Positions 1 to 64,000 of a stretch of 64,000 bases of DNA are shown piece by piece (within the stretch, counting starts at the first letter, position 1; the number at the start of each line of letters is the position of its first letter). The notes beneath the pieces were generated by a model. The model was not told the DNA's origin. It was given only the letters and a program-made list of their open reading frames with translations, and did no database searches. Position numbers and translations under genes: made by a program. This stretch comes from Chrysophaeum taylorii (lineage: Eukaryota; Sar; Pelagophyceae; Pelagomonadales; Pelagomonadaceae), in NCBI GenBank assembly GCA_029834535.1, contig JAQMWT010000366.1, forward strand, positions 78,501 to 142,500, in the 5' to 3' direction.

Positions 1-266
1 TCGCCGACCCGGCTTTGTTTGGGGGGGTCTGGACTCCCTGGCGCGACGACCAAAACTACCCCTACGCCACCTACGAGCTCGCCCAGCACTCCCTCCACCC
101 CAACCTCGGGGGTGCCAGCATTCCCCAACCCGCCTTACTCCACTCGCGACGGCGGCTGGAGTCCTCCTCCACCTGTTCTTCCCCGCCAACTACGATGATG
201 ATGATGATGACCACCTTGGTTTTTGTGGCGGGCCTTTTGACAGGCCGCCGCCTCTTCGTAAATTAA
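1..266 (+). CDS. C-terminal fragment of an unidentified protein
   Basis: A frame open from the left window edge runs to a TAA at 264-266. Its first third reads like ordinary protein (a stretch with Trp, Tyr and Pro such as GGVWTPWRDDQNYPYATYEL), then it becomes low complexity with Ser/Thr-rich and Met-repeat residues (an ATG microsatellite near 194-210) and ends in a short hydrophobic tail. The true start lies outside the window and I do not recognise a family. It is convergent with the glycosyltransferase-like gene that ends at 280, leaving 13 bp between stop codons. It could be only the chance end of an open frame. Confidence 0.3.
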   Translation, partial: ADPALFGGVWTPWRDDQNYPYATYELAQHSLHPNLGGASIPQPALLHSRRRLESSSTCSSPPTTMMMMMTTLVFVAGLLTGRRLFVN

Positions 267-279
267 TTAACTTAAAAAA

Positions 280-1293
280 CTACGCCTTCTTGGCGGCGGC
301 GCCGGCGGCTACGGCTTCGAGCAGCAAGTTGCGCCAATAAGCGCCGGTCAATTTGGAAAAGTCGTAGGTGAGGGCGGTGAGTCGGCGGTACTCCGCTTCC
401 AAATAGGCGGGCGTGAGCGCAGCCCAGCTCCGCACGAAGACGGCCGGAAGACCGGCGAGGAGTTCGACCGCGAGGGGAGAATACTCCACGACGGGAATTG
501 CTCCGCACAAGAGGGCCTCGTAGTGTCGATAGCAATCGATCCCGGAGCCCGGCGGCGAGAGGACGAATTTGTACGACGCGAGCGCCGTTAGGTATTCGCG
601 CGTGTCTCTCTCGTCGCGCCGCCTGACGCGCTGCTTGCCGACGTAATGGTTTTCCAAGCCAGAAAACCGTCGTCGCAACACCTCCATGATGTGCTGGCGG
701 TAGGGCCGCGGCTTGAAGTTGGCGTAGAGGAGATTTTTCCTGAGTTTCGTATCGTTTCGAATCAACGCGAGCCACGCGATTTCCCTCTCGAAACGCTTCG
801 AGAAGATCCGCGGAAGTCCCAGCGGAACCATCTGGAGTTTTGGATGAAGAACCCAGACCGCATCCCCCGCAATCGAGCCGACGGGGGCGTCGTTTTTCGC
901 TGGGGTCGTTTTCGTCGACCTTCGCGCGCTGACGGGGTGATGCTGCGACGCGAACCAACGTACCAAATTCGGAAGCCTCAGGAGATCCAACAACGAATGG
1001 CGGCGGCAGGTCTGCTGGAAACGGTTGAAGATCGCGGGGTGCCAGGGCGAGCCCTGCGAGGCCGAGCCGAGGGACAGGAGGACGAAGGGCGGCAAGGTGG
1101 CGGCGACGGCAGCAAACGCGCAGAGCGCAGACGTGTTGAGTCCGCTGGCGCGGATCTCTATCACCGACACATCGTCGACCAGGGACCTCAGGTACTCGAA
1201 CCGGTCGTCAATCAGGGTCGCCGCGAGAGCTTCGGGGGTGGTCGTCGTCGTCGCCGCTTGGAGGGCCTCGCGGACCTGTGCCAGGAGACACAT
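280..1293 (-). CDS. Exostosin/GT47-like glycosyltransferase
   Basis: The protein is about 337 residues when started at the Met encoded at 1291-1293; the frame extends 15 residues further upstream to 1338, but that low-complexity stretch overlaps the neighbouring gene's 5' region, so the internal Met is preferred. The C-terminal third contains the pattern FVLSPPGSGIDCYRHYEAL followed by CGAIPVV, which matches the conserved donor-binding segment of exostosin/GT47-type and related glycosyltransferases (SPRGxGxDxxRxxEALxxGxIPVV). A basic region precedes it. It lacks an obvious N-terminal membrane anchor, so localisation is unclear. Substrate cannot be inferred. It is divergently transcribed from the proteasome gene. 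Confidence 0.7.
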   Translation of the reverse strand: MCLLAQVREALQAATTTTTPEALAATLIDDRFEYLRSLVDDVSVIEIRASGLNTSALCAFAAVAATLPPFVLLSLGSASQGSPWHPAIFNRFQQTCRRHSLLDLLRLPNLVRWFASQHHPVSARRSTKTTPAKNDAPVGSIAGDAVWVLHPKLQMVPLGLPRIFSKRFEREIAWLALIRNDTKLRKNLLYANFKPRPYRQHIMEVLRRRFSGLENHYVGKQRVRRRDERDTREYLTALASYKFVLSPPGSGIDCYRHYEALLCGAIPVVEYSPLAVELLAGLPAVFVRSWAALTPAYLEAEYRRLTALTYDFSKLTGAYWRNLLLEAVAAGAAAKKA

Positions 1294-1361
1294 TCCTCTT
1301 TTAGGGTTAGTATTAGGGTTGTTGTTTGATTTGCCCAAACAAACTAACTAACAAACAAGCG
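1294..1361. promoter_or_regulatory. Short bidirectional promoter with TTAGGG-like motifs
   Basis: Only 68 bp separate the chosen start codons of two divergent genes, so both promoters must lie here or overlap the coding ends. The interval contains TTAGGGTTAG and TATTAGGG, similar to the telobox promoter element of plants, then AACTAACTAACAAAC. A similar GGGTTAGGGTAG lies 25 bp upstream of the aminopropyltransferase gene at 54519. No TATA box is evident. Functional assignment is inference. Confidence 0.4.
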
Positions 1362-2459
1362 ATGGAGCTCGTTCGGTCGGGGAAGGGGTCGTACGCGAGC
1401 CTGGGTGAGCTCTACGATAAGAAGCTGTGGCACGAGCTGACCTTGAAGATGGAGACGGTCGTGCGCACCGAGGACGACGCCGTCGCCCTCCTCGCCCTTG
1501 CCGACGACTTCCTGCCCAAGTTCGAGGCCAAGATCAACCAGCTCGCGTACGCTCAGATTCTGAGTGCTATTTTGTCGTCTTGCGTCGAGAAAAAAGCCCT
1601 CGCCGCGGAGACGGCGATCGAACGGCTCGACCAGACGGTCGACCAGAAAAAAGGTCGGTTAGGCCGCGAGGCTTCGCTTTTTTTATCGATGGAAGCGGCG
1701 TGCCTTCGGCTCGATATCGGCCAACCCGTAAAGGACCAGCTCGATGCGGCCAAGCCCATCATCGACAGCCTCACAAACTCAAACACGGCCGTTTTCTACA
1801 AGTACTACTCGGCCTGCGCCGAATATTACAAAAAATTTGGTCCGCCCGAGGAGTTTTACCGCGCCGCGCTCAGCTACTTGAGCTACGCGTCCGAGGACCA
1901 AATCAAAGACCCCGTAACCCTCGCGACCGACATGTCGCTCGCAGCCCTCGCGGGGGATCTCTACAACTTTGGGGAAATTCTGACCACGCCAATCCTCGCG
2001 GCCCTCGAACGAACCGACCTCGAATGGCTGGGCGATTTGCTCAAAGCCTGCGGCCGCGGGGACGTCGACCACTTCCGCACTATACTAATGGACCACGACC
2101 TTCCCCCGGTCCTCGTGGCGCGCCTGGATTTCGTCAAGGAAAAAATCGCCTTGTTGGCCTTGATGAACCTGCTCTTCGAGACGCCCTCGCGCTCGCGGGC
2201 CCTCGACTTCGACGCCATATCCCGCCGCACGCGCCTCGACATCGACAAGGTCGAGTGGCTCGTCATGCGCGCGATGGCTTTGAACTTGGTCCGGGGCCAA
2301 ATCGACGAAGTCAAGCAGTCCGTACACTTTTCCTGGGTCGCGCCCCGCGTCCTCGACGACCACCAAATTGCCCACCTCGTCACCCAGCTCGACACCCTCA
2401 ACGACAAGGCCAAGACGGCCTTCGACATCCTCTCCGACCAAACCGTCGACCTTATTTAG
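1362..2459 (+). CDS. PSMD13: 26S proteasome non-ATPase regulatory subunit 13 (RPN9)
   Basis: The 365-residue intronless protein matches RPN9 in length and layout: an N-terminal helical-repeat region (ETAIERLDQTV, FLSMEAACLRLDIGQ, FYKYYSACAEYYKK, FYRAALSYLSY) and a C-terminal PCI winged-helix domain (the stretch around AISRRTRLDIDKVEWLVMRAMALNLVRGQID, then HFSWVAPRVLD). RPN9 is a lid component of the 19S regulatory particle and helps place the deubiquitinase RPN11. The start at 1362 (MELVRSGKG) is preferred over an in-frame Met at 1326 because the upstream residues come from the intergenic repeat. It is followed by CTG/GCT microsatellites. No truncation is seen. Confidence 0.93.
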   Translation: MELVRSGKGSYASLGELYDKKLWHELTLKMETVVRTEDDAVALLALADDFLPKFEAKINQLAYAQILSAILSSCVEKKALAAETAIERLDQTVDQKKGRLGREASLFLSMEAACLRLDIGQPVKDQLDAAKPIIDSLTNSNTAVFYKYYSACAEYYKKFGPPEEFYRAALSYLSYASEDQIKDPVTLATDMSLAALAGDLYNFGEILTTPILAALERTDLEWLGDLLKACGRGDVDHFRTILMDHDLPPVLVARLDFVKEKIALLALMNLLFETPSRSRALDFDAISRRTRLDIDKVEWLVMRAMALNLVRGQIDEVKQSVHFSWVAPRVLDDHQIAHLVTQLDTLNDKAKTAFDILSDQTVDLI

Positions 2460-2765
2460 TTACTACTACTGCTGCTGCTGCTGCTTGAGGAGTCTCCCCT
2501 ACCCCTGATTCATTCGTTGGATTGAGTTCTACGATTTCTACTCAAGGTAGGGTCCTTATTATTTTTCGTTCTAAACGCGGCTGCTGCTGCTGCTGCTGCT
2601 TGCTCCTTGGTGTGGCGCACTTTTCGTTGTTGTTGTTGTTGTTGTTGTTCTTATTACTAGTCGTCGTCGTCGTCGTCGTTGTTGTTGTTGTTGTTGTTGG
2701 GGTCCAAGTCCTCAACCCTTCTTCTTATTATTACTCCTAAACCCAAACCCTTCAGAAGAAACCCC
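2460..2765. repeat. Trinucleotide microsatellites between RPN9 and ispE
   Basis: This intergenic interval contains short CTG/TGC tracts near 2463-2484 and 2579-2600, a GTT tract near 2628-2648, and a GTC tract that passes into GTT near 2660-2699. Frames translate as poly-Cys, Leu or Val and are not considered coding. The ispE promoter should lie in the right half. Confidence 0.75.
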
Positions 2766-3686
2766 ATGTTGTTGTTGCTGTTGGTGTCGTTTGGCAGCGC
2801 GCTCCAGTTGTTCAGTCCTGCCAAGGTGAACTTGTTTCTGCGCGTGCTCGGGAAACGGGAAGACGGGTTCCACGAGCTCGCGTCGCTGTTTCAGGCTGTG
2901 GATCTGGGGGACCGGCTCGAACTGTTGGAAGCATCCGAGGATTCGTTCTGGTGCAACATACCGCTACCGGAGGAGAACCTCGTGACGCGAGCTTTGAAAT
3001 TGTACCAGGAAAGGACGGGCTGCGGGTGCTTCGAGGCGTTGCTCCACAAGGAGACCCCCGTGGAGGCGGGGTTGGGGGGGGGGTCGTCGAACGCGGCGAC
3101 GGCCCTCTGGGGCGCGAACTTGATCTACGGCAAAGCGACCGAAGACGAGTTGGTCGAGTGGTCGAAGGAGTTGGGCTCGGATATAACTTTCTTTCTCGGA
3201 CCAACAGGGACGGCGTATTGCACGGGTCGTGGAGAGATTTTGGAGCCGTTACCGCCGTTGGACGCGCGACGCCTCGTCGTCGTAAAACCCGTCCGAATCG
3301 GGCTATCGACCCCCGCTGTGTTTGAGGGGCTAGCGGCGTCTGACTACAAAACCCTCAGCGACCGCGATCCGAAGGAGATTTTGGATTCTTTCGTCAAGAA
3401 CAAGCCGGTCCCGGTCGACTACGTCAACGACCTCGAGCCCCCGGCCTTCGAGCTCGAGCCGCGGCTCCTCGCCATCAAGACCTGCCTCCTCGACTACTGC
3501 GCGGCAGCGATGATGTCGGGCTCGGGCACCTCGATCTTCGGGGTCTTGGACGAGGACCAGGAGGTGGACGAGTTCGAGGAGGATCTCCGCGACGCCTGCA
3601 AGGATATGGGCGTGCCGGTCGACGTCTTCAAGGTCGCCTTTTTGCCGCGAACAAAGGGGGGCTGGTACGACGACGAATTATCCTAA
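2766..3686 (+). CDS. ispE: 4-diphosphocytidyl-2-C-methyl-D-erythritol kinase
   Basis: The enzyme phosphorylates CDP-methylerythritol in the plastid MEP isoprenoid pathway. All GHMP-kinase signatures are present: SPAKVNLFLRVLGKREDGFHEL at the N terminus, the ATP loop VEAGLGGGSSNAATAL, an SDITFFL motif, and the C-terminal MMSGSGTSIFGV loop. The chosen start at 2766 gives 306 residues with a very short hydrophobic leader, MLLLLLVSFGSALQ, directly before the catalytic domain; the frame continues 29 residues upstream into microsatellite sequence. The leader looks like a signal peptide ending at GSA/LQLF, consistent with plastid import through the secretory system in secondary plastids, but the transit portion is minimal. 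Presence of ispE supports a plastid-bearing organism. Confidence 0.95.
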   Translation: MLLLLLVSFGSALQLFSPAKVNLFLRVLGKREDGFHELASLFQAVDLGDRLELLEASEDSFWCNIPLPEENLVTRALKLYQERTGCGCFEALLHKETPVEAGLGGGSSNAATALWGANLIYGKATEDELVEWSKELGSDITFFLGPTGTAYCTGRGEILEPLPPLDARRLVVVKPVRIGLSTPAVFEGLAASDYKTLSDRDPKEILDSFVKNKPVPVDYVNDLEPPAFELEPRLLAIKTCLLDYCAAAMMSGSGTSIFGVLDEDQEVDEFEEDLRDACKDMGVPVDVFKVAFLPRTKGGWYDDELS

Positions 3687-3699
3687 CTACTAATCGACA

Positions 3700-3737
3700 G
3701 ATGTTTGTCTGTCTGTTTGTCTGTTTGTCTGTTTGTC
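3700..3737. repeat. (TGTT/TGTC)n tetranucleotide repeat
   Basis: TGTTTGTCTGTCTGTTTGTC-type repeats follow the ispE stop codon. They are probably in the 3' UTR or spacer. Confidence 0.75.
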
Positions 3738-3800
3738 CCTCGATTTAGGGTAAGGATCATGTAGGCGCGAGAGTAAGGATCAGGTAGGCGCGCGAGCCAG

Positions 3801-4362
3801 ACAGTGATCCTCCAAGCCGTCTACGGCGACCTCGCAGACTATTTCCACGACCCGCGGCGGCTCTTTCAGCGCGCCATTCTCACGCCCCGTCGAAACGATG
3901 TTGTCGATGCTGACAACGCGCGCATGACCGCGGCCTTTTTTTCCCGGAGACGAGGCGTCGGAGTTCTTTTCGGCTGACTAGGCTGGGTCGGAAGACGACG
4001 CCTCGCTCTTTACAGTCGAGTTTTGAACTCCCTGACAACCAACGGCATGCTGACTTTGATCGCGAGGTTAAAGTCTTCGCAACCTCGACCCGTCGCACGG
4101 CCACTGCAACGGTACCAGATACATGATCGATCGTGTCGTTGTCACCGAGGCTCCTCCAACCTGTATCCCGTAAGGCCCGCCGACGCCAAACGATCAACAA
4201 GAGCCAGGGCCAGACGCCCCGCGAGGTCGGCGTCCTCTTGCCCAAGCCCGTCTTCTGCCACGTCCAGCTCTACGTGGCTCTCTGTCGATCGGCAACCCCG
4301 AGGATATCGTCTTCTGAGTCGACGACTCCACCCTACCCCACACGTGCTGCGCAATACCGATA
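3801..4362 (+). pseudogene. Relic of a Helitron-type PIF1 helicase, C-terminal part
   Basis: Reading across frames recovers the end of a Helitron helicase. The first piece from 3801 reads VYGDLADYFHDP, then QRAILTPRRNDVVDADNARM, matching the RAILxPxNxxVxxIN segment. The next piece near 4010-4060 reads FTVEF, LNSLTTNGM, and near 4095-4125 a HCNGTRYMIDRVV segment that matches NLDPxxGxCNGTR. The last piece at about 4190-4290 reads TINKSQGQT followed by PKPVFCHVQLYVALCR, which is helicase motif V/VI of PIF1-like enzymes. Frame changes, in-frame stops and missing sequence between the pieces show it is dead. No Helitron terminal hairpin was identified, so the element boundaries are unknown. Confidence 0.8.
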
Positions 4363-4389
4363 AGCCCCCTCCCGGCGTCTACACGCGCA

Positions 4390-4685
4390 CTATAGGTTAA
4401 CTTACTGGGACCAGGTGAACTTACTGGGGTTTGAGATTGGGACTAGGTGAACTTAGTGACCAGGTGAACTTACTGAGACCAAGTGAACTTACTGGGGTTT
4501 TTAGAGTAAACTCAAAGGCTGGCGGCGCGTGCGGACCAAAGCAGCTTAGGTTGGCGGAGGCGATAGCGACGAGCTCAAAGGAGTTGGTTAGAGCTAGGTG
4601 AACTTACTGACCAGGTGAACTTAACAGAAACAGGTGAACTTACTGGGGTTAGAGATTGGGACTAGGTGAACTTACTGGCCTGCAC
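4390..4685. repeat. Imperfect tandem repeats built on AGGTGAACTTACTG
   Basis: The motif (C/T)(C/T)AGGTGAACTTACTG(G/A) occurs about nine times, interspersed with GGGTTTGAGATTGGGACT-type spacers and one unrelated 100-bp segment near 4500-4600. The spacing is irregular. It follows the helicase relic directly and may belong to the same decayed element. No coding potential is seen. Confidence 0.8.
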
Positions 4686-4810
4686 TTGTAACCCTCTACT
4701 ACGCAATACATACATACAAACAAACATCTAAGGATATATATTATTTTAGGACAACACAACGACGACACCACCACCACCACCACGACGACGACCTGCCGTT
4801 AGAGAATCTG

Positions 4811-6466
4811 ATGTGCGGCGGCGGCGGCGGCAGCAGCAGCCCTAAGAAGAAGCGGCTAGGGGATGCGCTCGAGTATTCCAAGGTGTCGATCTGCCACTTC
4901 AACGACGTGTACAACGTCGAGGGGTTCAAGAAGGAGCCGGTCGGGGGCGCCGCGCGGTTCAAGACGGCCCTCGATGCCGCATCCCCCGACGTCATCGTAT
5001 TTAGCGGCGACGCCTTCGCACCCTCGGTGATGTCGACGATGCTGCGAGGCGCGCAGATGCCGCCGGTCCTGAGCTTGCTGAAGATAGACGTCGCGATGTT
5101 TGGGAATCACGACCTCGATTTTGGGTTAGGTCGCGCCCGAGAGCTCGCCGACCTGACCCCATTTCCTTGGCTTCTTTCCAACGCAATTCTCGAGGATTTC
5201 GAGGGCCAAAAGTCCCACATCCTCGAAATCAAAGGCCGAAAGCTTGGGTTTATTGGACTCGTAGAAGAGGAGTGGCTGTCGACGCTGGCTTGGGTTTCTT
5301 TGGACGACATAAAATACGAAGACTTCGTCGCGTGCGCGAATCGGCTCACAGCAGAGCTCCGGCCTCGCGTCGACATCGTGATTGCGCTGACCCACATGCG
5401 CCAACCCAACGACGAGCGGCTGGCGCGGGAGTCGACGGTGGATCTCGTTCTGGGCGGCCACGATCACCACTACGCCGTTCTCGAATCGAACGGCCGAATG
5501 GTGTGCAAGTCGGGGACGGATTTCAAAGATATGACCAAAGTCGTGGTCGAGTTTGGAGAACGTTTGACCTTTACGCACCAGCACGTTGTCGTGGATTCGT
5601 CCTTCGCGGAAAATCCAGAAGTCAAAGCAGTCGTAGATTCGTACGCGAGCCGAGCCGAATCGACTCTCGACGAACCTCTAGGGCGCATTGCTGCTCCCCT
5701 CGATGCCCGCTTCCAGGCCATCCGTACCGCAGAAACGAACTGCGGGAATCTCGTAGCCGACGTCATCCGCGCAGCCTGCGGCGCCGACGTAGCGCTCCTC
5801 AACTCGGGAACGTTGAGGAGCGACGCCGTTCACGCGCCGGGGGTTTTCACGAAGCGCGACCTCGTCACGCTGCTTCCGATGGCCGACGAGATGGTCGTGA
5901 TTGCCATGTCTGGAAAGGATCTGCTTCTTTCCTTAGAAAACGGTGTCTCGCAGTGGCCGCGCCTCGAAGGAAGATTCCCGCAGGTCAGCGGAGTGAGGTT
6001 CGAGTTCGACCCCGCAAAACCGCCCGGCGCGAGAATATCTTCTTCTTCTTCCGTCAACGGCCATCCTCTCGATCCGGAAGCCACCTATACGGTCGCCATC
6101 AAGCAGTACATGCGCTCCGGCAGAGACGGCTACGACCTCCTCCCTCGCTGCGACGTCCTCACCGACTCCGAGGCCCTCCCCGCGCTCCAAACTATGCTCA
6201 AGTCCTACTTCGACCGCCACGCGGTCATCACCCAAGCGGCGGCCCTCAGAGCCGCCGACGACCTCCCAAACCCCATCCCAACGCCCGTCCGCGACGGACG
6301 GATCACGCTCCTAAACGCGCCACCCCTAATTAAACCCCTCTGCACCGACGACCTCCAGCCCGTTCTAGTCCCGAACGCGTCGTCGTCCTCGTCCTCGTCG
6401 TCGTCGTCGTCGTCGTCGGGACAAGAACAAGAACAACAACAACATTCCCCGGCTCCGCTGGCGTAG
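4811..6466 (+). CDS. 5'-nucleotidase/UshA-family metallophosphoesterase
   Basis: The 551-residue protein has the two-domain layout of the 5'-nucleotidase family. The N-terminal metallophosphatase part shows ICHFNDVYNVE, VFSGDAF, MFGNHDLDFG, LTHMRQPND and LVLGGHDHHY, which supply the dimetal ligands. The C-terminal substrate domain shows ETNCGNLVADVIRAA, LNSGTLRSD, LLPMADEMV and the YMRSGRDGYD motif. The first metal motif has DVYN rather than the bacterial DxH, a variant common in protist and fungal members. No signal peptide is seen at MCGGGGGSSS, so a cytosolic or lipid-linked location is possible. The C terminus is a poly-Ser then Gln/Glu-rich tail encoded by a TCG microsatellite. Exact substrate (nucleotide versus other phosphoester) is not determinable. 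Confidence 0.9.
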   Translation: MCGGGGGSSSPKKKRLGDALEYSKVSICHFNDVYNVEGFKKEPVGGAARFKTALDAASPDVIVFSGDAFAPSVMSTMLRGAQMPPVLSLLKIDVAMFGNHDLDFGLGRARELADLTPFPWLLSNAILEDFEGQKSHILEIKGRKLGFIGLVEEEWLSTLAWVSLDDIKYEDFVACANRLTAELRPRVDIVIALTHMRQPNDERLARESTVDLVLGGHDHHYAVLESNGRMVCKSGTDFKDMTKVVVEFGERLTFTHQHVVVDSSFAENPEVKAVVDSYASRAESTLDEPLGRIAAPLDARFQAIRTAETNCGNLVADVIRAACGADVALLNSGTLRSDAVHAPGVFTKRDLVTLLPMADEMVVIAMSGKDLLLSLENGVSQWPRLEGRFPQVSGVRFEFDPAKPPGARISSSSSVNGHPLDPEATYTVAIKQYMRSGRDGYDLLPRCDVLTDSEALPALQTMLKSYFDRHAVITQAAALRAADDLPNPIPTPVRDGRITLLNAPPLIKPLCTDDLQPVLVPNASSSSSSSSSSSSSGQEQEQQQHSPAPLA

Positions 6467-7849
6467 TAGACGTGAGTTTACTATAACTTTTTCCTCCTCC
6501 GATGCGAACTATATTTTTATAAAAGAGGCGCCATGCTGCCAGACGACGATATTCTGCGTGTGCTGCTTCGACGGCTTCGCCACGGCGGCGGCGGCTCCAA
6601 GTCAATAATAATATGCTCTCCAGAGTCCCACACAGAGCCAGGACATGACTCCTATTTTGAACACCTTGCTTTTTTTATTTAAACGCGCCGCCAAAATATA
6701 ATTTCGTTTTATATCGATATATTAATATTATATCGTTTCGTTTGTAATTTTTTCAATTTGCGTCGATGGCGCCGCCGCCGAAGGTTGGTCACAAAAAAAA
6801 AGAGCATCGTCGCGGACTACGTCGTCAGTCAAGGGATCTACGAATTCCGAGAAGAATCAAACGACGTATTCTTGTGCGGGGGCGGCGCATGGCTGCACCA
6901 ATTCGAAGGAGATGCAGACATATGGACGGCGTCGTACTGGGCGGCGGATCCCTCATATTGTTGTTGGGTGCAAGTTTACTACTGATGAGGTCAAAATCGC
7001 CGGCGCCAAGTCCACCAGAGTACGACAAAAAGACGCGGGCCTTTTTTTTTTTTGAGCTCACACTATGGAGAAGAGGGCCACGGAACTGGTGACGTGCGCC
7101 ATGTCTGAATCGACCCTATCTAAGCGAACAGCCGAGTCCGAGCCAGCCGCGAGCTGCAGTAAGAGTAAGCAGGTCGGGGTAACAACACGCTGGCTGCTTT
7201 TTTTACCGTTGTGGCGACGCGCGTGCACAGCGCATCACCGCGACGATCACCACGTTCGTTGTTGTTGTCGGATGCGCTCTCCCGTTCTATCCATCGCGGC
7301 AGGCTGGTCTCCTGGACTCGCTGCACATCTTCGCCTGGCTGGTAGACCCGTTCACAACGCCGACGTATGATGAGCTTCTTAATGTGACAGGACTTACTGG
7401 GAAGAAAGACCACGGCATCAAGATAATATCGAGCGGTTCTACCCAGACTCTACTGATCGCCGCCGCGAGGTGGCCTTCACCGAGCTCAAGAGCAGATCGC
7501 TCTCCGCCCGGGGCCAGAGGGGGGCGCGCTCATCGAGAACGCAAGCAGTCCCTCATCAAACCGCCCGCCGACGTGCGACGATTCAAGAAGAAAACGTCCA
7601 CCGAGCGCGATATCTTCAAGCAGTCGCGGATGATGATGTTGTGTCCGTCGCCGACGACTGGCGACTCCGACACCGGCATTTCCCAAAGATTGATCACCCC
7701 CATCATCGCCATCCGCTTTGTATGGGCGTTTGTTTTTTTTTTCTAAAAAAAAGGCTTCTATATAATATCAATATAGAACGATATTATATTATTGGTAATA
7801 TAATATAGCGCCGTTCACGCGACCCTTACCACCACGTAAGGAAATACAT
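6467..7849. other. 1.4-kb spacer without a recognisable gene
   Basis: Short open frames here are broken and low complexity, and none matches a family I recognise. AT-rich segments at 6700-6750 and 7757-7807 contain related inverted sequences (AATATTATATCGTT on the left, AACGATATTATATT on the right), so the interval between could be a decayed terminal-inverted-repeat element. The GMC oxidoreductase promoter should lie at the right end. Confidence 0.5.
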
Positions 7850-9466
7850 ATGCTCCGGCTTATCCTGTTCCTTGGCGCGGCCGGCGCCGAAGATGCGGCC
7901 GAGTACGTGGTCGTTGGCGGGGGGTCGGCGGGCGCAATTGTCGCCGCCAAACTCGGCATGGCCGGGAAGCGCGTGGTGCTCGTGGAAGCCGGGCCCGACG
8001 ACCGAGAGTTCTCGGATGTGAGGACGCCTGTGAAGTGGCTGGAGATGCACCCCGAGATAACCTATAAGCACTACACCGAAAAGGTCTGGGAGACGCCGCG
8101 GCGATCTGGGCTCGCAGAGGTCGAGCTCGGCGGCAAAGTCCTCGGCGGGAGCAGCTCGATTAACGGAATGGTCTATCTTCGCGGAGCGAAGAGCGTCTAC
8201 GATAAATGGGGCTGGGGAGACCTGAATTGGGAGGCGCTGGAAGACGCGCTGGGACCCCTCGGTACGGCGACCCCGACGCGCGCTGCCGAGGCGTTTCTCG
8301 ACGCCGCGAGGGAAAATTTCGGGTTCGAGGACGCGAAGAACGACGATTGCGAATTTCTTCCCGACTCGAAGGGCGACGCTTTTTGCAAGAGAACGGCGCA
8401 GACCATCTCCCCCCGCGGCCATCGGATCTCGTCGGCGACGGCCTTTCTGACCGACGAGGTCAGAAGGTTGCCCAATCTTCGAATCCTGACGAAGACGCGC
8501 GCTTTGCGGATCGAGTTCGAGAACGACGGCTCGGTCGCTACGGGCGTTTTGGTCGAGAGGGAGGGAAAGGAAGAGATTATCGAGGCGCGGAACGAGGTGA
8601 TCCTGTGCGCCGGCGCGTTGCTGACGCCACAACTGCTCCTCCTCTCGGGTATCGGCCCCGCCAGCGAGCTCGAAAGCATCGGGATACGGCCGCGCGTCGA
8701 CCTCCCGGGCGTCGGCAAGAACCTGACGTCGCACGCCGTCGCCGACGTCCTGATCCCTCTCAAGAGACGGGACGACGGTTTGACAGAGGTGACAAACACG
8801 ACGACCTTCCTCGACGCCTACGCCTACATGTACTCTTCGTTCTGCAAGGCGGTTCGGTGTGCGGCGCCGGACGTCGCTCTGACCGCGGCTTACTTCCCCA
8901 AGTTTCGCGCGGCGAACGGAGAAGAAACGGCGCGCATCCAAGCGCTTCCGCAGGGCCACGTGGCCGTCGCGGCGAGCCGGTACGGCTCGCCCAAGGCCCG
9001 AGGCACGGTGTCGTTGCGGTCGGCGGACCCGCGGGATTCTCCCAAAATCGACCCGAACTACCTCGGAAGCGCCGAAGACGTCGCGATTATTCTCGAAGGC
9101 ATGCGGCGTATTCAGGACATTGCCCGGTCCGCCGCCAACGTCTTCGGCGAACCGATGGCCTTTCCTCGCCCGAATTCGACGCTCCGCGAGACCTTTGAGC
9201 GCACGGCCATGACTTACTTCCACCCCGTCGGCACGGCGAGGATGGGCGACGACGAAACGGCCGTGGTTGACTTCGACCTGAGAGTCCGCGGCGGCGGCGG
9301 CGTCCGAAATCTTCGGGTCGCCGACGCCTCGGTGATCCCGCTGATCCCCAACGCCAACACCAACCCCGCCGCCATGATGATTGGCCTCAAGGCGGCAGAC
9401 CTCATCCTCCAGGATGACGACGACGCAGAAAGAAAAAAAAACGCCTGTGTTCACAACCCTAACTAA
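7850..9466 (+). CDS. GMC-family FAD-dependent oxidoreductase
   Basis: The 538-residue protein begins with a hydrophobic leader (MLRLILFLGAAGAEDA) followed at once by the FAD-binding motif YVVVGGGSAGAIVAAKL and VVLVEAGP. It then shows GGKVLGGSSSINGMVYLRG (GMC signature 1), VILCAGALLTPQLLLLSGIGP (signature 2) and the C-terminal active-site region TYFHPVGTARMG with VADASVIPLIPNANTNPAAMM. The His in YFHPVG and the Asn in NTNP occupy the catalytic pair position. Members include choline dehydrogenase-like enzymes, alcohol/aldose oxidases and the algal fatty acid photodecarboxylase; the subgroup cannot be fixed by eye. The leader suggests secretory or plastid entry. A 38-bp gap separates it from the downstream J-protein gene on the same strand. 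Confidence 0.93.
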   Translation: MLRLILFLGAAGAEDAAEYVVVGGGSAGAIVAAKLGMAGKRVVLVEAGPDDREFSDVRTPVKWLEMHPEITYKHYTEKVWETPRRSGLAEVELGGKVLGGSSSINGMVYLRGAKSVYDKWGWGDLNWEALEDALGPLGTATPTRAAEAFLDAARENFGFEDAKNDDCEFLPDSKGDAFCKRTAQTISPRGHRISSATAFLTDEVRRLPNLRILTKTRALRIEFENDGSVATGVLVEREGKEEIIEARNEVILCAGALLTPQLLLLSGIGPASELESIGIRPRVDLPGVGKNLTSHAVADVLIPLKRRDDGLTEVTNTTTFLDAYAYMYSSFCKAVRCAAPDVALTAAYFPKFRAANGEETARIQALPQGHVAVAASRYGSPKARGTVSLRSADPRDSPKIDPNYLGSAEDVAIILEGMRRIQDIARSAANVFGEPMAFPRPNSTLRETFERTAMTYFHPVGTARMGDDETAVVDFDLRVRGGGGVRNLRVADASVIPLIPNANTNPAAMMIGLKAADLILQDDDDAERKKNACVHNPN

Positions 9467-9504
9467 ATATAAAGTATAAAAAGTAATAAACCCTCTAAAA
9501 GCAC

Positions 9505-10524
9505 ATGCACAAGCTCTGCTACGTCAGGGCGGTGGTGGTCAGCGTGGTCGTCGCCGGCGCGACGGACCCGTACGCGATCCTTGGGGTGTCGCCGCGCGCG
9601 AGCCTCGAGGAGATGAAGAAGGCCTACCGGCGCAAGGCGCTGCAGTGGCATCCCGACAAGAACGATTCGATCGAAGCCGAGCGCAAGTTCAAGGAGCTCA
9701 ACGCGGCGTGGGAGGCCGTCCAGAAGGAACCCGAGACTCCGGTGGTGCGGGTGCCCTTGCGCGTGTCGCTCGAGGACCTGATCCGGGGGGGGAATTTCTC
9801 GGTTCCGCTCGTGATTCCGATCAGCTCTTACAGTCGCGTCGTCTTCGTGGTTCCGGCGCACTTTGGTCCCGGGGCTCGAGAGGGCGATGTCGTGAGCCGC
9901 CGCACGACCCGCGAACTCGGGGAAATCGTGGTTTACCTGGTCCTCAAGCCCCACGGCCGTTTTGATAAGCGCGGAGATTCCCTGCACGCGACGAAATGGT
10001 TGCCCGCGTGGACTCCGTTGTTGCGCAAGTCGGGGATAGTACGGCGCGTCAGGATCCGGGGTGTCGAGACGAAACGGCCCTGGCCCCTTCCCGCCGGCAA
10101 GGCGGCGGTGGCCTTGAAGCTTCCCGCGAGGCTGCGGGACGGCCTCCGGTTGACGGTGAAGGGCCGGGGTTTGCCGAGGAGGGGAGACGGGGCGGGCCGC
10201 GGCGACCTCGTCGTCACCATAAAGCTGCGCTCGAAGCGCTCCTCGCTGGCGCTCCTCGTGTTGAGAGCCTCGCCCCTCCTCTGCGCCCTCGTCGCGGGCA
10301 GAAACGCGGGGGCGACCGTCGCGGCCGCGAAACGGATCACCGAGTCCTCGCACAAGGCTGCGCCCTTTCTTGCGCGGTCTTTCTGGCGCGCGATCCTTGC
10401 CCTCTTCTTCGCCCAGGACCTCCGCGACTTCGCCACCCTCCCCACGCTCGCCCTCGCCTCTTCGCATCGGCGGGAAAAGCGCCCGAACAACATCTTCCGT
10501 CCCGTGACGCGCCTCTTCAGATGA
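9505..10524 (+). CDS. Type II (DNAJB-like) J-domain co-chaperone
   Basis: The 339-residue protein starts with a hydrophobic leader ([10 protein letters not shown]) and then a J domain, [23 protein letters not shown], with the catalytic HPD in LQWHPDKND. The usual G/F linker is nearly absent and no CxxCxGxG zinc finger exists. A substrate-binding beta domain follows ([44 protein letters not shown]), typical of the DnaJ C-terminal domain. The last 100 residues are Ala/Leu/Arg-rich with a hydrophobic stretch ([18 protein letters not shown]) that could be a membrane segment. The leader suggests action in the ER or another compartment with an Hsp70 partner. It ends before a LINE fragment inserted in its 3' flank. 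Confidence 0.88.
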
Positions 10525-10572
10525 TAATGATTGTGGATGGATGCCCTCGGTTGTTGTTTGTTGTTCTGGGGT

Positions 10573-10657
10573 AACTAACTAACTAACTTCAGACCTTTCT
10601 CGAACATGGGAGCCAGGCCGGACCGACAGGAGCCAGTCCAGAATCACGGGCCTGTAC
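10573..10657 (-). mobile_element. 85-bp 5'-truncated LINE 3' end with 11-bp target duplication
   Basis: On the minus strand this reads as the LINE 3' end (CAGGCCCGTGATTC, then CCGGCCTGGCTCCCATG, GGTCTGAAG) and finishes in a (TTAG)n tail, seen on the plus strand as AACTAACTAACTAAC. The identical 11-mer TGTTCTGGGGT flanks it at 10562-10572 and 10658-10668, as expected for target-primed reverse transcription. The same sequence is the 3' flank of the LINE reverse transcriptase at 22161-22964. Confidence 0.85.
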
Positions 10658-10696
10658 TGTTCTGGGGTTGGTCCTACTTACCCCCGCACAAAACAA

Positions 10697-10774
10697 AACA
10701 AAGCAAAGCAAAGCAAAGCAAAGCAAAGCAAGGCAAAGCAAAGCAAAGCAAAGCAAAGCAAAGCAAAGCAAAGG
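10697..10774. repeat. (AAAGC)n pentanucleotide repeat
   Basis: About 15 units of AAAGC with one AAGGC variant lie just upstream of the ankyrin-like gene start. They may lie in its 5' UTR or promoter. Confidence 0.95.
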
Positions 10775-10786
10775 AAGTGGTGTCAC

Positions 10787-11869
10787 ATGACGAAGACAAA
10801 GCTTGCCATGCGCGTCCTCGTCGAGTTGCGCGCTGGGGTGTTGCTGAATGTCGAGGAGGACCCAAAAATCCTGTACGAGATGATCGATGCCGAAGAGGAG
10901 TGGCTTTTCGGCCTCGTAGCCGGCGTCTCGGAGGAGGCGATCTCGGCGCTTGCCGAGCGTCTCATCAACAACAACAACAGAAATGTCGTCCTCGAGATCT
11001 CCAAGCTGTTCGACAAGGTGGGCGTCGAGGCGCACAAGCACGAATTGCTGAAGTTGATGGTCCCCGGGTTAAGCTACGAGCCCGAGATCGACGCGCAAGT
11101 GAAACTGCCGAGCGGCGTGAGAGAGACCTCGGGCACCGAGTTTGAGCTCAGGGAATTCGTCCAAGTCGGCGCCTTGAACTGGCTCGAATGGTTCCTCCGA
11201 AAATACGACAAGCTCCGGGAACTGGTGTGCGACGAGAGCGCGAGAGCCGGGAACCTCTCGGTGCTCGAATGGGCGAGAAAGAACGAGTGCCCCTGGGACG
11301 CGTTCACCGCCTCGCAGGCCGCCGCGGGCGGCCACCTCCATGTTCTCGAATGGGCGCGCGATCACGGCTGCCCCTGGGGTGTCTGGACGACCGCCCGGGC
11401 CGCAGAGTTCGGCCACCTCGATGTCGTGGCGTGGGCGAGAGGCCGAGGGTGTCCGTGGGACGAGGTCACTTGCGCCAAGGCCGCCCTCGGCGGCCACCTC
11501 AACGTCCTTCAATGGGCGCGTGCCAACGGCTGCGCCTGGACCGAGTGCACCTGCTCAAACGCCGCCAAGGAGGGTCATTTGCACGTCTTAGAATGGGCCA
11601 GGCGCCACGACTGTCCTTGGAACGAGTGGACTTGCGCGATGGCCGCCGAAGGCGGCCACCTCAACGTCCTCAAATGGGCGAGGGCCAACGGTTGTCCCTG
11701 GAACAAGGACACCTGCGCCCTCGCGGCACGACAGGGTCACTTGGAGGTATTGAAGTGGGCGCATGCTCGCGGCTGCCCTTGGGATCAAGAAACCTTCCTA
11801 AACGCTGTCGAGGGTGGTCACTTGGGCCTCCTCGAGTGGGCCTTCCATCACCTTCGGCGGCGAGCCCCT

Positions 11870-11907
<38 letters not shown>

Positions 11908-11965
11908 TCTAAGCCACCCGGCTCTGTCGTCCGAGTCACCCAATCGAGTGGGGGGGGGTGAATAA
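10787..11965 (+). CDS. Ankyrin-like repeat protein of the WAR.xGCPW type
   Basis: The 392-residue protein has an N-terminal unique region of about 145 residues and then eight repeats of 26 residues, with consensus GHLxVLxWARxxGCPWDxxTCxxAAxG, at about residues 150-360. This repeat class is abundant in stramenopile genomes and in giant viruses and is usually grouped with ankyrin folds. It mediates protein-protein contacts; no catalytic domain is present. Near the C terminus there is a run of twelve Gln from a CAG tract (11874-11905). The repeat units are diverged from each other at DNA level, unlike the homogenised array at 34-42 kb. Possible partners are unknown. Confidence 0.85.
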
Positions 11966-12362
11966 CAAAACACATATGCTTTCAAATGACACACGAGTAC
12001 CGTGGTGGTGGTGGTGGTGTTTTGAGTGATGGTCGAGGTGATGGTGACGGCACGTCGGCCAGTGGGGATGAAGGGGTAAATGCGGAGCAGGGAAGTGCCC
12101 CCACAACATCACGAGATACGCAGGGATGTCAGGGAGGGAGCAACACAACAAGAAGAGCTACTTTATTGCGGCAACAACAACGCCAGGGTCTTCTTCTTCT
12201 TCTTCTTCTGTAATCATCGTTCGACCTGGCTTGAACCACCCAAATCAGCAACAGAAACTGCCGCTTTTTGAACGAGGAGGGCGCGCGCGCTTCCGGAATC
12301 GGTTGACCTGGGCAAAAAACAGACAGAAACCGCGTCTTTTTGAAGGGCTTCGCCGCAACAAG
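11966..12362. other. Convergent 3' flanks, simple repeats only
   Basis: This interval lies between two convergent genes. It contains a GGT tract (about 12003-12018), a CTT tract (about 12190-12208) and low-complexity sequence. No gene is seen. Confidence 0.6.
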
Positions 12363-13115
12363 CTACGCTTGTTCGACCTGCGCCAGGTAGGCTTGGACCG
12401 CCGTGCGCACTTGGTCGGGCTCCCACCACAACCACGAGTGGCAGATAAGGCCCGTCGCGTGCACGAGGTAGGCGCAACGCGGCGCGGGTCCATAGGTTGA
12501 CCACCAGGGGTTGATCTTGTCGGAGAGGTCGTCGGCAACCACGACCCAGGACGGCATTTTTTCTTTAATGAGTTCCGCCCAGCGCAGTCGCTCTTCGAGG
12601 GTCTTGGCCTGCGACACGCCTTTCGAGTGCGGCACTTCCCACTTCTTCCCCGTCTCGAAGCACATCTCATTTTCCGGATGAGGACTCATCACCGTCACCG
12701 CAAGACACGTTATCGGGACCTCCTTGGCGAACGTCTCCATGTCGCTGGCGTACGCGACGCAGTGAGGACAAGACGGCGCCACGGCGCACATGAGAACGGG
12801 TCCTTTCTTCAGCAATTCGCTCAGACGCACCGACGTGCCGGTCGTGGTCGGAAGCGAAAAGTCGATCCCAACGTCGCCGGCAGCCTTTTGCTTGTGGGGT
12901 TCGTGTCCGAACTTGGATATGACGCAGTTGTCCGGCGCGAAGTCTATATCGGGCCATCCGAACAGCTTCTCGCTCAGGTCCGTTTCGGGCCGAAGCTTGG
13001 CGTCGCCCGGAGACACCGCGTCCTCTTCGCCGCGCCGCGGCACGGGTGATAGCGGCGACCGCAGCCACCGCTCGAACAGCCATCCGCCAAGACTTGTGCT
13101 CTCAACCATGATCAC
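12363..13115 (-). CDS. Thioredoxin-fold (AhpC/TSA or redoxin-like) protein with CPHC motif
   Basis: The 250-residue protein contains a thioredoxin-like core: VGIDFSLPTTTGTSVRLSELL, then GPVLMCAVAPSCPHCVAYASDMETF with a CPHC redox motif, and ITCLAVTVMSPHPENE. The C-terminal part, INPWWSTYGPAPRCAYLVHATGLICHSWLWWEP, resembles the late strand-helix part of redoxins and of iodothyronine deiodinase-like proteins. Residues 1-75 are a poorly conserved extension with no clear signal peptide; two Met codons lie within the first three positions. A role in thiol or peroxide metabolism is plausible, but the substrate is unknown. Cys, not selenocysteine, is encoded at the active site. Confidence 0.7.
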   Translation of the reverse strand: MIMVESTSLGGWLFERWLRSPLSPVPRRGEEDAVSPGDAKLRPETDLSEKLFGWPDIDFAPDNCVISKFGHEPHKQKAAGDVGIDFSLPTTTGTSVRLSELLKKGPVLMCAVAPSCPHCVAYASDMETFAKEVPITCLAVTVMSPHPENEMCFETGKKWEVPHSKGVSQAKTLEERLRWAELIKEKMPSWVVVADDLSDKINPWWSTYGPAPRCAYLVHATGLICHSWLWWEPDQVRTAVQAYLAQVEQA

Positions 13116-13379
13116 GATATATGATTATCCTAACTTTTAAGACGACGACAACTGTAATGTATCGAAAATGCTTTTCTACGGTTTACGATTTCGTCTTCGG
13201 CGGACGACTCCTTCGGTGTCGTCACACCATCCCGAAAGATAGGCGCCAAACGGACTAATTCATTAAAAGACAACATTTCGGGTTCAAGTATGACATCAAG
13301 AAACCAGAAGAGGAGTTGACGTCAAATAAGACCTGTCGATTTCGACACTTTATTAGTCCTGCGCCTCGCGAAATTCTTA

Positions 13380-13380
<1 letters not shown>

Positions 13381-13478
<98 letters not shown>

Positions 13479-13480
13479 TC
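13381..13480. repeat. (CTTT)n microsatellite, 25 uninterrupted units
   Basis: One hundred bases of perfect CTTT repeat. Open frames across it on both strands are artefacts of the repeat. Confidence 0.98.
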
Positions 13481-16400
13481 GGGGAAACTATAAAACGAAT
13501 TACTATGTTCGTCGACTATATCGGCGCGACACGTGTGACAAGGGACGACAGTCATAGATGAGAACCCCCATGCTTTTGACAGGGTGGCCAATTACTTTAT
13601 CGCGCCACGAGGAACCTAACCTGCATTGATTTACCCACGTCGCTGACCACGGCGTGCGGCACTTTGCAGCATCACTCTATGTTGCGGACCCGCCCTGCTC
13701 GCCTTGCGCCTCACTGCCAACCCTCACCAGCGCACCCGCAAGCTGCCCTCATGATGCGTACTTTGCAAAGCGCACCATCCGAGAGCCGATTCTCTATGGG
13801 CCTGCTCTGTGGTCAGCTGAGTTTCTTCGTCCGGCCATCTCCTTCTTTCTTCTCCTTCCTCGCTTTTTCCTCCACTCATTGTGCCCTAACTAACTAACTA
13901 ACCAACTGCCCTCTCAATTCGCTCTTCCGGACATCTTTTGTGGGCCCGTGCAAGTCATTCGTGGCGCGCGTGCCATGCAGGTTTTAAGTTCCTCGTGGCG
14001 CAATTAGCCACCCGACAACGCTCTGCTGCCTGGGGTTTTAATGTTGTCCCTGACATCACACGTGTCGCTGTTGTCGCCGCCCTGGCTCTTCCGAGTCCCT
14101 TCTTGTCAGACACCGTCTTCTGACTACCTGCCCACATCCCACTTTGACTACGGCGAGACAGAGTTTTAAACGTGGCTACTCTGCTGCTCGATCCGCTTGT
14201 ACTTGCCAGCTTGACTTTACAGGACTGGTTGTCTTCACGTTTCTCTGCTCCCCACACTGCTCTTGTGCTTGATTTATGACCACGACGTTCGTCTGCCCTA
14301 CCCTTCGCATATGGCACCGACGCTGCTTATAAGACTTCGTAGTACGCGGTCGTTTTTTTTGCCGGCGGCGGCGCTTATTGACTGACATCCTTGTTGCTCG
14401 TGACGTCGATGCTGATGACGTGTGGTTATCTCGTCTTCTCGCGACATAAATTTGGCCGCCTCGCCCGGACCAAATTATGGAGAGGCCTATTTGGGAGGTC
14501 TGGCATCATGCTGCAACCGTTGCTTAGCGTCGTCGTCTCCTCGTGTCTATTTTATTTATTATTAAATATTTATTTTCATCACCACGCCTACGGCTACTCT
14601 CTATTCTTCTCTTCCCTCGCCCTCTTTGAGCTCCTCGCGTCACTCCTTCTTGCCTTGCTCCCTTCTTTCTACCTTTGCCTCTGATGAGAATGAGCGTTCT
14701 TGCTTCATCCGTCTTCCCCGCTGCGCGCATATCCTTTGTATTCTTGGTGCTTCCTTGTTGCGCTCATCCATTCTGGCTCTTTGAGCCCGGGAGTTGCAAG
14801 CCATAATAATAATCACTAACTAACTGTCGCATGGCGACAAGCTTGATGATTACTCTCCGCCGACCCACCTTTCGGCGCCCCTCGTCTACAGGCCCGTGAT
14901 TCCGGACTGGCTCCTGTCGGTCCGGCCTGGCTCCCATGCTCTGGAGAGGTCTGAAGTTAGTTAGTTACTAACTGACTGACTAACTAACTAACTAACTAAC
15001 TAGCATTGTGTCCTTCTTCTCCTTCCTCTGCGTCAGCGCCTTCATCGTCGTTATTATTCTTGTCGGTCACATTGGTCGCCCTTTGTGCAGTGTAGGTTCT
15101 CTTTTCTTTCTTGCTTGCTTTGTCCTGTAGAAGAACCCACTCGAGAAAGATTCTCTCAATAGAGCATCATTTTAAGCTTCCTTTCTATCCATCTTTCTTT
15201 CTTTTCTCATTTTCCTGAAATAATATCAAGAGATTCAAGTATGACGTCACATCGACTGCCTGTTCAAGCGTGACCTCGTTTTTTTACCCTCTCTACACGG
15301 AACGTTCCGTTCGCCAACGGATGGTCCGTTCGAATCTGCTGCGCGCCACGAAAAGATCTTGATTGATTTTTCAACAAGCACGGCGAGGTGCAGGTGCAGA
15401 GGAGGCAAGCCAGGAGCTAGCCACAACGGCCGAGACGGCGCCACGGCGGGCCGGCAGGCTCGGGGGAGGAGAAAAGCTCTCGGGGCTACTGGTCAGTTGT
15501 TGGTCAGTGACCCTACGTTTCTCAGCGAGGCGCGCCTCCGAATATTGTGCGCTAGGCAAGCTGTCGGCTGTTAGGCGCTGTAGCAACCTGTGCGGACTTG
15601 GATCCTGTGAGTTATTGGATTTCCGTAGTCTCTACATTGGATTTTTTTCCGTAGTATCTACATTGTGGGTTTTTTTTTTTTCGCGTCAATTCGCGTCAAT
15701 GCGCGCCATCGCGTCCGTCCGGTCCGTGCCATTGTGGACTACGTCGTTTCTGTCAAGCGTGGTCGCGACGTGGATAGTCTTGAATCGAGACGATGATGTG
15801 CTGCCTGGTGCGTTTTGTTGGGAGTGTATACGCCCAGCTGAAAGTGCGGAGGAACGAGGCGCGCGAAGCGGCGGCAATCGTCGCATATGAGGCGAAACGA
15901 AAGCTGAGGCGCGGTCCGTTTGAAGCGAAAGCGGCTCTTCGACGAGAGGCGCGTTTAGGAGACTGTGCGTGCGTTTTGTTTTACCCGCTTCGAAGCATTG
16001 CGCGTCGTCCGCAAGTGCCGCTTCAAGGTGTCGCTGTGGACAGGTGCTGACTCGAGTGTCTCTCGAGCAGGACGTGGTGCCTCGCGCCAGATTTTCGATG
16101 TCGCGTCCGCGAGTCCACGCGGAGCCCGACAATTGGTCCGGCGCGTCGCTTCCGAGGTCATGTTATCACACAACTCCTCGCGCCATCAAGAGCCGCCGTC
16201 CGACCGGCTACCAGCAGCTCCGTAGCGGCTGTTGAGGATTTCCTGGGTGACCGGTTTTCGAGTCTATGAGGATTGCGTGATCGTGAAAATCTGTCGAACG
16301 TCACCTCTGCTCTCCGGTCCTGCGACGAGCTCTTCGTCGTCGAGGGCGACGCGTCGCTCGGGCTTGTGCTCCGCGATTTTCCACTGCCGCAGCGAGTGGT

Positions 16401-17614
16401 CCCTCGAGGTCCGCGAGTCGGAAACAGCTCCGGAGCATTTCGGTCGCCGAAGAGCGTCGCGTTGACGACAGCGCGATCTTTGCGCCACGCTGCGAGATAA
16501 TCCTGGCCAACCGCCGCATTCGCTCATCGTCATATGGCGGGCGCCGCGGGATCTGCGATGTTCGGACAAGCAAGAACACCACCTTCATGAACCTTACCGT
16601 TACGATCCGAAACTTTTTGCTTGACGATGTCGAGGACCCGATGCGCGTGAATATGAAGCTCCATCGAGCTTCAAGACGTCGAGCGCTTGAGATGAGCACA
16701 AGTGGCAGAGAGGAGTTTTCTTTCAGTCGCCGAGCCCGAAATTTTTGGGCAAGGAGACGGGGTGTCGGCATCTTATACTACGTAGCGAATCCCTCCAGCA
16801 TCTGCTTCGAGGCGCGTGGTCGGTGTGGGGGAGGCGCGCTCATTGCTGTCACGGTCGGCGCTAATTAAGCACAAGCCGCTTTCCCAAGGCGTCGTCTTTT
16901 TGATAGCCTGGTTTGCTCGAATACTTTGCTCGGGCAGCTTGGGGTTGCGCGTCTTCGTGCCATATGAGCCTTTTGGATGTCGACCATCAGCAGTTTTGTT
17001 CGTCGTGACATCATTCGTAGGCCCGCCGCCTAAGTCCTTCGTGGTGGTACGCACCACGCCGCCTAAAAAAAATTCTCACGGGGCAATTTGCCTGCAGGCA
17101 GCGTTCTGCTGCTGAAGGGCGGGGTCGTCGATCGCGCGTGTCGATGTTGTAGCTACCCTGGTTCACCACATCTTGACTACAGGCCCACGTCCCATTTCGA
17201 CGACGACGACGACGCCCGCGACAGAGTTATGTGGCTACTTTATAGCTGCTTTTTCAAAAAATTGTGATCGCGAAGCACATCCTTGCCGGATTAGTTGACT
17301 TTGACGTTCTTCTGCTCTCCCGGCACATGCGCTGCTTATAACTTCGAACACGGTCGGCTGCCGTGATGGCGGAGATTCTTGCCATCCTGGTCGATTATGA
17401 CGGGGGCGCTCTGATGACAAGTGTAAACTTGCGTTCTCACGACATTCAAACGACGGCTCGTCGAGGCGAATTGTCCCTCGGGGGGGGTGCGGAGTCGTGT
17501 CTCGATCTTGTTCTTCCTCAGATCCTTCGGGAGCGGGTATTCCAGGTTTGTTGTTCTCGATAATTGGGATTTGTCGAATTGTCTCTCTTGACACTCTTGC
17601 GGATCAAGTACACG
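13481..17614. other. 4.1-kb gene-poor region with old repeats
   Basis: No frame here is convincingly coding. Two segments, about 13940-14370 and 17025-17380, resemble each other in order and spacing (AAGTC.TTCGTGG, then CTGCTGC, CCCTGG, TTGACTAC.GCCCAC.TCCCA.TT.GAC, GACAGAGTT, GTGGCTACT) and are probably two decayed copies of one dispersed repeat. TAAC/TTAG microsatellites lie near 13886-13901, 14815-14826 and 14966-15001. The interval 15000-17000 shows nothing I can name. Confidence 0.5.
14888..14968 (+). mobile_element. 5'-truncated LINE 3' end with TTAG tail
   Basis: The segment carries CAGGCCCGTGATTCCGG, then GGCCTGGCTCCCATG and GGTCTGAAG followed by GTTAGTTAGTTA. It matches the LINE 3' ends at 10573-10657, 22161-22250 and 52090-52163. 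Its 5' limit is uncertain and may reach 14830. Flanking TAAC repeats make a target duplication impossible to assign. Confidence 0.75.
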
Positions 17615-17710
17615 TGTGACAACTGGAATGGGGCGTTACTCTAGCGATAAGAGAATGACGTAGGGATACTGCATACGTGGTGCAGGGGTAAGTGTCATAG
17701 CTTCCTCACA
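17615..17710 (-). repeat. 3' LTR of copia copy 1
   Basis: It begins TGTGACAACTGGAATGGGGC and ends CATAGCTTCCTCACA on the plus strand. It matches 23617-23715 apart from a few substitutions and a 3-bp indel (GAT). Just inside it lie two tandem copies of a roughly 50-bp unit (GGTGCTGGAAAAGAAA ... GGTAAGTGAG). Confidence 0.9.
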
Positions 17711-17879
17711 CAGGTCCTGGAAAAGAAAGAAAAGGAAAAAGGGGTAAGTGAGGTCCTCACACAGGTGCTGGAAAAGAAAATGGAAGAAGGAAAAAGGTAA
17801 GTGAGACACTCACATAGGAGAAGCTTTGAGGAACCCACCCACATCCCCACACACACACCCCTCTTAGCAGTCGACATTT

Positions 17880-19500
17880 AAAGACGTCAATAGAGGCATT
17901 GTGGCAGAAAGAAACAGGAGAGATCAGGGCGAAGTCACGAGGTGAGGCAACGAGCACGAAGCCGGAGGAAGGAAGGAGCTTCCGTACGGCGGGTGAAAAT
18001 ATCGCTAAGATTGTGAAGGCGGGGAATGTGTTGGAGATCAATGATGTGGTTGCGATGATATTCGGCGGTACTGTAAAAGCGAATGTCAAGATGGCGGGTG
18101 CGCCGTGTGAGACATTGGAGACGGACTTGGGTGACGGTGGTGCTATTATCGACATACATTGGGACCGTGTGACGAGGGAGATCAAAGTCATCAAAAAGTT
18201 TGAGAAGCCAAGAGAGCTCAGCAGTAGCGGCGTAAAGAGCGAGCAACTCAGCTTCAAAAGAAGAGTGGGCAAGTAAGTACTGCGAGCGGGAGCAGTAGGC
18301 GATCATAGAGCCAGCAAGGAGAAAACAAAGAAACAGCTGTGGAGTGGCGGTCATCAGGGTCGTCGGCCCAGCTGGAGTCGGAATAGCCACAGAGACGAAG
18401 GGTAGAATCGCGACCAAGAACAAGGGCAAGATCGTGAGAACCATTGAGGTAACGAAGAGTGTGGGATAAAGCGTGCCAGTGGGGTTTACCAGGATTGTGG
18501 GAAAACGCGCACACTGATTGACGGACCAGGTGATATCAGGGCGAGTCATGATGGACCAAGTGATATCAGGGCGAGTCATGATGGAGATAAATAGGACACA
18601 GCCAACAAGACGACGAAAAGGGATGCGTGCCATGAAGACGTGAGCAGGGGAGCCAGGTGCAGGAGAAGCAGCCGCAGAAACAGGAAGAAGCATTGGGAGC
18701 GGGAGTAAACTCTGGTTTACTGTTGATGAAGCGATGTTCGGTGAGGATTTCACGGATAGCATGGGATTGGTAGATAGCGAGCTTGCGACGTGCGCGAGCA
18801 CGCGTAAGGCGGAGACCAACGGAAGTGGGAAGGCTTTGAAAAACGCAAAAAGGGAGCTTGGTAATGGCCAATGCAAGAACGGGGGTGCGCCACAAGAAGA
18901 TCATCAACGACGAGAACAAGGCGCGGAACGACAGTAGACTTAAGCATGAGTGTGTAGCTGCAAGTGTCACCAGATCCGCGGACGAAGCCACAGTCATTGA
19001 CGAGAAAGCGTGCCAAATAAAGCCACCAATTACGACAAGCTTGTTTGCAACCATACCAAGAGCGACGGAGCGTGTAAATGATTTTGAAACCATCGGTGGG
19101 TTGGCGAGGAGCATAACCTTCGGGTGGCCAGACATAGATGTCTTCGTCAATGAGAGCTTGGATAAAAGCGGGGTTGACATCCAACTTATGCAAATCCCAC
19201 TCGTGAACAGCAACGCCAGACAGGGGCTCGTATGAAAGCAGAGATGACATCCACAGGACGGCACGTGTCGTGTTAAGCAATGCCGTGAACCTGCGTGTAA
19301 CCGCGGACAACGAGGCGAGCCTTGTACGATTTGAAGCGGCCAGAGTCATACTTCTTGCGGAGGATCCACTTGGGGGTACAGATGTTGCCAGAAAAAAATC
19401 GAAGGAACGCGAACAACATCCCAGCAACCAAGCTGACCAAGGGAGCGATACTCTTTGGCGATGGCTTGCAACCAGCCAGGACGCTCAGGATTGGTCTGAG
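17880..19500 (-). pseudogene. copia copy 1 reverse transcriptase and RNase H remains
   Basis: Reading the minus strand across frames, the RT part from about 19500 gives LQAIAKEY, then HKLDVNPAFIQALIDEDIYVWPPEGY, SWYGCKQACRNWW and VLVVDDLLVAHP (the RT active-site region). RNase H follows with RRLVGCVLFISIMTRPDITWSVNQ, YSDSSWADDPDDRHSTA, SFEAELLALYAATAELSWL, MYVDNSTTVTQV and KxRRTRHLDIRFY-like sequence. These are the usual Ty1/copia RT-RNase H landmarks in order. Several frameshifts, a duplicated MTRPDITWS segment (18536-18585) and stops prevent expression. Copy 2 at 48365-49990 is highly similar. Confidence 0.85.
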
Positions 19501-19615
19501 CTAAAGCTTCACGTAAATGGGTGGAAGTAACGGTAGTTTCGTCAATGTATGAATACTGAGAGGTTTCTTCGGAAGCAGAGTAATAAACATGTGCATGGGG
19601 ATCAACAAGGGTGTT

Positions 19616-19779
19616 CTTAAATGTCGACTGCTAAGAGGGGGGTGTGTGTGGGGAGCATGAAGGATGTGGGTGGGTGTGTGGGGTATGAGGGATGTGCCTG
19701 ACGGGCGGAGATAAGTACGCGGGACCTAGTCGGGGTCATCGCCGAGGCGTGGGGCAGGCGAAGAGAGGACGGGCCCCAC
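19616..19779 (+). mobile_element. 164-bp insertion copying the copia 3' region, 15-bp target duplication
   Basis: Copy 2 lacks this block. It is flanked by perfect direct repeats ATCAACAAGGGTGTT at 19601-19615 and 19780-19794. Its start (CTTAAATGTCGACTGCTAAG, then a GTGTGTGGGG-rich stretch and GAAGGATGTGGGTGGGTGT) is the reverse complement of the segment at about 17820-17885 just upstream of the element's own 3' LTR. Related fragments lie at 48295-48360 and 52590-52690. Confidence 0.75.
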
Positions 19780-19809
19780 ATCAACAAGGGTGTTAGCTAA
19801 ACAAAGGGG

Positions 19810-22150
19810 AAGGAAGACATAATGAACTAACAAACGAAAGCTAACATAAGAGACATACGAAGAGTTACAGGAGGAAACAGAAGCGACAGAGGAAACAGAA
19901 TCGACATTGTGACAGGATGAAACAGAATCGACATTGCGTTGTTGACAAACGCCAGTATGAAAGTTTGTTGGTTGTTGTAATGCGCTTTGGTCGACTTTGC
20001 GCGGTCGGCTCCGTTTGGCGCGACTTTGTTTTGCACTTTCCTCAGGAGGTTTTGGGCTCTTTGGTTTTGTCGGCTCTGGTTTGCTCGACTTTGTTTTGCA
20101 CTTTCTGTTGTTTTCTCTCTCTTGCACTTTCTGTTGTTTTCTCTCTTTGGTGCGTCGGAGTTTATGAGCTCGTAGAATGGTCGGTTCACGTGATGGGGTG
20201 ATCAGTCCCAGTGAAACCGGCGCATTCTCATCAAACACAGGGGGCAAGGGGGCAACAGCGGAAGAACAGCGGAAGAACAGGTGACAATCGGGCAACAGCA
20301 GGAACAGGTGACAATGGGGCAACAGTAGACGAGAGCTGGGAAGCGTGATTCGAGTCAGAACAACGTTGAAGTTCCTTCGGTGGTTGACATTGCAGGAAAT
20401 CTGATAATCGAAACTGTCAGCAAAATCGAGGTCTGAAGAACAATAGCGACAAAAGTGCCTGGGATGACGTGCGTTAGACGATTGTGGCCACTGAGAATCG
20501 CAGCGGGGCAAAGATAGCGGAAACACAAGCTGGTACATATGATGGCGGTGTACCAGACGTCTGATGAGAACGTTGCCTTTGGGCAGTATGTTATATATGT
20601 TGTATGGTGACCAGGTTATGACGATGGTCGGAGGCGACTGAAGCAAAAACAGGCGTAAACAGGGTTGATGCGAACGTTGGGTGTTTGGTTATTGTGGCGC
20701 GAGCAAGTTGCCATGGGCACGACCGCGTCCTGTACGCGAAAATGGAAGACTTCGGACGCGCCAGCGGTGTTAGGAACGAACACGGGTAGACCAGGCTGCT
20801 GTATGCCAGCCTGCTGTGGCAGATAAGAAAGTGGCCCGTTTTCGCATTCGCAAGAACGAAGTTGCCATATGGGCCAACGTTGGAGGAGCAAGCGGCGAGC
20901 TTCGCGTCATACTCGAATAGACTGCGGTAGAAGTTGGCGACAGTGGCAAAACAGTTGTGGCACGTAAGAACGTTGCAGATAGCGTCGCAGTGGCACGTAA
21001 GAACATTGCAGATAGCGTCGCGGGCGCTGAACACGGAATTCACTGCGATAGCAAAACCGGATTTTAAAGGTCAGAAAAACGGCGAAAAGGCGATAGTGCG
21101 TGAAGGAGAACCACAACATTGTGTTGATACCGTAGACGAAGAAGCCGAATAACACACCAAAGAAGCGGCGGTCCAGGATCCCGAAGATGAGCGATCCAAC
21201 CACATAGGAAGCACGAAAACTGCGCACGCGAAAAATTGACAGGCACAGCTTAGTTGTGGCAGGTGAAATGCGCGATGGAACGTGATTCGCTGGTTTTACC
21301 AAAACCGACAAGCACAACGAGGAGTGGATCAACGAATAGCTGAAAATGCACCACGGGGAGTGGAGCAACGAATAGGCGAAATACAGAACGAGGAGGGGAG
21401 CAACGACGAGGTGAAAAGACAGAACGAGGAGAGGAGCAACGACGAGGGGAAAATACAGAGCGAGGGGCTGAGCAACGAATAGCAGAAAATACAGAACGAG
21501 GCGCCTGTGCAATGGGAGCTAAAAACAAAAACGAGGGGCTTCCGTGGGATGGGGTTGTTGATGTGCTTGCGTCAGAAAATCGGCGGTACACACGCTGACT
21601 TGGAATTATCTTGATTGGCAGAAAGGTGCAAAGATGATAAGATAGAGTATCGGGAAGTGTATTTGAGACGGTGGGTGTGGCCGTTTAAGGCGGTGAAGGG
21701 GGGGTGTAATAGGTGGAGGTATTAAGAAAAGCGGCGGAGAGGAACTAGAATCAGTCAAGGTTGGAGTAGGCATAGGAGCAGAAAAGGTAGTGTTACTGGT
21801 GGTTTTGGTGAGTTGGTGGGTGGGTGTTGTTGGGTGTTGTTGGGTGTTGTTGGAGTCATTGGGAATGTTACGCTGTTGAGAAGAACGGCGATGGTGGGTA
21901 GCGCGTTGTCGTGGAATAGCTTGGAACTTTGAAACTTGCGGCAGTCCCCCTTAAAGTGAGCCTTGCAGCCGCCAAAAGGACATCGGGTAGTGCGTCGGAA
22001 TCGAGTAGAGCCAGGTTGTTGGGAAAGGGGGGAGTCTAGGGTAGGTCAGTTGGAAGAGTCGGAAGTCGTGGCTGACGACGCGGCGGATAGCGCGGCGGAA
22101 GTGGTTGTGCATGCCATCGAAATTGATTGTTGTTGAACTTCTCAAGGGTA
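19810..22150 (-). pseudogene. copia copy 1 upstream pol/gag remains
   Basis: This is the part of the element upstream of RT on the minus strand. It is homologous throughout to 50090-52440 in copy 2, so it belongs to the element. Visible landmarks are a Lys/Ser/Thr/Pro-rich linker with repeated RKQQKVQ-type units near 20050-20170, and near 21990 a small Cys-rich motif, CPFGGCKAHFKGDC, that could be a nucleocapsid knuckle variant. I could not place a clean integrase HHCC or DDE motif, and no long intact frame exists. Confidence 0.55.
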
Positions 22151-22160
22151 CAACCACATT

Positions 22161-22964
22161 CTAACTAAAAACTAACTTCGGACCTCTCCCGGGCATGGGA
22201 GCCAGGCTGGGCCGGTAGTAGCCGGTCCAGGATCACAGAGCAAAAAATCACACAGTTGGGGTAGAAGCTTGGGAAGAAATTGCATGGATGGCGGACCGCC
22301 ACTGCGCGCGGTCTTGTGCGAGGTCGTGCCACGAGTTGAAGGGGATGTCGCATTTCCGGAGTGCCTTGGCGAGCGACCTCCCGTACGTCATCTGCGGAGC
22401 CCCCGGTGGGCGCTTGGAGCGGACCCAAGACGAGAGCATCTTGCGAGGGAGTCGGGAGAAGGGCATGCGGGCGACGTGACCGGCCCAGCGGAGCTGGCGG
22501 CGCGTGACGTAGACGTCGATGGACTCGAGGCCGAGGCGCCGCCGCAGGATCTCCGTTGAGATGTGGTGGGGCCAGGTGTGTTTCCGGGTCACACGACACA
22601 TGACGCGGGCGCACTGCGCGTGGAAACACCGCAGCCGGCGGAACAGGACCTCGGTGAGGCACCACGATTCCGCACCGTGAAGGAGGATGGCCAGGACGAG
22701 CGAGACATAGACGAGGCGCTTGGCGCGAGCAGAGACGGACTTCGAGGCGAAGATGCAGTCCCGCAAGGCACCGAAGGCCTGAGACGCCTTCTTGATCCGC
22801 GCGTCGACGTCTGAGTCGTCGCGGCAGTCGCGCGAGAGGACCGAGCCGAGGTACTTAAACTGGTCGACGACCGGTATGAAGCGGCCGCGCCCGAGCTCGA
22901 TGTCCGAGAGGTTCGTGTCGTCGAACGACTTTGGGTCGCCGTACAGGTGTGCCGGGCGAGCGAC
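22161..22964 (-). mobile_element. 5'-truncated LINE (non-LTR retrotransposon) with RT C-terminal region
   Basis: An intact minus-strand frame (22248-22970, 240 codons) encodes the thumb and C-terminal region of a LINE reverse transcriptase: VDQFKYLGSVLSRD, DVDARIKKASQAFGALRD, KRLVYVSLVLAILLHGAESW, LRCFHAQCARVMCRV, RRQLRWAGHVARMP. The catalytic core and endonuclease are missing because of 5' truncation. The 3' UTR contains GGCTCCCATGC and ends in a TTAG-like tail (plus strand CTAACTAAAAACTAAC). CCACATT at 22154-22160 and 22965-22971 is a candidate 7-bp target duplication, placing the insertion inside copia copy 1. Confidence 0.88.
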
Positions 22965-23604
22965 CCACATTCATCGGTACGAAACGCGAGACGATAAAAC
23001 AAAGCCAGTAAGTCTTGAACGATGCACGTATTCAAATGCGAGGACCCACTCGAGGGTGCGTCAGATCAGGTAGAATGTCGAGCAACTTGAACTCCGGTGA
23101 TTGGTACAGTGCCGAGCAACTTGAACGCCGGTGATAGGTACAATGCCAAGCAACTTGTATACTCCGATGATGAACTTGTTGAGGAAGTTCGCTACGCGAT
23201 CCCCATCGCCCATGTAGACATCGGTATTGCGCTTGTAAAGTCGCGTGAAGTTCATGTCGCGGTTTTCATGGATATCAACGTTGTTGCTTGACGCGAAATT
23301 CGCCTTCAGAGCAGCGAGATGCTTCTGCAGAGCAGCGAGATGCTGAGATGCTGCTTGTCCAAGGATCGTTGGTCGAGATAATGTGATCGCCGGTGGATAT
23401 GATCATGTTCTCAAGACGACGACGTGCCATTGGTGGGAAAAAAAAAATGTCGCTCACCGCTGACGGCATCAAGTTTGTGCGAAAGCTTGCTAGCTTGAAT
23501 TTCGATCGAAGACATGATAGACGACAACGAACCGAACACGTAGCAATGAACTGAAGCCGAGGAGGTGTCGCCACGAAGTCAAGCAGAGGCTCAACCGTGG
23601 AGAA

Positions 23605-23616
23605 CACCTGCTGCCA
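23605..23616 (-). other. Primer-binding site of copia copy 1
   Basis: Directly inside the 5' LTR the minus strand reads TGGCAGCAGGTG; copy 2 has TGGTAGCAGGTG at the same place. TGGTAGCAG is complementary to the usual 3' end of eukaryotic initiator tRNA-Met (CTGCTACCA), the standard primer for copia elements. Confidence 0.7.
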
Positions 23617-23715
23617 TGTGACAACTAGAATGGGGCGTTACTCTAGCGATGATAAGAGAATGACGTAGGGATACTGGATACGTGGTGCAGGGGTAAGTGT
23701 CATAGCTTCCTCACA
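23617..23715 (-). repeat. 5' LTR of copia copy 1
   Basis: It starts TGTGACAACTAGAATGGGGC and ends AGCTTCCTCACA on the plus strand; see the 3' LTR. At 99 bp it is short for a copia LTR. Confidence 0.9.
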
Positions 23716-24079
23716 ACAAGCAAGGGGGTATAAAATTGGGATCCGTCAAGTTTGGTCAAAAAGTTTGGTGAATTTCTCTCATGTTTGCTCGATTTTGATG
23801 TATGATTAAGGAAAAACTCACATGTGTGGTCACTTTCCATAGAAGTTAGGTCAGTTAAGTTTGGTCACTCCGAAGTTGCATTAAGTTTGATCAATCAACC
23901 CTTCAAGTTTGACTAATTTCCTTGTAAGTTTGGTCAACAAGTTTGGTCACTACTCCTCAAACTTCCACAGTATTGACCAAACTTCGGCCTTTTAAATCAA
24001 ACTTAAGGAGGCTTTTCAAGGGGGCGCGTGAGCGCTTTTGGTGCGAAAATGCTTTTAAAACGAAAGCTAGGTGCTGCAG

Positions 24080-24790
24080 CTACGCAGAATCTACCGTGGC
24101 GTTACACGCGCGGCATGGACACCCCCCCATGACCGCCTTAGAAGGAGATCCTAAGGCAGCGCGGCGATACGCAAGGAGCTTCGCATATTGAGGGCTGCGA
24201 CGCGCGGCCTCGCCAGCAGTTTCCCACGGCTTGACGCGGTTAAGCTGGGCCCATTCTCGCACCTTCCATCGTAGGAGCATCCCATACCGCGACTCACCAT
24301 GGTGCTGTTGCCGTGGTCGTCCGCCATTCTTCGGCAAGAGGCAGACGCCAAAAGACAAGGGTAAATGGTCAGCGTGACACGGATCACCCCATTCTGGATC
24401 CCAAAATCCGAGAGGGAGAGCGTCTTTGCGAATCGATTCAGGGTCGAGAGCGCGCATCAGAGGTTCTAAGGAGGGTGCCTCTTGATAGTGTTGTGGAGGT
24501 TGTCGTCGGCGGTCTTGTCGAGGCAACCACACGGCTATGTCGAAGTGCCCCCCGGGCGTTAATGAACCATGGATTTGAAGTCGACGCGGGAGCTTGGAAA
24601 TAAACAAGTCACCTGTGAGCCTTGTTGAACGAGCGGAGAACATGGCGCACTGGGTCCTTTTCTTGGAGCGAGGCTTTCCGGCCGGTGGAGCACGCGTAGG
24701 CCGTCCTGATTGATTGGATTCCTGCACGAAGCCAGTTGTTTCCGTGTCGAGTGCGCTGGGTGTACATGCCCGATAGGACCGTGGGGTCAC
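24080..24790 (-). CDS. 236-residue ORF of unknown function in the MULE
   Basis: The frame is intact. The N-terminal half is basic and Pro-rich. The C-terminal half contains LPLGFWDPEWGDPCHADHLPLSFGVCLLP and a KVREWAQLNRVKPWETAGEAARRSPQYAKLLAYRRAALG helix-rich stretch, ending CPCRACNA. I recognise no family. It is downstream of the transposase, on the same strand and within the transposon ends, so it is either an accessory transposon gene or captured host sequence. Sequence composition (well-mixed residues, Trp/Cys present) suggests real coding history. Confidence 0.4.
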   Translation of the reverse strand: MTPRSYRACTPSALDTETTGFVQESNQSGRPTRAPPAGKPRSKKRTQCAMFSARSTRLTGDLFISKLPRRLQIHGSLTPGGHFDIAVWLPRQDRRRQPPQHYQEAPSLEPLMRALDPESIRKDALPLGFWDPEWGDPCHADHLPLSFGVCLLPKNGGRPRQQHHGESRYGMLLRWKVREWAQLNRVKPWETAGEAARRSPQYAKLLAYRRAALGSPSKAVMGGCPCRACNATVDSA

Positions 24791-27700
24791 ACGAGCTCGC
24801 TGCTACAAACGTTCTTGGACACTCCCATAAAAACACACATCATTGAACTCGGCTTCAAATATCGCACCGAATCGTTCTCGAAAGGTAAGAAGTACCCCAT
24901 ACTCAGCTCGGCAAGGATTCCCTTGTCTTCGTCGTTCGCATCATATCGCTCCGTATCGTCCCCGTTGTCGTACATGACGGCGAACTTATTTCTGGCGTAG
25001 GTGACTGTTCCAGGAACGTAGTGTTTAGGCTGCGCAGCGGGATATGGCACATCCGAAGCCATCACCCGGACTGATTTGAAACTCCTTAAGCATGTTGAGG
25101 GTGGTGGTGAGCTCGGCGCGCGCACGGTCCCACGCTTCTTTGTCTGTTGGCCACCAGGGAGGAAACGAGCTTGTAGACGACTCTTTCTGCTGCTTGTTTG
25201 GGGGCTCGGTCGACGCGGGAGGCTCGGTATACGCGGGAGACGCGGGAGGCTCGGTAGGCTTGGTAGACGCGGGAGGCTCGGTAGACGCGGGAGGCTCGGT
25301 AGGCTCGGGAGGCTCGGTTGCTTTGCGGCCTCCTTTCCTCCGCTTTTTACTGGCGACCCGGGCTGCAGTTCCTTCTGGGTCCAACCCGGCGAGCGTCTTG
25401 GCCATTTCTTTTCGTGCTCGCTTCCGGTCCTTCTTTGACCCCGACCCCGTATTCTTCCGCAGCGAGGATTCTTGGCGTTGGTCGGTCTTTGGCCTGCCTG
25501 TCCGTCGGGGCCCGATCGCGGATGGCAGCCAAGGCTCAAACTCCTCACCAGCTTCTTTGCATTCGGCTTCAATTTCTCCTTGCGCCGACTCAATTTCCGT
25601 TGCGTTGAGAATCGGAAACACCCCCCCCGACCCGATATTGATTTTCCCAACGCTGCGTCGTGGTCCAAAGTGGATAGAGATCCTCAGCATGCTCACCGCG
25701 AGCTATCTGAGCTCCAATCATGCAAACGCACGGCAAGCGAGAGAACGCGTAGTTGCCACAGCTACAGGAAAGTACGTCGAGTTGCTCCGAATCTTCAAAA
25801 TTCACGTATCCCTTCTGCCCGATAACAACGACGGACGTAAGTTGCTGATTGTTGTCACCTTTGACATACACCAAGAACGTCCCCTTATTGGCGCCAGCGC
25901 CGCCGCCGTAAGGCTGAACTCTTCTTATCCGGGTCTTGCTTTTTGCAACCTTGACTTGGGCATCATTATTGTAGTTGGGCCTACGGTTCACGCTTAGATA
26001 TCACATAGAACAACCCGACAAGTGTGAACATAACAACGGGAGTGTGATCTGAAAAGACAAAGGCCCGTAGGCCCGTACGTATTTGAGATGGTTGAGACCC
26101 TTGAGATTATTGGCCGAAAACACGCCATTTTGATCGAAGACAAGACGAAACTAATGACGCAACAATTTGCATCCGAACACGAGGAACACTCACGTGAGCC
26201 TCTCGCCGGTTTTTGCGCACCGGATGGCCGCTGCGCTCGTATCCGCGTAGGTCGTTGCCTGCTCAGCGAACAAGGTCTGGAGGGACTTGGGTCCGTTGCA
26301 TAACCTCGCGTTGATGTGCTTCTTGTTGAAAGCCTCCGCCGGGTTGTTCGTACTCGTGCCAAAGAGTGCCCTGGGCCCGTCTAACACTGTGACGGTGTCT
26401 GCTTCCTGATCGTTCAGATGCTTTCGCGCATATTCGCGCCGACTGGCAACCTGTAGTGCCAGAAAACTCAATGCCACGAGGAGATTATGACTCCCAACGC
26501 TGGGCCTTGGGAGAAAGTTCGGCATGAAAAGCGTCGCTGGCCGCCTTCGTAGGCGCCTCAACAAAGCGACGAAAGATAGCGGCATCCCCGGATTCCGCGA
26601 TCTTTGCGATGTTCTCGCTGCCGTGGTTCACTGTGAATAGGACGTATTCACGAAGAGTAAACAGTTCATCAAAGACTTACTGTACGAGAAGGCGTCGGCC
26701 TCGGGCGTATGCTGCGCAGGAATCGGAATTAGACGAGGAATCAAATGGTGCTAGCGAGGTCACTCACGGTGACGTGCGCTATGAGGCTTCCCTTTTGGAA
26801 GTCCTGTACTATGACGAATCCCTGACAGTTTCTGTGCGGGATGTTCTCGACGGTCAGTTTAATGACCTTGCGGATCGATTCCGCAGACTCGGTCATGTTC
26901 CACCACGAAGTGGATATCATCACGAGGTGGTTGTTGGCATCACGGCCGGTCACAGAAATCATCACCTGGTTGTCGAGGCAGTGAACGCCGTCAATAAACG
27001 CCTGCCGGCGCAGGAGGCCCGCATTCATCATGCGTATGGCGGGTTTCGACACGACGACATAACCTAAGAAGAACTTCCTATCAGCCAAGGCAGGTGACTG
27101 CAGCGTTTCAGGGATCTTGTAGTCGTTGAGGTCTAAGCTCTTGTACCGGCTCCTGTCGGAGCCATGCCTGAACTCTTGTTCCGACTTGTGCTCAGACTTG
27201 AGCCTCTTCATGAATACCTTCAGGAGATCTCCTTGTTTCGCGCCATACAACTTAACCGCATGACCGTGGGCTCGCAACGCGCGCTGGCAAGCGTGCAACT
27301 CCGCCTAAGAGAATGACAAGTGTGACTTTGATGCACACACGTGAATGTAGATGTGGCGAAGTATACTAACACACTAAGCTACGATTTTCAAGTGTGGTCA
27401 CGAAACCAAAAGAGTTTGATCAGAAAGCTACAAGTTTAATCACAAAGTTTGATCACACGAACATAAGTTTGATCATTAAGTCACAAGTTTGGTCACCAAG
27501 TCAAAAGTTTGGTCATAAAGTCACACGTTTGGTCATACAGTCACAAGTTTTGTCACAAAGTTTGGTCAGAACATTACAAGTTTGATCACACACATGCACC
27601 TCCTCGCAGGACAACAGCCACAAACAAGACCTGCGCAAGACACCGCTGATACCGCGTTCCTCTCCTCGTTTCCCAAGAGCGCTAGGATAACTTGAGCTAG

Positions 27701-28374
27701 ATGTTCTCGACGGATGAGAGTGTATGCTCACGGTTCGTCATCTCATTGAGCCTTTCCTTGATGACGTTGTTGTGGACATCTACCAGACGCCTTTCCGAGT
27801 AGTGCCTCCTGACTTGCTCTCCATAGAGCCCTTCTTGATGATGGTCGTCACGGCCTCTAAGAAGTGCTCTGCGCGGTAGTTCGACTTGGGCTGGGTTTTC
27901 GTCGGTGTAAAAACTCCTGTGTGAGGTTCATCATGCGTGACGACGAAGTCTATAAGCCCATCACGACGAGCAGCGCGCTTAAAGAAGCCGCAGCCCTCTA
28001 CTTTACACTTGAACGACAACGCCGTCGCGGTATTGATCATGTTATGCACGCTGTTGCTTCCCCCCCGTGTCGACCATCTTCTGCTGCAACTCGGCCTCTT
28101 CCCGAACGCACATACTAAATTCGGATTTCGTCGGGTAGCGTGAAAGCAGCGAAACGTGGTGCTTGAACATTCTGAGCTGCGACAGCGTACGCGGCGATCT
28201 GTCACAGTCGTTAACCTTCGTCAGGCCACGCTTGCCGTTCTTGGTGTCGTCGTCGCCCGACGTCAGCGTGATACCAGCACGGTCCCGCTCGACCTGAGCG
28301 AAGCCCTCGTCGATATCGACCTCCTCGTCATCCGTGTCGAAGTCGAAGGACGCTCCGGAGTCACGACGCGACAT
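24787..28374 (-). pseudogene. MULE transposase with SWIM-like zinc finger, frame-broken
   Basis: In order on the minus strand: an acidic N terminus (28374-28042); a zinc-binding N-terminal region with FKCKVEGCGFFKRAARR (28205-27780); an unrelated AAGTTTGGTCA array (27385-27600); the transposase core at 27298-26741 with AFIDGVHCLDNQVMISVTGRDANNHLVM and WWNMTESAESIRKVI; a TSTNNPAEAFNKKH segment (26585-26190); a SWIM-like motif CSCGNYAFSRLPCVCMIGA (25991-25590); then a tail with LPSAIGPRRTGRPKT, a repeated PPASTE tract and a Tudor-like VTYARNKFAVMYDNGDD segment. At least four frame changes occur, one at a run of seven G (about 28061-28067). The SWIM finger has CxC where CxH is usual. Confidence 0.8.
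27385..27600. repeat. Array of AAGTTTGGTCA motifs inside the transposase
   Basis: About eleven degenerate copies of (A/C)AAGTTTG(G/A)TCA spaced roughly 15-20 bp (for example AAGTTTGGTCACCAAGTCAA) interrupt the transposase reading frame. They match the subterminal repeats at both ends of the MULE. Confidence 0.8.
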
Positions 28375-28784
28375 GCAGAACCTCCAAATGCTTGATCACA
28401 GCGGGCCTTGTTTTGTCAGCGAGCCCTATCCTTGCTTTCCTCGAGCATAAGTTTAGTCAGCCAAGATACGGATTGACTAAACTTAAGTGACCAAACTTGT
28501 TGGGGATTTACGGTGACCAAACATACATGGTGGTTGGAAACTTGACTTTTCCCTATAAAATTTTACATCCCCTTGGTACACGCGCAGCACCACGGGTAAA
28601 AATCGCCCCCTGGCATCGTTGGCACCTCAACTGTCAGAAATTACAGTCCTTGCACGAGTCTTGAAGTTACAGTTCTTTGACTCTCACTGATACATCGCGC
28701 GATTCTAGAATTTCGCGCTTTTCTACAATTATTGTAGTACTTCCCACATTGAAAGCAGTCGTTGGCTAGAAGTATAGTGGTCGG

Positions 28785-29984
28785 ATGATGGCTGAGACGG
28801 AGTTCGCGTTCCGGAGGCAAGAGATGACAGCGACACTCCAGCGGGCCGAGCCTAAGCGCGAGAAGATGGAGCGAGTGGACGAGGTCGTCGAGCGCGGGCT
28901 CGACATCGTCACGACGCTCTTAGTTATTGGAACGGCGCTCCCCGTCGTTTTAGGGGGAATATGCGGCGTCACCAAGGACATTCTGGAGGACGTGCGGAAG
29001 TACAAAGGCAGAGCGGAGGACGTGGCACAGGCCGGCTCCCGTGTCGTTGATGTCCTCGAGTTTCTCCAGCTCCTCGCGCATCGTGTTCGTGTTCGCAACT
29101 TGCCCGCTATCGACAAGGTCCGCCGCGCGATGGAGGACCTCAAGTTGCTGCTCGACGACTTCAAGACCGCCGTTCAAGCATTCGGCAACCGCGGCTTCTT
29201 GAAACGAGCCTGGAAACTGCGCAAGCATGCGGGGACGCTCTCGCTCCTCGACGAAAAGATCCGCTGCTGGAAACTCGATATGCTGTGGAAGGTCTACGGC
29301 CTCGCGCGCGACGATCACGTCGAGGAGCTCTTGCTGCGAACTGTGCCGTACAAGCTCGAGGAGGCGCTCCGGAAGCACGTCGAACGCCACGACAACGATG
29401 AGAGCGCCCTTGGAGATGTTGCTAAGGAAGGTGGCGTCGACCCAGAGGAGACCAGGACGGGGCTTGAATCGCTGCACCGAGTAGGAGAGGACATCAACTC
29501 GCAGCTCAAGGAAATGAAGGAAATTATGGCCCAATTGAAGCGTGCCATTGAACGCAGCGACCTCCCTGCTGTCCAGCTTGCTGGCGAGAAGGCATCCGAC
29601 CTGATGGCCAGAACAGGCTCACTTTCTGTGTATGAAAGGGGCCTCGTCTCAAAGCTGCTCGCTGCTTGCTTCTCCGGCGACGCGAATAAGATCGAAAGCC
29701 TCTTGGAGAAAGAGAACGACATCATCCACGAGATGTCGTCTGACGTCGGCGGCGGCGCCGCCTGGGCGCTTTCGGCGCTTCACGTCTCAGCGATGCTCGG
29801 CAACATTGGCGTCATCAAGAGGCTGCATAGTAAGAACGGTGACTTCACCCGCCCGGACGCGCGCAAGCGAACACCCCTGCACCATGCTGCTGCCCACGGC
29901 CACGTCAAGGTCATCTCGTACCTCCTGACCCATTGTGGTGTCGATGTCAACGCCATGGCTGGCTCTGCGCCCGGACAGCCCTGA
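28785..29984 (+). CDS. N-terminal MLKL/HeLo-like helical domain with ankyrin repeats
   Basis: The 399-codon frame opens the composite locus. Residues 35-60 form a hydrophobic helix (IVTTLLVIGTALPVVLGG). Residues 60-185 have the heptad-like pattern of a four-helix bundle of the MLKL/HeLo/MCAfunc kind: DILEDVRKYKGRAEDVAQAG, VDVLEFLQLLAHRV, IDKVRRAMEDLKLLLDDF and LSLLDEKIRCWKLDML. A coiled region around residues 235-275 (EDINSQLKEMKEIMAQLKRAIE) links to ankyrin units (ALHVSAMLGNIGVIKRL, RTPLHHAAAHGHVKVISYLL) at residues 325-390. The frame ends abruptly inside the next ankyrin unit, which continues in the next frame, so the stop at 29982 is not the real C terminus. The domain assignment is by pattern only. 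Confidence 0.65.
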   Translation: MMAETEFAFRRQEMTATLQRAEPKREKMERVDEVVERGLDIVTTLLVIGTALPVVLGGICGVTKDILEDVRKYKGRAEDVAQAGSRVVDVLEFLQLLAHRVRVRNLPAIDKVRRAMEDLKLLLDDFKTAVQAFGNRGFLKRAWKLRKHAGTLSLLDEKIRCWKLDMLWKVYGLARDDHVEELLLRTVPYKLEEALRKHVERHDNDESALGDVAKEGGVDPEETRTGLESLHRVGEDINSQLKEMKEIMAQLKRAIERSDLPAVQLAGEKASDLMARTGSLSVYERGLVSKLLAACFSGDANKIESLLEKENDIIHEMSSDVGGGAAWALSALHVSAMLGNIGVIKRLHSKNGDFTRPDARKRTPLHHAAAHGHVKVISYLLTHCGVDVNAMAGSAPGQP

Positions 29985-31665
29985 TGCGCGCGAGCTACGC
30001 GAAGGGTTCCTCGAGGTCGTTATTTGCCTAGTTGAAGAAAAGGGGCACGCGGACGTGAACGTTGGGTACGACGCCGACTACGGCGATGAGACTGCCATCG
30101 ACTTGGGGCTCAGTGCCGCGGCCACACCGAGGTCGTGCGTGACTTACTTGAAGAAGCAGGGGGCGAAACCACTGTCAAAGCCGTTCTCGATGAATCCTAA
30201 AGGGCCAATAATAACGGAGACTTTCTCCCGACGCCGCATCGGTCGGACCGCAAGCACGCGCCCGCAACCCCCGAGTGAAGGAGAGCAATGCGACCAGAGA
30301 CCTCAAGACACCGGATTGTCAAATGTTCGCGAGACTTCGGATCGTCGCGAAGATCAACCCGTGATCGAGGGAAATTTGGTAGCTCTCGAAGCCTACACTC
30401 GGCCGGGCATGCGCGAACTGCTTTTTTCGGAGATAGGCAGCGACGACTTTGCATCATCCGACCTGCGCAGCGACAATGCCATCGGTACGGGTCTCCCCAC
30501 TACACATCGCCCCCGGTGTCTTGGCGTCGGCAACCTCTGCGCGGGGCACCTCGTTCGCTTGCCAACTACTGGTCGTCCCGTGTTTGAGGTTGTGTTCGAC
30601 TTCATTGGACAAGGGGGTTACGGGGAAGTCTACGTCGTTCGGTCGATGACCCGGGCGGCAACGTTGTTTGCGATGAAACGTGTTCGCTCCGACAAGCTCG
30701 GAGGGGCCTCGAGTAGCAAGAAAACCTCCGAGGAGATTCGGCTCTGTCGAGGAGAGGCCCTGCTCATGGCCCAGCTCGGCACGCACCCTCACGTCGTCTC
30801 GCTCAACTACGGCGTCGTGTCGAGTACCGCGGACTTTTTACTATTTACGACGCTCGTCGACGGGGCGCGCGACTTAGAGCGACTCGTCGTCTCGAGTGGC
30901 GACCTGTACGACGGGGACACGCGCGGCGTGCGTGAATCCATCTCTATGACACTCCGACACGTAGCCTCTGCGCTCGCGTTTTGTCGTGGGTGCGGCGTGC
31001 TTCATCAAGACGTCAAGCTCGAAAACATATACGTGGATACGGCGGGCCGCGCCTTTCTTGGAGACTTCGGCCTGGCAAGCCATGGCGATGGTGTCCACGG
31101 ACAGCTCCGTGCTCCTCTCGAGGGCTGCACGCGCGCCTACGCGTCTCCTGAAGTTATCGGGAAACTTGATGTTTCGTCGGGTCGATATCGTGATTTCGTC
31201 AAGACTACTTCGCCCGCCGAGACTGACATCTGGGCCTCCTTTGGTATCGTCGCCTTACTCTTGTACTGTGGCGACGGGGAGACGTTTCCCGCGAGCGACA
31301 TGAAGCGTCCTCTTGAGTCTATCGTCTTTCCACAACCACCGGATTCGAGCTGGACGAAGGAAGATCGACGTCGAGACTTGGTTGCGGAATTATTCGTTGT
31401 CCATCCATCCATCCATCCATCCGGGGACACGTTTCCCGCGAGCGACATGAAGCGTCCTCTTGAGTCTATCGTCTTTCCACAACCACCGGATTCGAGCTGG
31501 ACGAAGGAAGATCGACGTCGAGACTTGGTTGCGGAATTATTCGTTGTCCATCCATCCATCCATCCATCCGGGGACAATCAACGAGCCGGACACTCTCGAT
31601 GGTGCGTCGCTCTTCCTCTTGTCGCCGAACAGTCTCCACGATGCCGTGCCGTGGCTTCGGCATAA
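29935..31665 (+). CDS. Ankyrin end plus protein kinase domain
   Basis: The first part (from about 29975) completes the ankyrin unit (LEVVICLVEEKGHADVNVGYD). After a Ser/Arg-rich linker a protein kinase begins near 30600: glycine loop FIGQGGYGEVYVV, catalytic Lys in FAMKRV, catalytic loop GVLHQDVKLENIYV (HQD instead of HRD), FLGDFGLAS, the AYASPEVIG motif and DIWASFGIVALLLY. Asp, Asn and Lys are conserved, so activity is plausible. A 147-bp in-frame tandem duplication (31284-31577) doubles a 49-residue piece of the C lobe and includes CCAT repeats; the correct continuation (DTLDGASLFLL...) is in another frame from about 31560. The Met at 29935 is not a genuine start. Confidence 0.75.
   Translation: MVSMSTPWLALRPDSPDARELREGFLEVVICLVEEKGHADVNVGYDADYGDETAIDLGLSAAATPRSCVTYLKKQGAKPLSKPFSMNPKGPIITETFSRRRIGRTASTRPQPPSEGEQCDQRPQDTGLSNVRETSDRREDQPVIEGNLVALEAYTRPGMRELLFSEIGSDDFASSDLRSDNAIGTGLPTTHRPRCLGVGNLCAGHLVRLPTTGRPVFEVVFDFIGQGGYGEVYVVRSMTRAATLFAMKRVRSDKLGGASSSKKTSEEIRLCRGEALLMAQLGTHPHVVSLNYGVVSSTADFLLFTTLVDGARDLERLVVSSGDLYDGDTRGVRESISMTLRHVASALAFCRGCGVLHQDVKLENIYVDTAGRAFLGDFGLASHGDGVHGQLRAPLEGCTRAYASPEVIGKLDVSSGRYRDFVKTTSPAETDIWASFGIVALLLYCGDGETFPASDMKRPLESIVFPQPPDSSWTKEDRRRDLVAELFVVHPSIHPSGDTFPASDMKRPLESIVFPQPPDSSWTKEDRRRDLVAELFVVHPSIHPSGDNQRAGHSRWCVALPLVAEQSPRCRAVASA
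31284..31577 (+). repeat. 147-bp in-frame tandem duplication within the kinase region
   Basis: The block starting GTTTCCCGCGAGCGACATGA at 31284 is repeated from 31431 with no internal change. Each copy ends in (CCAT)4-5 and CCGGGGACA. The duplication adds 49 codons without shifting frame; the frame is lost at the second CCAT tract. Confidence 0.9.
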
Positions 31666-32301
31666 GCGAGATCGAGCACGACTGCGCAGAATGCTTTTAG
31701 CTCCACCTCTAGCCATGAACGCTCTTGTTCAGGCATATGCCTCGCTGCTGATGCGACGCAAAGACCAGCGTGCGGCGCAACCCTGCTAGAAGCAATGCAA
31801 ATTCGAGACGCGTCCGTGCTTAACACTGACGTCGACACGCGCGACGTTTCAGAGATGCTGCTCAACATTGGCCGAGCGGCGGTCGAGCTGAACGATGTCG
31901 GACTCGCGTGCACGGCGCTCGAGGCTGCGGCAGAGAAGGGCGGCGATGCTGCCGAGTGCTACTCGCTCCTCGCCGGCTCACACATTCATGCTGGCAACTT
32001 GGAACAGGCGGTGCTGGCGAGCGAGAAGGCAATTCGTTACGACCCCGTGCACGGTGGTGCGTTTTTTTTTCGCCAAGGCGGAAGCAGCGCATCAACGCGA
32101 CCTGAGTTCCGCGGACTCGCAGTTCATCGATGTCATGCGACAGGCGCGGCTATACGATGCGAAGCTCTTTGCTGCACCGCGCACCGAAAAGGGTGAAGTC
32201 ACCGACCTCGAGACTGCCCCAAGGATCGAGACTGCCCCGAGGACGATGCGGACTCGGCGCGCGATCCCATCACGAACAACCGAGTCTCGGTATCCGCGTG
32301 C
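31580..32301 (+). CDS. Kinase C-lobe end and TPR-like segment, in three frames
   Basis: The kinase end reads DTLDGASLFLLSPNSLHDAVPWLRHKR, ALVQAYASLLMRRKDQ in the frame ending at 31789. From 31795 another frame gives MQIRDASVLNTDVDTRDVSEMLLNIGRAAVELND and then a TPR-like helix pair, AAECYSLLAGSHIHAGNLEQAVLASEKAIRYDP. At the T run near 32060 it shifts again to FFAKAEAAHQRDLSSADSQFIDVMRQARLYDAKLF. A short direct repeat, ATCGAGACTGCCCC, lies at about 32222-32255. The chain of related helical pairs supports a single TPR domain linking kinase and NTPase. Confidence 0.5.
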
Positions 32302-33341
32302 GTGAGAGAACTGCCGCCAATCGTCAAGCATCGACGCGATGTCAAGACCGAGTATCGGGATGCGCCACCGTCAACGAAGGCTCATTCAAGCATCCGAGCA
32401 GCCTTTTCCGAGGTCGTAAACGACTTCGAAGGCGTTTACGAGGCGGCGATGCGCACTGGGCGCGTCGTGATAGACGGTGATGCTGGAAAGGGTTGGGTCC
32501 TGCGTGCTCTCGTTGTTGCGCTCTACGACGAGCAAGTTGACCACCACCACGAAAGAAGTGGTTGCGAATTGGGTGGTTCGAGCGCGTCGGAGTACGTCCT
32601 CCCCTTGACTATTTCCCATCAAACTTCGACGATCCCGACAGCGACTTGATCGGCAGCGCGATCGACAAAGTTCGGGACGACGACGGCGGCGACGCCCTGC
32701 GAGCAGCGCGGATCGACCGACGCCTTGTTCTTTGTCTGGACGGCCTCGACGAAGTTGCGCCGACGACTAGACCATCGATCGTCGAGAAGATCGTGGAGTG
32801 CGCCCAAAATTGTGCTCTCACCATAATCACCACGCGTCCGGCGGCTGAGAAGAACGTCGGCGATTTCGCGCCGCACGGTTTCGCTTTTCTCAGAATTTTC
32901 GCAGTCGATCGCAGACGCGTCGAGACCCTCGGAATTCCTCGCGGCATCATCGCGAGCCACGTCGAGACTCCTTTAGCCCTCCGGCTCGCGATGCTTGCGT
33001 TGTCTTCTACTGGAGAATTACAGCCACCGCCAGTTCTTCGCGATCGTTCCGATTTGTTCCGCGTCGCGGACGAGGGATTTATGACTCGCGCTGTGGTACC
33101 GACGCGACAGGACGGAGCGCTCGTGCTCGCGCGTAATGATCTGCGAGAGTGCGGGAGTTTGGAAGTGCGCGAGATCTTCGAGCGGCTTGCGCTCTTGGCG
33201 CACCAGGAAAGACGAACTTCGTTTAAGTGCGGCGACTTCGAAGCCCTAAAACCGTCCCGGTTGGCTGCGGCGGTCTGGAGCTTAGCGCGGTCTGGGTTGT
33301 TGCCTCCGCTTGCGCCGAGTCTGTTGCTTTCTTCCACCTGA
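32302..33341 (+). CDS. NACHT-type NTPase domain
   Basis: Two overlapping frames (32302-32649 and 32562-33341) together encode a NACHT-like STAND NTPase. The P-loop position reads GRVVIDGDAGKGWVLRAL, which lacks the GK(S/T) pair expected in GxxGxGK(S/T) and looks short by two codons. Walker B is intact in the second frame, RRLVLCLDGLDEVAP, followed by a sensor-like CALTIITTRPA. A helical stretch and SLEVREIFERLALLAHQE, typical of the winged-helix part, follow. The winged-helix end FFHLTFQAFLVARIL is encoded in the third frame at about 33325-33375. In intact proteins of this class ATP binding drives oligomerisation; the broken P-loop may abolish it. Confidence 0.7.
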
Positions 33342-36300
33342 CTTTCCAAGCATTCCTCGTCGCGCGCATCCTTGGGCTTGACAGCCTGCTTGTTGGCGAC
33401 TCGTTCGACCTCGGTGACCGGTGGTGCCAATCGCCCGCGCTCTTTGCGTTTCAACTCGCGGATCCAAGTGGACGCGAGCGACCGCTAACTGCCCTTGCTC
33501 GGAAGATTCCAAAATTGCTGGTGGGCGAGACGGTTGAAGTTTATTCTGCACTCAAACGGGGGTATGAGCCACACGCTGTCGTCTCCTTGGATGAGTTCGA
33601 CTCCGGTGGCAAAAAAATTGGTGTCCAAACACATTCGTGGTCCAAGAAAGAAGTCGTCTCCGCGGAACGTGTGCGGCGAGGTGTGGCGGGAGTTGCAGCG
33701 CTGTCACGGCACGCATCCTCAGAGGGCGAAACTGCGCTCGTGGCAGGAATTCTGGATCGTGGTGCCGACCTTATCACCCCGGTTGATTCCGTGACGAAAG
33801 ATAGCGCTCTGCACGCAGCCGCGCGGTCTGGCAGGTCCGAGTGTGCTCGACTCTTGTTTCGCGCCGGCGCCTGGTTGTTCGCTCGGAGGAATAAGCTAAT
33901 GTCTACGCCAATCGATCTCGGTCTCTCTCGTGTGGTCGGAATTGACCAAAGAGCTGAGATGGCTCGGGTCTTATGGCCACCGCAATGCGATAAGGACCTC
34001 GCCTCTCATCCCATCGTTCCAGAAGTGCAGGAGTGGCTCGACACCGACGAGGCATCAGACAAGATTGCTGAAGACTGGGATGACGACGTGCGTTTGTACG
34101 CATTCGCTCAAGCGTGTCGTCGCAGGCAAACGCGAGTCGCCGCAACACTAGCGGCATTTATCGACACGAATCGTCGTTTCCCTGGCGGAGATAGTGTACC
34201 GCTTCATTTCGCGGTCGTTAATTCGTGCACTCATGCTTTAAGCGTGCTGCTCGAACGCGGAGCACAATTGCACGTCTGCATGTGTGAATCAGCGTTGGAA
34301 CTTGCTTCGAGATTGAATCGCACCGATGCTCTCTCGGCGATGCTTGAAACAAAGAAGTTCGACGAGACCATTCTCAGATTGCATCCTGCTGCACAGTTTG
34401 GGTTTATTGCATGCGTCCAGCTCCTGATCGAGAAGGGTGCCGAGGTCGACAAAGCGTCGACCCACGATGGCGGGACGCCACTTGGATTAGCGTCTCAAAA
34501 CGGCCACGTCGACTGCGTTCAGATCTTGATCGAGAAGGGTGCCGAGGTCGACAAGGCGACGACCAAAAATGGCTCGACGCCACTTCTCGTGGCGTCTCAG
34601 AACGGCCACGTCGAGCGCGTCCGGGTCTTGATCGAGAAGGGTGCCGATGTCCAGAATGCGACGACCGACACTGGATTGACGCCACTATATTCGGCGTCTC
34701 AGAATGGCCACGTCGCGTGCGTCCAGCTATTGATCGAGAAGGGTGCCGAGGTCGACAAAGCGCGGACCGACAGTGGCGTGACGCCTCTTCTCGCGGCGTC
34801 TAACAACAGCCACGTCGCGTGTGTCCAACTTTTGATCGAGAAGGGTGCCGACGTCGACAAAGCGTCAACAGACGATGACACGACGCCGCTTCTCTTGGCG
34901 TCTCAGAACGGCGACTTCGAGTGCGTCCAGCTCATTATCGAGAAGGGTGCCGACGTCGACAAAGCGTCGACCGACAATGGCTTGACGCCACTTCTCGTGG
35001 TGTCTCACAACGGCCACGTCGAGTGCGTCCAGCTCTTGGTCGAGAAGGGTGCCGACGTCGACAAAGTGTCGACCGACAATGGCTCGACGCCGCTTTTATT
35101 GGCGTCTCAGAACGGCCATGTCGAGTGCGTCCAGCTCTTGATCGAGAAGGGTGCCGACATCGACAAAGCGTCGACCGACAATCGCTCGACGCCGCTTTTA
35201 TTGGCGTCTCAGAACTGCCACGTCGAGTGCGTCCAGCTCTTGATCGAGAAGGGTGCCGACATCGACAAAGCGCGGACCGACAATGGCTTGACGCCACTTC
35301 TCATGGCGTCTCAGAACGGCCACGTCGACTGCGTCCAGCTCTTGATCGAGATGGGTGCCGACGTCGACAAAGCGTCGACCACCAATGGCTCGACGCCACT
35401 CATCGTGGCGTCTCAGAACGGCCACGTCGAGTGTGTCCAGCTCTTGATCGAAAAGGGAGCCGAGGTCGACAAAGCATTGACCGACAATGGGTTGACACCA
35501 CTTCTCATGGCGTCTCAGAACGGCCACGTCGAGTGCGTCCAGCTCTTGATCGAGAAGGGTGCTAACGTCGACAAAGCGTCGACCAACAATGGCTCGACGC
35601 CACTCATCGTGGCGTCTCAGAACGGCCACGTCGAGTGTGTCCAGCTCTTGATCGAAAAGGGAGCCGAGGTCGACAAAGCATTGACCGACAATGGCTTGAC
35701 GCCACTTCTCATGGCGTCTCACAACGGCCACGTCGACTGCGTCCAGCTCTTGATCGAGAAGGGTGCCGAGGTCGACAAAGCGTCGACCAACAATGGCTCG
35801 ACACCGCTTTTAGTGGCGTCTCAGAACGGCCACGTCGACTGCGTCCAACTCTTGATCGAGAAGGGTGCCGACGTCGACAAAGCGTCGGCCGACGATGACT
35901 CAACGCCGCTTCTCTTGGGGTCTTACAACGGCCATGTCGACTGCGTCCAGCTCTTGATCGAGAAGGGTGCCGAGGTCGACAAAGCGTCGACCACTAATGG
36001 CTTGACGCCACTCATCGTGGCGTCTCAGAACGGTCACGTCGACTGCGTCCAGCTCTTGATCGAGGAGGGTGCCGATGTCGACAATGCGTCGACCGACGAT
36101 GGCTCGACGCCACTTCTCGTGGCGTCTCAGAACGGCCACGTCGAGTGCGTCCAGCTATTGATCGAGAAGGGTGCCGAGGTCGACAAAGCGCGGACTGACA
36201 ACGGCTTGACGCCACTTCTCATGGCGTCTCACAACGGCCACGTCGAGTGCGTCCGGATCTTGATCGAGAAGGGTGCCGACGTCGACAAAGCGTCGACCGA

Positions 36301-38302
36301 CAATGGCTCGACGCCACTTCTTTTGGCGTCTCAGAATGGCCACGTCGAGTGCGTCCAGCTCTTGATCGAGAAGGGTGCCGAGGTCGACAAAGCGCGGACC
36401 GACAGTGGCTCGGCGCCACTTTTTTTGGCGTCTCAGAACGGCCACGTCGAGTGCGTCCAGCTCTTGATCGAGAAGGGTGCCGACATCGACAAAGCGCGGA
36501 CCGACAATGGCTTGACGCCACTTCTCACGGCGTCTCAGAACGGCCACGTCGAGTGCGTCCAGCTCTTGATCGAGAAGGGTGCCGACGTCGACAAAGCGTC
36601 GACCAACAATGGCTCGACGCCACTCATCGTGGCGTCTCAGAACGGCCACGTCGAGTGTGTCCAGCTCTTGATCGAAAAGGGAGCCGAGGTCGACAAAGCA
36701 TTGACCGACAATGGCTTGACGCCACTTCTCATGGCGTCTCACAACGGCCACGTCGACTGCGTCCAGCTCTTGATCGAGAAGGGTGCCGAGGTCGACAAAG
36801 CGTCGACCAACAATGGCTCGACACCGCTTTTAGTGGCGTCTCAGAACGGCCACGTCGACTGCGTCCAACTCTTGATCGAGAAGGGTGCCGACGTCGACAA
36901 AGCGTCGACCGACAGTGGCTCGGCGCCACTTTTTTTGGCGTCTCAGAACGGCCAGGTCGAGTGCGTCCAGCTCTTGATCGAAAAGGGAGCCGAGGTCGAC
37001 AAAGCATTGACCGACAATGGCTTGACGCCATTTCTCATGGCGTCTTACAACGGCCACGTCAAGTGCGTCCAGCTCTTGATCGAGAAGGGTGCCGAGGTCG
37101 ACAAATCGTCGACCGACAATGGCTCGACGCCACTTATCGTGGCGTCTCAAAAAGGCAACGTTAAGTGCGTCCAGCTCTTGATCGAGAAGGGTGCCGACAT
37201 CGACAAAGCGCGGACCGACAATGGCTTGACGCCACTTCTCATGGCGTCTCACAACGGCCACGTCGACTGCGTCCAGCTCTTGATCAAGAAGGGTGCCGAC
37301 GTCGACAAAGCGTCGACCACCAACGGCTCGACGCCACTCATCGTGGCGTCTCAGAACGGCCACGTCGAGTGTGTCCAGCTCTTGATCGAAAAGGGAGCCG
37401 AGGTCGACAAAGCATTGACCGACAATGGGTTGACACCACTTCTCATGGCGTCTCAGAACGGCCACGTCGAGTGCGTCCAGCTCTTGATCGAGAAGGGTGC
37501 TAACGTCGACAAAGCGTCGACCAACAATGGCTCGACGCCACTCATCGTGGCGTCTCAGAACGGCCACGTCGAGTGTGTCCAGCTCTTGATCGAAAAGGGA
37601 GCCGAGGTCGACAAAGCATTGACCGACAATGGCTTGACGCCACTTCTCATGGCGTCTCACAACGGCCACGTCGACTGCGTCCAGCTCTTGATCGAGAAGG
37701 GTGCCGAGGTCGACAAAGCGTCGACCAACAATGGCTCGACACCGCTTTTAGTGGCGTCTCAGAACGGCCACGTCGACTGCGTCCAACTCTTGATCGAGAA
37801 GGGTGCCGACGTCGACAAAGCGTCGACCGACAGTGGCTCGGCGCCACTTTTTTTGGCGTCTCAGAACGGCCACGTCGAGTGCGTCCAGCTCTTGATCGAA
37901 AAGGGAGCCGAGGTCGACAAAGCATTGACCGACAATGGCTTGACGCCACTCATCGTGGCGTCTCAGAACGGTCACGTCGACTGCGTCCAGCTCTTGATCG
38001 AGGAGGGTGCCGATGTCGACAAAGCGTCGACCAACGACGGCTCGACGCCACTTCTCGTGGCGTCTCAGAACGGCCACGTCGACTGCGTCCAACTCTTGAT
38101 CGAGAAGGGTGCCGACGTCGACAAAGCGTCGACCGACAGTGGCTCGGCGCCACTTTTTTTGGCGTCTCAGAACGGCCAGGTCGAGTGCGTCCAGCTCTTG
38201 ATCGAAAAGGGAGCCGAGGTCGACAAAGCATTGACCGACAATGGCTTGACGCCACTTATCATGGCGTCTTACAACGGCCACGTCAAGTGCCCCAGCTCTT
38301 GA
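33227..38302 (+). CDS. NACHT C-terminal part and first 38 homogenised ankyrin units
   Basis: This 1,691-codon frame starts within the NACHT region, contains FFHLTFQAFLVARILG, then a linker region with degenerate ankyrins (SALHAAARSGRSECARLLFRAGA, PLHFAVVNSCTHALSVLLERGA), and from 34412 the regular 34-residue units with consensus near STPLLxASQNGHVECVQLLIEKGADVDKASTDNG. Ankyrin solenoids bind proteins. The frame ends at 38302 because one base is missing in the Val codon of a CVQLL motif (TGCGTCCAG becomes TGCCCCAG); the array continues unaltered in the next frame. Confidence 0.8.
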   Translation: MRRLRSPKTVPVGCGGLELSAVWVVASACAESVAFFHLTFQAFLVARILGLDSLLVGDSFDLGDRWCQSPALFAFQLADPSGRERPLTALARKIPKLLVGETVEVYSALKRGYEPHAVVSLDEFDSGGKKIGVQTHSWSKKEVVSAERVRRGVAGVAALSRHASSEGETALVAGILDRGADLITPVDSVTKDSALHAAARSGRSECARLLFRAGAWLFARRNKLMSTPIDLGLSRVVGIDQRAEMARVLWPPQCDKDLASHPIVPEVQEWLDTDEASDKIAEDWDDDVRLYAFAQACRRRQTRVAATLAAFIDTNRRFPGGDSVPLHFAVVNSCTHALSVLLERGAQLHVCMCESALELASRLNRTDALSAMLETKKFDETILRLHPAAQFGFIACVQLLIEKGAEVDKASTHDGGTPLGLASQNGHVDCVQILIEKGAEVDKATTKNGSTPLLVASQNGHVERVRVLIEKGADVQNATTDTGLTPLYSASQNGHVACVQLLIEKGAEVDKARTDSGVTPLLAASNNSHVACVQLLIEKGADVDKASTDDDTTPLLLASQNGDFECVQLIIEKGADVDKASTDNGLTPLLVVSHNGHVECVQLLVEKGADVDKVSTDNGSTPLLLASQNGHVECVQLLIEKGADIDKASTDNRSTPLLLASQNCHVECVQLLIEKGADIDKARTDNGLTPLLMASQNGHVDCVQLLIEMGADVDKASTTNGSTPLIVASQNGHVECVQLLIEKGAEVDKALTDNGLTPLLMASQNGHVECVQLLIEKGANVDKASTNNGSTPLIVASQNGHVECVQLLIEKGAEVDKALTDNGLTPLLMASHNGHVDCVQLLIEKGAEVDKASTNNGSTPLLVASQNGHVDCVQLLIEKGADVDKASADDDSTPLLLGSYNGHVDCVQLLIEKGAEVDKASTTNGLTPLIVASQNGHVDCVQLLIEEGADVDNASTDDGSTPLLVASQNGHVECVQLLIEKGAEVDKARTDNGLTPLLMASHNGHVECVRILIEKGADVDKASTDNGSTPLLLASQNGHVECVQLLIEKGAEVDKARTDSGSAPLFLASQNGHVECVQLLIEKGADIDKARTDNGLTPLLTASQNGHVECVQLLIEKGADVDKASTNNGSTPLIVASQNGHVECVQLLIEKGAEVDKALTDNGLTPLLMASHNGHVDCVQLLIEKGAEVDKASTNNGSTPLLVASQNGHVDCVQLLIEKGADVDKASTDSGSAPLFLASQNGQVECVQLLIEKGAEVDKALTDNGLTPFLMASYNGHVKCVQLLIEKGAEVDKSSTDNGSTPLIVASQKGNVKCVQLLIEKGADIDKARTDNGLTPLLMASHNGHVDCVQLLIKKGADVDKASTTNGSTPLIVASQNGHVECVQLLIEKGAEVDKALTDNGLTPLLMASQNGHVECVQLLIEKGANVDKASTNNGSTPLIVASQNGHVECVQLLIEKGAEVDKALTDNGLTPLLMASHNGHVDCVQLLIEKGAEVDKASTNNGSTPLLVASQNGHVDCVQLLIEKGADVDKASTDSGSAPLFLASQNGHVECVQLLIEKGAEVDKALTDNGLTPLIVASQNGHVDCVQLLIEEGADVDKASTNDGSTPLLVASQNGHVDCVQLLIEKGADVDKASTDSGSAPLFLASQNGQVECVQLLIEKGAEVDKALTDNGLTPLIMASYNGHVKCPSS

Positions 38303-41300
38303 TCGAGAAGGGTGCTAACGTCGACGAAGCGTCGACCAACAATGGCTCGACGCCACTCATCGTGGCGTCTCAGAACGGCCACGTCGAGTGTGTCCAGCTC
38401 TTGATCGAAAAGGGAGCCGAGGTCGACAAAGCATTGACCGACAATGGCTTGACGCCACTTCTCATGGCGTCTCACAACGGCCACGTCGACTGCGTCCAGC
38501 TCTTGATCGAGAAGGGTGCCGAGGTCGACAAAGCGTCGACCAACAATGGCTCGACACCGCTTTTAGTGGCGTCTCAGAACGGCCACGTCGACTGCGTCCA
38601 ACTCTTGATCGAGAAGGGTGCCGACGTCGACAAAGCGTCGACCGACGATGACTCAACGCCGCTTCTCTTGGGGTCTTACAACGGCCATGTCGACTGCGTC
38701 CAGCTCTTGATCGAGAAGGGTGCCGAGGTCGACAAAGCGTCGACCACTAATGGCTTGACGCCACTCATCGTGGCGTCTCAGAACGGTCACGTCGACTGCG
38801 TCCAGCTCTTGATCGAGGAGGGTGCCGATGTCGACAAAGCGTCGACCGACGACGGCTCGACGCCACTTCTCGTGGCGTCTCAGAACGGCCACGTCGAGTG
38901 CGTCCAGCTATTGATCGAGAAGGGTGCCGAGGTCGACAAAGCGCGGACCGACAATGGCTTGACGCCACTTCTCATGGCGTCTCACAACGGCCACGTCGAG
39001 TGCGTCCGGATCTTGATCGAGAAGGGTGCCGACGTCGACAAAGCGTCGACCGACAATGGCTCGACGCCACTTCTTTTGGCGTCCCAGAACGGCCACGTCG
39101 AGTGCGTCCAGCTCTTGATCGAGAAGGGTGCCGACATCGACAAAGCGCGGACCGACAATGGCTTTACGTCACTTCTCATGGCGTCTCAGAACGCCCACGT
39201 CGACTGCGTCCAGCTCTTGATCGAGAAGGGTGCTAACGTCGACAAAGCGTCGACCAACAATGGCTCGACGCCACTCATCGTGGCGTCTCAGAACGGCCAC
39301 GTCGAGTGTGTCCAGCTCTTGATCGAAAAGGGAGCCGAGGTCGACAAAGCATTGACCGACAATGGCTTGACGCCACTTCTCATGGCGTCTCACAACGGCC
39401 ACGTCGACTTCGTCCAGCTCTTGATCGAGAAGGGTGCCGAGGTCGACAAAGCGTCGACCAACAATGGCTCGACACCGCTTTTAGTGACGTCTCACAACGG
39501 CCATGTCGACTGCGTCCATCTCTTGATCGAGAAGGGTGCCGACATCGACAAAGCGCGGACAGACAATGGCTCGACGCCACTCATCGTGGCGTCTCAGAAC
39601 GGCCACGTCGAGTGTGTCCAGCTCTTGATCGAAAAGGGAGCCGAGGTCGACAAAGCGCGGGCCGACAATGGCTTGACGCCACTTCTCATGGCGTCTCAGA
39701 ACGGCCACGTTGACTGCGTCCAGCTCTTGATCGAGAAGGGTGCCGACTTCGACAAAGCGTCGACCACCAATGGCTCGACGCCACTTATCGTGGCGTCTCA
39801 GAACGGCCACGTCGAGTGTGTCCAGCTCTTGATCGAAAAGGGAGCCGAGGTCGACGAAGCATTGACCGACAATGGCTTGACGCCACTTATCGTGTCGTCT
39901 CAGAACGGCCACGTCGACTGCGTCCAGCTCTTCATCGAGAAGGGTGCCGACGTCGACAAAGCGCGGACCGACATTGGCTTGACGCCACTTCTCATGGCGT
40001 CTCACAATGGCCACGTCGACTGCGTCCAGCTCTTGATCGAGAAGGGTGCCCAGGTTGACAAAGCGTCGACCGACACTGGCCTGACGCCACTTCTCGTGGC
40101 TTCTCAGAACGGTCACGTCGAGTGCGTCCAGCTCTTTATCGAGAAGGGTGCCGAGGTCGACAAAGCGTCGACCGACAATGGCTCATAGCCGCTTTTATTG
40201 GCGTCTCAGAACGGCCATGTCGAGTGTGTCCAGCTCTTGATCGAGAAGGGAGCCGACGTCGACAAAGCGCTGACCGACAATGGCGCCACGCCGCTTTTAA
40301 TGGCGTCTCAGAACGGCCACGTCGACTGCGTCCAGCTTTTGATCGAGAAGGTTGCCGACGTCGACGAAGCGTCGACCGACAATGGCTCGACGCCGCTTTT
40401 ATTGGCGTCTCAGAACGGCCATGTCGAGTGTGTCCAGCTCTTGATCGAGAAGGGTGCCGACGTCGACAAAGCGTCGACCGACAATGACTCGACGCCGCTT
40501 CTCTTCGCGTCTCAGAACGGCCAAGTCGAGTGTGTGCAGCTCTTGATCGAGAAGGGTGCCGACGTCGACAAAGCGTCGACCGACGCTGGCTGGACGCCAC
40601 TTCTCGTGGCGTCCCAGAACGGTCACTTCGAGTGCGTCCAGCTCTTTATCGAGAAGGGTGCCGACGTCGACAAAGCGTCGACCGACAATGGCGCGACGCC
40701 GCTTCTCTTGGCGTCTCAGAACGGCCAAGTCGAGTGCGTCCAGCTCTTGATCGAGAAGGGTGCCGAGGTCGACAAAGCGACGACGACTAATGGCTCGACG
40801 CCACTCATCGTGGCGACTCAGAACGGCCACGTCGACTGCGTCCAGCTCTTTATGGAGAAGGGTGCCGACGTCGACAAAGCGCTGACCGACAATGGCGCCA
40901 CGCCACTTATCGTGGCGTCTCACAACGGCAACGTCGACTGCGTCCAGCTCTTGATCGAGAAGGGTGCCGACGTCGACAAAGCGTCGACCGACAATGGCGC
41001 GACGCCACTTCTCGCGGCGTCTCACAACGGCCACGTCGACTGCGTCCAACTCTTGATCGAGAAGGGTGCCGACGTCGACAAAGCGTCGACCGACAATGGC
41101 TCGACGCCACTTCTCGCGGCGTCTCACAACGGCCACGTCGACTGCGTCCAGCTCTTGATCGAGAAGGGTGCCGACGTCGACAAAGCGTCGACCGACAATG
41201 ACTCGACGCCGCTTCTCTTCGCGTCTCAGAACGGCCAAGTCGAGTGTGTGCAGCTCTTGATCGAGAAGGGTGCCGAGGTCGACAAAGCGTCGACCGACGC

Positions 41301-41930
41301 TGGCTTGACGCCACTTCTCGCGGCGTCTCACAACGGCCACGTCGACTGCGTCCAACTCTTGATCGAGAAGGGTGCCGACGTCGACAAAGCGTCGACCGAC
41401 AATGGCTCGACGCCACTTCTCGCGGCGTCTCACAACGGCCACGTCGACTGCGTCCAGCTCTTGATCGAGAAGGGTGCCGACGTCGACAAAGCGTCGACCG
41501 ACAATGACTCGACGCCGCTTCTCTTCGCGTCTCAGAACGGCCAAGTCGAGTGTGTGCAGCTCTTGATCGAGAAGGGTGCCGAGGTCGACAAAGCGTCGAC
41601 CGACGCTGGCTTGACGCCACTTCTCGCGGCGTCTCACAACGGCCACGTCGACTGCGTCCAACTCTTGATCGAGAAGGGTGCCGACGTCGACAAAGCGTCG
41701 ACCGACAATGGCGCGACGCCGCTTCTCTTGGCGTCTCACAACGGCCACGTCGACTGCGTCCAACTCTTGATCGAGAAGGGTGCCGAGGTCGACAAAGCGT
41801 CGACCGACAATGGCGCGACGCCGCTTCTCTTGGCGTCTCAGAACGGCCACGTCGACTGCGTCCAACTCTTGATCGAGAAGGGTGCCGACGTCAAGGCAAA
41901 GACTAGCGATAATCTCACGCCCCTTATTGT
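34412..41930 (+). repeat. 74 tandem 102-bp ankyrin units
   Basis: The TGCGTCCAG landmark of the first unit is at 34412 and of the last at 41857. The distance, 7445 bp, plus the single deleted base near 38292, equals exactly 73 x 102, so there are 74 units with no other indel. Unit length is 34 residues, one longer than the canonical 33-residue ankyrin repeat. Units are very similar at DNA level, including silent sites. Confidence 0.93.
38291..40188 (+). CDS. Ankyrin array, second segment, ending at a nonsense codon
   Basis: After the one-base deletion the same protein continues as QLLIEKGANVDEASTNNGSTPL and runs for about 18-19 units. It stops at TAG 40186-40188, where GGCTCGACGCCG of neighbouring units is GGCTCATAGCCG. 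The repeat continues in the same frame directly after the stop, so this is a point-mutation nonsense codon rather than a natural end. A longer frame overlapping upstream sequence is a shadow of the array. Confidence 0.7.
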
Positions 41931-42012
41931 TGCGAGAACGCCGGAAGTCCGAAATATTCTGTTGGAGGCAGAAGCGAAGTTGCCCGTCGGCGGCTGCTGC
42001 GCTCTATGCTGA
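40189..42012 (+). CDS. Ankyrin array, last segment and C terminus
   Basis: The frame continues from the nonsense codon through about 17 further units and leaves the array with GADVKAKTSDNLTPLIVARTPEVRNILLEAEAKL, a diverged capping unit, then GGCCALC and a TGA. The capping unit and the different composition after 41890 mark the true C terminus of the ancestral protein. The first Met in this segment is at 40198. Confidence 0.75.
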   Translation, partial: PLLLASQNGHVECVQLLIEKGADVDKALTDNGATPLLMASQNGHVDCVQLLIEKVADVDEASTDNGSTPLLLASQNGHVECVQLLIEKGADVDKASTDNDSTPLLFASQNGQVECVQLLIEKGADVDKASTDAGWTPLLVASQNGHFECVQLFIEKGADVDKASTDNGATPLLLASQNGQVECVQLLIEKGAEVDKATTTNGSTPLIVATQNGHVDCVQLFMEKGADVDKALTDNGATPLIVASHNGNVDCVQLLIEKGADVDKASTDNGATPLLAASHNGHVDCVQLLIEKGADVDKASTDNGSTPLLAASHNGHVDCVQLLIEKGADVDKASTDNDSTPLLFASQNGQVECVQLLIEKGAEVDKASTDAGLTPLLAASHNGHVDCVQLLIEKGADVDKASTDNGSTPLLAASHNGHVDCVQLLIEKGADVDKASTDNDSTPLLFASQNGQVECVQLLIEKGAEVDKASTDAGLTPLLAASHNGHVDCVQLLIEKGADVDKASTDNGATPLLLASHNGHVDCVQLLIEKGAEVDKASTDNGATPLLLASQNGHVDCVQLLIEKGADVKAKTSDNLTPLIVARTPEVRNILLEAEAKLPVGGCCALC

Positions 42013-44430
42013 AGCTGCTAGTGACCCGTAATTAATCATGTGCGCAGCATTTCGTGTTGTTGCGTACGCTCTGCCATTCTCTCTTGCGTTCTTTACGCCC
42101 CCCATTGTCCTCTTTCAGCACGTCGCTTAGTACGCCACACATAAGTAACTAACATCGCGCTCGCTGATATGTGGGTGGTTGGGCCTCCTTCTTACTCTTG
42201 TGAGCGGGTCCAAGGCGCTTGCGCATGATTCGCGGGCCACCACGTCTTTCGTCGCGCACCTTTTTGCCTGCGCGGTGGTTCACGCTCAGGACGTTGTTGT
42301 TGTTTGCTGTGTCTCGGGCACTGTGGTCCCGCTAGACCCTCAACAGTTCAGTTCGTTGGGTGGGTCTGTTGTGAGTAATTGCACCGATGTCGACGTCCCA
42401 ATCCTGGAGAGACGTTCAAAATTCCAAGAAAGAAGATCTCGAGACGTTGCAAGGTGCGTTCTCCTGGTCGAAGTTTTACGTAGTTTCTCGTGGGCCACCA
42501 ATCACCGACGAAACAACCGTCGGCGAGAGGCTGTCGATCGAGAGGAGTGAACGTAGTCGATCTCAACAACGATCTCGCGGGTATCATCACCGACGAGAGA
42601 TCACCAAACTGAGTAAATTAGTCGGCGAAATGTGGTACGCCGCTCGCGGCGATCTCAAACGCTCGCATGCGAGCTGCGTTGCGAAAAATGTGGCCTTGAC
42701 GTCGACTTGGGCACTGCATCGTACGACGCACGTGTGAACCTTCGACGCGGCGAACGAAGTCGCTTTGATCAGAGCAGCAAGCGTCCGTGCGCACTGATGA
42801 TCAGTCTATTATCGACGCTAACGTTCTGTATTGTCGCGACTTTCTGCTCTTTGTCAATGTCATGGTCAAGACTAGGCGAGATGAGTTCGGGTAGGGACAT
42901 TCGCCTAATGATGCTTACGTCGGCGATGGCCGCGAGCCTCTCGTACTCAAACGAGCCCAGCTGATCGAGGCAACGCCGTTTGATAGGCGACCAGGTTTTA
43001 CATCTTTCAGAGCTCATAATATACTGGGGGTCGAGGTCGCCGCATTGGACTTTGGCCAGCGCGCGATGTGTGTAGATTTTTGTTAACGAACGCTTCTGAC
43101 GTCCTCGCCTTCCATGTCATTCGTTGCTCTTCCTCGAAGAATACACCGTGTATTATTTATCTCAAAGTGTGCTGTGGTGGCTTTCGAATGAATGGCTTCT
43201 TTGATTCTTGACTGAGAGCCGTTCTCTACAGGCGCCAAATTATCAAAGTTGCAGGATTTGCTACGTTCGATTTTGTCAACTTTGTTTTTCGGGCCCCTTA
43301 TTTTCGAGCCCTAGCGAGGCACCCCTCCCCTCAAACTCGATCCACGCCGGTACGGACGCAGCCGTCGTTGGCTCTCAGATCAGCCCGAATTCGCCGCCAC
43401 CACCTCCTGCGACTCAGCACTGGACCCGCCAGCACAGCCACCCGCGGATATATGGTCAACGACATTGTCAAGCTGGGGACCGACTTTTTTCTCTTGCTGG
43501 ACCAGACGGCGGCGACGCGGGCCGAGCCGGACGCTGTGGACACTGGACCTGGTTCTGGAAAAAAAAGGCGGCCTGTTGTACCTTCAACACGCCCGACGAC
43601 GCCGAGCTCGACGCGGGCCTCTTCCTTAGCAAGGACGGCTAAAAACCCCGAGAATCTCACCGATCTCACCCCGTTTCCCCCAGCCCTGGCCACGTCGCCA
43701 GCGGCACCACGATCAAGAAAAAGTTTGCCGACGACCTGCGCGCCCATATGCGCCCGCTTGACCTCTACGCCCCTCTGAACTCCCGTTCGCGACCAGAACA
43801 AACGTGTATCTTAAGCTATGCGGTCCAACACGTTTAGGCGGCGGATACACAGGGTTTAGGTGGACAACAGGCAGCGGCGTGGGCCCGCGGCGCGTGCCGC
43901 GGCGCCCCGAACCTCGTCGCAATCCACGAGCGCAATGAGGCGATGACGCTTCACAACTCGTGAGACGCCCTCGAGCATCCTTTTTTTTCCCGCTCGAGCC
44001 TGCTCTTGCGCTCGCCGTCACCACTTGTGCGCTGGATGTACTTAGCAGATTTGAGCATTTTTTCACTTTTAATAACGAATGACAAATTGACGACCTGTAA
44101 TGTACACAAAACCCACGGACGGACGGACGGACGGAGACGATTTTTCGCAGATTGTGTCTGCGCTACTGAACAACAGACGCCGAAGACAAAAACAGAGATA
44201 GGCGATTCGATGGTGTTGACATTCATCAGCGTGCCCAGCGTTTGCTTGTGATGTCTTGCACTTGCTTCAAAATACACAGCGGCTGCTGTCACAGCTTCGT
44301 AAAGTTCGTTCTGGCAGTTTCCGGATTAGAATTGTGCGAAACGACACCCAGAAACGAACGCGACTCCAACTTCGTCCAGACGCCTCAGAAACTGACCAAC
44401 GGCCCACAGACACAGGCGATTTGTCACCGC
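42013..44430. other. 2.4-kb region without a confident gene
   Basis: Broken frames around 42700-43080 (for example ATPFDRRPGFTSFRAHNILGVEVAALDFGQRAMCVDF) and 43440-43800 (VNDIVKLGTDFFLLLDQT; FNTPDDAELDAGLFL; FADDLRAHMRPLDLYAPL) look like decayed protein-coding sequence, but I do not recognise the families. A GGAC microsatellite lies at about 44113-44135. Confidence 0.4.
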
Positions 44431-44431
44431 T

Positions 44432-45040
44432 TCACATTGGGATTTGTCGCTGACTTCCGACTGGTAAATAAACGCCACGCCCGGGGATGTAGACGTTGTT
44501 CCTCGCCGTGTGGCGAGTCCCCCGGGGGCAAAAGCCGTAGACGAGCGCTTTAGGGGTGCCGATGAGAACCCCCTTGGCACAGCGCGCTTTCTTCGACGGC
44601 CTCGTGACTACCGCGTGAGGCTGCCTCGCGGAATATCGGGACCGAGCATATAATCGCAGTGACATCCTGAATCCCGTGAAGCGTCGGGCGCCTGTTGCCC
44701 GAATTTGGGAGAGGTCTTCCTCAACCGCCCGGATATCCATTGAGTGGCGTGACGTGAACGGCCAGCGGACATGAACTGTTCGAGGTATCCCGGCGTGCTC
44801 GCTCGCTGACGGCATATCCGTCCTTTCGCGGGCGATCTCGCCGAGAGGATGTGGACGTGATGTGCACCATGTCGAAAACGCAGTTGCTTCCGCGAAAGAA
44901 TCTTCATGCTTTTTTATGGCTTGAGCACTTGTTGCCTTACGCCCTACCCAGAAACATACTGTCGAAGTTGGCACCCCGCGGCGGCGGCGTTTTCGTTTCG
45001 TTTCGTTTCGTTTCGTTTCGTTCATCCGCGCTGCGTGCAA
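44432..45040 (-). pseudogene. Relic of a copia integrase-to-RT linker
   Basis: A minus-strand frame reads SKKARCAKGVLIGTPKALVYGFCP and TARNNVYIPG near 44470-44610, which fits the copia segment after integrase (KLxxRAxxGxxxGYxxxxxxYxxxxP...RDVxFxE). Upstream pieces in this and the neighbouring frame (HHVHILSARSPAKGRICRQRASTPGYLEQF; SRHATQWISGRLRKTSPKFGQQAPDASRDSGCH) could be the integrase C-terminal region. No LTRs were found nearby. It is not closely similar to the two copia copies. Confidence 0.4.
44990..45022. repeat. (TTTCG)n pentanucleotide repeat
   Basis: About six units of TTTCG. On the minus strand it encodes NETKRNETK-type peptides. Confidence 0.95.
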
Positions 45041-46036
45041 GGCTCCTCGAGTTGTGTGCTTTCATGGCACTGGGGATCTGTGCCTGGTTTCTACCATGCA
45101 CCCATGGGCCACCTGATGAAGCCTACGTCACGACGCGCTTCGCAACCACCAAGCGCCATCAGCTCTTGGTGAAACCATCCCGGGAGCCACCTTTGCTGCG
45201 CAGAGGCAGCGCGTGTATGATGTTGCGCGCGCGGTGCCATTTGCCAAGGTCTAGCACGCGGCCTCCGGACAGAAGCATGCGGGCCCAGCTTGAGGTCGGG
45301 TTCCTCCACGGGTGTCCTACGCGTTTGTCGACGAGAAGCGAGAGCGCGTGCCTCCCTGATGTCGCTGGGGCTAGTCCCCCTACCTAATGTCACAAAGGGC
45401 TTGCTTGACACCCTCGAGGAGCGGCCACTTTATCGCCGGACGCTCATCGGGTATAAGCTGCTCAAAAGCAACCGTCTGCTGATCAACTGTGGCAAGGACC
45501 GAGCCGCGAATCAGGTCGATACCGTTTTCTCTCGAGGCGCTCCACGAAGACGTCCAGCACGAGCAGTCTCTTTCTGCAGCGAGGACTCCCTACTTCCGCA
45601 AGAGGCACACCCTCTAGCAGCAAAAGCGACCAGCGATAACATTGCTCAAAAGAAGCAGGACGCCGCACGCCGACACCCAACCATATCCGAAAGAGGAGTG
45701 GTGAATCGCGCTTTCGTGACGGTCAACGCCGACGTCTGATCTGATCCACAACAACGTCAAAACGACCGCATGCCCAGCGGCTCTTAGGTACGAAAAAAAA
45801 ACGCAAGCAGCAACGCGCAGCAACGCGCAGCAACGCGCACCCGGCGCGAACGAAGACGCCGGCTTGTAATCTTGGAACCGCCCCGCATACTTTTATTAAT
45901 GAGGCGCCGCCAGCACACGCTAATAGACTAGGTACAAACCCCCCATAACCACGATCTCCCTCCCTCCCTCCCCCCCTCGGTAGTCAGTCCCCTAGACCAA
46001 GGAGACCCGCCCGCTAGAACATAGGGGTGGTGGAGG
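45041..46036. other. 1-kb region without a confident gene
   Basis: Minus-strand fragments near 45390-45600 (for example LLVLDVFVERLE and LATVDQQTVAFEQLIPDE in different frames) may be further remains of a retroelement polyprotein. A CAGCAACGCG direct repeat lies at about 45808-45837 and a CCCT tract at about 45958-45974. Confidence 0.4.
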
Positions 46037-47952
46037 TCACTTGGCGAGCGCCGCGGGTGCTTCGAGAGTCTTCTTTAGGTCCGCGAGGAAGGCTGCCGCG
46101 TCGGCGCCGCCGATGATTCTGTGGTCGCAGGTGAGGGTGACGGTCATTTGTTTGACGATGCCGACGCCGAGGACCGCGTTGGGGACCGGGACGACCGTCT
46201 GCTTGGATGATCCGACCGCGAGGATCGAGCCTTGGCCGGGCGGAAGGATCGCGTCGAAGTGCGCGACGTCGAACATGCCGAGATTCGAGATGGTGAAGGT
46301 ACCTGTGGGAGGGCGACTGACGCGGTTTGTTTGTTTGTTTGTTTCGACAACAGCGCTAATGAGCCCTCGAAACTAAATTTGGGGCCTTCGCAAAGCCAGA
46401 CAATCCGCAGTAGTCTAGAAAATCCAGAAGACCCACCTGTCGAGTACTCTTCGGGGGCGAGGGTCTTGGCCTTGGCCTTGGCGACGAGGTCCTTCCAGGA
46501 CGCAGAGAGGTCGGGGAGCGAGAGCTTGTCGGCGTCCCGGAGGGTCGGCGTGATGAGGCCGCCGTCGAGAGCGACGGCCATCGCGACGTTGATGTTCGGG
46601 TTGTAGACGATGGTGCCCGGCTCGTACTTGGCGTTGATGAGGGGGTATTTCTTGAGGGATAGGGCGACGGCCTTGGCGAGCAGCGCGGAGACCGTGACGC
46701 CGTCTGGTTTGAGTTTCTGGTAGAGGGCGTCGAACGCGTCAGTTTCTATTACTTTTGAAACGCGAAAGACGGGCACCGCGAGCGTCGCCTCCATGTTCTT
46801 CGCGATGGCGCGCTGCATTCCGCTCATCTCGACGGGACCCGCAAGAACACCTTCTTCTTCGACGATCACCATGGTCTTCTTCTTCTTCTTCGACGGCGCG
46901 CCGAGCGCGGCCTCGACGTCCGCGAGCGTGACGCGTCCAAAATTTCCCGTGCCCTCGATCGCGGCGATGTCGATGTTCTTGGACTTTGCCAACTTCCGCG
47001 CGGAAGGCGTGGCGGTGGTGGCGCCCGGAGTTGCGACCCACGACGGCGCCGTCCCGGCGGCGACGTCGGCCGCGACGACGCGGCCGCCGGGACCGCTCCC
47101 TTTCAACGACGCGACGTCCACGCCGCGATCAGCGGCCAGTTTTCGTGCGTACCCCGACGCGGCGACGTGGCCATCGCCACTAGGTTGTGAGGCAACGGAA
47201 TTCGCCACCGGAGCTGGAGGAGCTGCTGCTTCTGGCGGAGTCGGAGCGACCGGGGCCGCGCCCGCCGCCGCGACCGCGGCTATCTCGGATTCCGTCGGCG
47301 CGAGCACGGCCACGGGCGCTCCGACGTCGGCCTCGGCGCCCTCCTCCACGAAAATAGCAGCGAGGTACCCGTCCTCGTAGCTCTCGACCTCCATGTCAGC
47401 CTTGTCCGACTCCACGACCATAACCGGATCCCCCGCCTCGACCTTCTCGCCCACCGCCTTGAGCCACGACACCACCCGCCCGCTCTTCATGGTCGACGAA
47501 AGCGCCGGCATCGTCACCGAGATCCCAGCGCTCTCCTCGGCACCGAGGGGCGAAGGTGCCTCACCTTGGTCCCGGATAATCTCGACGTCCCGGATGTTCT
47601 CGACGTCTTCGAGCGAGTTCGCCAATATCCCAATCGTCGCCCCCACCGCCGCATCTTCCCCCTCGCCGATCAGCACCTGCGCGAGGTACCCGTCTTCGTA
47701 GCTTTCGACCTCCATGTCCGCCTTGTCGGACTCGACCACTATGATCGGATCCCCCGCCTCGACCTTGTCCCCCACGGACTTGAGCCACGACACGACGCGT
47801 CCGCTCGTCATCGTCGACGACAACGCGGGCATCGTGATCTCCTGGGCCATCCGCACCACCCCGAGCCGCCGGCCCGCGGGGGCCCCAGCCCGCGGCGACT
47901 GAAACCCAGCGGCCGACGACGCAAACACGAAAGCGACGAGGATCATCAACAT
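46037..47952 (-). CDS. Dihydrolipoamide acetyltransferase (PDH complex E2), plastid-type
   Basis: Joining 47952-46437 and 46302-46037 gives 593 residues. The leader MLMILVAFVFASSAAGFQSPRA has a signal-peptide core followed by AAGF, close to the ASAF-type site of stramenopile plastid presequences. Two lipoyl domains follow, each with ITMPALSSTM/VTMPALSSTM and a lipoylated Lys in VESDKADMEVES. Two peripheral-subunit-binding-like segments come next (SGYARKLAADRGVDVASLKGSG and SARKLAKSKNIDIAAIEGTG), then the acyltransferase core with FRVSKVIETDAF and the catalytic DHRIIGGADAAAFL. The enzyme makes acetyl-CoA, here probably for plastid fatty acid synthesis. Ala/Pro-rich linkers separate the domains. 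copia copy 2 starts 115 bp upstream of the ATG. Confidence 0.92.
46303..46436 (-). other. 134-bp GT-AG intron in the E2 gene
   Basis: On the minus strand the donor is ACAG/GTGGGT and the acceptor CCCACAG/GTACC. Splicing restores STGTFTISNLGMFDVAHFDA, the conserved start of the E2 C-terminal core, and keeps frame; reading through gives an unrelated tail and a stop. It contains a CAAA tetranucleotide tract. Confidence 0.9.
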
Positions 47953-48067
47953 GAGAGCCGTTAAGTGACGTAGGTGGTTCCCATGACAAGAAGATTACCG
48001 AAATCTGTTTTTTTTTTTTGAATTTTTTTTTCCAAATAACTTAAGAAGAAGGAAGCGGGTCTGGTCG

Positions 48068-48165
48068 TGTTACGAATGGAATGAGGCGTTAGACTAGCGA
48101 TATAAGAGAAAGACGTATGGATACTGGATACGTGGTGCAGGGGGAAGTGTCATAGCTTCCTCACA
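48068..48165 (-). repeat. 3' LTR of copia copy 2
   Basis: It begins TGTTACGAATGGAATGAGGC and ends TAGCTTCCTCACA on the plus strand. Two tandem copies of a roughly 50-bp unit (GGTGCTGGAAAAGAAAGAAA ... GGGGTAAGTGAG) follow it inside the element, as in copy 1. Confidence 0.9.
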
Positions 48166-48364
48166 CAGGTGCTGGAAAAGAAAGAAAAGGAAAAAGGGGT
48201 AAGTGAGGTCCTCACACAGGTGCTGGAAAAAGAAAGAAAAGGAAAAAGGGGTAAGTGAGATCCTCACAGAGGAGAAGCTAGAAGGAAGACGTCAGGAAAC
48301 CCACCCACATCCTTCATGCTCCCCACACACACCCCCCCCTCTTACCAGTCGACATTTAAAGACG

Positions 48365-49990
48365 TCAGGAAAGGCATTGTGGCAGAAAGAGACAACAGAG
48401 ATCAGGGCGAAGATCACGAAGTGAGGTAACGAGCACGAAGCCGGAGGAAGGAAGGAGCTTCCGTACGGCGGGTGAAAATATCGCTAAGGGTGTCAAGACG
48501 AGTAATGTGTTGGAGATTAATGATGTGGTTGCGATGATATTCGGCGGTGCTGTAAAAGCAAATGTCAAGATGGCGGGTGCGCCGTGTGAGACATTGGAGA
48601 CGAACTTGGGTGACGGTGGTGCTATTATCAACATTATACATTGGGACCGTGTGACGAGGGAGATCAAAGTCATCAAAAAGTTTGAGAAGCCAAGAGAGCT
48701 CAGCAGTAGCAGCGTAAAGAGCGAGCAACTCAGCTTCAAAAGAAGAGCGAGCAAGTAAGTAATGCGAGCGGGAGCAGTAGGCGATCACAGAGCCAGCAAG
48801 GAGAAAACAAAAACCAGTTGTAGAGTGGCGGTCATCAGGGTCGTCGGCCCAGCTGGAGTCGGAATAACCACAGAGATGAAGGGTAGAATCGCGACCAAAA
48901 GAATAAGGGCAAGATCCTGATTACCGTTGAGATAACGCAGAGTGTGGGATAAAGCGTGCCAGTGGGGTTTATTTACCAGGATTGTGGGAAAAAAACGCGC
49001 ACACTGATTGACGGACCAAGTGATATCAGGGCGAGTCATGATGGAGATGAAGAGGACACAGCCAACAATACGACGAAAAGGGATGCGTGCCATGAAAATG
49101 TGATCTGGAGAACCAGGAGTAGGACAATCAGCCGCAGAAAGATGAAGACCTTTGGGAGCGGGAGTGAGTTCGGGTTTACTGTTGATGAAGCGATGTTCGG
49201 TAAGGATTTCACGGATAGCATGGGATTGGTGAAGAGTGAGGGTTCTCCGAGAGCGATCACGCGTAATGCGAAGACCAACGTAAGAGGTGAGATCAAGCTC
49301 ATTGACGTCAGTGAAGGTTCGGAAACGGAGGAAAAAGGCTTGGTAATGGCCAATGCAATGACGAGGGTGCGCCACAAGAAGATCATCAACGACCAGAACG
49401 AGACGTAGAAGGACGGTAGAATTGAGCACGAGCTTGTAATGGCAAGTGTCACCAGATCCGCGGACGAAGCCACAGTCATTGACGAGAAAGCGTGCCAAAT
49501 AAAGCCACCAATTACGACAAGCTTGTTTGCAACCATACCAAGAGCGACGGAGCGTGTAAATGATTTTGGAACCATCGGTGGGTTGGCGAGGAGCATAGCC
49601 TTCGGGTGGCCAGACATATAGATGTCTTCGTCAATGGGAGCTTGAATAAAAGCGGAGTTGACATCCAACTTATGCAAATCCCAGTCATGAACAGCAACGC
49701 CAGACAGGGGCTTGTATGAAAGCAGAGATGACATCTACAGGACGGCACGTGTCGTGGTAAGCAATGCCGTGAACCTGCGTGTAACAGCGGACAACGAGGC
49801 GAGCCTTGTACGATTTGAAGCGGCCAGAGTCATACTTCTTGCGGAGTTGAGGGTACAAATGTTGCCAGAAACATCATCATCATCGAAGGAAGGCGAACAA
49901 CATCCCAGCAACCAAGCTGACCAAGAGAGCTGTATTCTTTAGCGATGGCTTGCAACCAGCCAGGACGCTCAGGATTGGTCGGAGCAAAAG
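48365..49990 (-). pseudogene. copia copy 2 reverse transcriptase and RNase H remains
   Basis: The best frame (49498-48785) holds FLVNDCGFVRGSGDTCHYKL, VLVVDDLLVAHP, DLTSYVGLRITRDRSRRTLTLHQSHAIREIL and RRIVGCVLFISIMTRPDITWSVNQCARF; the upstream RT part (HKLDVNSAFIQAPIDEDIYM) and the downstream RNase H part (SFEAELLALYAATAELSWL, RRTRHLDICFYS) lie in neighbouring frames. This copy preserves the RT better than copy 1. Confidence 0.87.
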
Positions 49991-50089
49991 CTTCACGTAA
50001 ATGGAAGTAATAGTGGTTTCGTCAAGGTAATACTGAGAGATTTCTTCAGAAGCAGAGTAATAAACGTGTGCATGGGGATCAACAAGGGT

Positions 50090-52440
50090 GTTAGCTAAAC
50101 AAAGGGGAAGGAAGACATAATGAACTAACAAACGAAAGCTAACAGAAGAGACATACAAAGAGTTACAGGAGGAAACAGAAGCGACAGAGGAAACAGAATC
50201 AACATCGTGACAGGATGAAACAGAATCGACATTGCGTTGTTGACAAACGCCAGTATGAAAGTTTGTTGGTTGTTGTAATGCGCTTTGGTCGACTTTGCGC
50301 GGTCGGCTCCGTTTGGCGCGACTTTGTTTTGCACTTTCTGTTGTTTTCTCTCTTTGGTGCTCTTTTGCACTTTCTGTTGTTTACTCTCTTTTGTACTTTC
50401 TGTTGTTTTCTCTCGAGCTCGTAGAATGGTCGGTTCACGTGATGGGGTGATCAGTCCCAGTGAAACCGGCGCATTCTCATCAAACAAGGGGCAAGGGGGC
50501 AACACAAGGGGGCAACAGCGGAAGAACAGGTGACAATCGGGCAACAGCAGGAACAGGTGACAATGGGGCAACAATAGACGAGAGCTTGGAAGCGTGATTC
50601 GAGAAAGTCAGAACAACGTTGAAGTTCCTTCGGTGGTTGACATTACAGGAAATCGGGTAAGTGAAACTGTCAGCAAAATCGAGGTCTGAAGAACAATAGC
50701 GACAAAAGTGCCTGGGATGACGTGCGTTAGACGATTGTTGTCACTGAGGATCGCAGCGGGGCAAAGATAGCGGAAACACAGGCTGGTACATATGATGGCG
50801 GTGTACCAGACGTCTGATGAGAACGTGGCCTTTGGGCAGATATGTTGCATGGTGCGTGGTGACCAGGTTACGTTACATGGTGCATGTTGACCAGGTTATG
50901 ACGATGGTCGGAGTCGACAGAAGCAAAAACAGGCGTAAACAGGTTTGATGCGAACGTGGGTGTTTGGTTGTTGTGGTGCGAGCAAGTTGCCATGGGCACG
51001 ACCGCGTCCTGTACGCGAAAATGGAAGACTTCGAACGCGCCAGCGGTGTAAGGGACGAACACAGGTAGACCAGGCTGCTGTATGCCAGCCTGCTGTGACA
51101 GATAAGAAAGTGGCCCGTTTTCGCATTCGCCAGAACGAAGTTGCCATATGGGCCAACGTTGGAGGAGCAAGCGGCGAGCTTCGTTCGTCATACTCGAATA
51201 GACTGCGGTAGAAGTTGGCGACAGTGGCAAAACAGTTGTGGCACGTAAGAACGTTGCAGTGCAGATAGCGTCGCGGGTGCTGAGCACGGAATTCACGTCG
51301 ATAGCAAAACCGAATTTTAAAGGTCAGAAAAGCGGCGAAAAAGTGCGTGAAGGAGAACCACAAATCACACAGCAAAGAAGCGTCTGTCCAGGATCCCGAA
51401 GATGAGCGATCCAACCACATAGGAAGCACGAAAACTGCGCACGCGAAAAATTGACAGGCACAGCTTAGTTGTGGCAGGTGAAATGCGCGATGGAACGTAA
51501 TTTGCTGGTTTTACCAAAACCGACAAGCACAACGAGGAGTGGATCAACGAATAGCTGAAAATGCACCACGGGGAGTGGAGCAACGAATAGGCGAAATACA
51601 GAACGAGGAGAGGAGCAACGACGAGGGGAAAATACAGAACGAGGGGCTGAGCAACGAATAGCAGAAAATACAGAACGAGGCGCCTGTGCAATGGGAGCTA
51701 AAAACAAAAACGAGGGGCTTCCGTGGGATGGGGTTGTTGATGTGCTTGCGTCAGAAAATCGGCGGTACACACGCTGACTTGGAATTATCTTGATTGGCAG
51801 AAAGGTGCAAAGATGATAAGATAGAGTATCGGGAAGTGTATGTGAGACGGTGGGTGTGGCCGTTTAAGGCGGTGAAGGGGGGGTGTAATAGGTGGAGGTA
51901 TTAAGAAGAAAAGCGGCGGAGTGGAACTAGAATCAGTCAAGGTTGGAGTAGGCATAGGAGCAGAAAAGGTAGTGTTAGTGGTGGTGGGTTTGGGTTGGTG
52001 TTGTTGGGTGTTGTTGGAGTCTTTCAACCATCAACGAGTCCGTCCTCGTCCCTCGCCTCTGCCCCAACTGCGTGATTTTCCTCTGTGATTCCGTACCGGC
52101 TCCTGCCGGTCCGGCCTGGCTCCCATGCTCGGGAGAGGTCTGAAGTTAGTTAGTTAGTTAGTTGGAGTCTTTGGAAGTGTTGCGCTGTTGAGAAGAACGG
52201 CGATGGTGGGTAGGGCGTTGTCGTGGAATAGCTAGGAACTTTGAAACTTGCGGCAGTCCCTCTTAAAGTGATGATCCTTGCAACAGCCGCCAAAAGGACA
52301 TCGGGTAGTGCGTCGGAATCGAGGAGAGCCAGGGTGTTGGGAAAGGGGAGAGTCTAGGGTATGTCAGTTGGAAGAGTCTGAAGTCGTGGCTGACGACGCG
52401 GCGGATAGCGCGGCGGAAGTGCTTGTGCATGCCATCGAAC
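50090..52440 (-). pseudogene. copia copy 2 upstream pol remains
   Basis: This block is homologous to 19800-22120 in copy 1, with the same Lys/Gln-rich linker and small indels, plus the nested LINE fragment. Shared indel-free stretches are long, but no frame is intact. Integrase motifs could not be placed with confidence. Confidence 0.55.
52025..52163 (+). mobile_element. 5'-truncated LINE fragment nested in copia copy 2
   Basis: The 139-bp block ends with GGCTCCCATGCTCGGGAGAG, GTCTGAAG and (TTAG)n. GGAGTCTTT occurs at 52016-52024 and again at 52164-52172 (12 bp if the shared GTT is counted), while copy 1 has the uninterrupted site (TTGGAGTCATTGG near 21852). It contains CCCCAACTGCGTGATTTTCC, matching the LINE coding end and 3' UTR at 22161-22260. 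Confidence 0.88.
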
Positions 52441-52443
52441 GAA

Positions 52444-52455
52444 CACCTGCTACCA
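52444..52455 (-). other. Primer-binding site of copia copy 2
   Basis: The minus strand reads TGGTAGCAGGTG directly after the 5' LTR. The first nine bases are complementary to the initiator tRNA-Met 3' end. Confidence 0.75.
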
Positions 52456-52545
52456 TGTTACGAATGGAATAAGGCGTTAGACTAGCGATAAGACGTATGG
52501 ATAGTGGATACGTGGTGCAGGGGTAAGTGTCATAGCTTCCTCACA
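52456..52545 (-). repeat. 5' LTR of copia copy 2
   Basis: The 90-bp LTR matches 48068-48165 with an 8-bp internal deletion (TATAAGAGAA versus TAAG) and few substitutions. Confidence 0.9.
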
Positions 52546-52550
52546 GGTCG

Positions 52551-53536
52551 ACTGGTGCGCGCGAAGGAGAAGGATGTTGGTGGTATTGTGTCTTTAAATG
52601 TCGACTGCTAAGAGGGAGGGTGTGTGTATGTGTACGTGGGGGGGGCATGAAGGATGTGGGTGGGTTTGTGGGGTAGGAGGGATGTGCGTCGTGTAGACGA
52701 ACGCGATACCGATAACGTAGGAAGATGGCTCCAAGGACGCCGAGATCCAGAGGCTTGAGGCGTTGCGTAAGGAACGGAACGGAACTCCAAGCGTCGCCGC
52801 ACGTCTCCGAGATCCAGAGAATCGCAACCTCCCTGACGTCCGAAATCCGAAGGCCCGAGGAGACTTACTTGGAAGCGCCTTCGCGAGACGAAGAAACGTC
52901 CGATGGAACAGACTTAACTGAAACGAAATGTTATGGCCGAAAAAAAACGCGCGTAGTCGACAATACGCGCGAGCTCGTCGAGATGGCTGTCGCGAGCATG
53001 TTTCCTGGCATGAATCTCGACCGAGGCATCTGTGAAATTGGTCAATAGTGAACGGAACGAGGACGAACTTAATCCCACGGCGAGAAAACGCTGCCTTGAA
53101 GTCCTCTGTGCGCCGGAGCCCGTAACCCCGTAACTAGAGCGAAGCGTTTGCGCCGAGCTCGAGATAACATCCACCACCTACTTTGCGACGAAGAACACTC
53201 TTTCTTTTACATTGAAGCTCGCCATCTTCCGACGGACTCGAGCAGCCGTCGCCATCCTCAAAGCCGCCCAATTATTGCGCGGGAGATCGATTCTTTGTGT
53301 CGGTCTCTCTCCTCCTACTGCAAAGAAAAGTACAAGACGGTCACAACACGCTGGCCGGCGATCTGAGTCGAACAACAACATAAAGCCTCGCCTCGCCGCA
53401 GAGATAGATAGATATAGGGAATTGAAGCGACTTTACCTGCAGGGTAAGGGTGTGGTCGAAACCCAAGTTGTTGGGGCGGCTGCAGAAATGAAACGTAATA
53501 ATAATAATAACGTATATAGGGTTTGTTTGTTTCGAA
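52551..53536. other. Spacer with a copia 3'-region fragment
   Basis: At about 52590-52690 there is another copy of the CTTTAAATGTCGACTGCTAAG / GTGGGTGGGT block, outside the LTRs. Short frames at 52725-53048 and 53148-53366 contain no family I recognise. The 5' flank of the ataxin-10-like gene has an AAT tract near 53493-53509. Confidence 0.5.
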
Positions 53537-54412
53537 ATGGAGCTGGCGGAGATCCGGAAGCTGCGCGACGCGCGCAGCGCCGAGGGCGTCGAGGAGTCGA
53601 CAGTGAAGGAGCTGTGGAAGCTCGTAGACGAGCCGAAGGTGTCTCGCACAGCCGCGCAGTGCCTGTCGAACTTGGCCGTCGCGGGGCTCCGGGACTGGGT
53701 GTGGGCGCACCGACGTCGAGGCTCCGAGCCTTTGGTCCTCGCTGTTCTGTACAACTGTATCGACGACCCCCGCGCCGTCGAGCTCGCGGGGGAATGCGTT
53801 TTGGGGCCCGGGGGCGAGTGGGCGTACTTGTTAGCCTGCGCCTTTTGCCGGCGCGGCGCCGCGTCGGTCGCCGCCCGCGACCCTAACTTCCTCCGACTCG
53901 CGCTCCAGGCTGTCGAGACCGAAGAGGACGGCGTCTTTTGCGAGGAGGACGACGTGGCGGTGGCAGCCCTCCGAACACCCCTGGGCCTCGAGATTGCTGC
54001 GGCAGCGAGTGTTCTCGAAAAGCGCGCGCCTCTGCTTCGCGCCGCGGGCGCGATAGATCTTGCCACTGACCGGATCGACGAGGTGGCCGCGGTGCGCCTC
54101 GTTGCGAACCTCTGCTTCGTGGACCCCGAGGCGCGGGACCGCGCGTTTCCGGCGATACCCGGGATCCTCGACCACTGCGGGTCGTTGGTCCCGCTCGCGC
54201 GCGAGTGGGCTATATTCGCGATTCGCGGCCTCTGCTGCGAAAACGAGCGCAATCGCGACTACATCCGGAGTCTCCAGCCCCAGGCGGTCGCCTCGGTTCC
54301 CCCCGGGGTCGCGGCGGAGCTCGTCGAAGACCCACAATCAGGCCGCGCCCGACTAAGGGTGGAGAGAAGAGAAAGGGCGGCCCCGGATTCTTCTGATCGT
54401 CGTCGCAATTAG
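53537..54412 (+). CDS. Ataxin-10-domain armadillo-like protein
   Basis: The 291-residue intronless protein is helical throughout, with ARM-like segments (VSRTAAQCLSNLAVAGLRDW; VAAVRLVANLCFVDPEARDRAF). Near the C terminus PLAREWAIFAIRGLCCENERNRDYIRSL matches the Ataxin-10 domain signature (NPxxxEWAIxAIRNLxExNxxNQxxIxxL). The length is shorter than animal ataxin-10 but similar to the compact protist and plant homologues. Ataxin-10 proteins act as scaffolds in cytokinesis and ciliary signalling in other eukaryotes; the role here is unknown. The C-terminal 40 residues are basic and low complexity. It is 106 bp from the next gene on the same strand. Confidence 0.8.
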   Translation: MELAEIRKLRDARSAEGVEESTVKELWKLVDEPKVSRTAAQCLSNLAVAGLRDWVWAHRRRGSEPLVLAVLYNCIDDPRAVELAGECVLGPGGEWAYLLACAFCRRGAASVAARDPNFLRLALQAVETEEDGVFCEEDDVAVAALRTPLGLEIAAAASVLEKRAPLLRAAGAIDLATDRIDEVAAVRLVANLCFVDPEARDRAFPAIPGILDHCGSLVPLAREWAIFAIRGLCCENERNRDYIRSLQPQAVASVPPGVAAELVEDPQSGRARLRVERRERAAPDSSDRRRN

Positions 54413-54518
54413 TAAAGATCTGATGCTCGTGTGTCTGTCTGTCTGTCCCTGGCGAGTGAGATAATATTACAGTTAGTCGGAGTACAGGGTTAGGGTAGTA
54501 GTAGGAGACTCGGGAGCG

Positions 54519-55451
54519 ATGAGGACCGAGGGGCCCAAGTCGACGTCGTCGACGTGGTTTGAGGAGGGTATCCTCGAGGAGTCGCTTACGATCCGGATGC
54601 GGCTGAAGAAGATGGTCGTCGAGAAGCAGAGCGAGTTCCAGCACATCCAGGTGATCGAGACAGCGCCGTTCGGAAAGACGTTGGTGCTCGACGGCAAGAC
54701 GCAGAGCACGGCCTTTGACGAACGGATCTATCACGAGACGCTCGTTCATCCCGCCATGCTCCTCTGCGACGCGAAGAGCGTTTATATCGGCGGCGGCGGC
54801 GAGCTCGCGACGGCGCGCGAGTGTTTGCGGCACCCCGGCGTCGAGAAAGTCGTGATGTGCGACCTAGACGGCGACGTCGTCGACGTCTGCAAAGAATATC
54901 TGCCGGAATGGAACGGCGGAAGCACCGAGGATCCGCGCTTCGAGCTGCACATCGGCGACGCGAGAGCCTTTTTGGTCGATTCGCCGGCCGCGTACGATCT
55001 CGTGGTCTTAGATATCGCAGACCCAATCGAAGCTGGGCCCGCCGTCCACTTATATACGAAAGACTTCTACGACATTGTGAAGCAAAAGCTCAATCCCGGC
55101 GGGGTCGTCGTGACGCAGTCGGGTCCCGCCGGCGTCTTCAATTTCGACGAATGTTTCACGGCCATTCACAAAACCCTCGAGGCGTCCTTCGGCGAGGGCA
55201 AAGTTGCGGCGTATTCCACGAGTATCCCGAGCTTCGGATCCGAGTGGGGGTTTAACGTCGCTGTGAGGGACGGTCCCTTGCGCTTTCCGTCCGACATCGA
55301 CGCCGCACTTTCCACCATTAAAGGCGGCCCCCTCGCGCACTACGACGCGCAGACGCACAGACGCATGTTCGCGCTCCCCAAAATCCTCCGCAACGGCCTC
55401 CGCCATGAAGCTCGCATCATCACCGCCGCAAACCCCGTCTTCATGTTTTAA
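54519..55451 (+). CDS. Thermospermine/spermidine synthase-type aminopropyltransferase
   Basis: The 310-residue enzyme transfers an aminopropyl group from decarboxylated S-adenosylmethionine to a polyamine. It shows TWFEEGILEESLTIRMRLKK, GKTLVLDGKTQSTAFDERIYHETLVHPA, the nucleotide-binding YIGGGGELATARECLRHPGVEKVVMCDLD, a GDARAFL segment, the catalytic DIADP with GPAVHLYTKDFY, and VVTQSGPAG and PSFGSEWGF. The pattern (DLADP...GPCxxLYTxxFY, PSFxDxWG) is that of the ACAULIS5/thermospermine synthase group rather than classical spermidine synthase, though substrate cannot be proven. A TTAGGG-like motif lies about 25-35 bp upstream. No targeting peptide is evident. Confidence 0.92.
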   Translation: MRTEGPKSTSSTWFEEGILEESLTIRMRLKKMVVEKQSEFQHIQVIETAPFGKTLVLDGKTQSTAFDERIYHETLVHPAMLLCDAKSVYIGGGGELATARECLRHPGVEKVVMCDLDGDVVDVCKEYLPEWNGGSTEDPRFELHIGDARAFLVDSPAAYDLVVLDIADPIEAGPAVHLYTKDFYDIVKQKLNPGGVVVTQSGPAGVFNFDECFTAIHKTLEASFGEGKVAAYSTSIPSFGSEWGFNVAVRDGPLRFPSDIDAALSTIKGGPLAHYDAQTHRRMFALPKILRNGLRHEARIITAANPVFMF

Positions 55452-56892
55452 TTCAGGCTTGTTCTTGGATATTTTATTACGTAATTAATTAAGAAGAAGC
55501 CATTCATTTTTCGTCGCGTCGGCGAAATGATATATACCACGCGATCGATCGAACGATTGCCGATCGATTCGCTACGACCTACTAAATCCAGCGCTCCAGT
55601 TCGTTCGTCGACGCTACGAAAGTTTTCGATAGAACGCTAGCCTTCTTCAGAAAATTCTGCCAGGATAATCCACGACGCGACCGCCGAGTACGAGGGGCCT
55701 TCGACACGACTACACAAGTCCTCGCTCGATACGTGGGCCGGGAAGCTGTCCGTCGATGGTCAGTCCCCCGACTAACACCAACGATCCAGCGACCATTCTC
55801 ATCGCGCTCCTGGGGCCGCGACCTCCTTGAACGTTGTCGCTGACCTCGGCGAAGCATCTTCCACCAACTCGATCTAGCCTTCGTCATCCTTTGACTGACA
55901 CGCTGGCGCTCGGCCTAAAAAACTCACTTCGTGGCGGCGCTTATTCAAGGATATGGTGGTCTCGTTGGCACGAGACGACCCCGGCGCAGCTTTTCGACGC
56001 TCGCGATGAACACGACGGCGTTGCAATACTTCGAGGTGCCAACAAACTTGAGATACGAAAAGTTGACGAGCGTGCCCTCTTCGGGTAAAGGTAGGAACGA
56101 ACCACGACCTGGTTTGCGTTCGACGCGCGAACTCGGTCCGCGTTCGCCCTGGTTCGCATCCCAACAGCGCGCGATCGCGAACTCGCCGCGAACGCGAACC
56201 AGAAGCCATCATCATCATTCAGCTCGAATCCGCCATCACGACTGCGATGTCGTCGTCAAGAGACTGGCGATGTAGTGCTCAACTGGAAGGCTTCATGAAG
56301 CCTCTGCATGTGCTGACACTCCAAAACTGAAGGCGACGCCCCGGTCGTCGTCGTCGTCGATATGGTTCGTGCCATAAACACCGTCCGCGCGCTCGACGAG
56401 CTGAAACGAGACACACTTCAGGTACCGACGGGCCTCGCGAACAAGCGCAACTTCCATGAGGTGGAATGGGGGAAATGCGATGGATTGGTCTCAACTGCTC
56501 GGGACATTTGCATAAAAGAAGAACCGGAGAGGCGCTGCACGCAGTTCGCCCCACCGAGAAGGCTGTCGGGTCGGCGGCAACCTGATGATGATGCTGAGCC
56601 CTTCGATCAATATTGAAAAAAAAAGTGCTCCCTGTTGCGGCGCAGGCTACTTTAGTAGTAGTCAAGAGACTCGGTTCGACAGTACATGGGGAGAGATGCA
56701 GCGCGCGCGTTGGACTTGATGCAAGCAGCGGAGCCAACGCTGCTGTTGCCTTCCCCAACGAAGCGACGCAAAACGAGCCCATAGTGACGACAACGACGAC
56801 GACGACGAGAATCTGCTAGATTTAGGTAGCGCGACAGCGACAACTCGAAGAAGGCCGCAACTGCTCCGCAAGCCCACAACGCACAAGTAGAA
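55452..56892. other. 1.4-kb spacer with GCGAAC-rich inverted repeats
   Basis: No confident gene. At 56149-56202 a segment begins CTGGTTCGC and ends GCGAACCAG, forming an imperfect hairpin. A related block (GAACTCGCCGCGAACGCGAACC) recurs at about 57558-57580. Fragments such as ALDELKRDTLQVPTGLANKRNFHEVEWGKCDG near 56390-56480 may be remains of a transposase, family not identified. Confidence 0.45.
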
Positions 56893-57394
56893 ATGGCAAA
56901 GAAGTTCCTCTCTATGCCCAGGACAGAATGGTCACGTTTCGTCAAAGAAGAGATGGCATTCTTCGAGGCAAGCGAGATGGACCTGCTTCAAACGTACGCT
57001 GATCCCAAGATTCGGGCAGATTACTACCCGACTGCGACGCTCATGTTCGAAAGTAAAGGCAGCGCGACTCAGACTGAGGCGCACGAGGAACGCGTGTTCC
57101 GATTTTTTTGGGGAAACTGACTGACGAAAAGCGCGCTCCGTTTTCTTCAAGTCTCTCGCCTCGATAATTATAATTCTTGGTTCGTTTGTCGTCATCAAAC
57201 ACAACTACCCCATCATCTGGAAGCGCGTGCATGGCGACATTGATTATGACCGCCTGTGGGAAATCTACAAAAAGACGCCAAACACACTAGGCCGCGATCA
57301 TGATTTTCCAGGCGAAGAACCTGACGTCGATGATGATGATGATGATGATGATGACGGCGAAGATGCGGAGGAAGAGAACGACGACGACTTCTGA
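56893..57394 (+). CDS. Possible small membrane protein with acidic tail, frame-disrupted
   Basis: The first part (56893-57120) encodes MAKKFLSMPRTEWSRFVKEE and a further 50 mixed residues. It stops just after a T run (57102-57109). From 57134 another frame gives RSVFFKSLASIIIILGSFVV, a likely transmembrane helix, then KHNYPIIWKRVHGDIDYDRLWEIYKK and an Asp/Glu-rich tail (GAT microsatellite 57331-57357) ending at TGA 57392-57394. The two parts may be one gene joined by a frameshift at the T run or by an unrecognised intron. No family was recognised. Confidence 0.35.
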
Positions 57395-59635
57395 CGACGA
57401 CGACGACCGAGAGGCATCAAAACAACAACACGGTATATTCATATGACCACCATGTTCTTTTCACATGCACCATCGCGGCGGCCTGCGGCAACGCAGTTGT
57501 CCTATCAAAAAGTGAGTAAGACTTAGTGCAGAGGGCAGACAATCGCGAACCCGAACTCGCCGCGAACGCGAACCCTGGGTTCGTTGCTTTCTTTAGGCAA
57601 GAGCCTACGCGACGCGGCACTTAATCAGCTCCCGAACGACGCTGCGCGGTCTAACGCTCTCCATCATGATAGGTATGTCGTCGGCATGGTCGTGGGCGAT
57701 CTCAAACTCAAGTCCTAAACCTCGGGCAAGGACCCGACGATCAGCCAGGCCATTTCCAAGGCCAACGTCGAGTTCCTCACCGCGCCCCTCAAGTACGTCT
57801 AGCCGCGATTTGGTCGCCGAGGCGATATTCCCGGGCCGTCGGCAGCAGCTGCCAGTGCTCGGGACCCCGCGACGAGCCACCGTCTTAAACCCGACGCGAC
57901 ACTTGAGCGTTGACGAGCTCACGGCCAAGATCGAGGGAGTGCCGCGACACTCGAAAAAGCGAACGCGGACGACGAGTGGCAGCAGCTCGAAGCTACGACT
58001 CGGTTGTTGGGTCGCGCGCCGCGGTTCTCTGGGAGAGTTGTCGGGTCACCCGGGTTGGCGGTATCTATCGAAAAGGACGGTCGTGGGAAATTCTGGCCGG
58101 GTTGGATCTTACGACGACGGTTTCAGGAGGTGGCTCCGCGAGAAAAAAACTACCCCGCCTTCAACGGCTCCAAGCCGGCGAGGACAACAAATACACCGCC
58201 ATGGAGGAGAGCGCAATGGACGTCGACGACGACGAATTCGCATAGCTGCGTTCGCGGGCACAGGCGCCGGTCTCCTCAGGAGGCGCTCGCGCGCGACGAG
58301 GCGGCCCAAAAGCGTCGCTGCCCGCGAGAAGAGCTTGTTGTCGTCCAGAGACGATGTGGTTGGACTGTCCAGGAGCTCGGAGCTGGGATCGTCGACGAGA
58401 TCGAGGACGCGACCGCGTCGGCGCGTTCTCGAGCTCGCCAGCGGACGGTCTCGTCGAGCGAGGGTGGTGTCGTCGGCGTCCCTCGCGACGCGTCGGCCGT
58501 CGGGTCGCGCGGCTTTACGAAAATGTCCGTCTGACCGCACTCGAGAAGAAACGACGAGTCTCGACGCGCGCGTCGTAGTTGTCGTCGACCCTGGTAGCGA
58601 GCGGGGTGAGCGTAGATCCGAGCGGCGGCCGGGTCGGTCGCATAGGCGATAGCAAAGAATGCTCAAGAGTAGAGACGTTCGGGCGAAGAATTTAACGTCG
58701 GTCTGTGCGAGCAATCGTACGTCTAATTTTTTGAGCACGATCCGAGCTGCGCCCTTATGGTTGGTTGCAACAGCGGCGAGCGAGATGGCGCTCTAGTGCG
58801 CGCGATAGCCTGTGTTTAACCGTGATGGCTGTTTGTGTTTGTGTCTCTCGGTGGTATTCTAAGCGGCTAAAGTCGGGTACGATAATATAAGAGGGCTATC
58901 CGGCAACGTGAGTGATGCCTCGACCTCAGAGCATCGCTCCACGTGGCGACCTCTTCGCGCAATAACCCACCGGACGACTACACTCTCTATCACACACCCA
59001 GCGCAGTGATCGAGTCGCCACCGAGCATGATCCATGTCAATCCCGCGAGAAATCCGGCTGTCATCACATCAAAACCTCCTCCATGCCCACGGCTTTTTTC
59101 TCGCACCTCTCTTTAAGGCGCAATAAAAGTGCACACGACACCGCTACTCCTCGAACGCGCGCTCTATATATGTCAAGAGCTTGCACGTCCTCACCATGTA
59201 TTATTGAACTTGGAATAAATGCGGCGAAAAGGCACCCCACTCTCGTCGTCCCCGGATATAGTCTTCAAAATTCTGGTCTTCCGAAAACGCCCAAATGAAA
59301 CCATGGTATTAGAAGTGTGTCCCCAGCCCGCAAGAGGCACGCTCTGATTGGGCCTACGGATGGGCGGATGTTGTAGAGTCACGTAGGAGGGAGGGAGGGA
59401 GGGAGGGTGGTCAAAATCCCTCACCGAGTTGATTTCCAAAATCGGCAGCCACAGACTAGTGAATAAAATCGGCACCAGTTTAGTTGACTACGGACAAAAA
59501 AGCCAATCGATCCTTGGGGATGATTTTTGGCCGACGACGTTTCTTATCCGTACGCGGCGCGTCGATCACGTAGTAGCAGCCTTGATCAATCCGGGTCGAT
59601 CCTCGCAGAAATTATCGTACAAGTCAAAGTCGAAG
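57395..59635. other. 2.2-kb GC-rich region without a recognised gene
   Basis: Long open frames at 57666-58652 (plus) and 58109-58738 (minus) are Arg/Ser-rich and overlap each other, as expected in GC-rich non-coding DNA. A stretch around 57900-57990 (DELTAKIEGVPRHSKK) looks more protein-like but is isolated. A GGGA tract lies at about 59388-59406. Confidence 0.4.
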
Positions 59636-60564
59636 TCATAATCGAATATGTCCCGAGGGAAGTATGTTCGACGAATTATTCTGGCACTTGATCTGACCCT
59701 TGGGATCAATCAACCGTTGGCTCGAAGGAAATATGAGGGCAGTGATTCTTTAGGCTGTTGCGCGCGAAAACTCCGTGCAGATCGCGACGCGCTTCGCCGT
59801 TGCCGTCGAAGTGATGACTATACTTGCTCGTGAATGTCGGAAGCGTCTCCAACTCAGCGACGCACTCGACCATGCTTCTTTTTTGGGACAAGCTGCAGTT
59901 GTCCGCCATGACGCTGCAGATGAACTCTCTCGATTGCGGCGTATTGAGGATTTTACCTTGAGACGAAATCAACGAGACCTCGAGAAAACAAAACGTTGAC
60001 GTTCGGAAAGTAATCTTTGAAGGAGGGGTCGTAGTATATCTTAGTCAAGCTCGTGACGTTAAATCGCGCGGCAAGCGCTACGTTCGGATTCGTGATATAA
60101 TCGTTGTTTTGTGCGGCGACGAACTGGCAGATGCCGGCGTCGATTGATTTGAACGCGACAGACTCCTTCACCAGCGTCACAAAAGGAAAATATGGCGATG
60201 AAGCGAACGAGAATCCAGGTTGCGCGAGCGTCACGGTGCTGTCTTCGCGAAAGTAAGTCGGGTAAGAGTCAAAGTCCTCGAAGCTAAAACCCGACCCTCT
60301 GAAACTGCTGATGGAGTTCATCTTTTCGTTTTCGTAGAGCTTGAAGATGATGACGTCCACGACAACCAAATTGAAGAACAAGAGCACCGCGATGAGCAGG
60401 GTATGGATGATGAAAGCACATCCGTTTTCGGCTTCTTTGCTGCGACGCACAAACCCACGCGCCAGGAGGAAGACCACGACGCTCGCGATCGACAAGGGGA
60501 TGGCAGCCGCCGCGTGCTTCGGCTCGCCTATAACAACAACGGAGAGCGATGGAAAAGAAGGCAT
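59636..60564 (-). CDS. Multi-pass membrane protein with Cys/His-rich C terminus
   Basis: Exon 60564-59957 encodes two hydrophobic segments (AAIPLSIASVVVFLLARGFV; FIIHTLLIAVLLFFNLVVVDVIIF) and a soluble region (FEDFDSYPTYFREDSTVTLAQPG, SIDAGICQFVAAQNNDYITNPNVALAARFNVTSLTKIYYDP). Joining it across a 43-bp GT-AG intron to 59913-59636 adds MADNCSLSQKRSMVECVAELETLPTFTSKYSHHFDG, NGEARRDLHGVFARNSLKNHCPHISFEP and a TGA. The joined C terminus has a regular Cys/His pattern and reads as a genuine domain, but I do not recognise the family. Exons upstream of 60564 are likely (a short hydrophobic frame begins near 60690). Confidence 0.55.
59914..59956 (-). other. Probable 43-bp intron
   Basis: The minus strand reads TCAAG/GTAAAATCC ... 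CATCTGCAG/CGTCATGG. Splicing fuses two protein-like frames; without it the frame stops at TAA inside the intron. It is very short, so the call rests on frame continuity and the consensus ends. Confidence 0.6.
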
Positions 60565-60791
60565 AGATACTCACGGTCGTACGTACGGTAGCCGCCCGTT
60601 CGCAACGTATATCTCTCGAGTCAAGGCCGTCGCCCAAAACACGGTGATCGATGCGGCGAAAAGGGTGGTCACGGTGCTTTCCATTTTCTTGTGAGCGTCG
60701 ATAAGTAAGTTCGACGCTTCGATTTACGCCAGCCGAATCGACGTGCTTTTGATACCTACGGCGAGCGATCGTGCCCGACAGTATTGTTGAA

Positions 60792-61124
60792 CTATGATTG
60801 TCGTTCGGACTCTGATGCGTGCGTCCTCGTCCAGGCGACGCGATCTGTCATCGGCGGAACCTTCGCCGCAAACAAGAATGCGAAGAGGAGCCCAACAGCG
60901 TTGACAGCAGTTACGGCAGCGGTGACGCCGAGCTGGCGGTTCACGAGGTCGTCGTCGTTCTCGCACAAAAAAAGACCTCGGGGCCGCGGGATCTCTGCAA
61001 CAGACCGAGCTGCCCCCAGAAGAGAAGACAAGATAGTTAAGTGCCACGGCGCCGGTAGCGCCGACGACGACGTCGGACGGGTAGTGGACTCCGGCAGCGA
61101 CTCTCGCGAAAGTCGCGACGACAC
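60792..61124 (-). CDS. Hydrophobic fragment, possibly an upstream exon or decayed gene
   Basis: The frame contains WHLTILSSLLGAARSVAEIP and QLGVTAAVTAVNAVGLLFAFLFAA, two plausible membrane helices. It lies upstream of the membrane protein at 59636-60564 on the same strand and could be part of the same gene or a separate decayed one. Confidence 0.3.
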   Translation of the reverse strand: MSSRLSRESLPESTTRPTSSSALPAPWHLTILSSLLGAARSVAEIPRPRGLFLCENDDDLVNRQLGVTAAVTAVNAVGLLFAFLFAAKVPPMTDRVAWTRTHASESERQS

Positions 61125-61260
61125 GAGTCGTAACGATGCTCGTGATTAGTTGAGCCCCAAAATTCTAGCAGGTAATTGTCGCGACAAAGGCCGCGTGACC
61201 GGAAGCTGTTATCGTGTACGGAAAGATCCCACGAACACGCAAACTTGACGCGATTATTCT

Positions 61261-62218
61261 CTAACCAGAAGGGCCCGGGCCTAAGACGAGTTTGGGTACG
61301 TTGCACGCCCAAGCGCGCGCGATGGCGTAGGCGCGACCCACGGATATGACGAGGTCGGAGCTCTGACGCGCCGCGGCGAGCACGCAGCCGAGGGCGATCA
61401 TCTGTTCCTCCGCAAAGATCCAGCGAACCCAGGAGACTTTGATCTGCGCGACGCACGACTGCAACGTCCAGCAGAAGCTTTGAATCGTCGTCGCAATGAT
61501 ATTGGCCTCGAATTGATTTAAGCTGTGCCTCCAGGACGCACCGACTTCGGGCGCTCGGAGCACCGAGACTCCGAAGGCTTCGGCGGTGTTCCGGTCCGCG
61601 TCCGACGTGTTCACCGCGATGACGGCCACGCGGCGCGCCGCGAGCAAACGAGTCGGAAGTTCCTCGTGAGACTTAACGAAAACGACGTCCGGGAAGTATC
61701 CTCCTCGTCGAGTTCGCGCGTCGCCGCGCTCCCGCTGACGAGTCGCGACTTGAGCTGGGGGGACCAGACAGTAGGGTGTGCACAACAGCGAGAGCTGACA
61801 ACGTCGTCGCTCCATGCCCAACTCGTGGATGGCCTCCCTTCTTCTTCCGCTCGTAGCTGGCGCTGACCGCGACGCAGGAGGTCGAAGTGGATTGTCGCTC
61901 GATGCGTTGGCATGGCCAGGAACAAAAAAAAATCGATGAGCAAGCTCCCACCCACCGCTCGCAGTTCCACGCTGAAGGGGTTAGACGACCATTGGGCGTC
62001 GGCGCGCCTCGCCGCGTTCCTTCCACGCCTCGACGCGCTCGAGGACGGTTGTCCCGCTCGTCAGCTCGACATTTCCCGTTAGTCCCGAAAGGCGACAATA
62101 CGAAGCCATTTTGTCGTGCGCCAAAACCACCGGAACTAGAGGCGCTTTTGCGTCTCGCCAGAAGCGCGTGGACAACAAAAAATAAGTCGGGCGTCACGTG
62201 GTGCTTTACGAGAACCAC
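61261..62218 (-). pseudogene. Unrecognised enzyme-like sequence in broken frames
   Basis: Minus-strand pieces read VLVKHHVTPDLFFVV, then FWRDAKAPLVPVVLAHDKMASYCRLSGLTGNVEL (near 62060-62160), and from 61720 GGYFPDVVFVKSHEELPTRLLAARRVAVIAVNTSD with a C-terminal part SSDLVISVGRAYAIARAWACNVPKLVLGPGPSG. The last stretch recalls the donor-binding half of GT-B glycosyltransferases, but the match is weak. Frame changes near 61980 and 61830 suggest decay or introns. It sits downstream of the acyl-carrier and acyl-AMP ligase remains on the same strand. Confidence 0.35.
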
Positions 62219-62619
62219 AGGTGGCTCGTCGTCGTCGGAGACTGGGAGATGACTACGACTTCGTCGTCACCTTCGTCGTCGTCGTCGTCAGAATCGGCCA
62301 AGTCCTTACTGTTGTTCGTCGAGGACGTCGCAGCAGCATGGTCAACCAGAGGCCGAGGACGAAGTGCACGTGCCGAAGGCAGCTCGCCGGCGACGTGGAC
62401 GCGACAAGCGCTGCGAACGCGCACGCACGAGTGCGAGCACGATGCCACGCGGCGGCAGCAGCCATAATAATATGATATGGCACGGCGTCGCTCGCTCGAA
62501 GCGAGACAACGCAGAAACGACGCCCGATCTTCGCCCACGTCAGCGAGCTCGGCGAAAGTTTCACGTGTTGCAGCGCCGTCTGCCGGGCACGTCCCGCCGA
62601 ACGCCCCGGAAGCGCCGTG

Positions 62620-63014
62620 ATCTTCTGCCCTTGCCTTCTCGGACATGGCCTCGGCGACGATCTCCTCGGCGAGAGAAGAGATTGGAAACGTCGCTCGCAA
62701 CAAGAGCTCCTCCAACTTGACGTCGACATCGAGCGTCAAGTTATCGCGGAGGCCGACGAGCTCCATCGACGACAATCCGAGGTCGAACATGCACGTCTTG
62801 CCGCTGATCTCCTGCCCGACTCTGCCTCGCCGCGCCTCGAAGACGAGAGTTCTTTCAACGAATGCGACCTCCTGACGCTGCGTGCGAGCTTGTCTGCGGT
62901 CCACTCGAGAGCGGGCGATGCGAGCAGCTTATTACGCACGATGTCGAGCGTCTCCCAAACAATCTGAACGTCAAAGCTTGAAGAAGCTGCTGCTGCTGCG
63001 ATGTCGTCGAGCAC
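62620..63014 (-). pseudogene. Acyl-carrier (phosphopantetheine-binding) domain remains
   Basis: In the frame starting at 62904 the minus strand encodes MFDLGLSSMELVGLRDNLTLDVDVKLEELLLRATFPISSLAEEI, the helix II-III region of an acyl-carrier domain, with the attachment Ser in DLGLSS. The preceding helix I (VQIVWETLDIVRNKLL) is in a neighbouring frame (63014 downward), so at least one frameshift lies between. The order after an acyl-AMP ligase is that of a loading module of a polyketide synthase or lipid-assembly enzyme. Confidence 0.55.
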
Positions 63015-63207
63015 CGAGAGCGGGTTCGCGTCGTCGTCGGCGTCCTTGTTGCACGCACCGATGACAGTTTCTCGGACACTCTTGATGGAGGTCCAGGGAT
63101 TTTTTTTGTTGTCGGTGCTAGTCTCTCGTCGTCGTCGTCGTCGTCCAAGGGTCGCTTCGCCCTCCGAGCATCGCGTTTCTCGCGCGACGATCGACTCTAC
63201 ATCATCA

Positions 63208-64000
63208 TCAGCTGACGCCGGGGTTACGCGGCGCTAAAACCAATAAAACATTCGCTCGACGACTGGCTTCGGCTGGTTTGATCGAGGCGAGGCTTTGCTT
63301 CGCGGCCGTGTCGAAGACGATCCAGAGGGTGGCTTCTCGAAGCGCGTCTCGCGTCGCGCGCCAACGAACCTTGCCGCTCGTCGTCTTGGGGATCGACTTC
63401 TCCGCGACAGCAACGACGACGCGAGCCGGCTTGAGGCCCACGTCCTGCGAAACCACACTCGCGACCACGCCGCGCGGCATCGGCCGCTTGAGTTTCGGCG
63501 TGATATCCAGAGCTCGCCGGTCACCGCGTCGCCGGCCACAACGGTCCGCGTCTCCGGGTCGACGATGCTGATGTCGCAGAGAAACTGCGAAGGGATCGTC
63601 TTGGAGCTCGCGATGCCGTCGAGTTCGAACGAAGTGGCGACGACGTGCTCGGCCGTAGACGGGCATGAAGAAGCGCTCGAACGGCGCGTGGATGCCCGCG
63701 GCCGGACGCGGCAACTGTATCGTAGAACTTCCGGAGCTGGTCGGGCCGGCACCTTTGTCCTACTCCTGCCCCGACGCGCAAGACGCTCGAGAGGTCGATA
63801 CTACTCTCGAGAAAGTAGTCCGCTGGGGATCGCGACAGGCGTCGGACGCACAAATCAAATCCAAAATCGGGCGACGCCGACCAGTGGACCTTGTACGTCG
63901 AATCCATCATCTTGAGCCAACCAAGTGGATCAGCCAGGAATGTTAACGGCGACGCGCGGATCATCTTACAGCCAGCCTCCTCCAACGAATGGGGCCAAGA
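63208..64000 (-). pseudogene. Fatty acyl-AMP ligase domain, C-terminal half, decayed and cut by the window edge
   Basis: From the right edge the minus strand reads ASPLTFLADPLGWLKMMDSTYKVHWSASPDFGFDLCVRR, characteristic of fatty acyl-AMP ligases (SPLxFLxxPxxWLxxIxxYxxThSxAPNFAYDLC). It continues in another frame with FERFFMPVYG, then a third with AEHVVATSFELDGIASSKT and VTGELWI. The following region jumps directly to KPARVVVAVAEKSIPKTTSGKVRWRATRDAL, the terminal A10-type motif, so about 100 residues including the GDxG and hinge region are missing. The deletion and two frameshifts indicate a pseudogene. The N-terminal half lies outside the window. Confidence 0.75.

Follow-up and report, generated by a model that had tools for sequence, protein, structure and literature searches.

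The window, i.e., the whole stretch of 64,000 nucleotides under analysis, spans positions 78,501 to 142,500 of C366 of Chrysophaeum taylorii, a pelagophyte (stramenopile) alga. The assembly compared comprises 70.8 Mb in 697 contigs; the genome paper gives 71 Mbp and 702 contigs, based on Illumina, Nanopore, and PacBio reads (PMC10366177). An alga-like genome had been proposed in the initial annotation, and this is borne out by 84 matches to the chlorophyll-binding family. On the forward strand, to which all coordinates below refer, a region of approximately 13 kb (28,785-42,012) encodes in succession a helical N terminus related to MLKL, a short ankyrin block, a Ser/Thr kinase, a TPR region, a NACHT-type NTPase, and an ankyrin array. 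The domain order and all motifs named in that annotation are present on this strand, but its "one polypeptide" does not hold for the window copy, which uses all three forward frames with at least eight frame changes and an in-frame TAG.

The N-terminal open frame (frame 0, 28,785-29,954) contains the bundle, a linker, and the short ankyrin block. The bundle, assigned by similarity and by MLKL_N matches below the cut-off, extends over approximately 28,848-29,297 (residues ~22-171), and the ankyrin block over 29,658-29,954 (Pfam Ank_2, 49 bits in the 5′ piece). The kinase, from the N-lobe to part of the C-lobe, is located at 30,592-31,290 and matches Pkinase with 76.7 bits (cut-off 31.7). It includes the motifs GQGGYGEVY, AMKRVR, HQDVKLEN, and GDFGLA, so that the lysine of VAIK and the aspartates of HxD and DFG are all found in a copy that is itself broken within the C-lobe. 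A TPR pair follows at 31,861-32,049 (TPR_8, 25.6 bits, cut-off 25.7; TPR_16, 24.6 bits, cut-off 32.7).

NACHT and other STAND proteins are marked by a DGxDE-type Walker B motif together with a downstream FxHxTFQ motif. In the window, LVLCLDGLDE (32,724-32,753) and FFHLTFQ are both present in separate frames, the motif FFHLTFQAFLVA being read from the third frame at 33,329-33,364. Both are also found in most paralogues, the exceptions being C27 (DGLNE and FFNLTFQ) and C437 (DGLDR). The NACHT piece of the window reaches 12.1 bits, which is below the Pfam cut-off of 26.7; this value is exceeded in C27, C324, and C534, and in C309, C538, and C73 when these are counted with neighbours in frame. A canonical Walker A sequence, GxxxxGK[ST], is absent from the window, glycine occupying the Ser/Thr position. 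The P-loop region (32,440-32,496) has the short form GDAGKGW, and GSGKGW is found in nine of eleven other copies, with CSGKGW in C529 and GKTW in C437.

The ankyrin array (34,355-41,901) has a period of 102 bp, corresponding to units of 34 residues, and reaches up to 538 bits with the Ank Pfam families in its last piece. The 74 units counted earlier were confirmed as 73 whole units and one that is split by a frame change (38,231-38,331). Compared pair by pair, the whole units are on average 87% identical in DNA, and blocks of eight, six, and four units recur at 98.9-99.8% identity, a pattern such as unequal exchange would leave. Unit identity within the window copy (0.87) exceeds that between copies (0.55-0.79), while C309 and C324 are without such an excess. 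A gene-conversion donor of the units found no support among 12 other loci, where the best unit identity was 0.892 and the longest exact match 46 bp. At the seven positions randomised in DARPins, entropy is higher than at the other positions in all ten copies compared. That the array can be read through in one frame says little by itself, since with units of 102 bp so nearly alike other frames stay open as well, among them an antisense frame of 534 residues. An in-frame TAG lies inside an ankyrin unit at 40,186-40,188. The array is followed by a C-terminal cap and a cysteine-bearing tail (VGGCCALC, stop; 41,902-42,012), and cysteines close to the C-terminal end are also found in C27, C538, C324, C73, C534, and C437.

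A genome search with the N-terminal piece gave at least 50 matches (104 of 167 candidates scored), including a further locus at C366:176.8 kb, and a search with the NACHT piece gave 17 rows at 14 loci, among them the window. In C27 (2,699 amino acids) and C73 (2,339), a single frame encodes the bundle, the ankyrins, the kinase-type domain, NACHT, and the array. In C309, which has an extra N-terminal region, an open frame of 3,406 amino acids holds all of these parts together with a weak TPR match, the tail being in another frame. The remaining long frames differ: in C538 (3,144 amino acids), the earlier part of the bundle is missing; C324 (3,017) is matched by the N-terminal query from residue 223 on only; C437 (2,444) contains ankyrins, a kinase-type domain, a NACHT-related region, and an array; and C74 (1,838) contains TPR, a weak NACHT match, and an array. 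Breaks are common in the family. Besides the window, five copies are broken: a single stop codon within the frame splits C529, a shift of frame splits C534, and C207, C551, and C358 are each in several pieces. Because C27, C73, and C309 run unbroken from the bundle into the array, the architecture is regarded as that of a genuine family. Kinase-type and NACHT domains are thus not confined to separate genes, these three holding both in one frame. Intact homologues with the same order accordingly exist in this genome, but none came from another species in the search with C27. That word-based protein search, with residues 1-1,500, returned at least 20 proteins: three are paralogues from C. taylorii, and the 17 others match 6-13% of the query length. 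It gave the full domain order in no other species among the matches listed.

The HQD and DFG motifs are kept in the window, C324, C529, C534, C207, and C551, whereas the DFG aspartate is lost in C309, C27, and C73, which read GFG, and in C538, which reads NFG; in the unbroken C437, neither HxD nor DFG was found by pattern. None of the four unbroken bundle-bearing copies keeps DFG (counting C538 with its partial bundle and C309 with its tail out of frame), as against all five broken ones in which both motifs are readable (C358 left out). With copies this few and related, the association is a lead and not a test. The proposed architecture is upheld, but the proposal that one polypeptide senses, phosphorylates, and kills is doubtful, because unbroken bundle-bearing copies read GFG or NFG, while C324, the sole unbroken DFG copy named, carries LRR-like repeats (below cut-off) in place of the bundle.

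The N terminus of the window is 56-61% identical to those of C309, C534, and C529. Its own MLKL_N matches, 16.3 and 15 bits, remain under the Pfam cut-off of 27; that of C309 is 29.5 bits in a six-frame search and 25.2 in another. Among 17 bundle rows, ten match MLKL_N at E ≤ 0.1 (best 1.1e-6), by far the commonest profile, compared with DUF7711 in three, RPW8 in two, and SesA in one. The profile misses several family members; the bundles of C27 and C73 were assigned by similarity to the window N terminus (57% and 52% identity), not by Pfam. An extra helix precedes the MLKL-like first helix. A bundle profile gave no match to solved structures at E ≤ 1, and a Foldseek search with a second bundle model gave nothing significant, the first model (five rows) being poor. 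The MLKL/HeLo-like bundle of the initial annotation would thus stand as a family trait, while the link is weak for the window copy itself.

The bundle also occurs outside the NLR-like genes. In C615/P0021 and P0026 it is located between a hydrophobic segment, judged by eye to be transmembrane, and a kinase with HRD and DFG, and relatives outside the C. taylorii genome are P0023 (lgn) and P0022 (jgi), 70% and 74% identical. C615 is tied to the bundle by similarity to that of the window (36% identity, E 1e-23); three receptor-kinase-like translations contained no MLKL_N match at E ≤ 0.001. By their layout, these proteins are putative receptor kinases. At C324:98.8 kb, a bundle (MLKL_N, 20.5 bits) is accompanied by CHAT (24.2, cut-off 24) and Roc (28.8, cut-off 27). 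P0019 (lgn) and P0020 (jgi), which cover 11-13% of the C27 query at E 5e-4 and 8e-4, are listed with precomputed domains, presumably kinase, an AAA_16/nSTAND-type NTPase, and WD40. They have kinase, STAND NTPase, and a repeat sensor in common with the window family, but the repeats are WD40 instead of ankyrins and no bundle was seen.

MLKL of animals and plants consists of a helical bundle with brace-like helices and a subsequent kinase-type domain. The window family resembles it in the succession of bundle and kinase-type domain, and the kinase-type domain is catalytically degenerate in all four copies that carry a bundle and are unbroken; it differs in the ankyrins between the two, in the fusion to TPR, NACHT, and array, and in the extra helix. 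The nearest known kind is that of the fungal NLRs with HeLo/MLKL-type N termini, NACHT, and ankyrins, including internally near-identical repeats (PMC9815663, PMC4986451). Common to both are an N-terminal bundle of the MLKL superfamily, NACHT, and C-terminal ankyrins of 33-34 residues; high internal repeat identity is described for a fraction of the fungal proteins, and N termini are swapped among relatives, here by the LRR-like repeats of C324 and the extra N-terminal region of C309. Unlike the fungal proteins, the window family has a kinase-type domain (and TPR) between bundle and NACHT, a P-loop mostly ending in GKG, and an algal host. Kinase is one of 12 N-terminal classes of fungal NLRs in a 2014 survey, and kinase-bearing fungal NLRs are described as rare (PMC12258605); those of Sordariales amount to 12 NLRs, with the kinase C-terminal in nine (PMC4986451/PMC9815663/PMC12258605). 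The ROCO proteins of brown algae are likewise candidate immune receptors of stramenopiles (PMC11378527), and a Roc-bearing frame of C. taylorii carries the same bundle; in contrast to them, the window family is NACHT- and ankyrin-based. Titles and abstract starts of the papers listed contained no description of this domain combination and, for Pelagophyceae, nothing on NLR proteins; the word "kinase" does not occur in the main text of the genome paper (PMC10366177).

The frame changes of the window copy are located at ~29.95-30.00 (from frame 0 to 1, 29,955-30,000), 31.29-31.58, 31.73, 32.07-32.11, 32.22, 32.60, 33.31, and 38.23-38.33 kb. Seven were placed by ungapped matches to C534 and C324, the eighth by the unit spacing of the array. 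That they are introns or gene boundaries, with the stretch made up of several ordinary genes, is highly improbable. The several frames of 150-1,691 residues could be read in this way, as could the extra DNA at 31.29-31.58 kb, the only change at which an intron might be hidden. This extra DNA includes a 147-bp tandem duplication in the kinase C-lobe (31,275-31,576; 2.1 copies, 99% match), the frame change falling between 31,290 and 31,583; elsewhere, the spacing seen in the paralogue or between units is too tight to accommodate an intron at any of the seven changes, for which reason introns were rejected, and the paralogues are single open frames. In the segment from kinase to array, the window copy has 20 private indels, seven of them with a length not divisible by three, compared with 2/11 in C309, 0/9 in C27, 1/1 each in C324 and C534, and 0/6 in C529. 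Gap placement in this test is noisy, because the divergent C73 has 11 such indels of 32 despite an open frame; C538 (start anchor not found), C207, C551, C358, C437, and C74 were left out. An old pseudogene is not supported, since the median omega of the window copy (0.22-0.39) resembles that of other copies (0.13-0.42). The window copy has more unique amino-acid changes in eight of nine relative-rate comparisons. Departures at otherwise invariant sites (8/74 and 4/29 in two segments) are similar to or lower than those of C538 (10/76 and 3/28) and C437 (21/87 and 13/38) and give no clear sign of decay, two of the seven segments being without usable columns. Inactivation, if real, would be recent.

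Alternatively, the gene could be intact in the alga and the breaks could be base or collapse errors in a repeat-rich locus of the Nanopore, PacBio, and Illumina assembly. This is rather unlikely, albeit with an appreciable chance. The read types used (PMC10366177), a T run at one break, an omega that is not raised, and the five other broken copies are compatible with it. On the other hand, only one of the seven private indels not divisible by three is of 1 bp (the others being 2, 2, 4, 4, 10, and 20), which does not resemble homopolymer error; all frame changes but one of the eight are in unique sequence upstream of the array; and six paralogue frames or parts of 6.9-9.4 kb are open, though picked for openness. 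As it stands, the copy in the window cannot yield the single protein and is likely dead as such.

Summarizing, there is about an even chance that the window holds a broken member, and likely a recently formed pseudogene, of a giant NLR-like family in which the array would sense, NACHT would assemble, and the bundle resembling MLKL is predicted to damage a membrane. This estimate takes into account that some half of the copies examined are broken and that MLKL_N misses several members. At the level of sequence, it is carried by the domain order, which three other copies have in single frames, by the breaks in the window copy, and by the recurring array blocks; of the mechanism, these provide the anatomy. 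Binding of a ligand by the array would relieve autoinhibition, the NACHT subunits would oligomerise, and the clustered bundles would attack the membrane as in MLKL/HeLo proteins. The kinase-type domain devoid of the DFG aspartate in the unbroken bundle-bearing copies would serve as MLKL-like pseudokinase hinge, not as enzyme. It is a serious, if lesser, possibility that the bundle is instead an adaptor for oligomerisation or docking, common to receptor-kinase-like, NACHT, and Roc proteins. Its position between hydrophobic segment and complete kinase in P0021, P0022, P0023, and P0026, its vicinity to CHAT and Roc, and the additional helix ahead of the first one would fit such a role. The prevalence of MLKL_N among the profile matches argues against it, as does the description of MLKL, RPW8, and HeLo bundles as pore-forming death domains (PMC9815663).

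It is possible, though less likely than not, that a stramenopile alga has united in a single polypeptide every step of necroptosis, with ankyrins as sensor, NACHT as assembler, the kinase-type domain as switch, and the MLKL-type bundle as executioner. Shared with receptor kinases and a CHAT-Roc protein, this bundle would then be one killing module for several receptor classes, and copies combining bundle, active kinase, and NACHT would be in the course of loss, with pseudokinase or bundle-less copies surviving. With this family, bundles related to MLKL and NACHT-ankyrin proteins whose arrays are homogenised are placed in a stramenopile that is photosynthetic, and are joined to a kinase-type domain in one chain. 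Given a killing bundle, the path from sensing to execution, which elsewhere is split among several proteins, would become testable in a single molecule, and its occurrence in proteins resembling receptor kinases would make the bundle an entry to the cell-death immunity of bloom-forming algae.

Further matches to both domain models are present in the Chrysophaeum taylorii genome (G000). Contigs C565, C25, C521, C309 (at 112.6 kb) and C8 carry MLKL_N matches of 63-67 bits, well over the cut-off of 27 bits, in open frames of 407-1,379 amino acids. Additional NACHT matches above the cut-off lie on C396, C391, C165, C569, C454 and C435, in open frames of 1,266-3,022 amino acids. In searches of the genome, these MLKL_N sites were not among the matches of the window's N-terminal piece, nor these NACHT sites among those of its NACHT piece.

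On contig C324 (97,287-106,000), one open frame of the genome joins CHAT, an MLKL_N-like bundle and Roc; the next frame, past a stop, has COR-A and PNP_UDP_1 matches, both weak. The kinase-NACHT-ankyrin copy of the same contig is at most ~20 kb away from the CHAT-bundle-Roc frame.

Elsewhere in the window, two strongly GC-skewed tracts of tandem units (17703-21501 and 48158-51680), although far apart, share similar units of 36/71 bp and 51/52 bp and are possibly copies of a single repeat element. A small, separate ankyrin-repeat open frame (10787-11962) adjoins a DnaJ-domain frame.

Within the window's own family, the P-loop reads GSGKGW in nine of the 11 other copies; the residue following the lysine is Gly, where Ser or Thr is normally found. 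Near-terminal cysteines are located in the C-terminal tails of the window copy and of its paralogues on C27, C538, C324, C73, C534 and C437, and these cysteine-bearing tails may serve in lipid anchoring.
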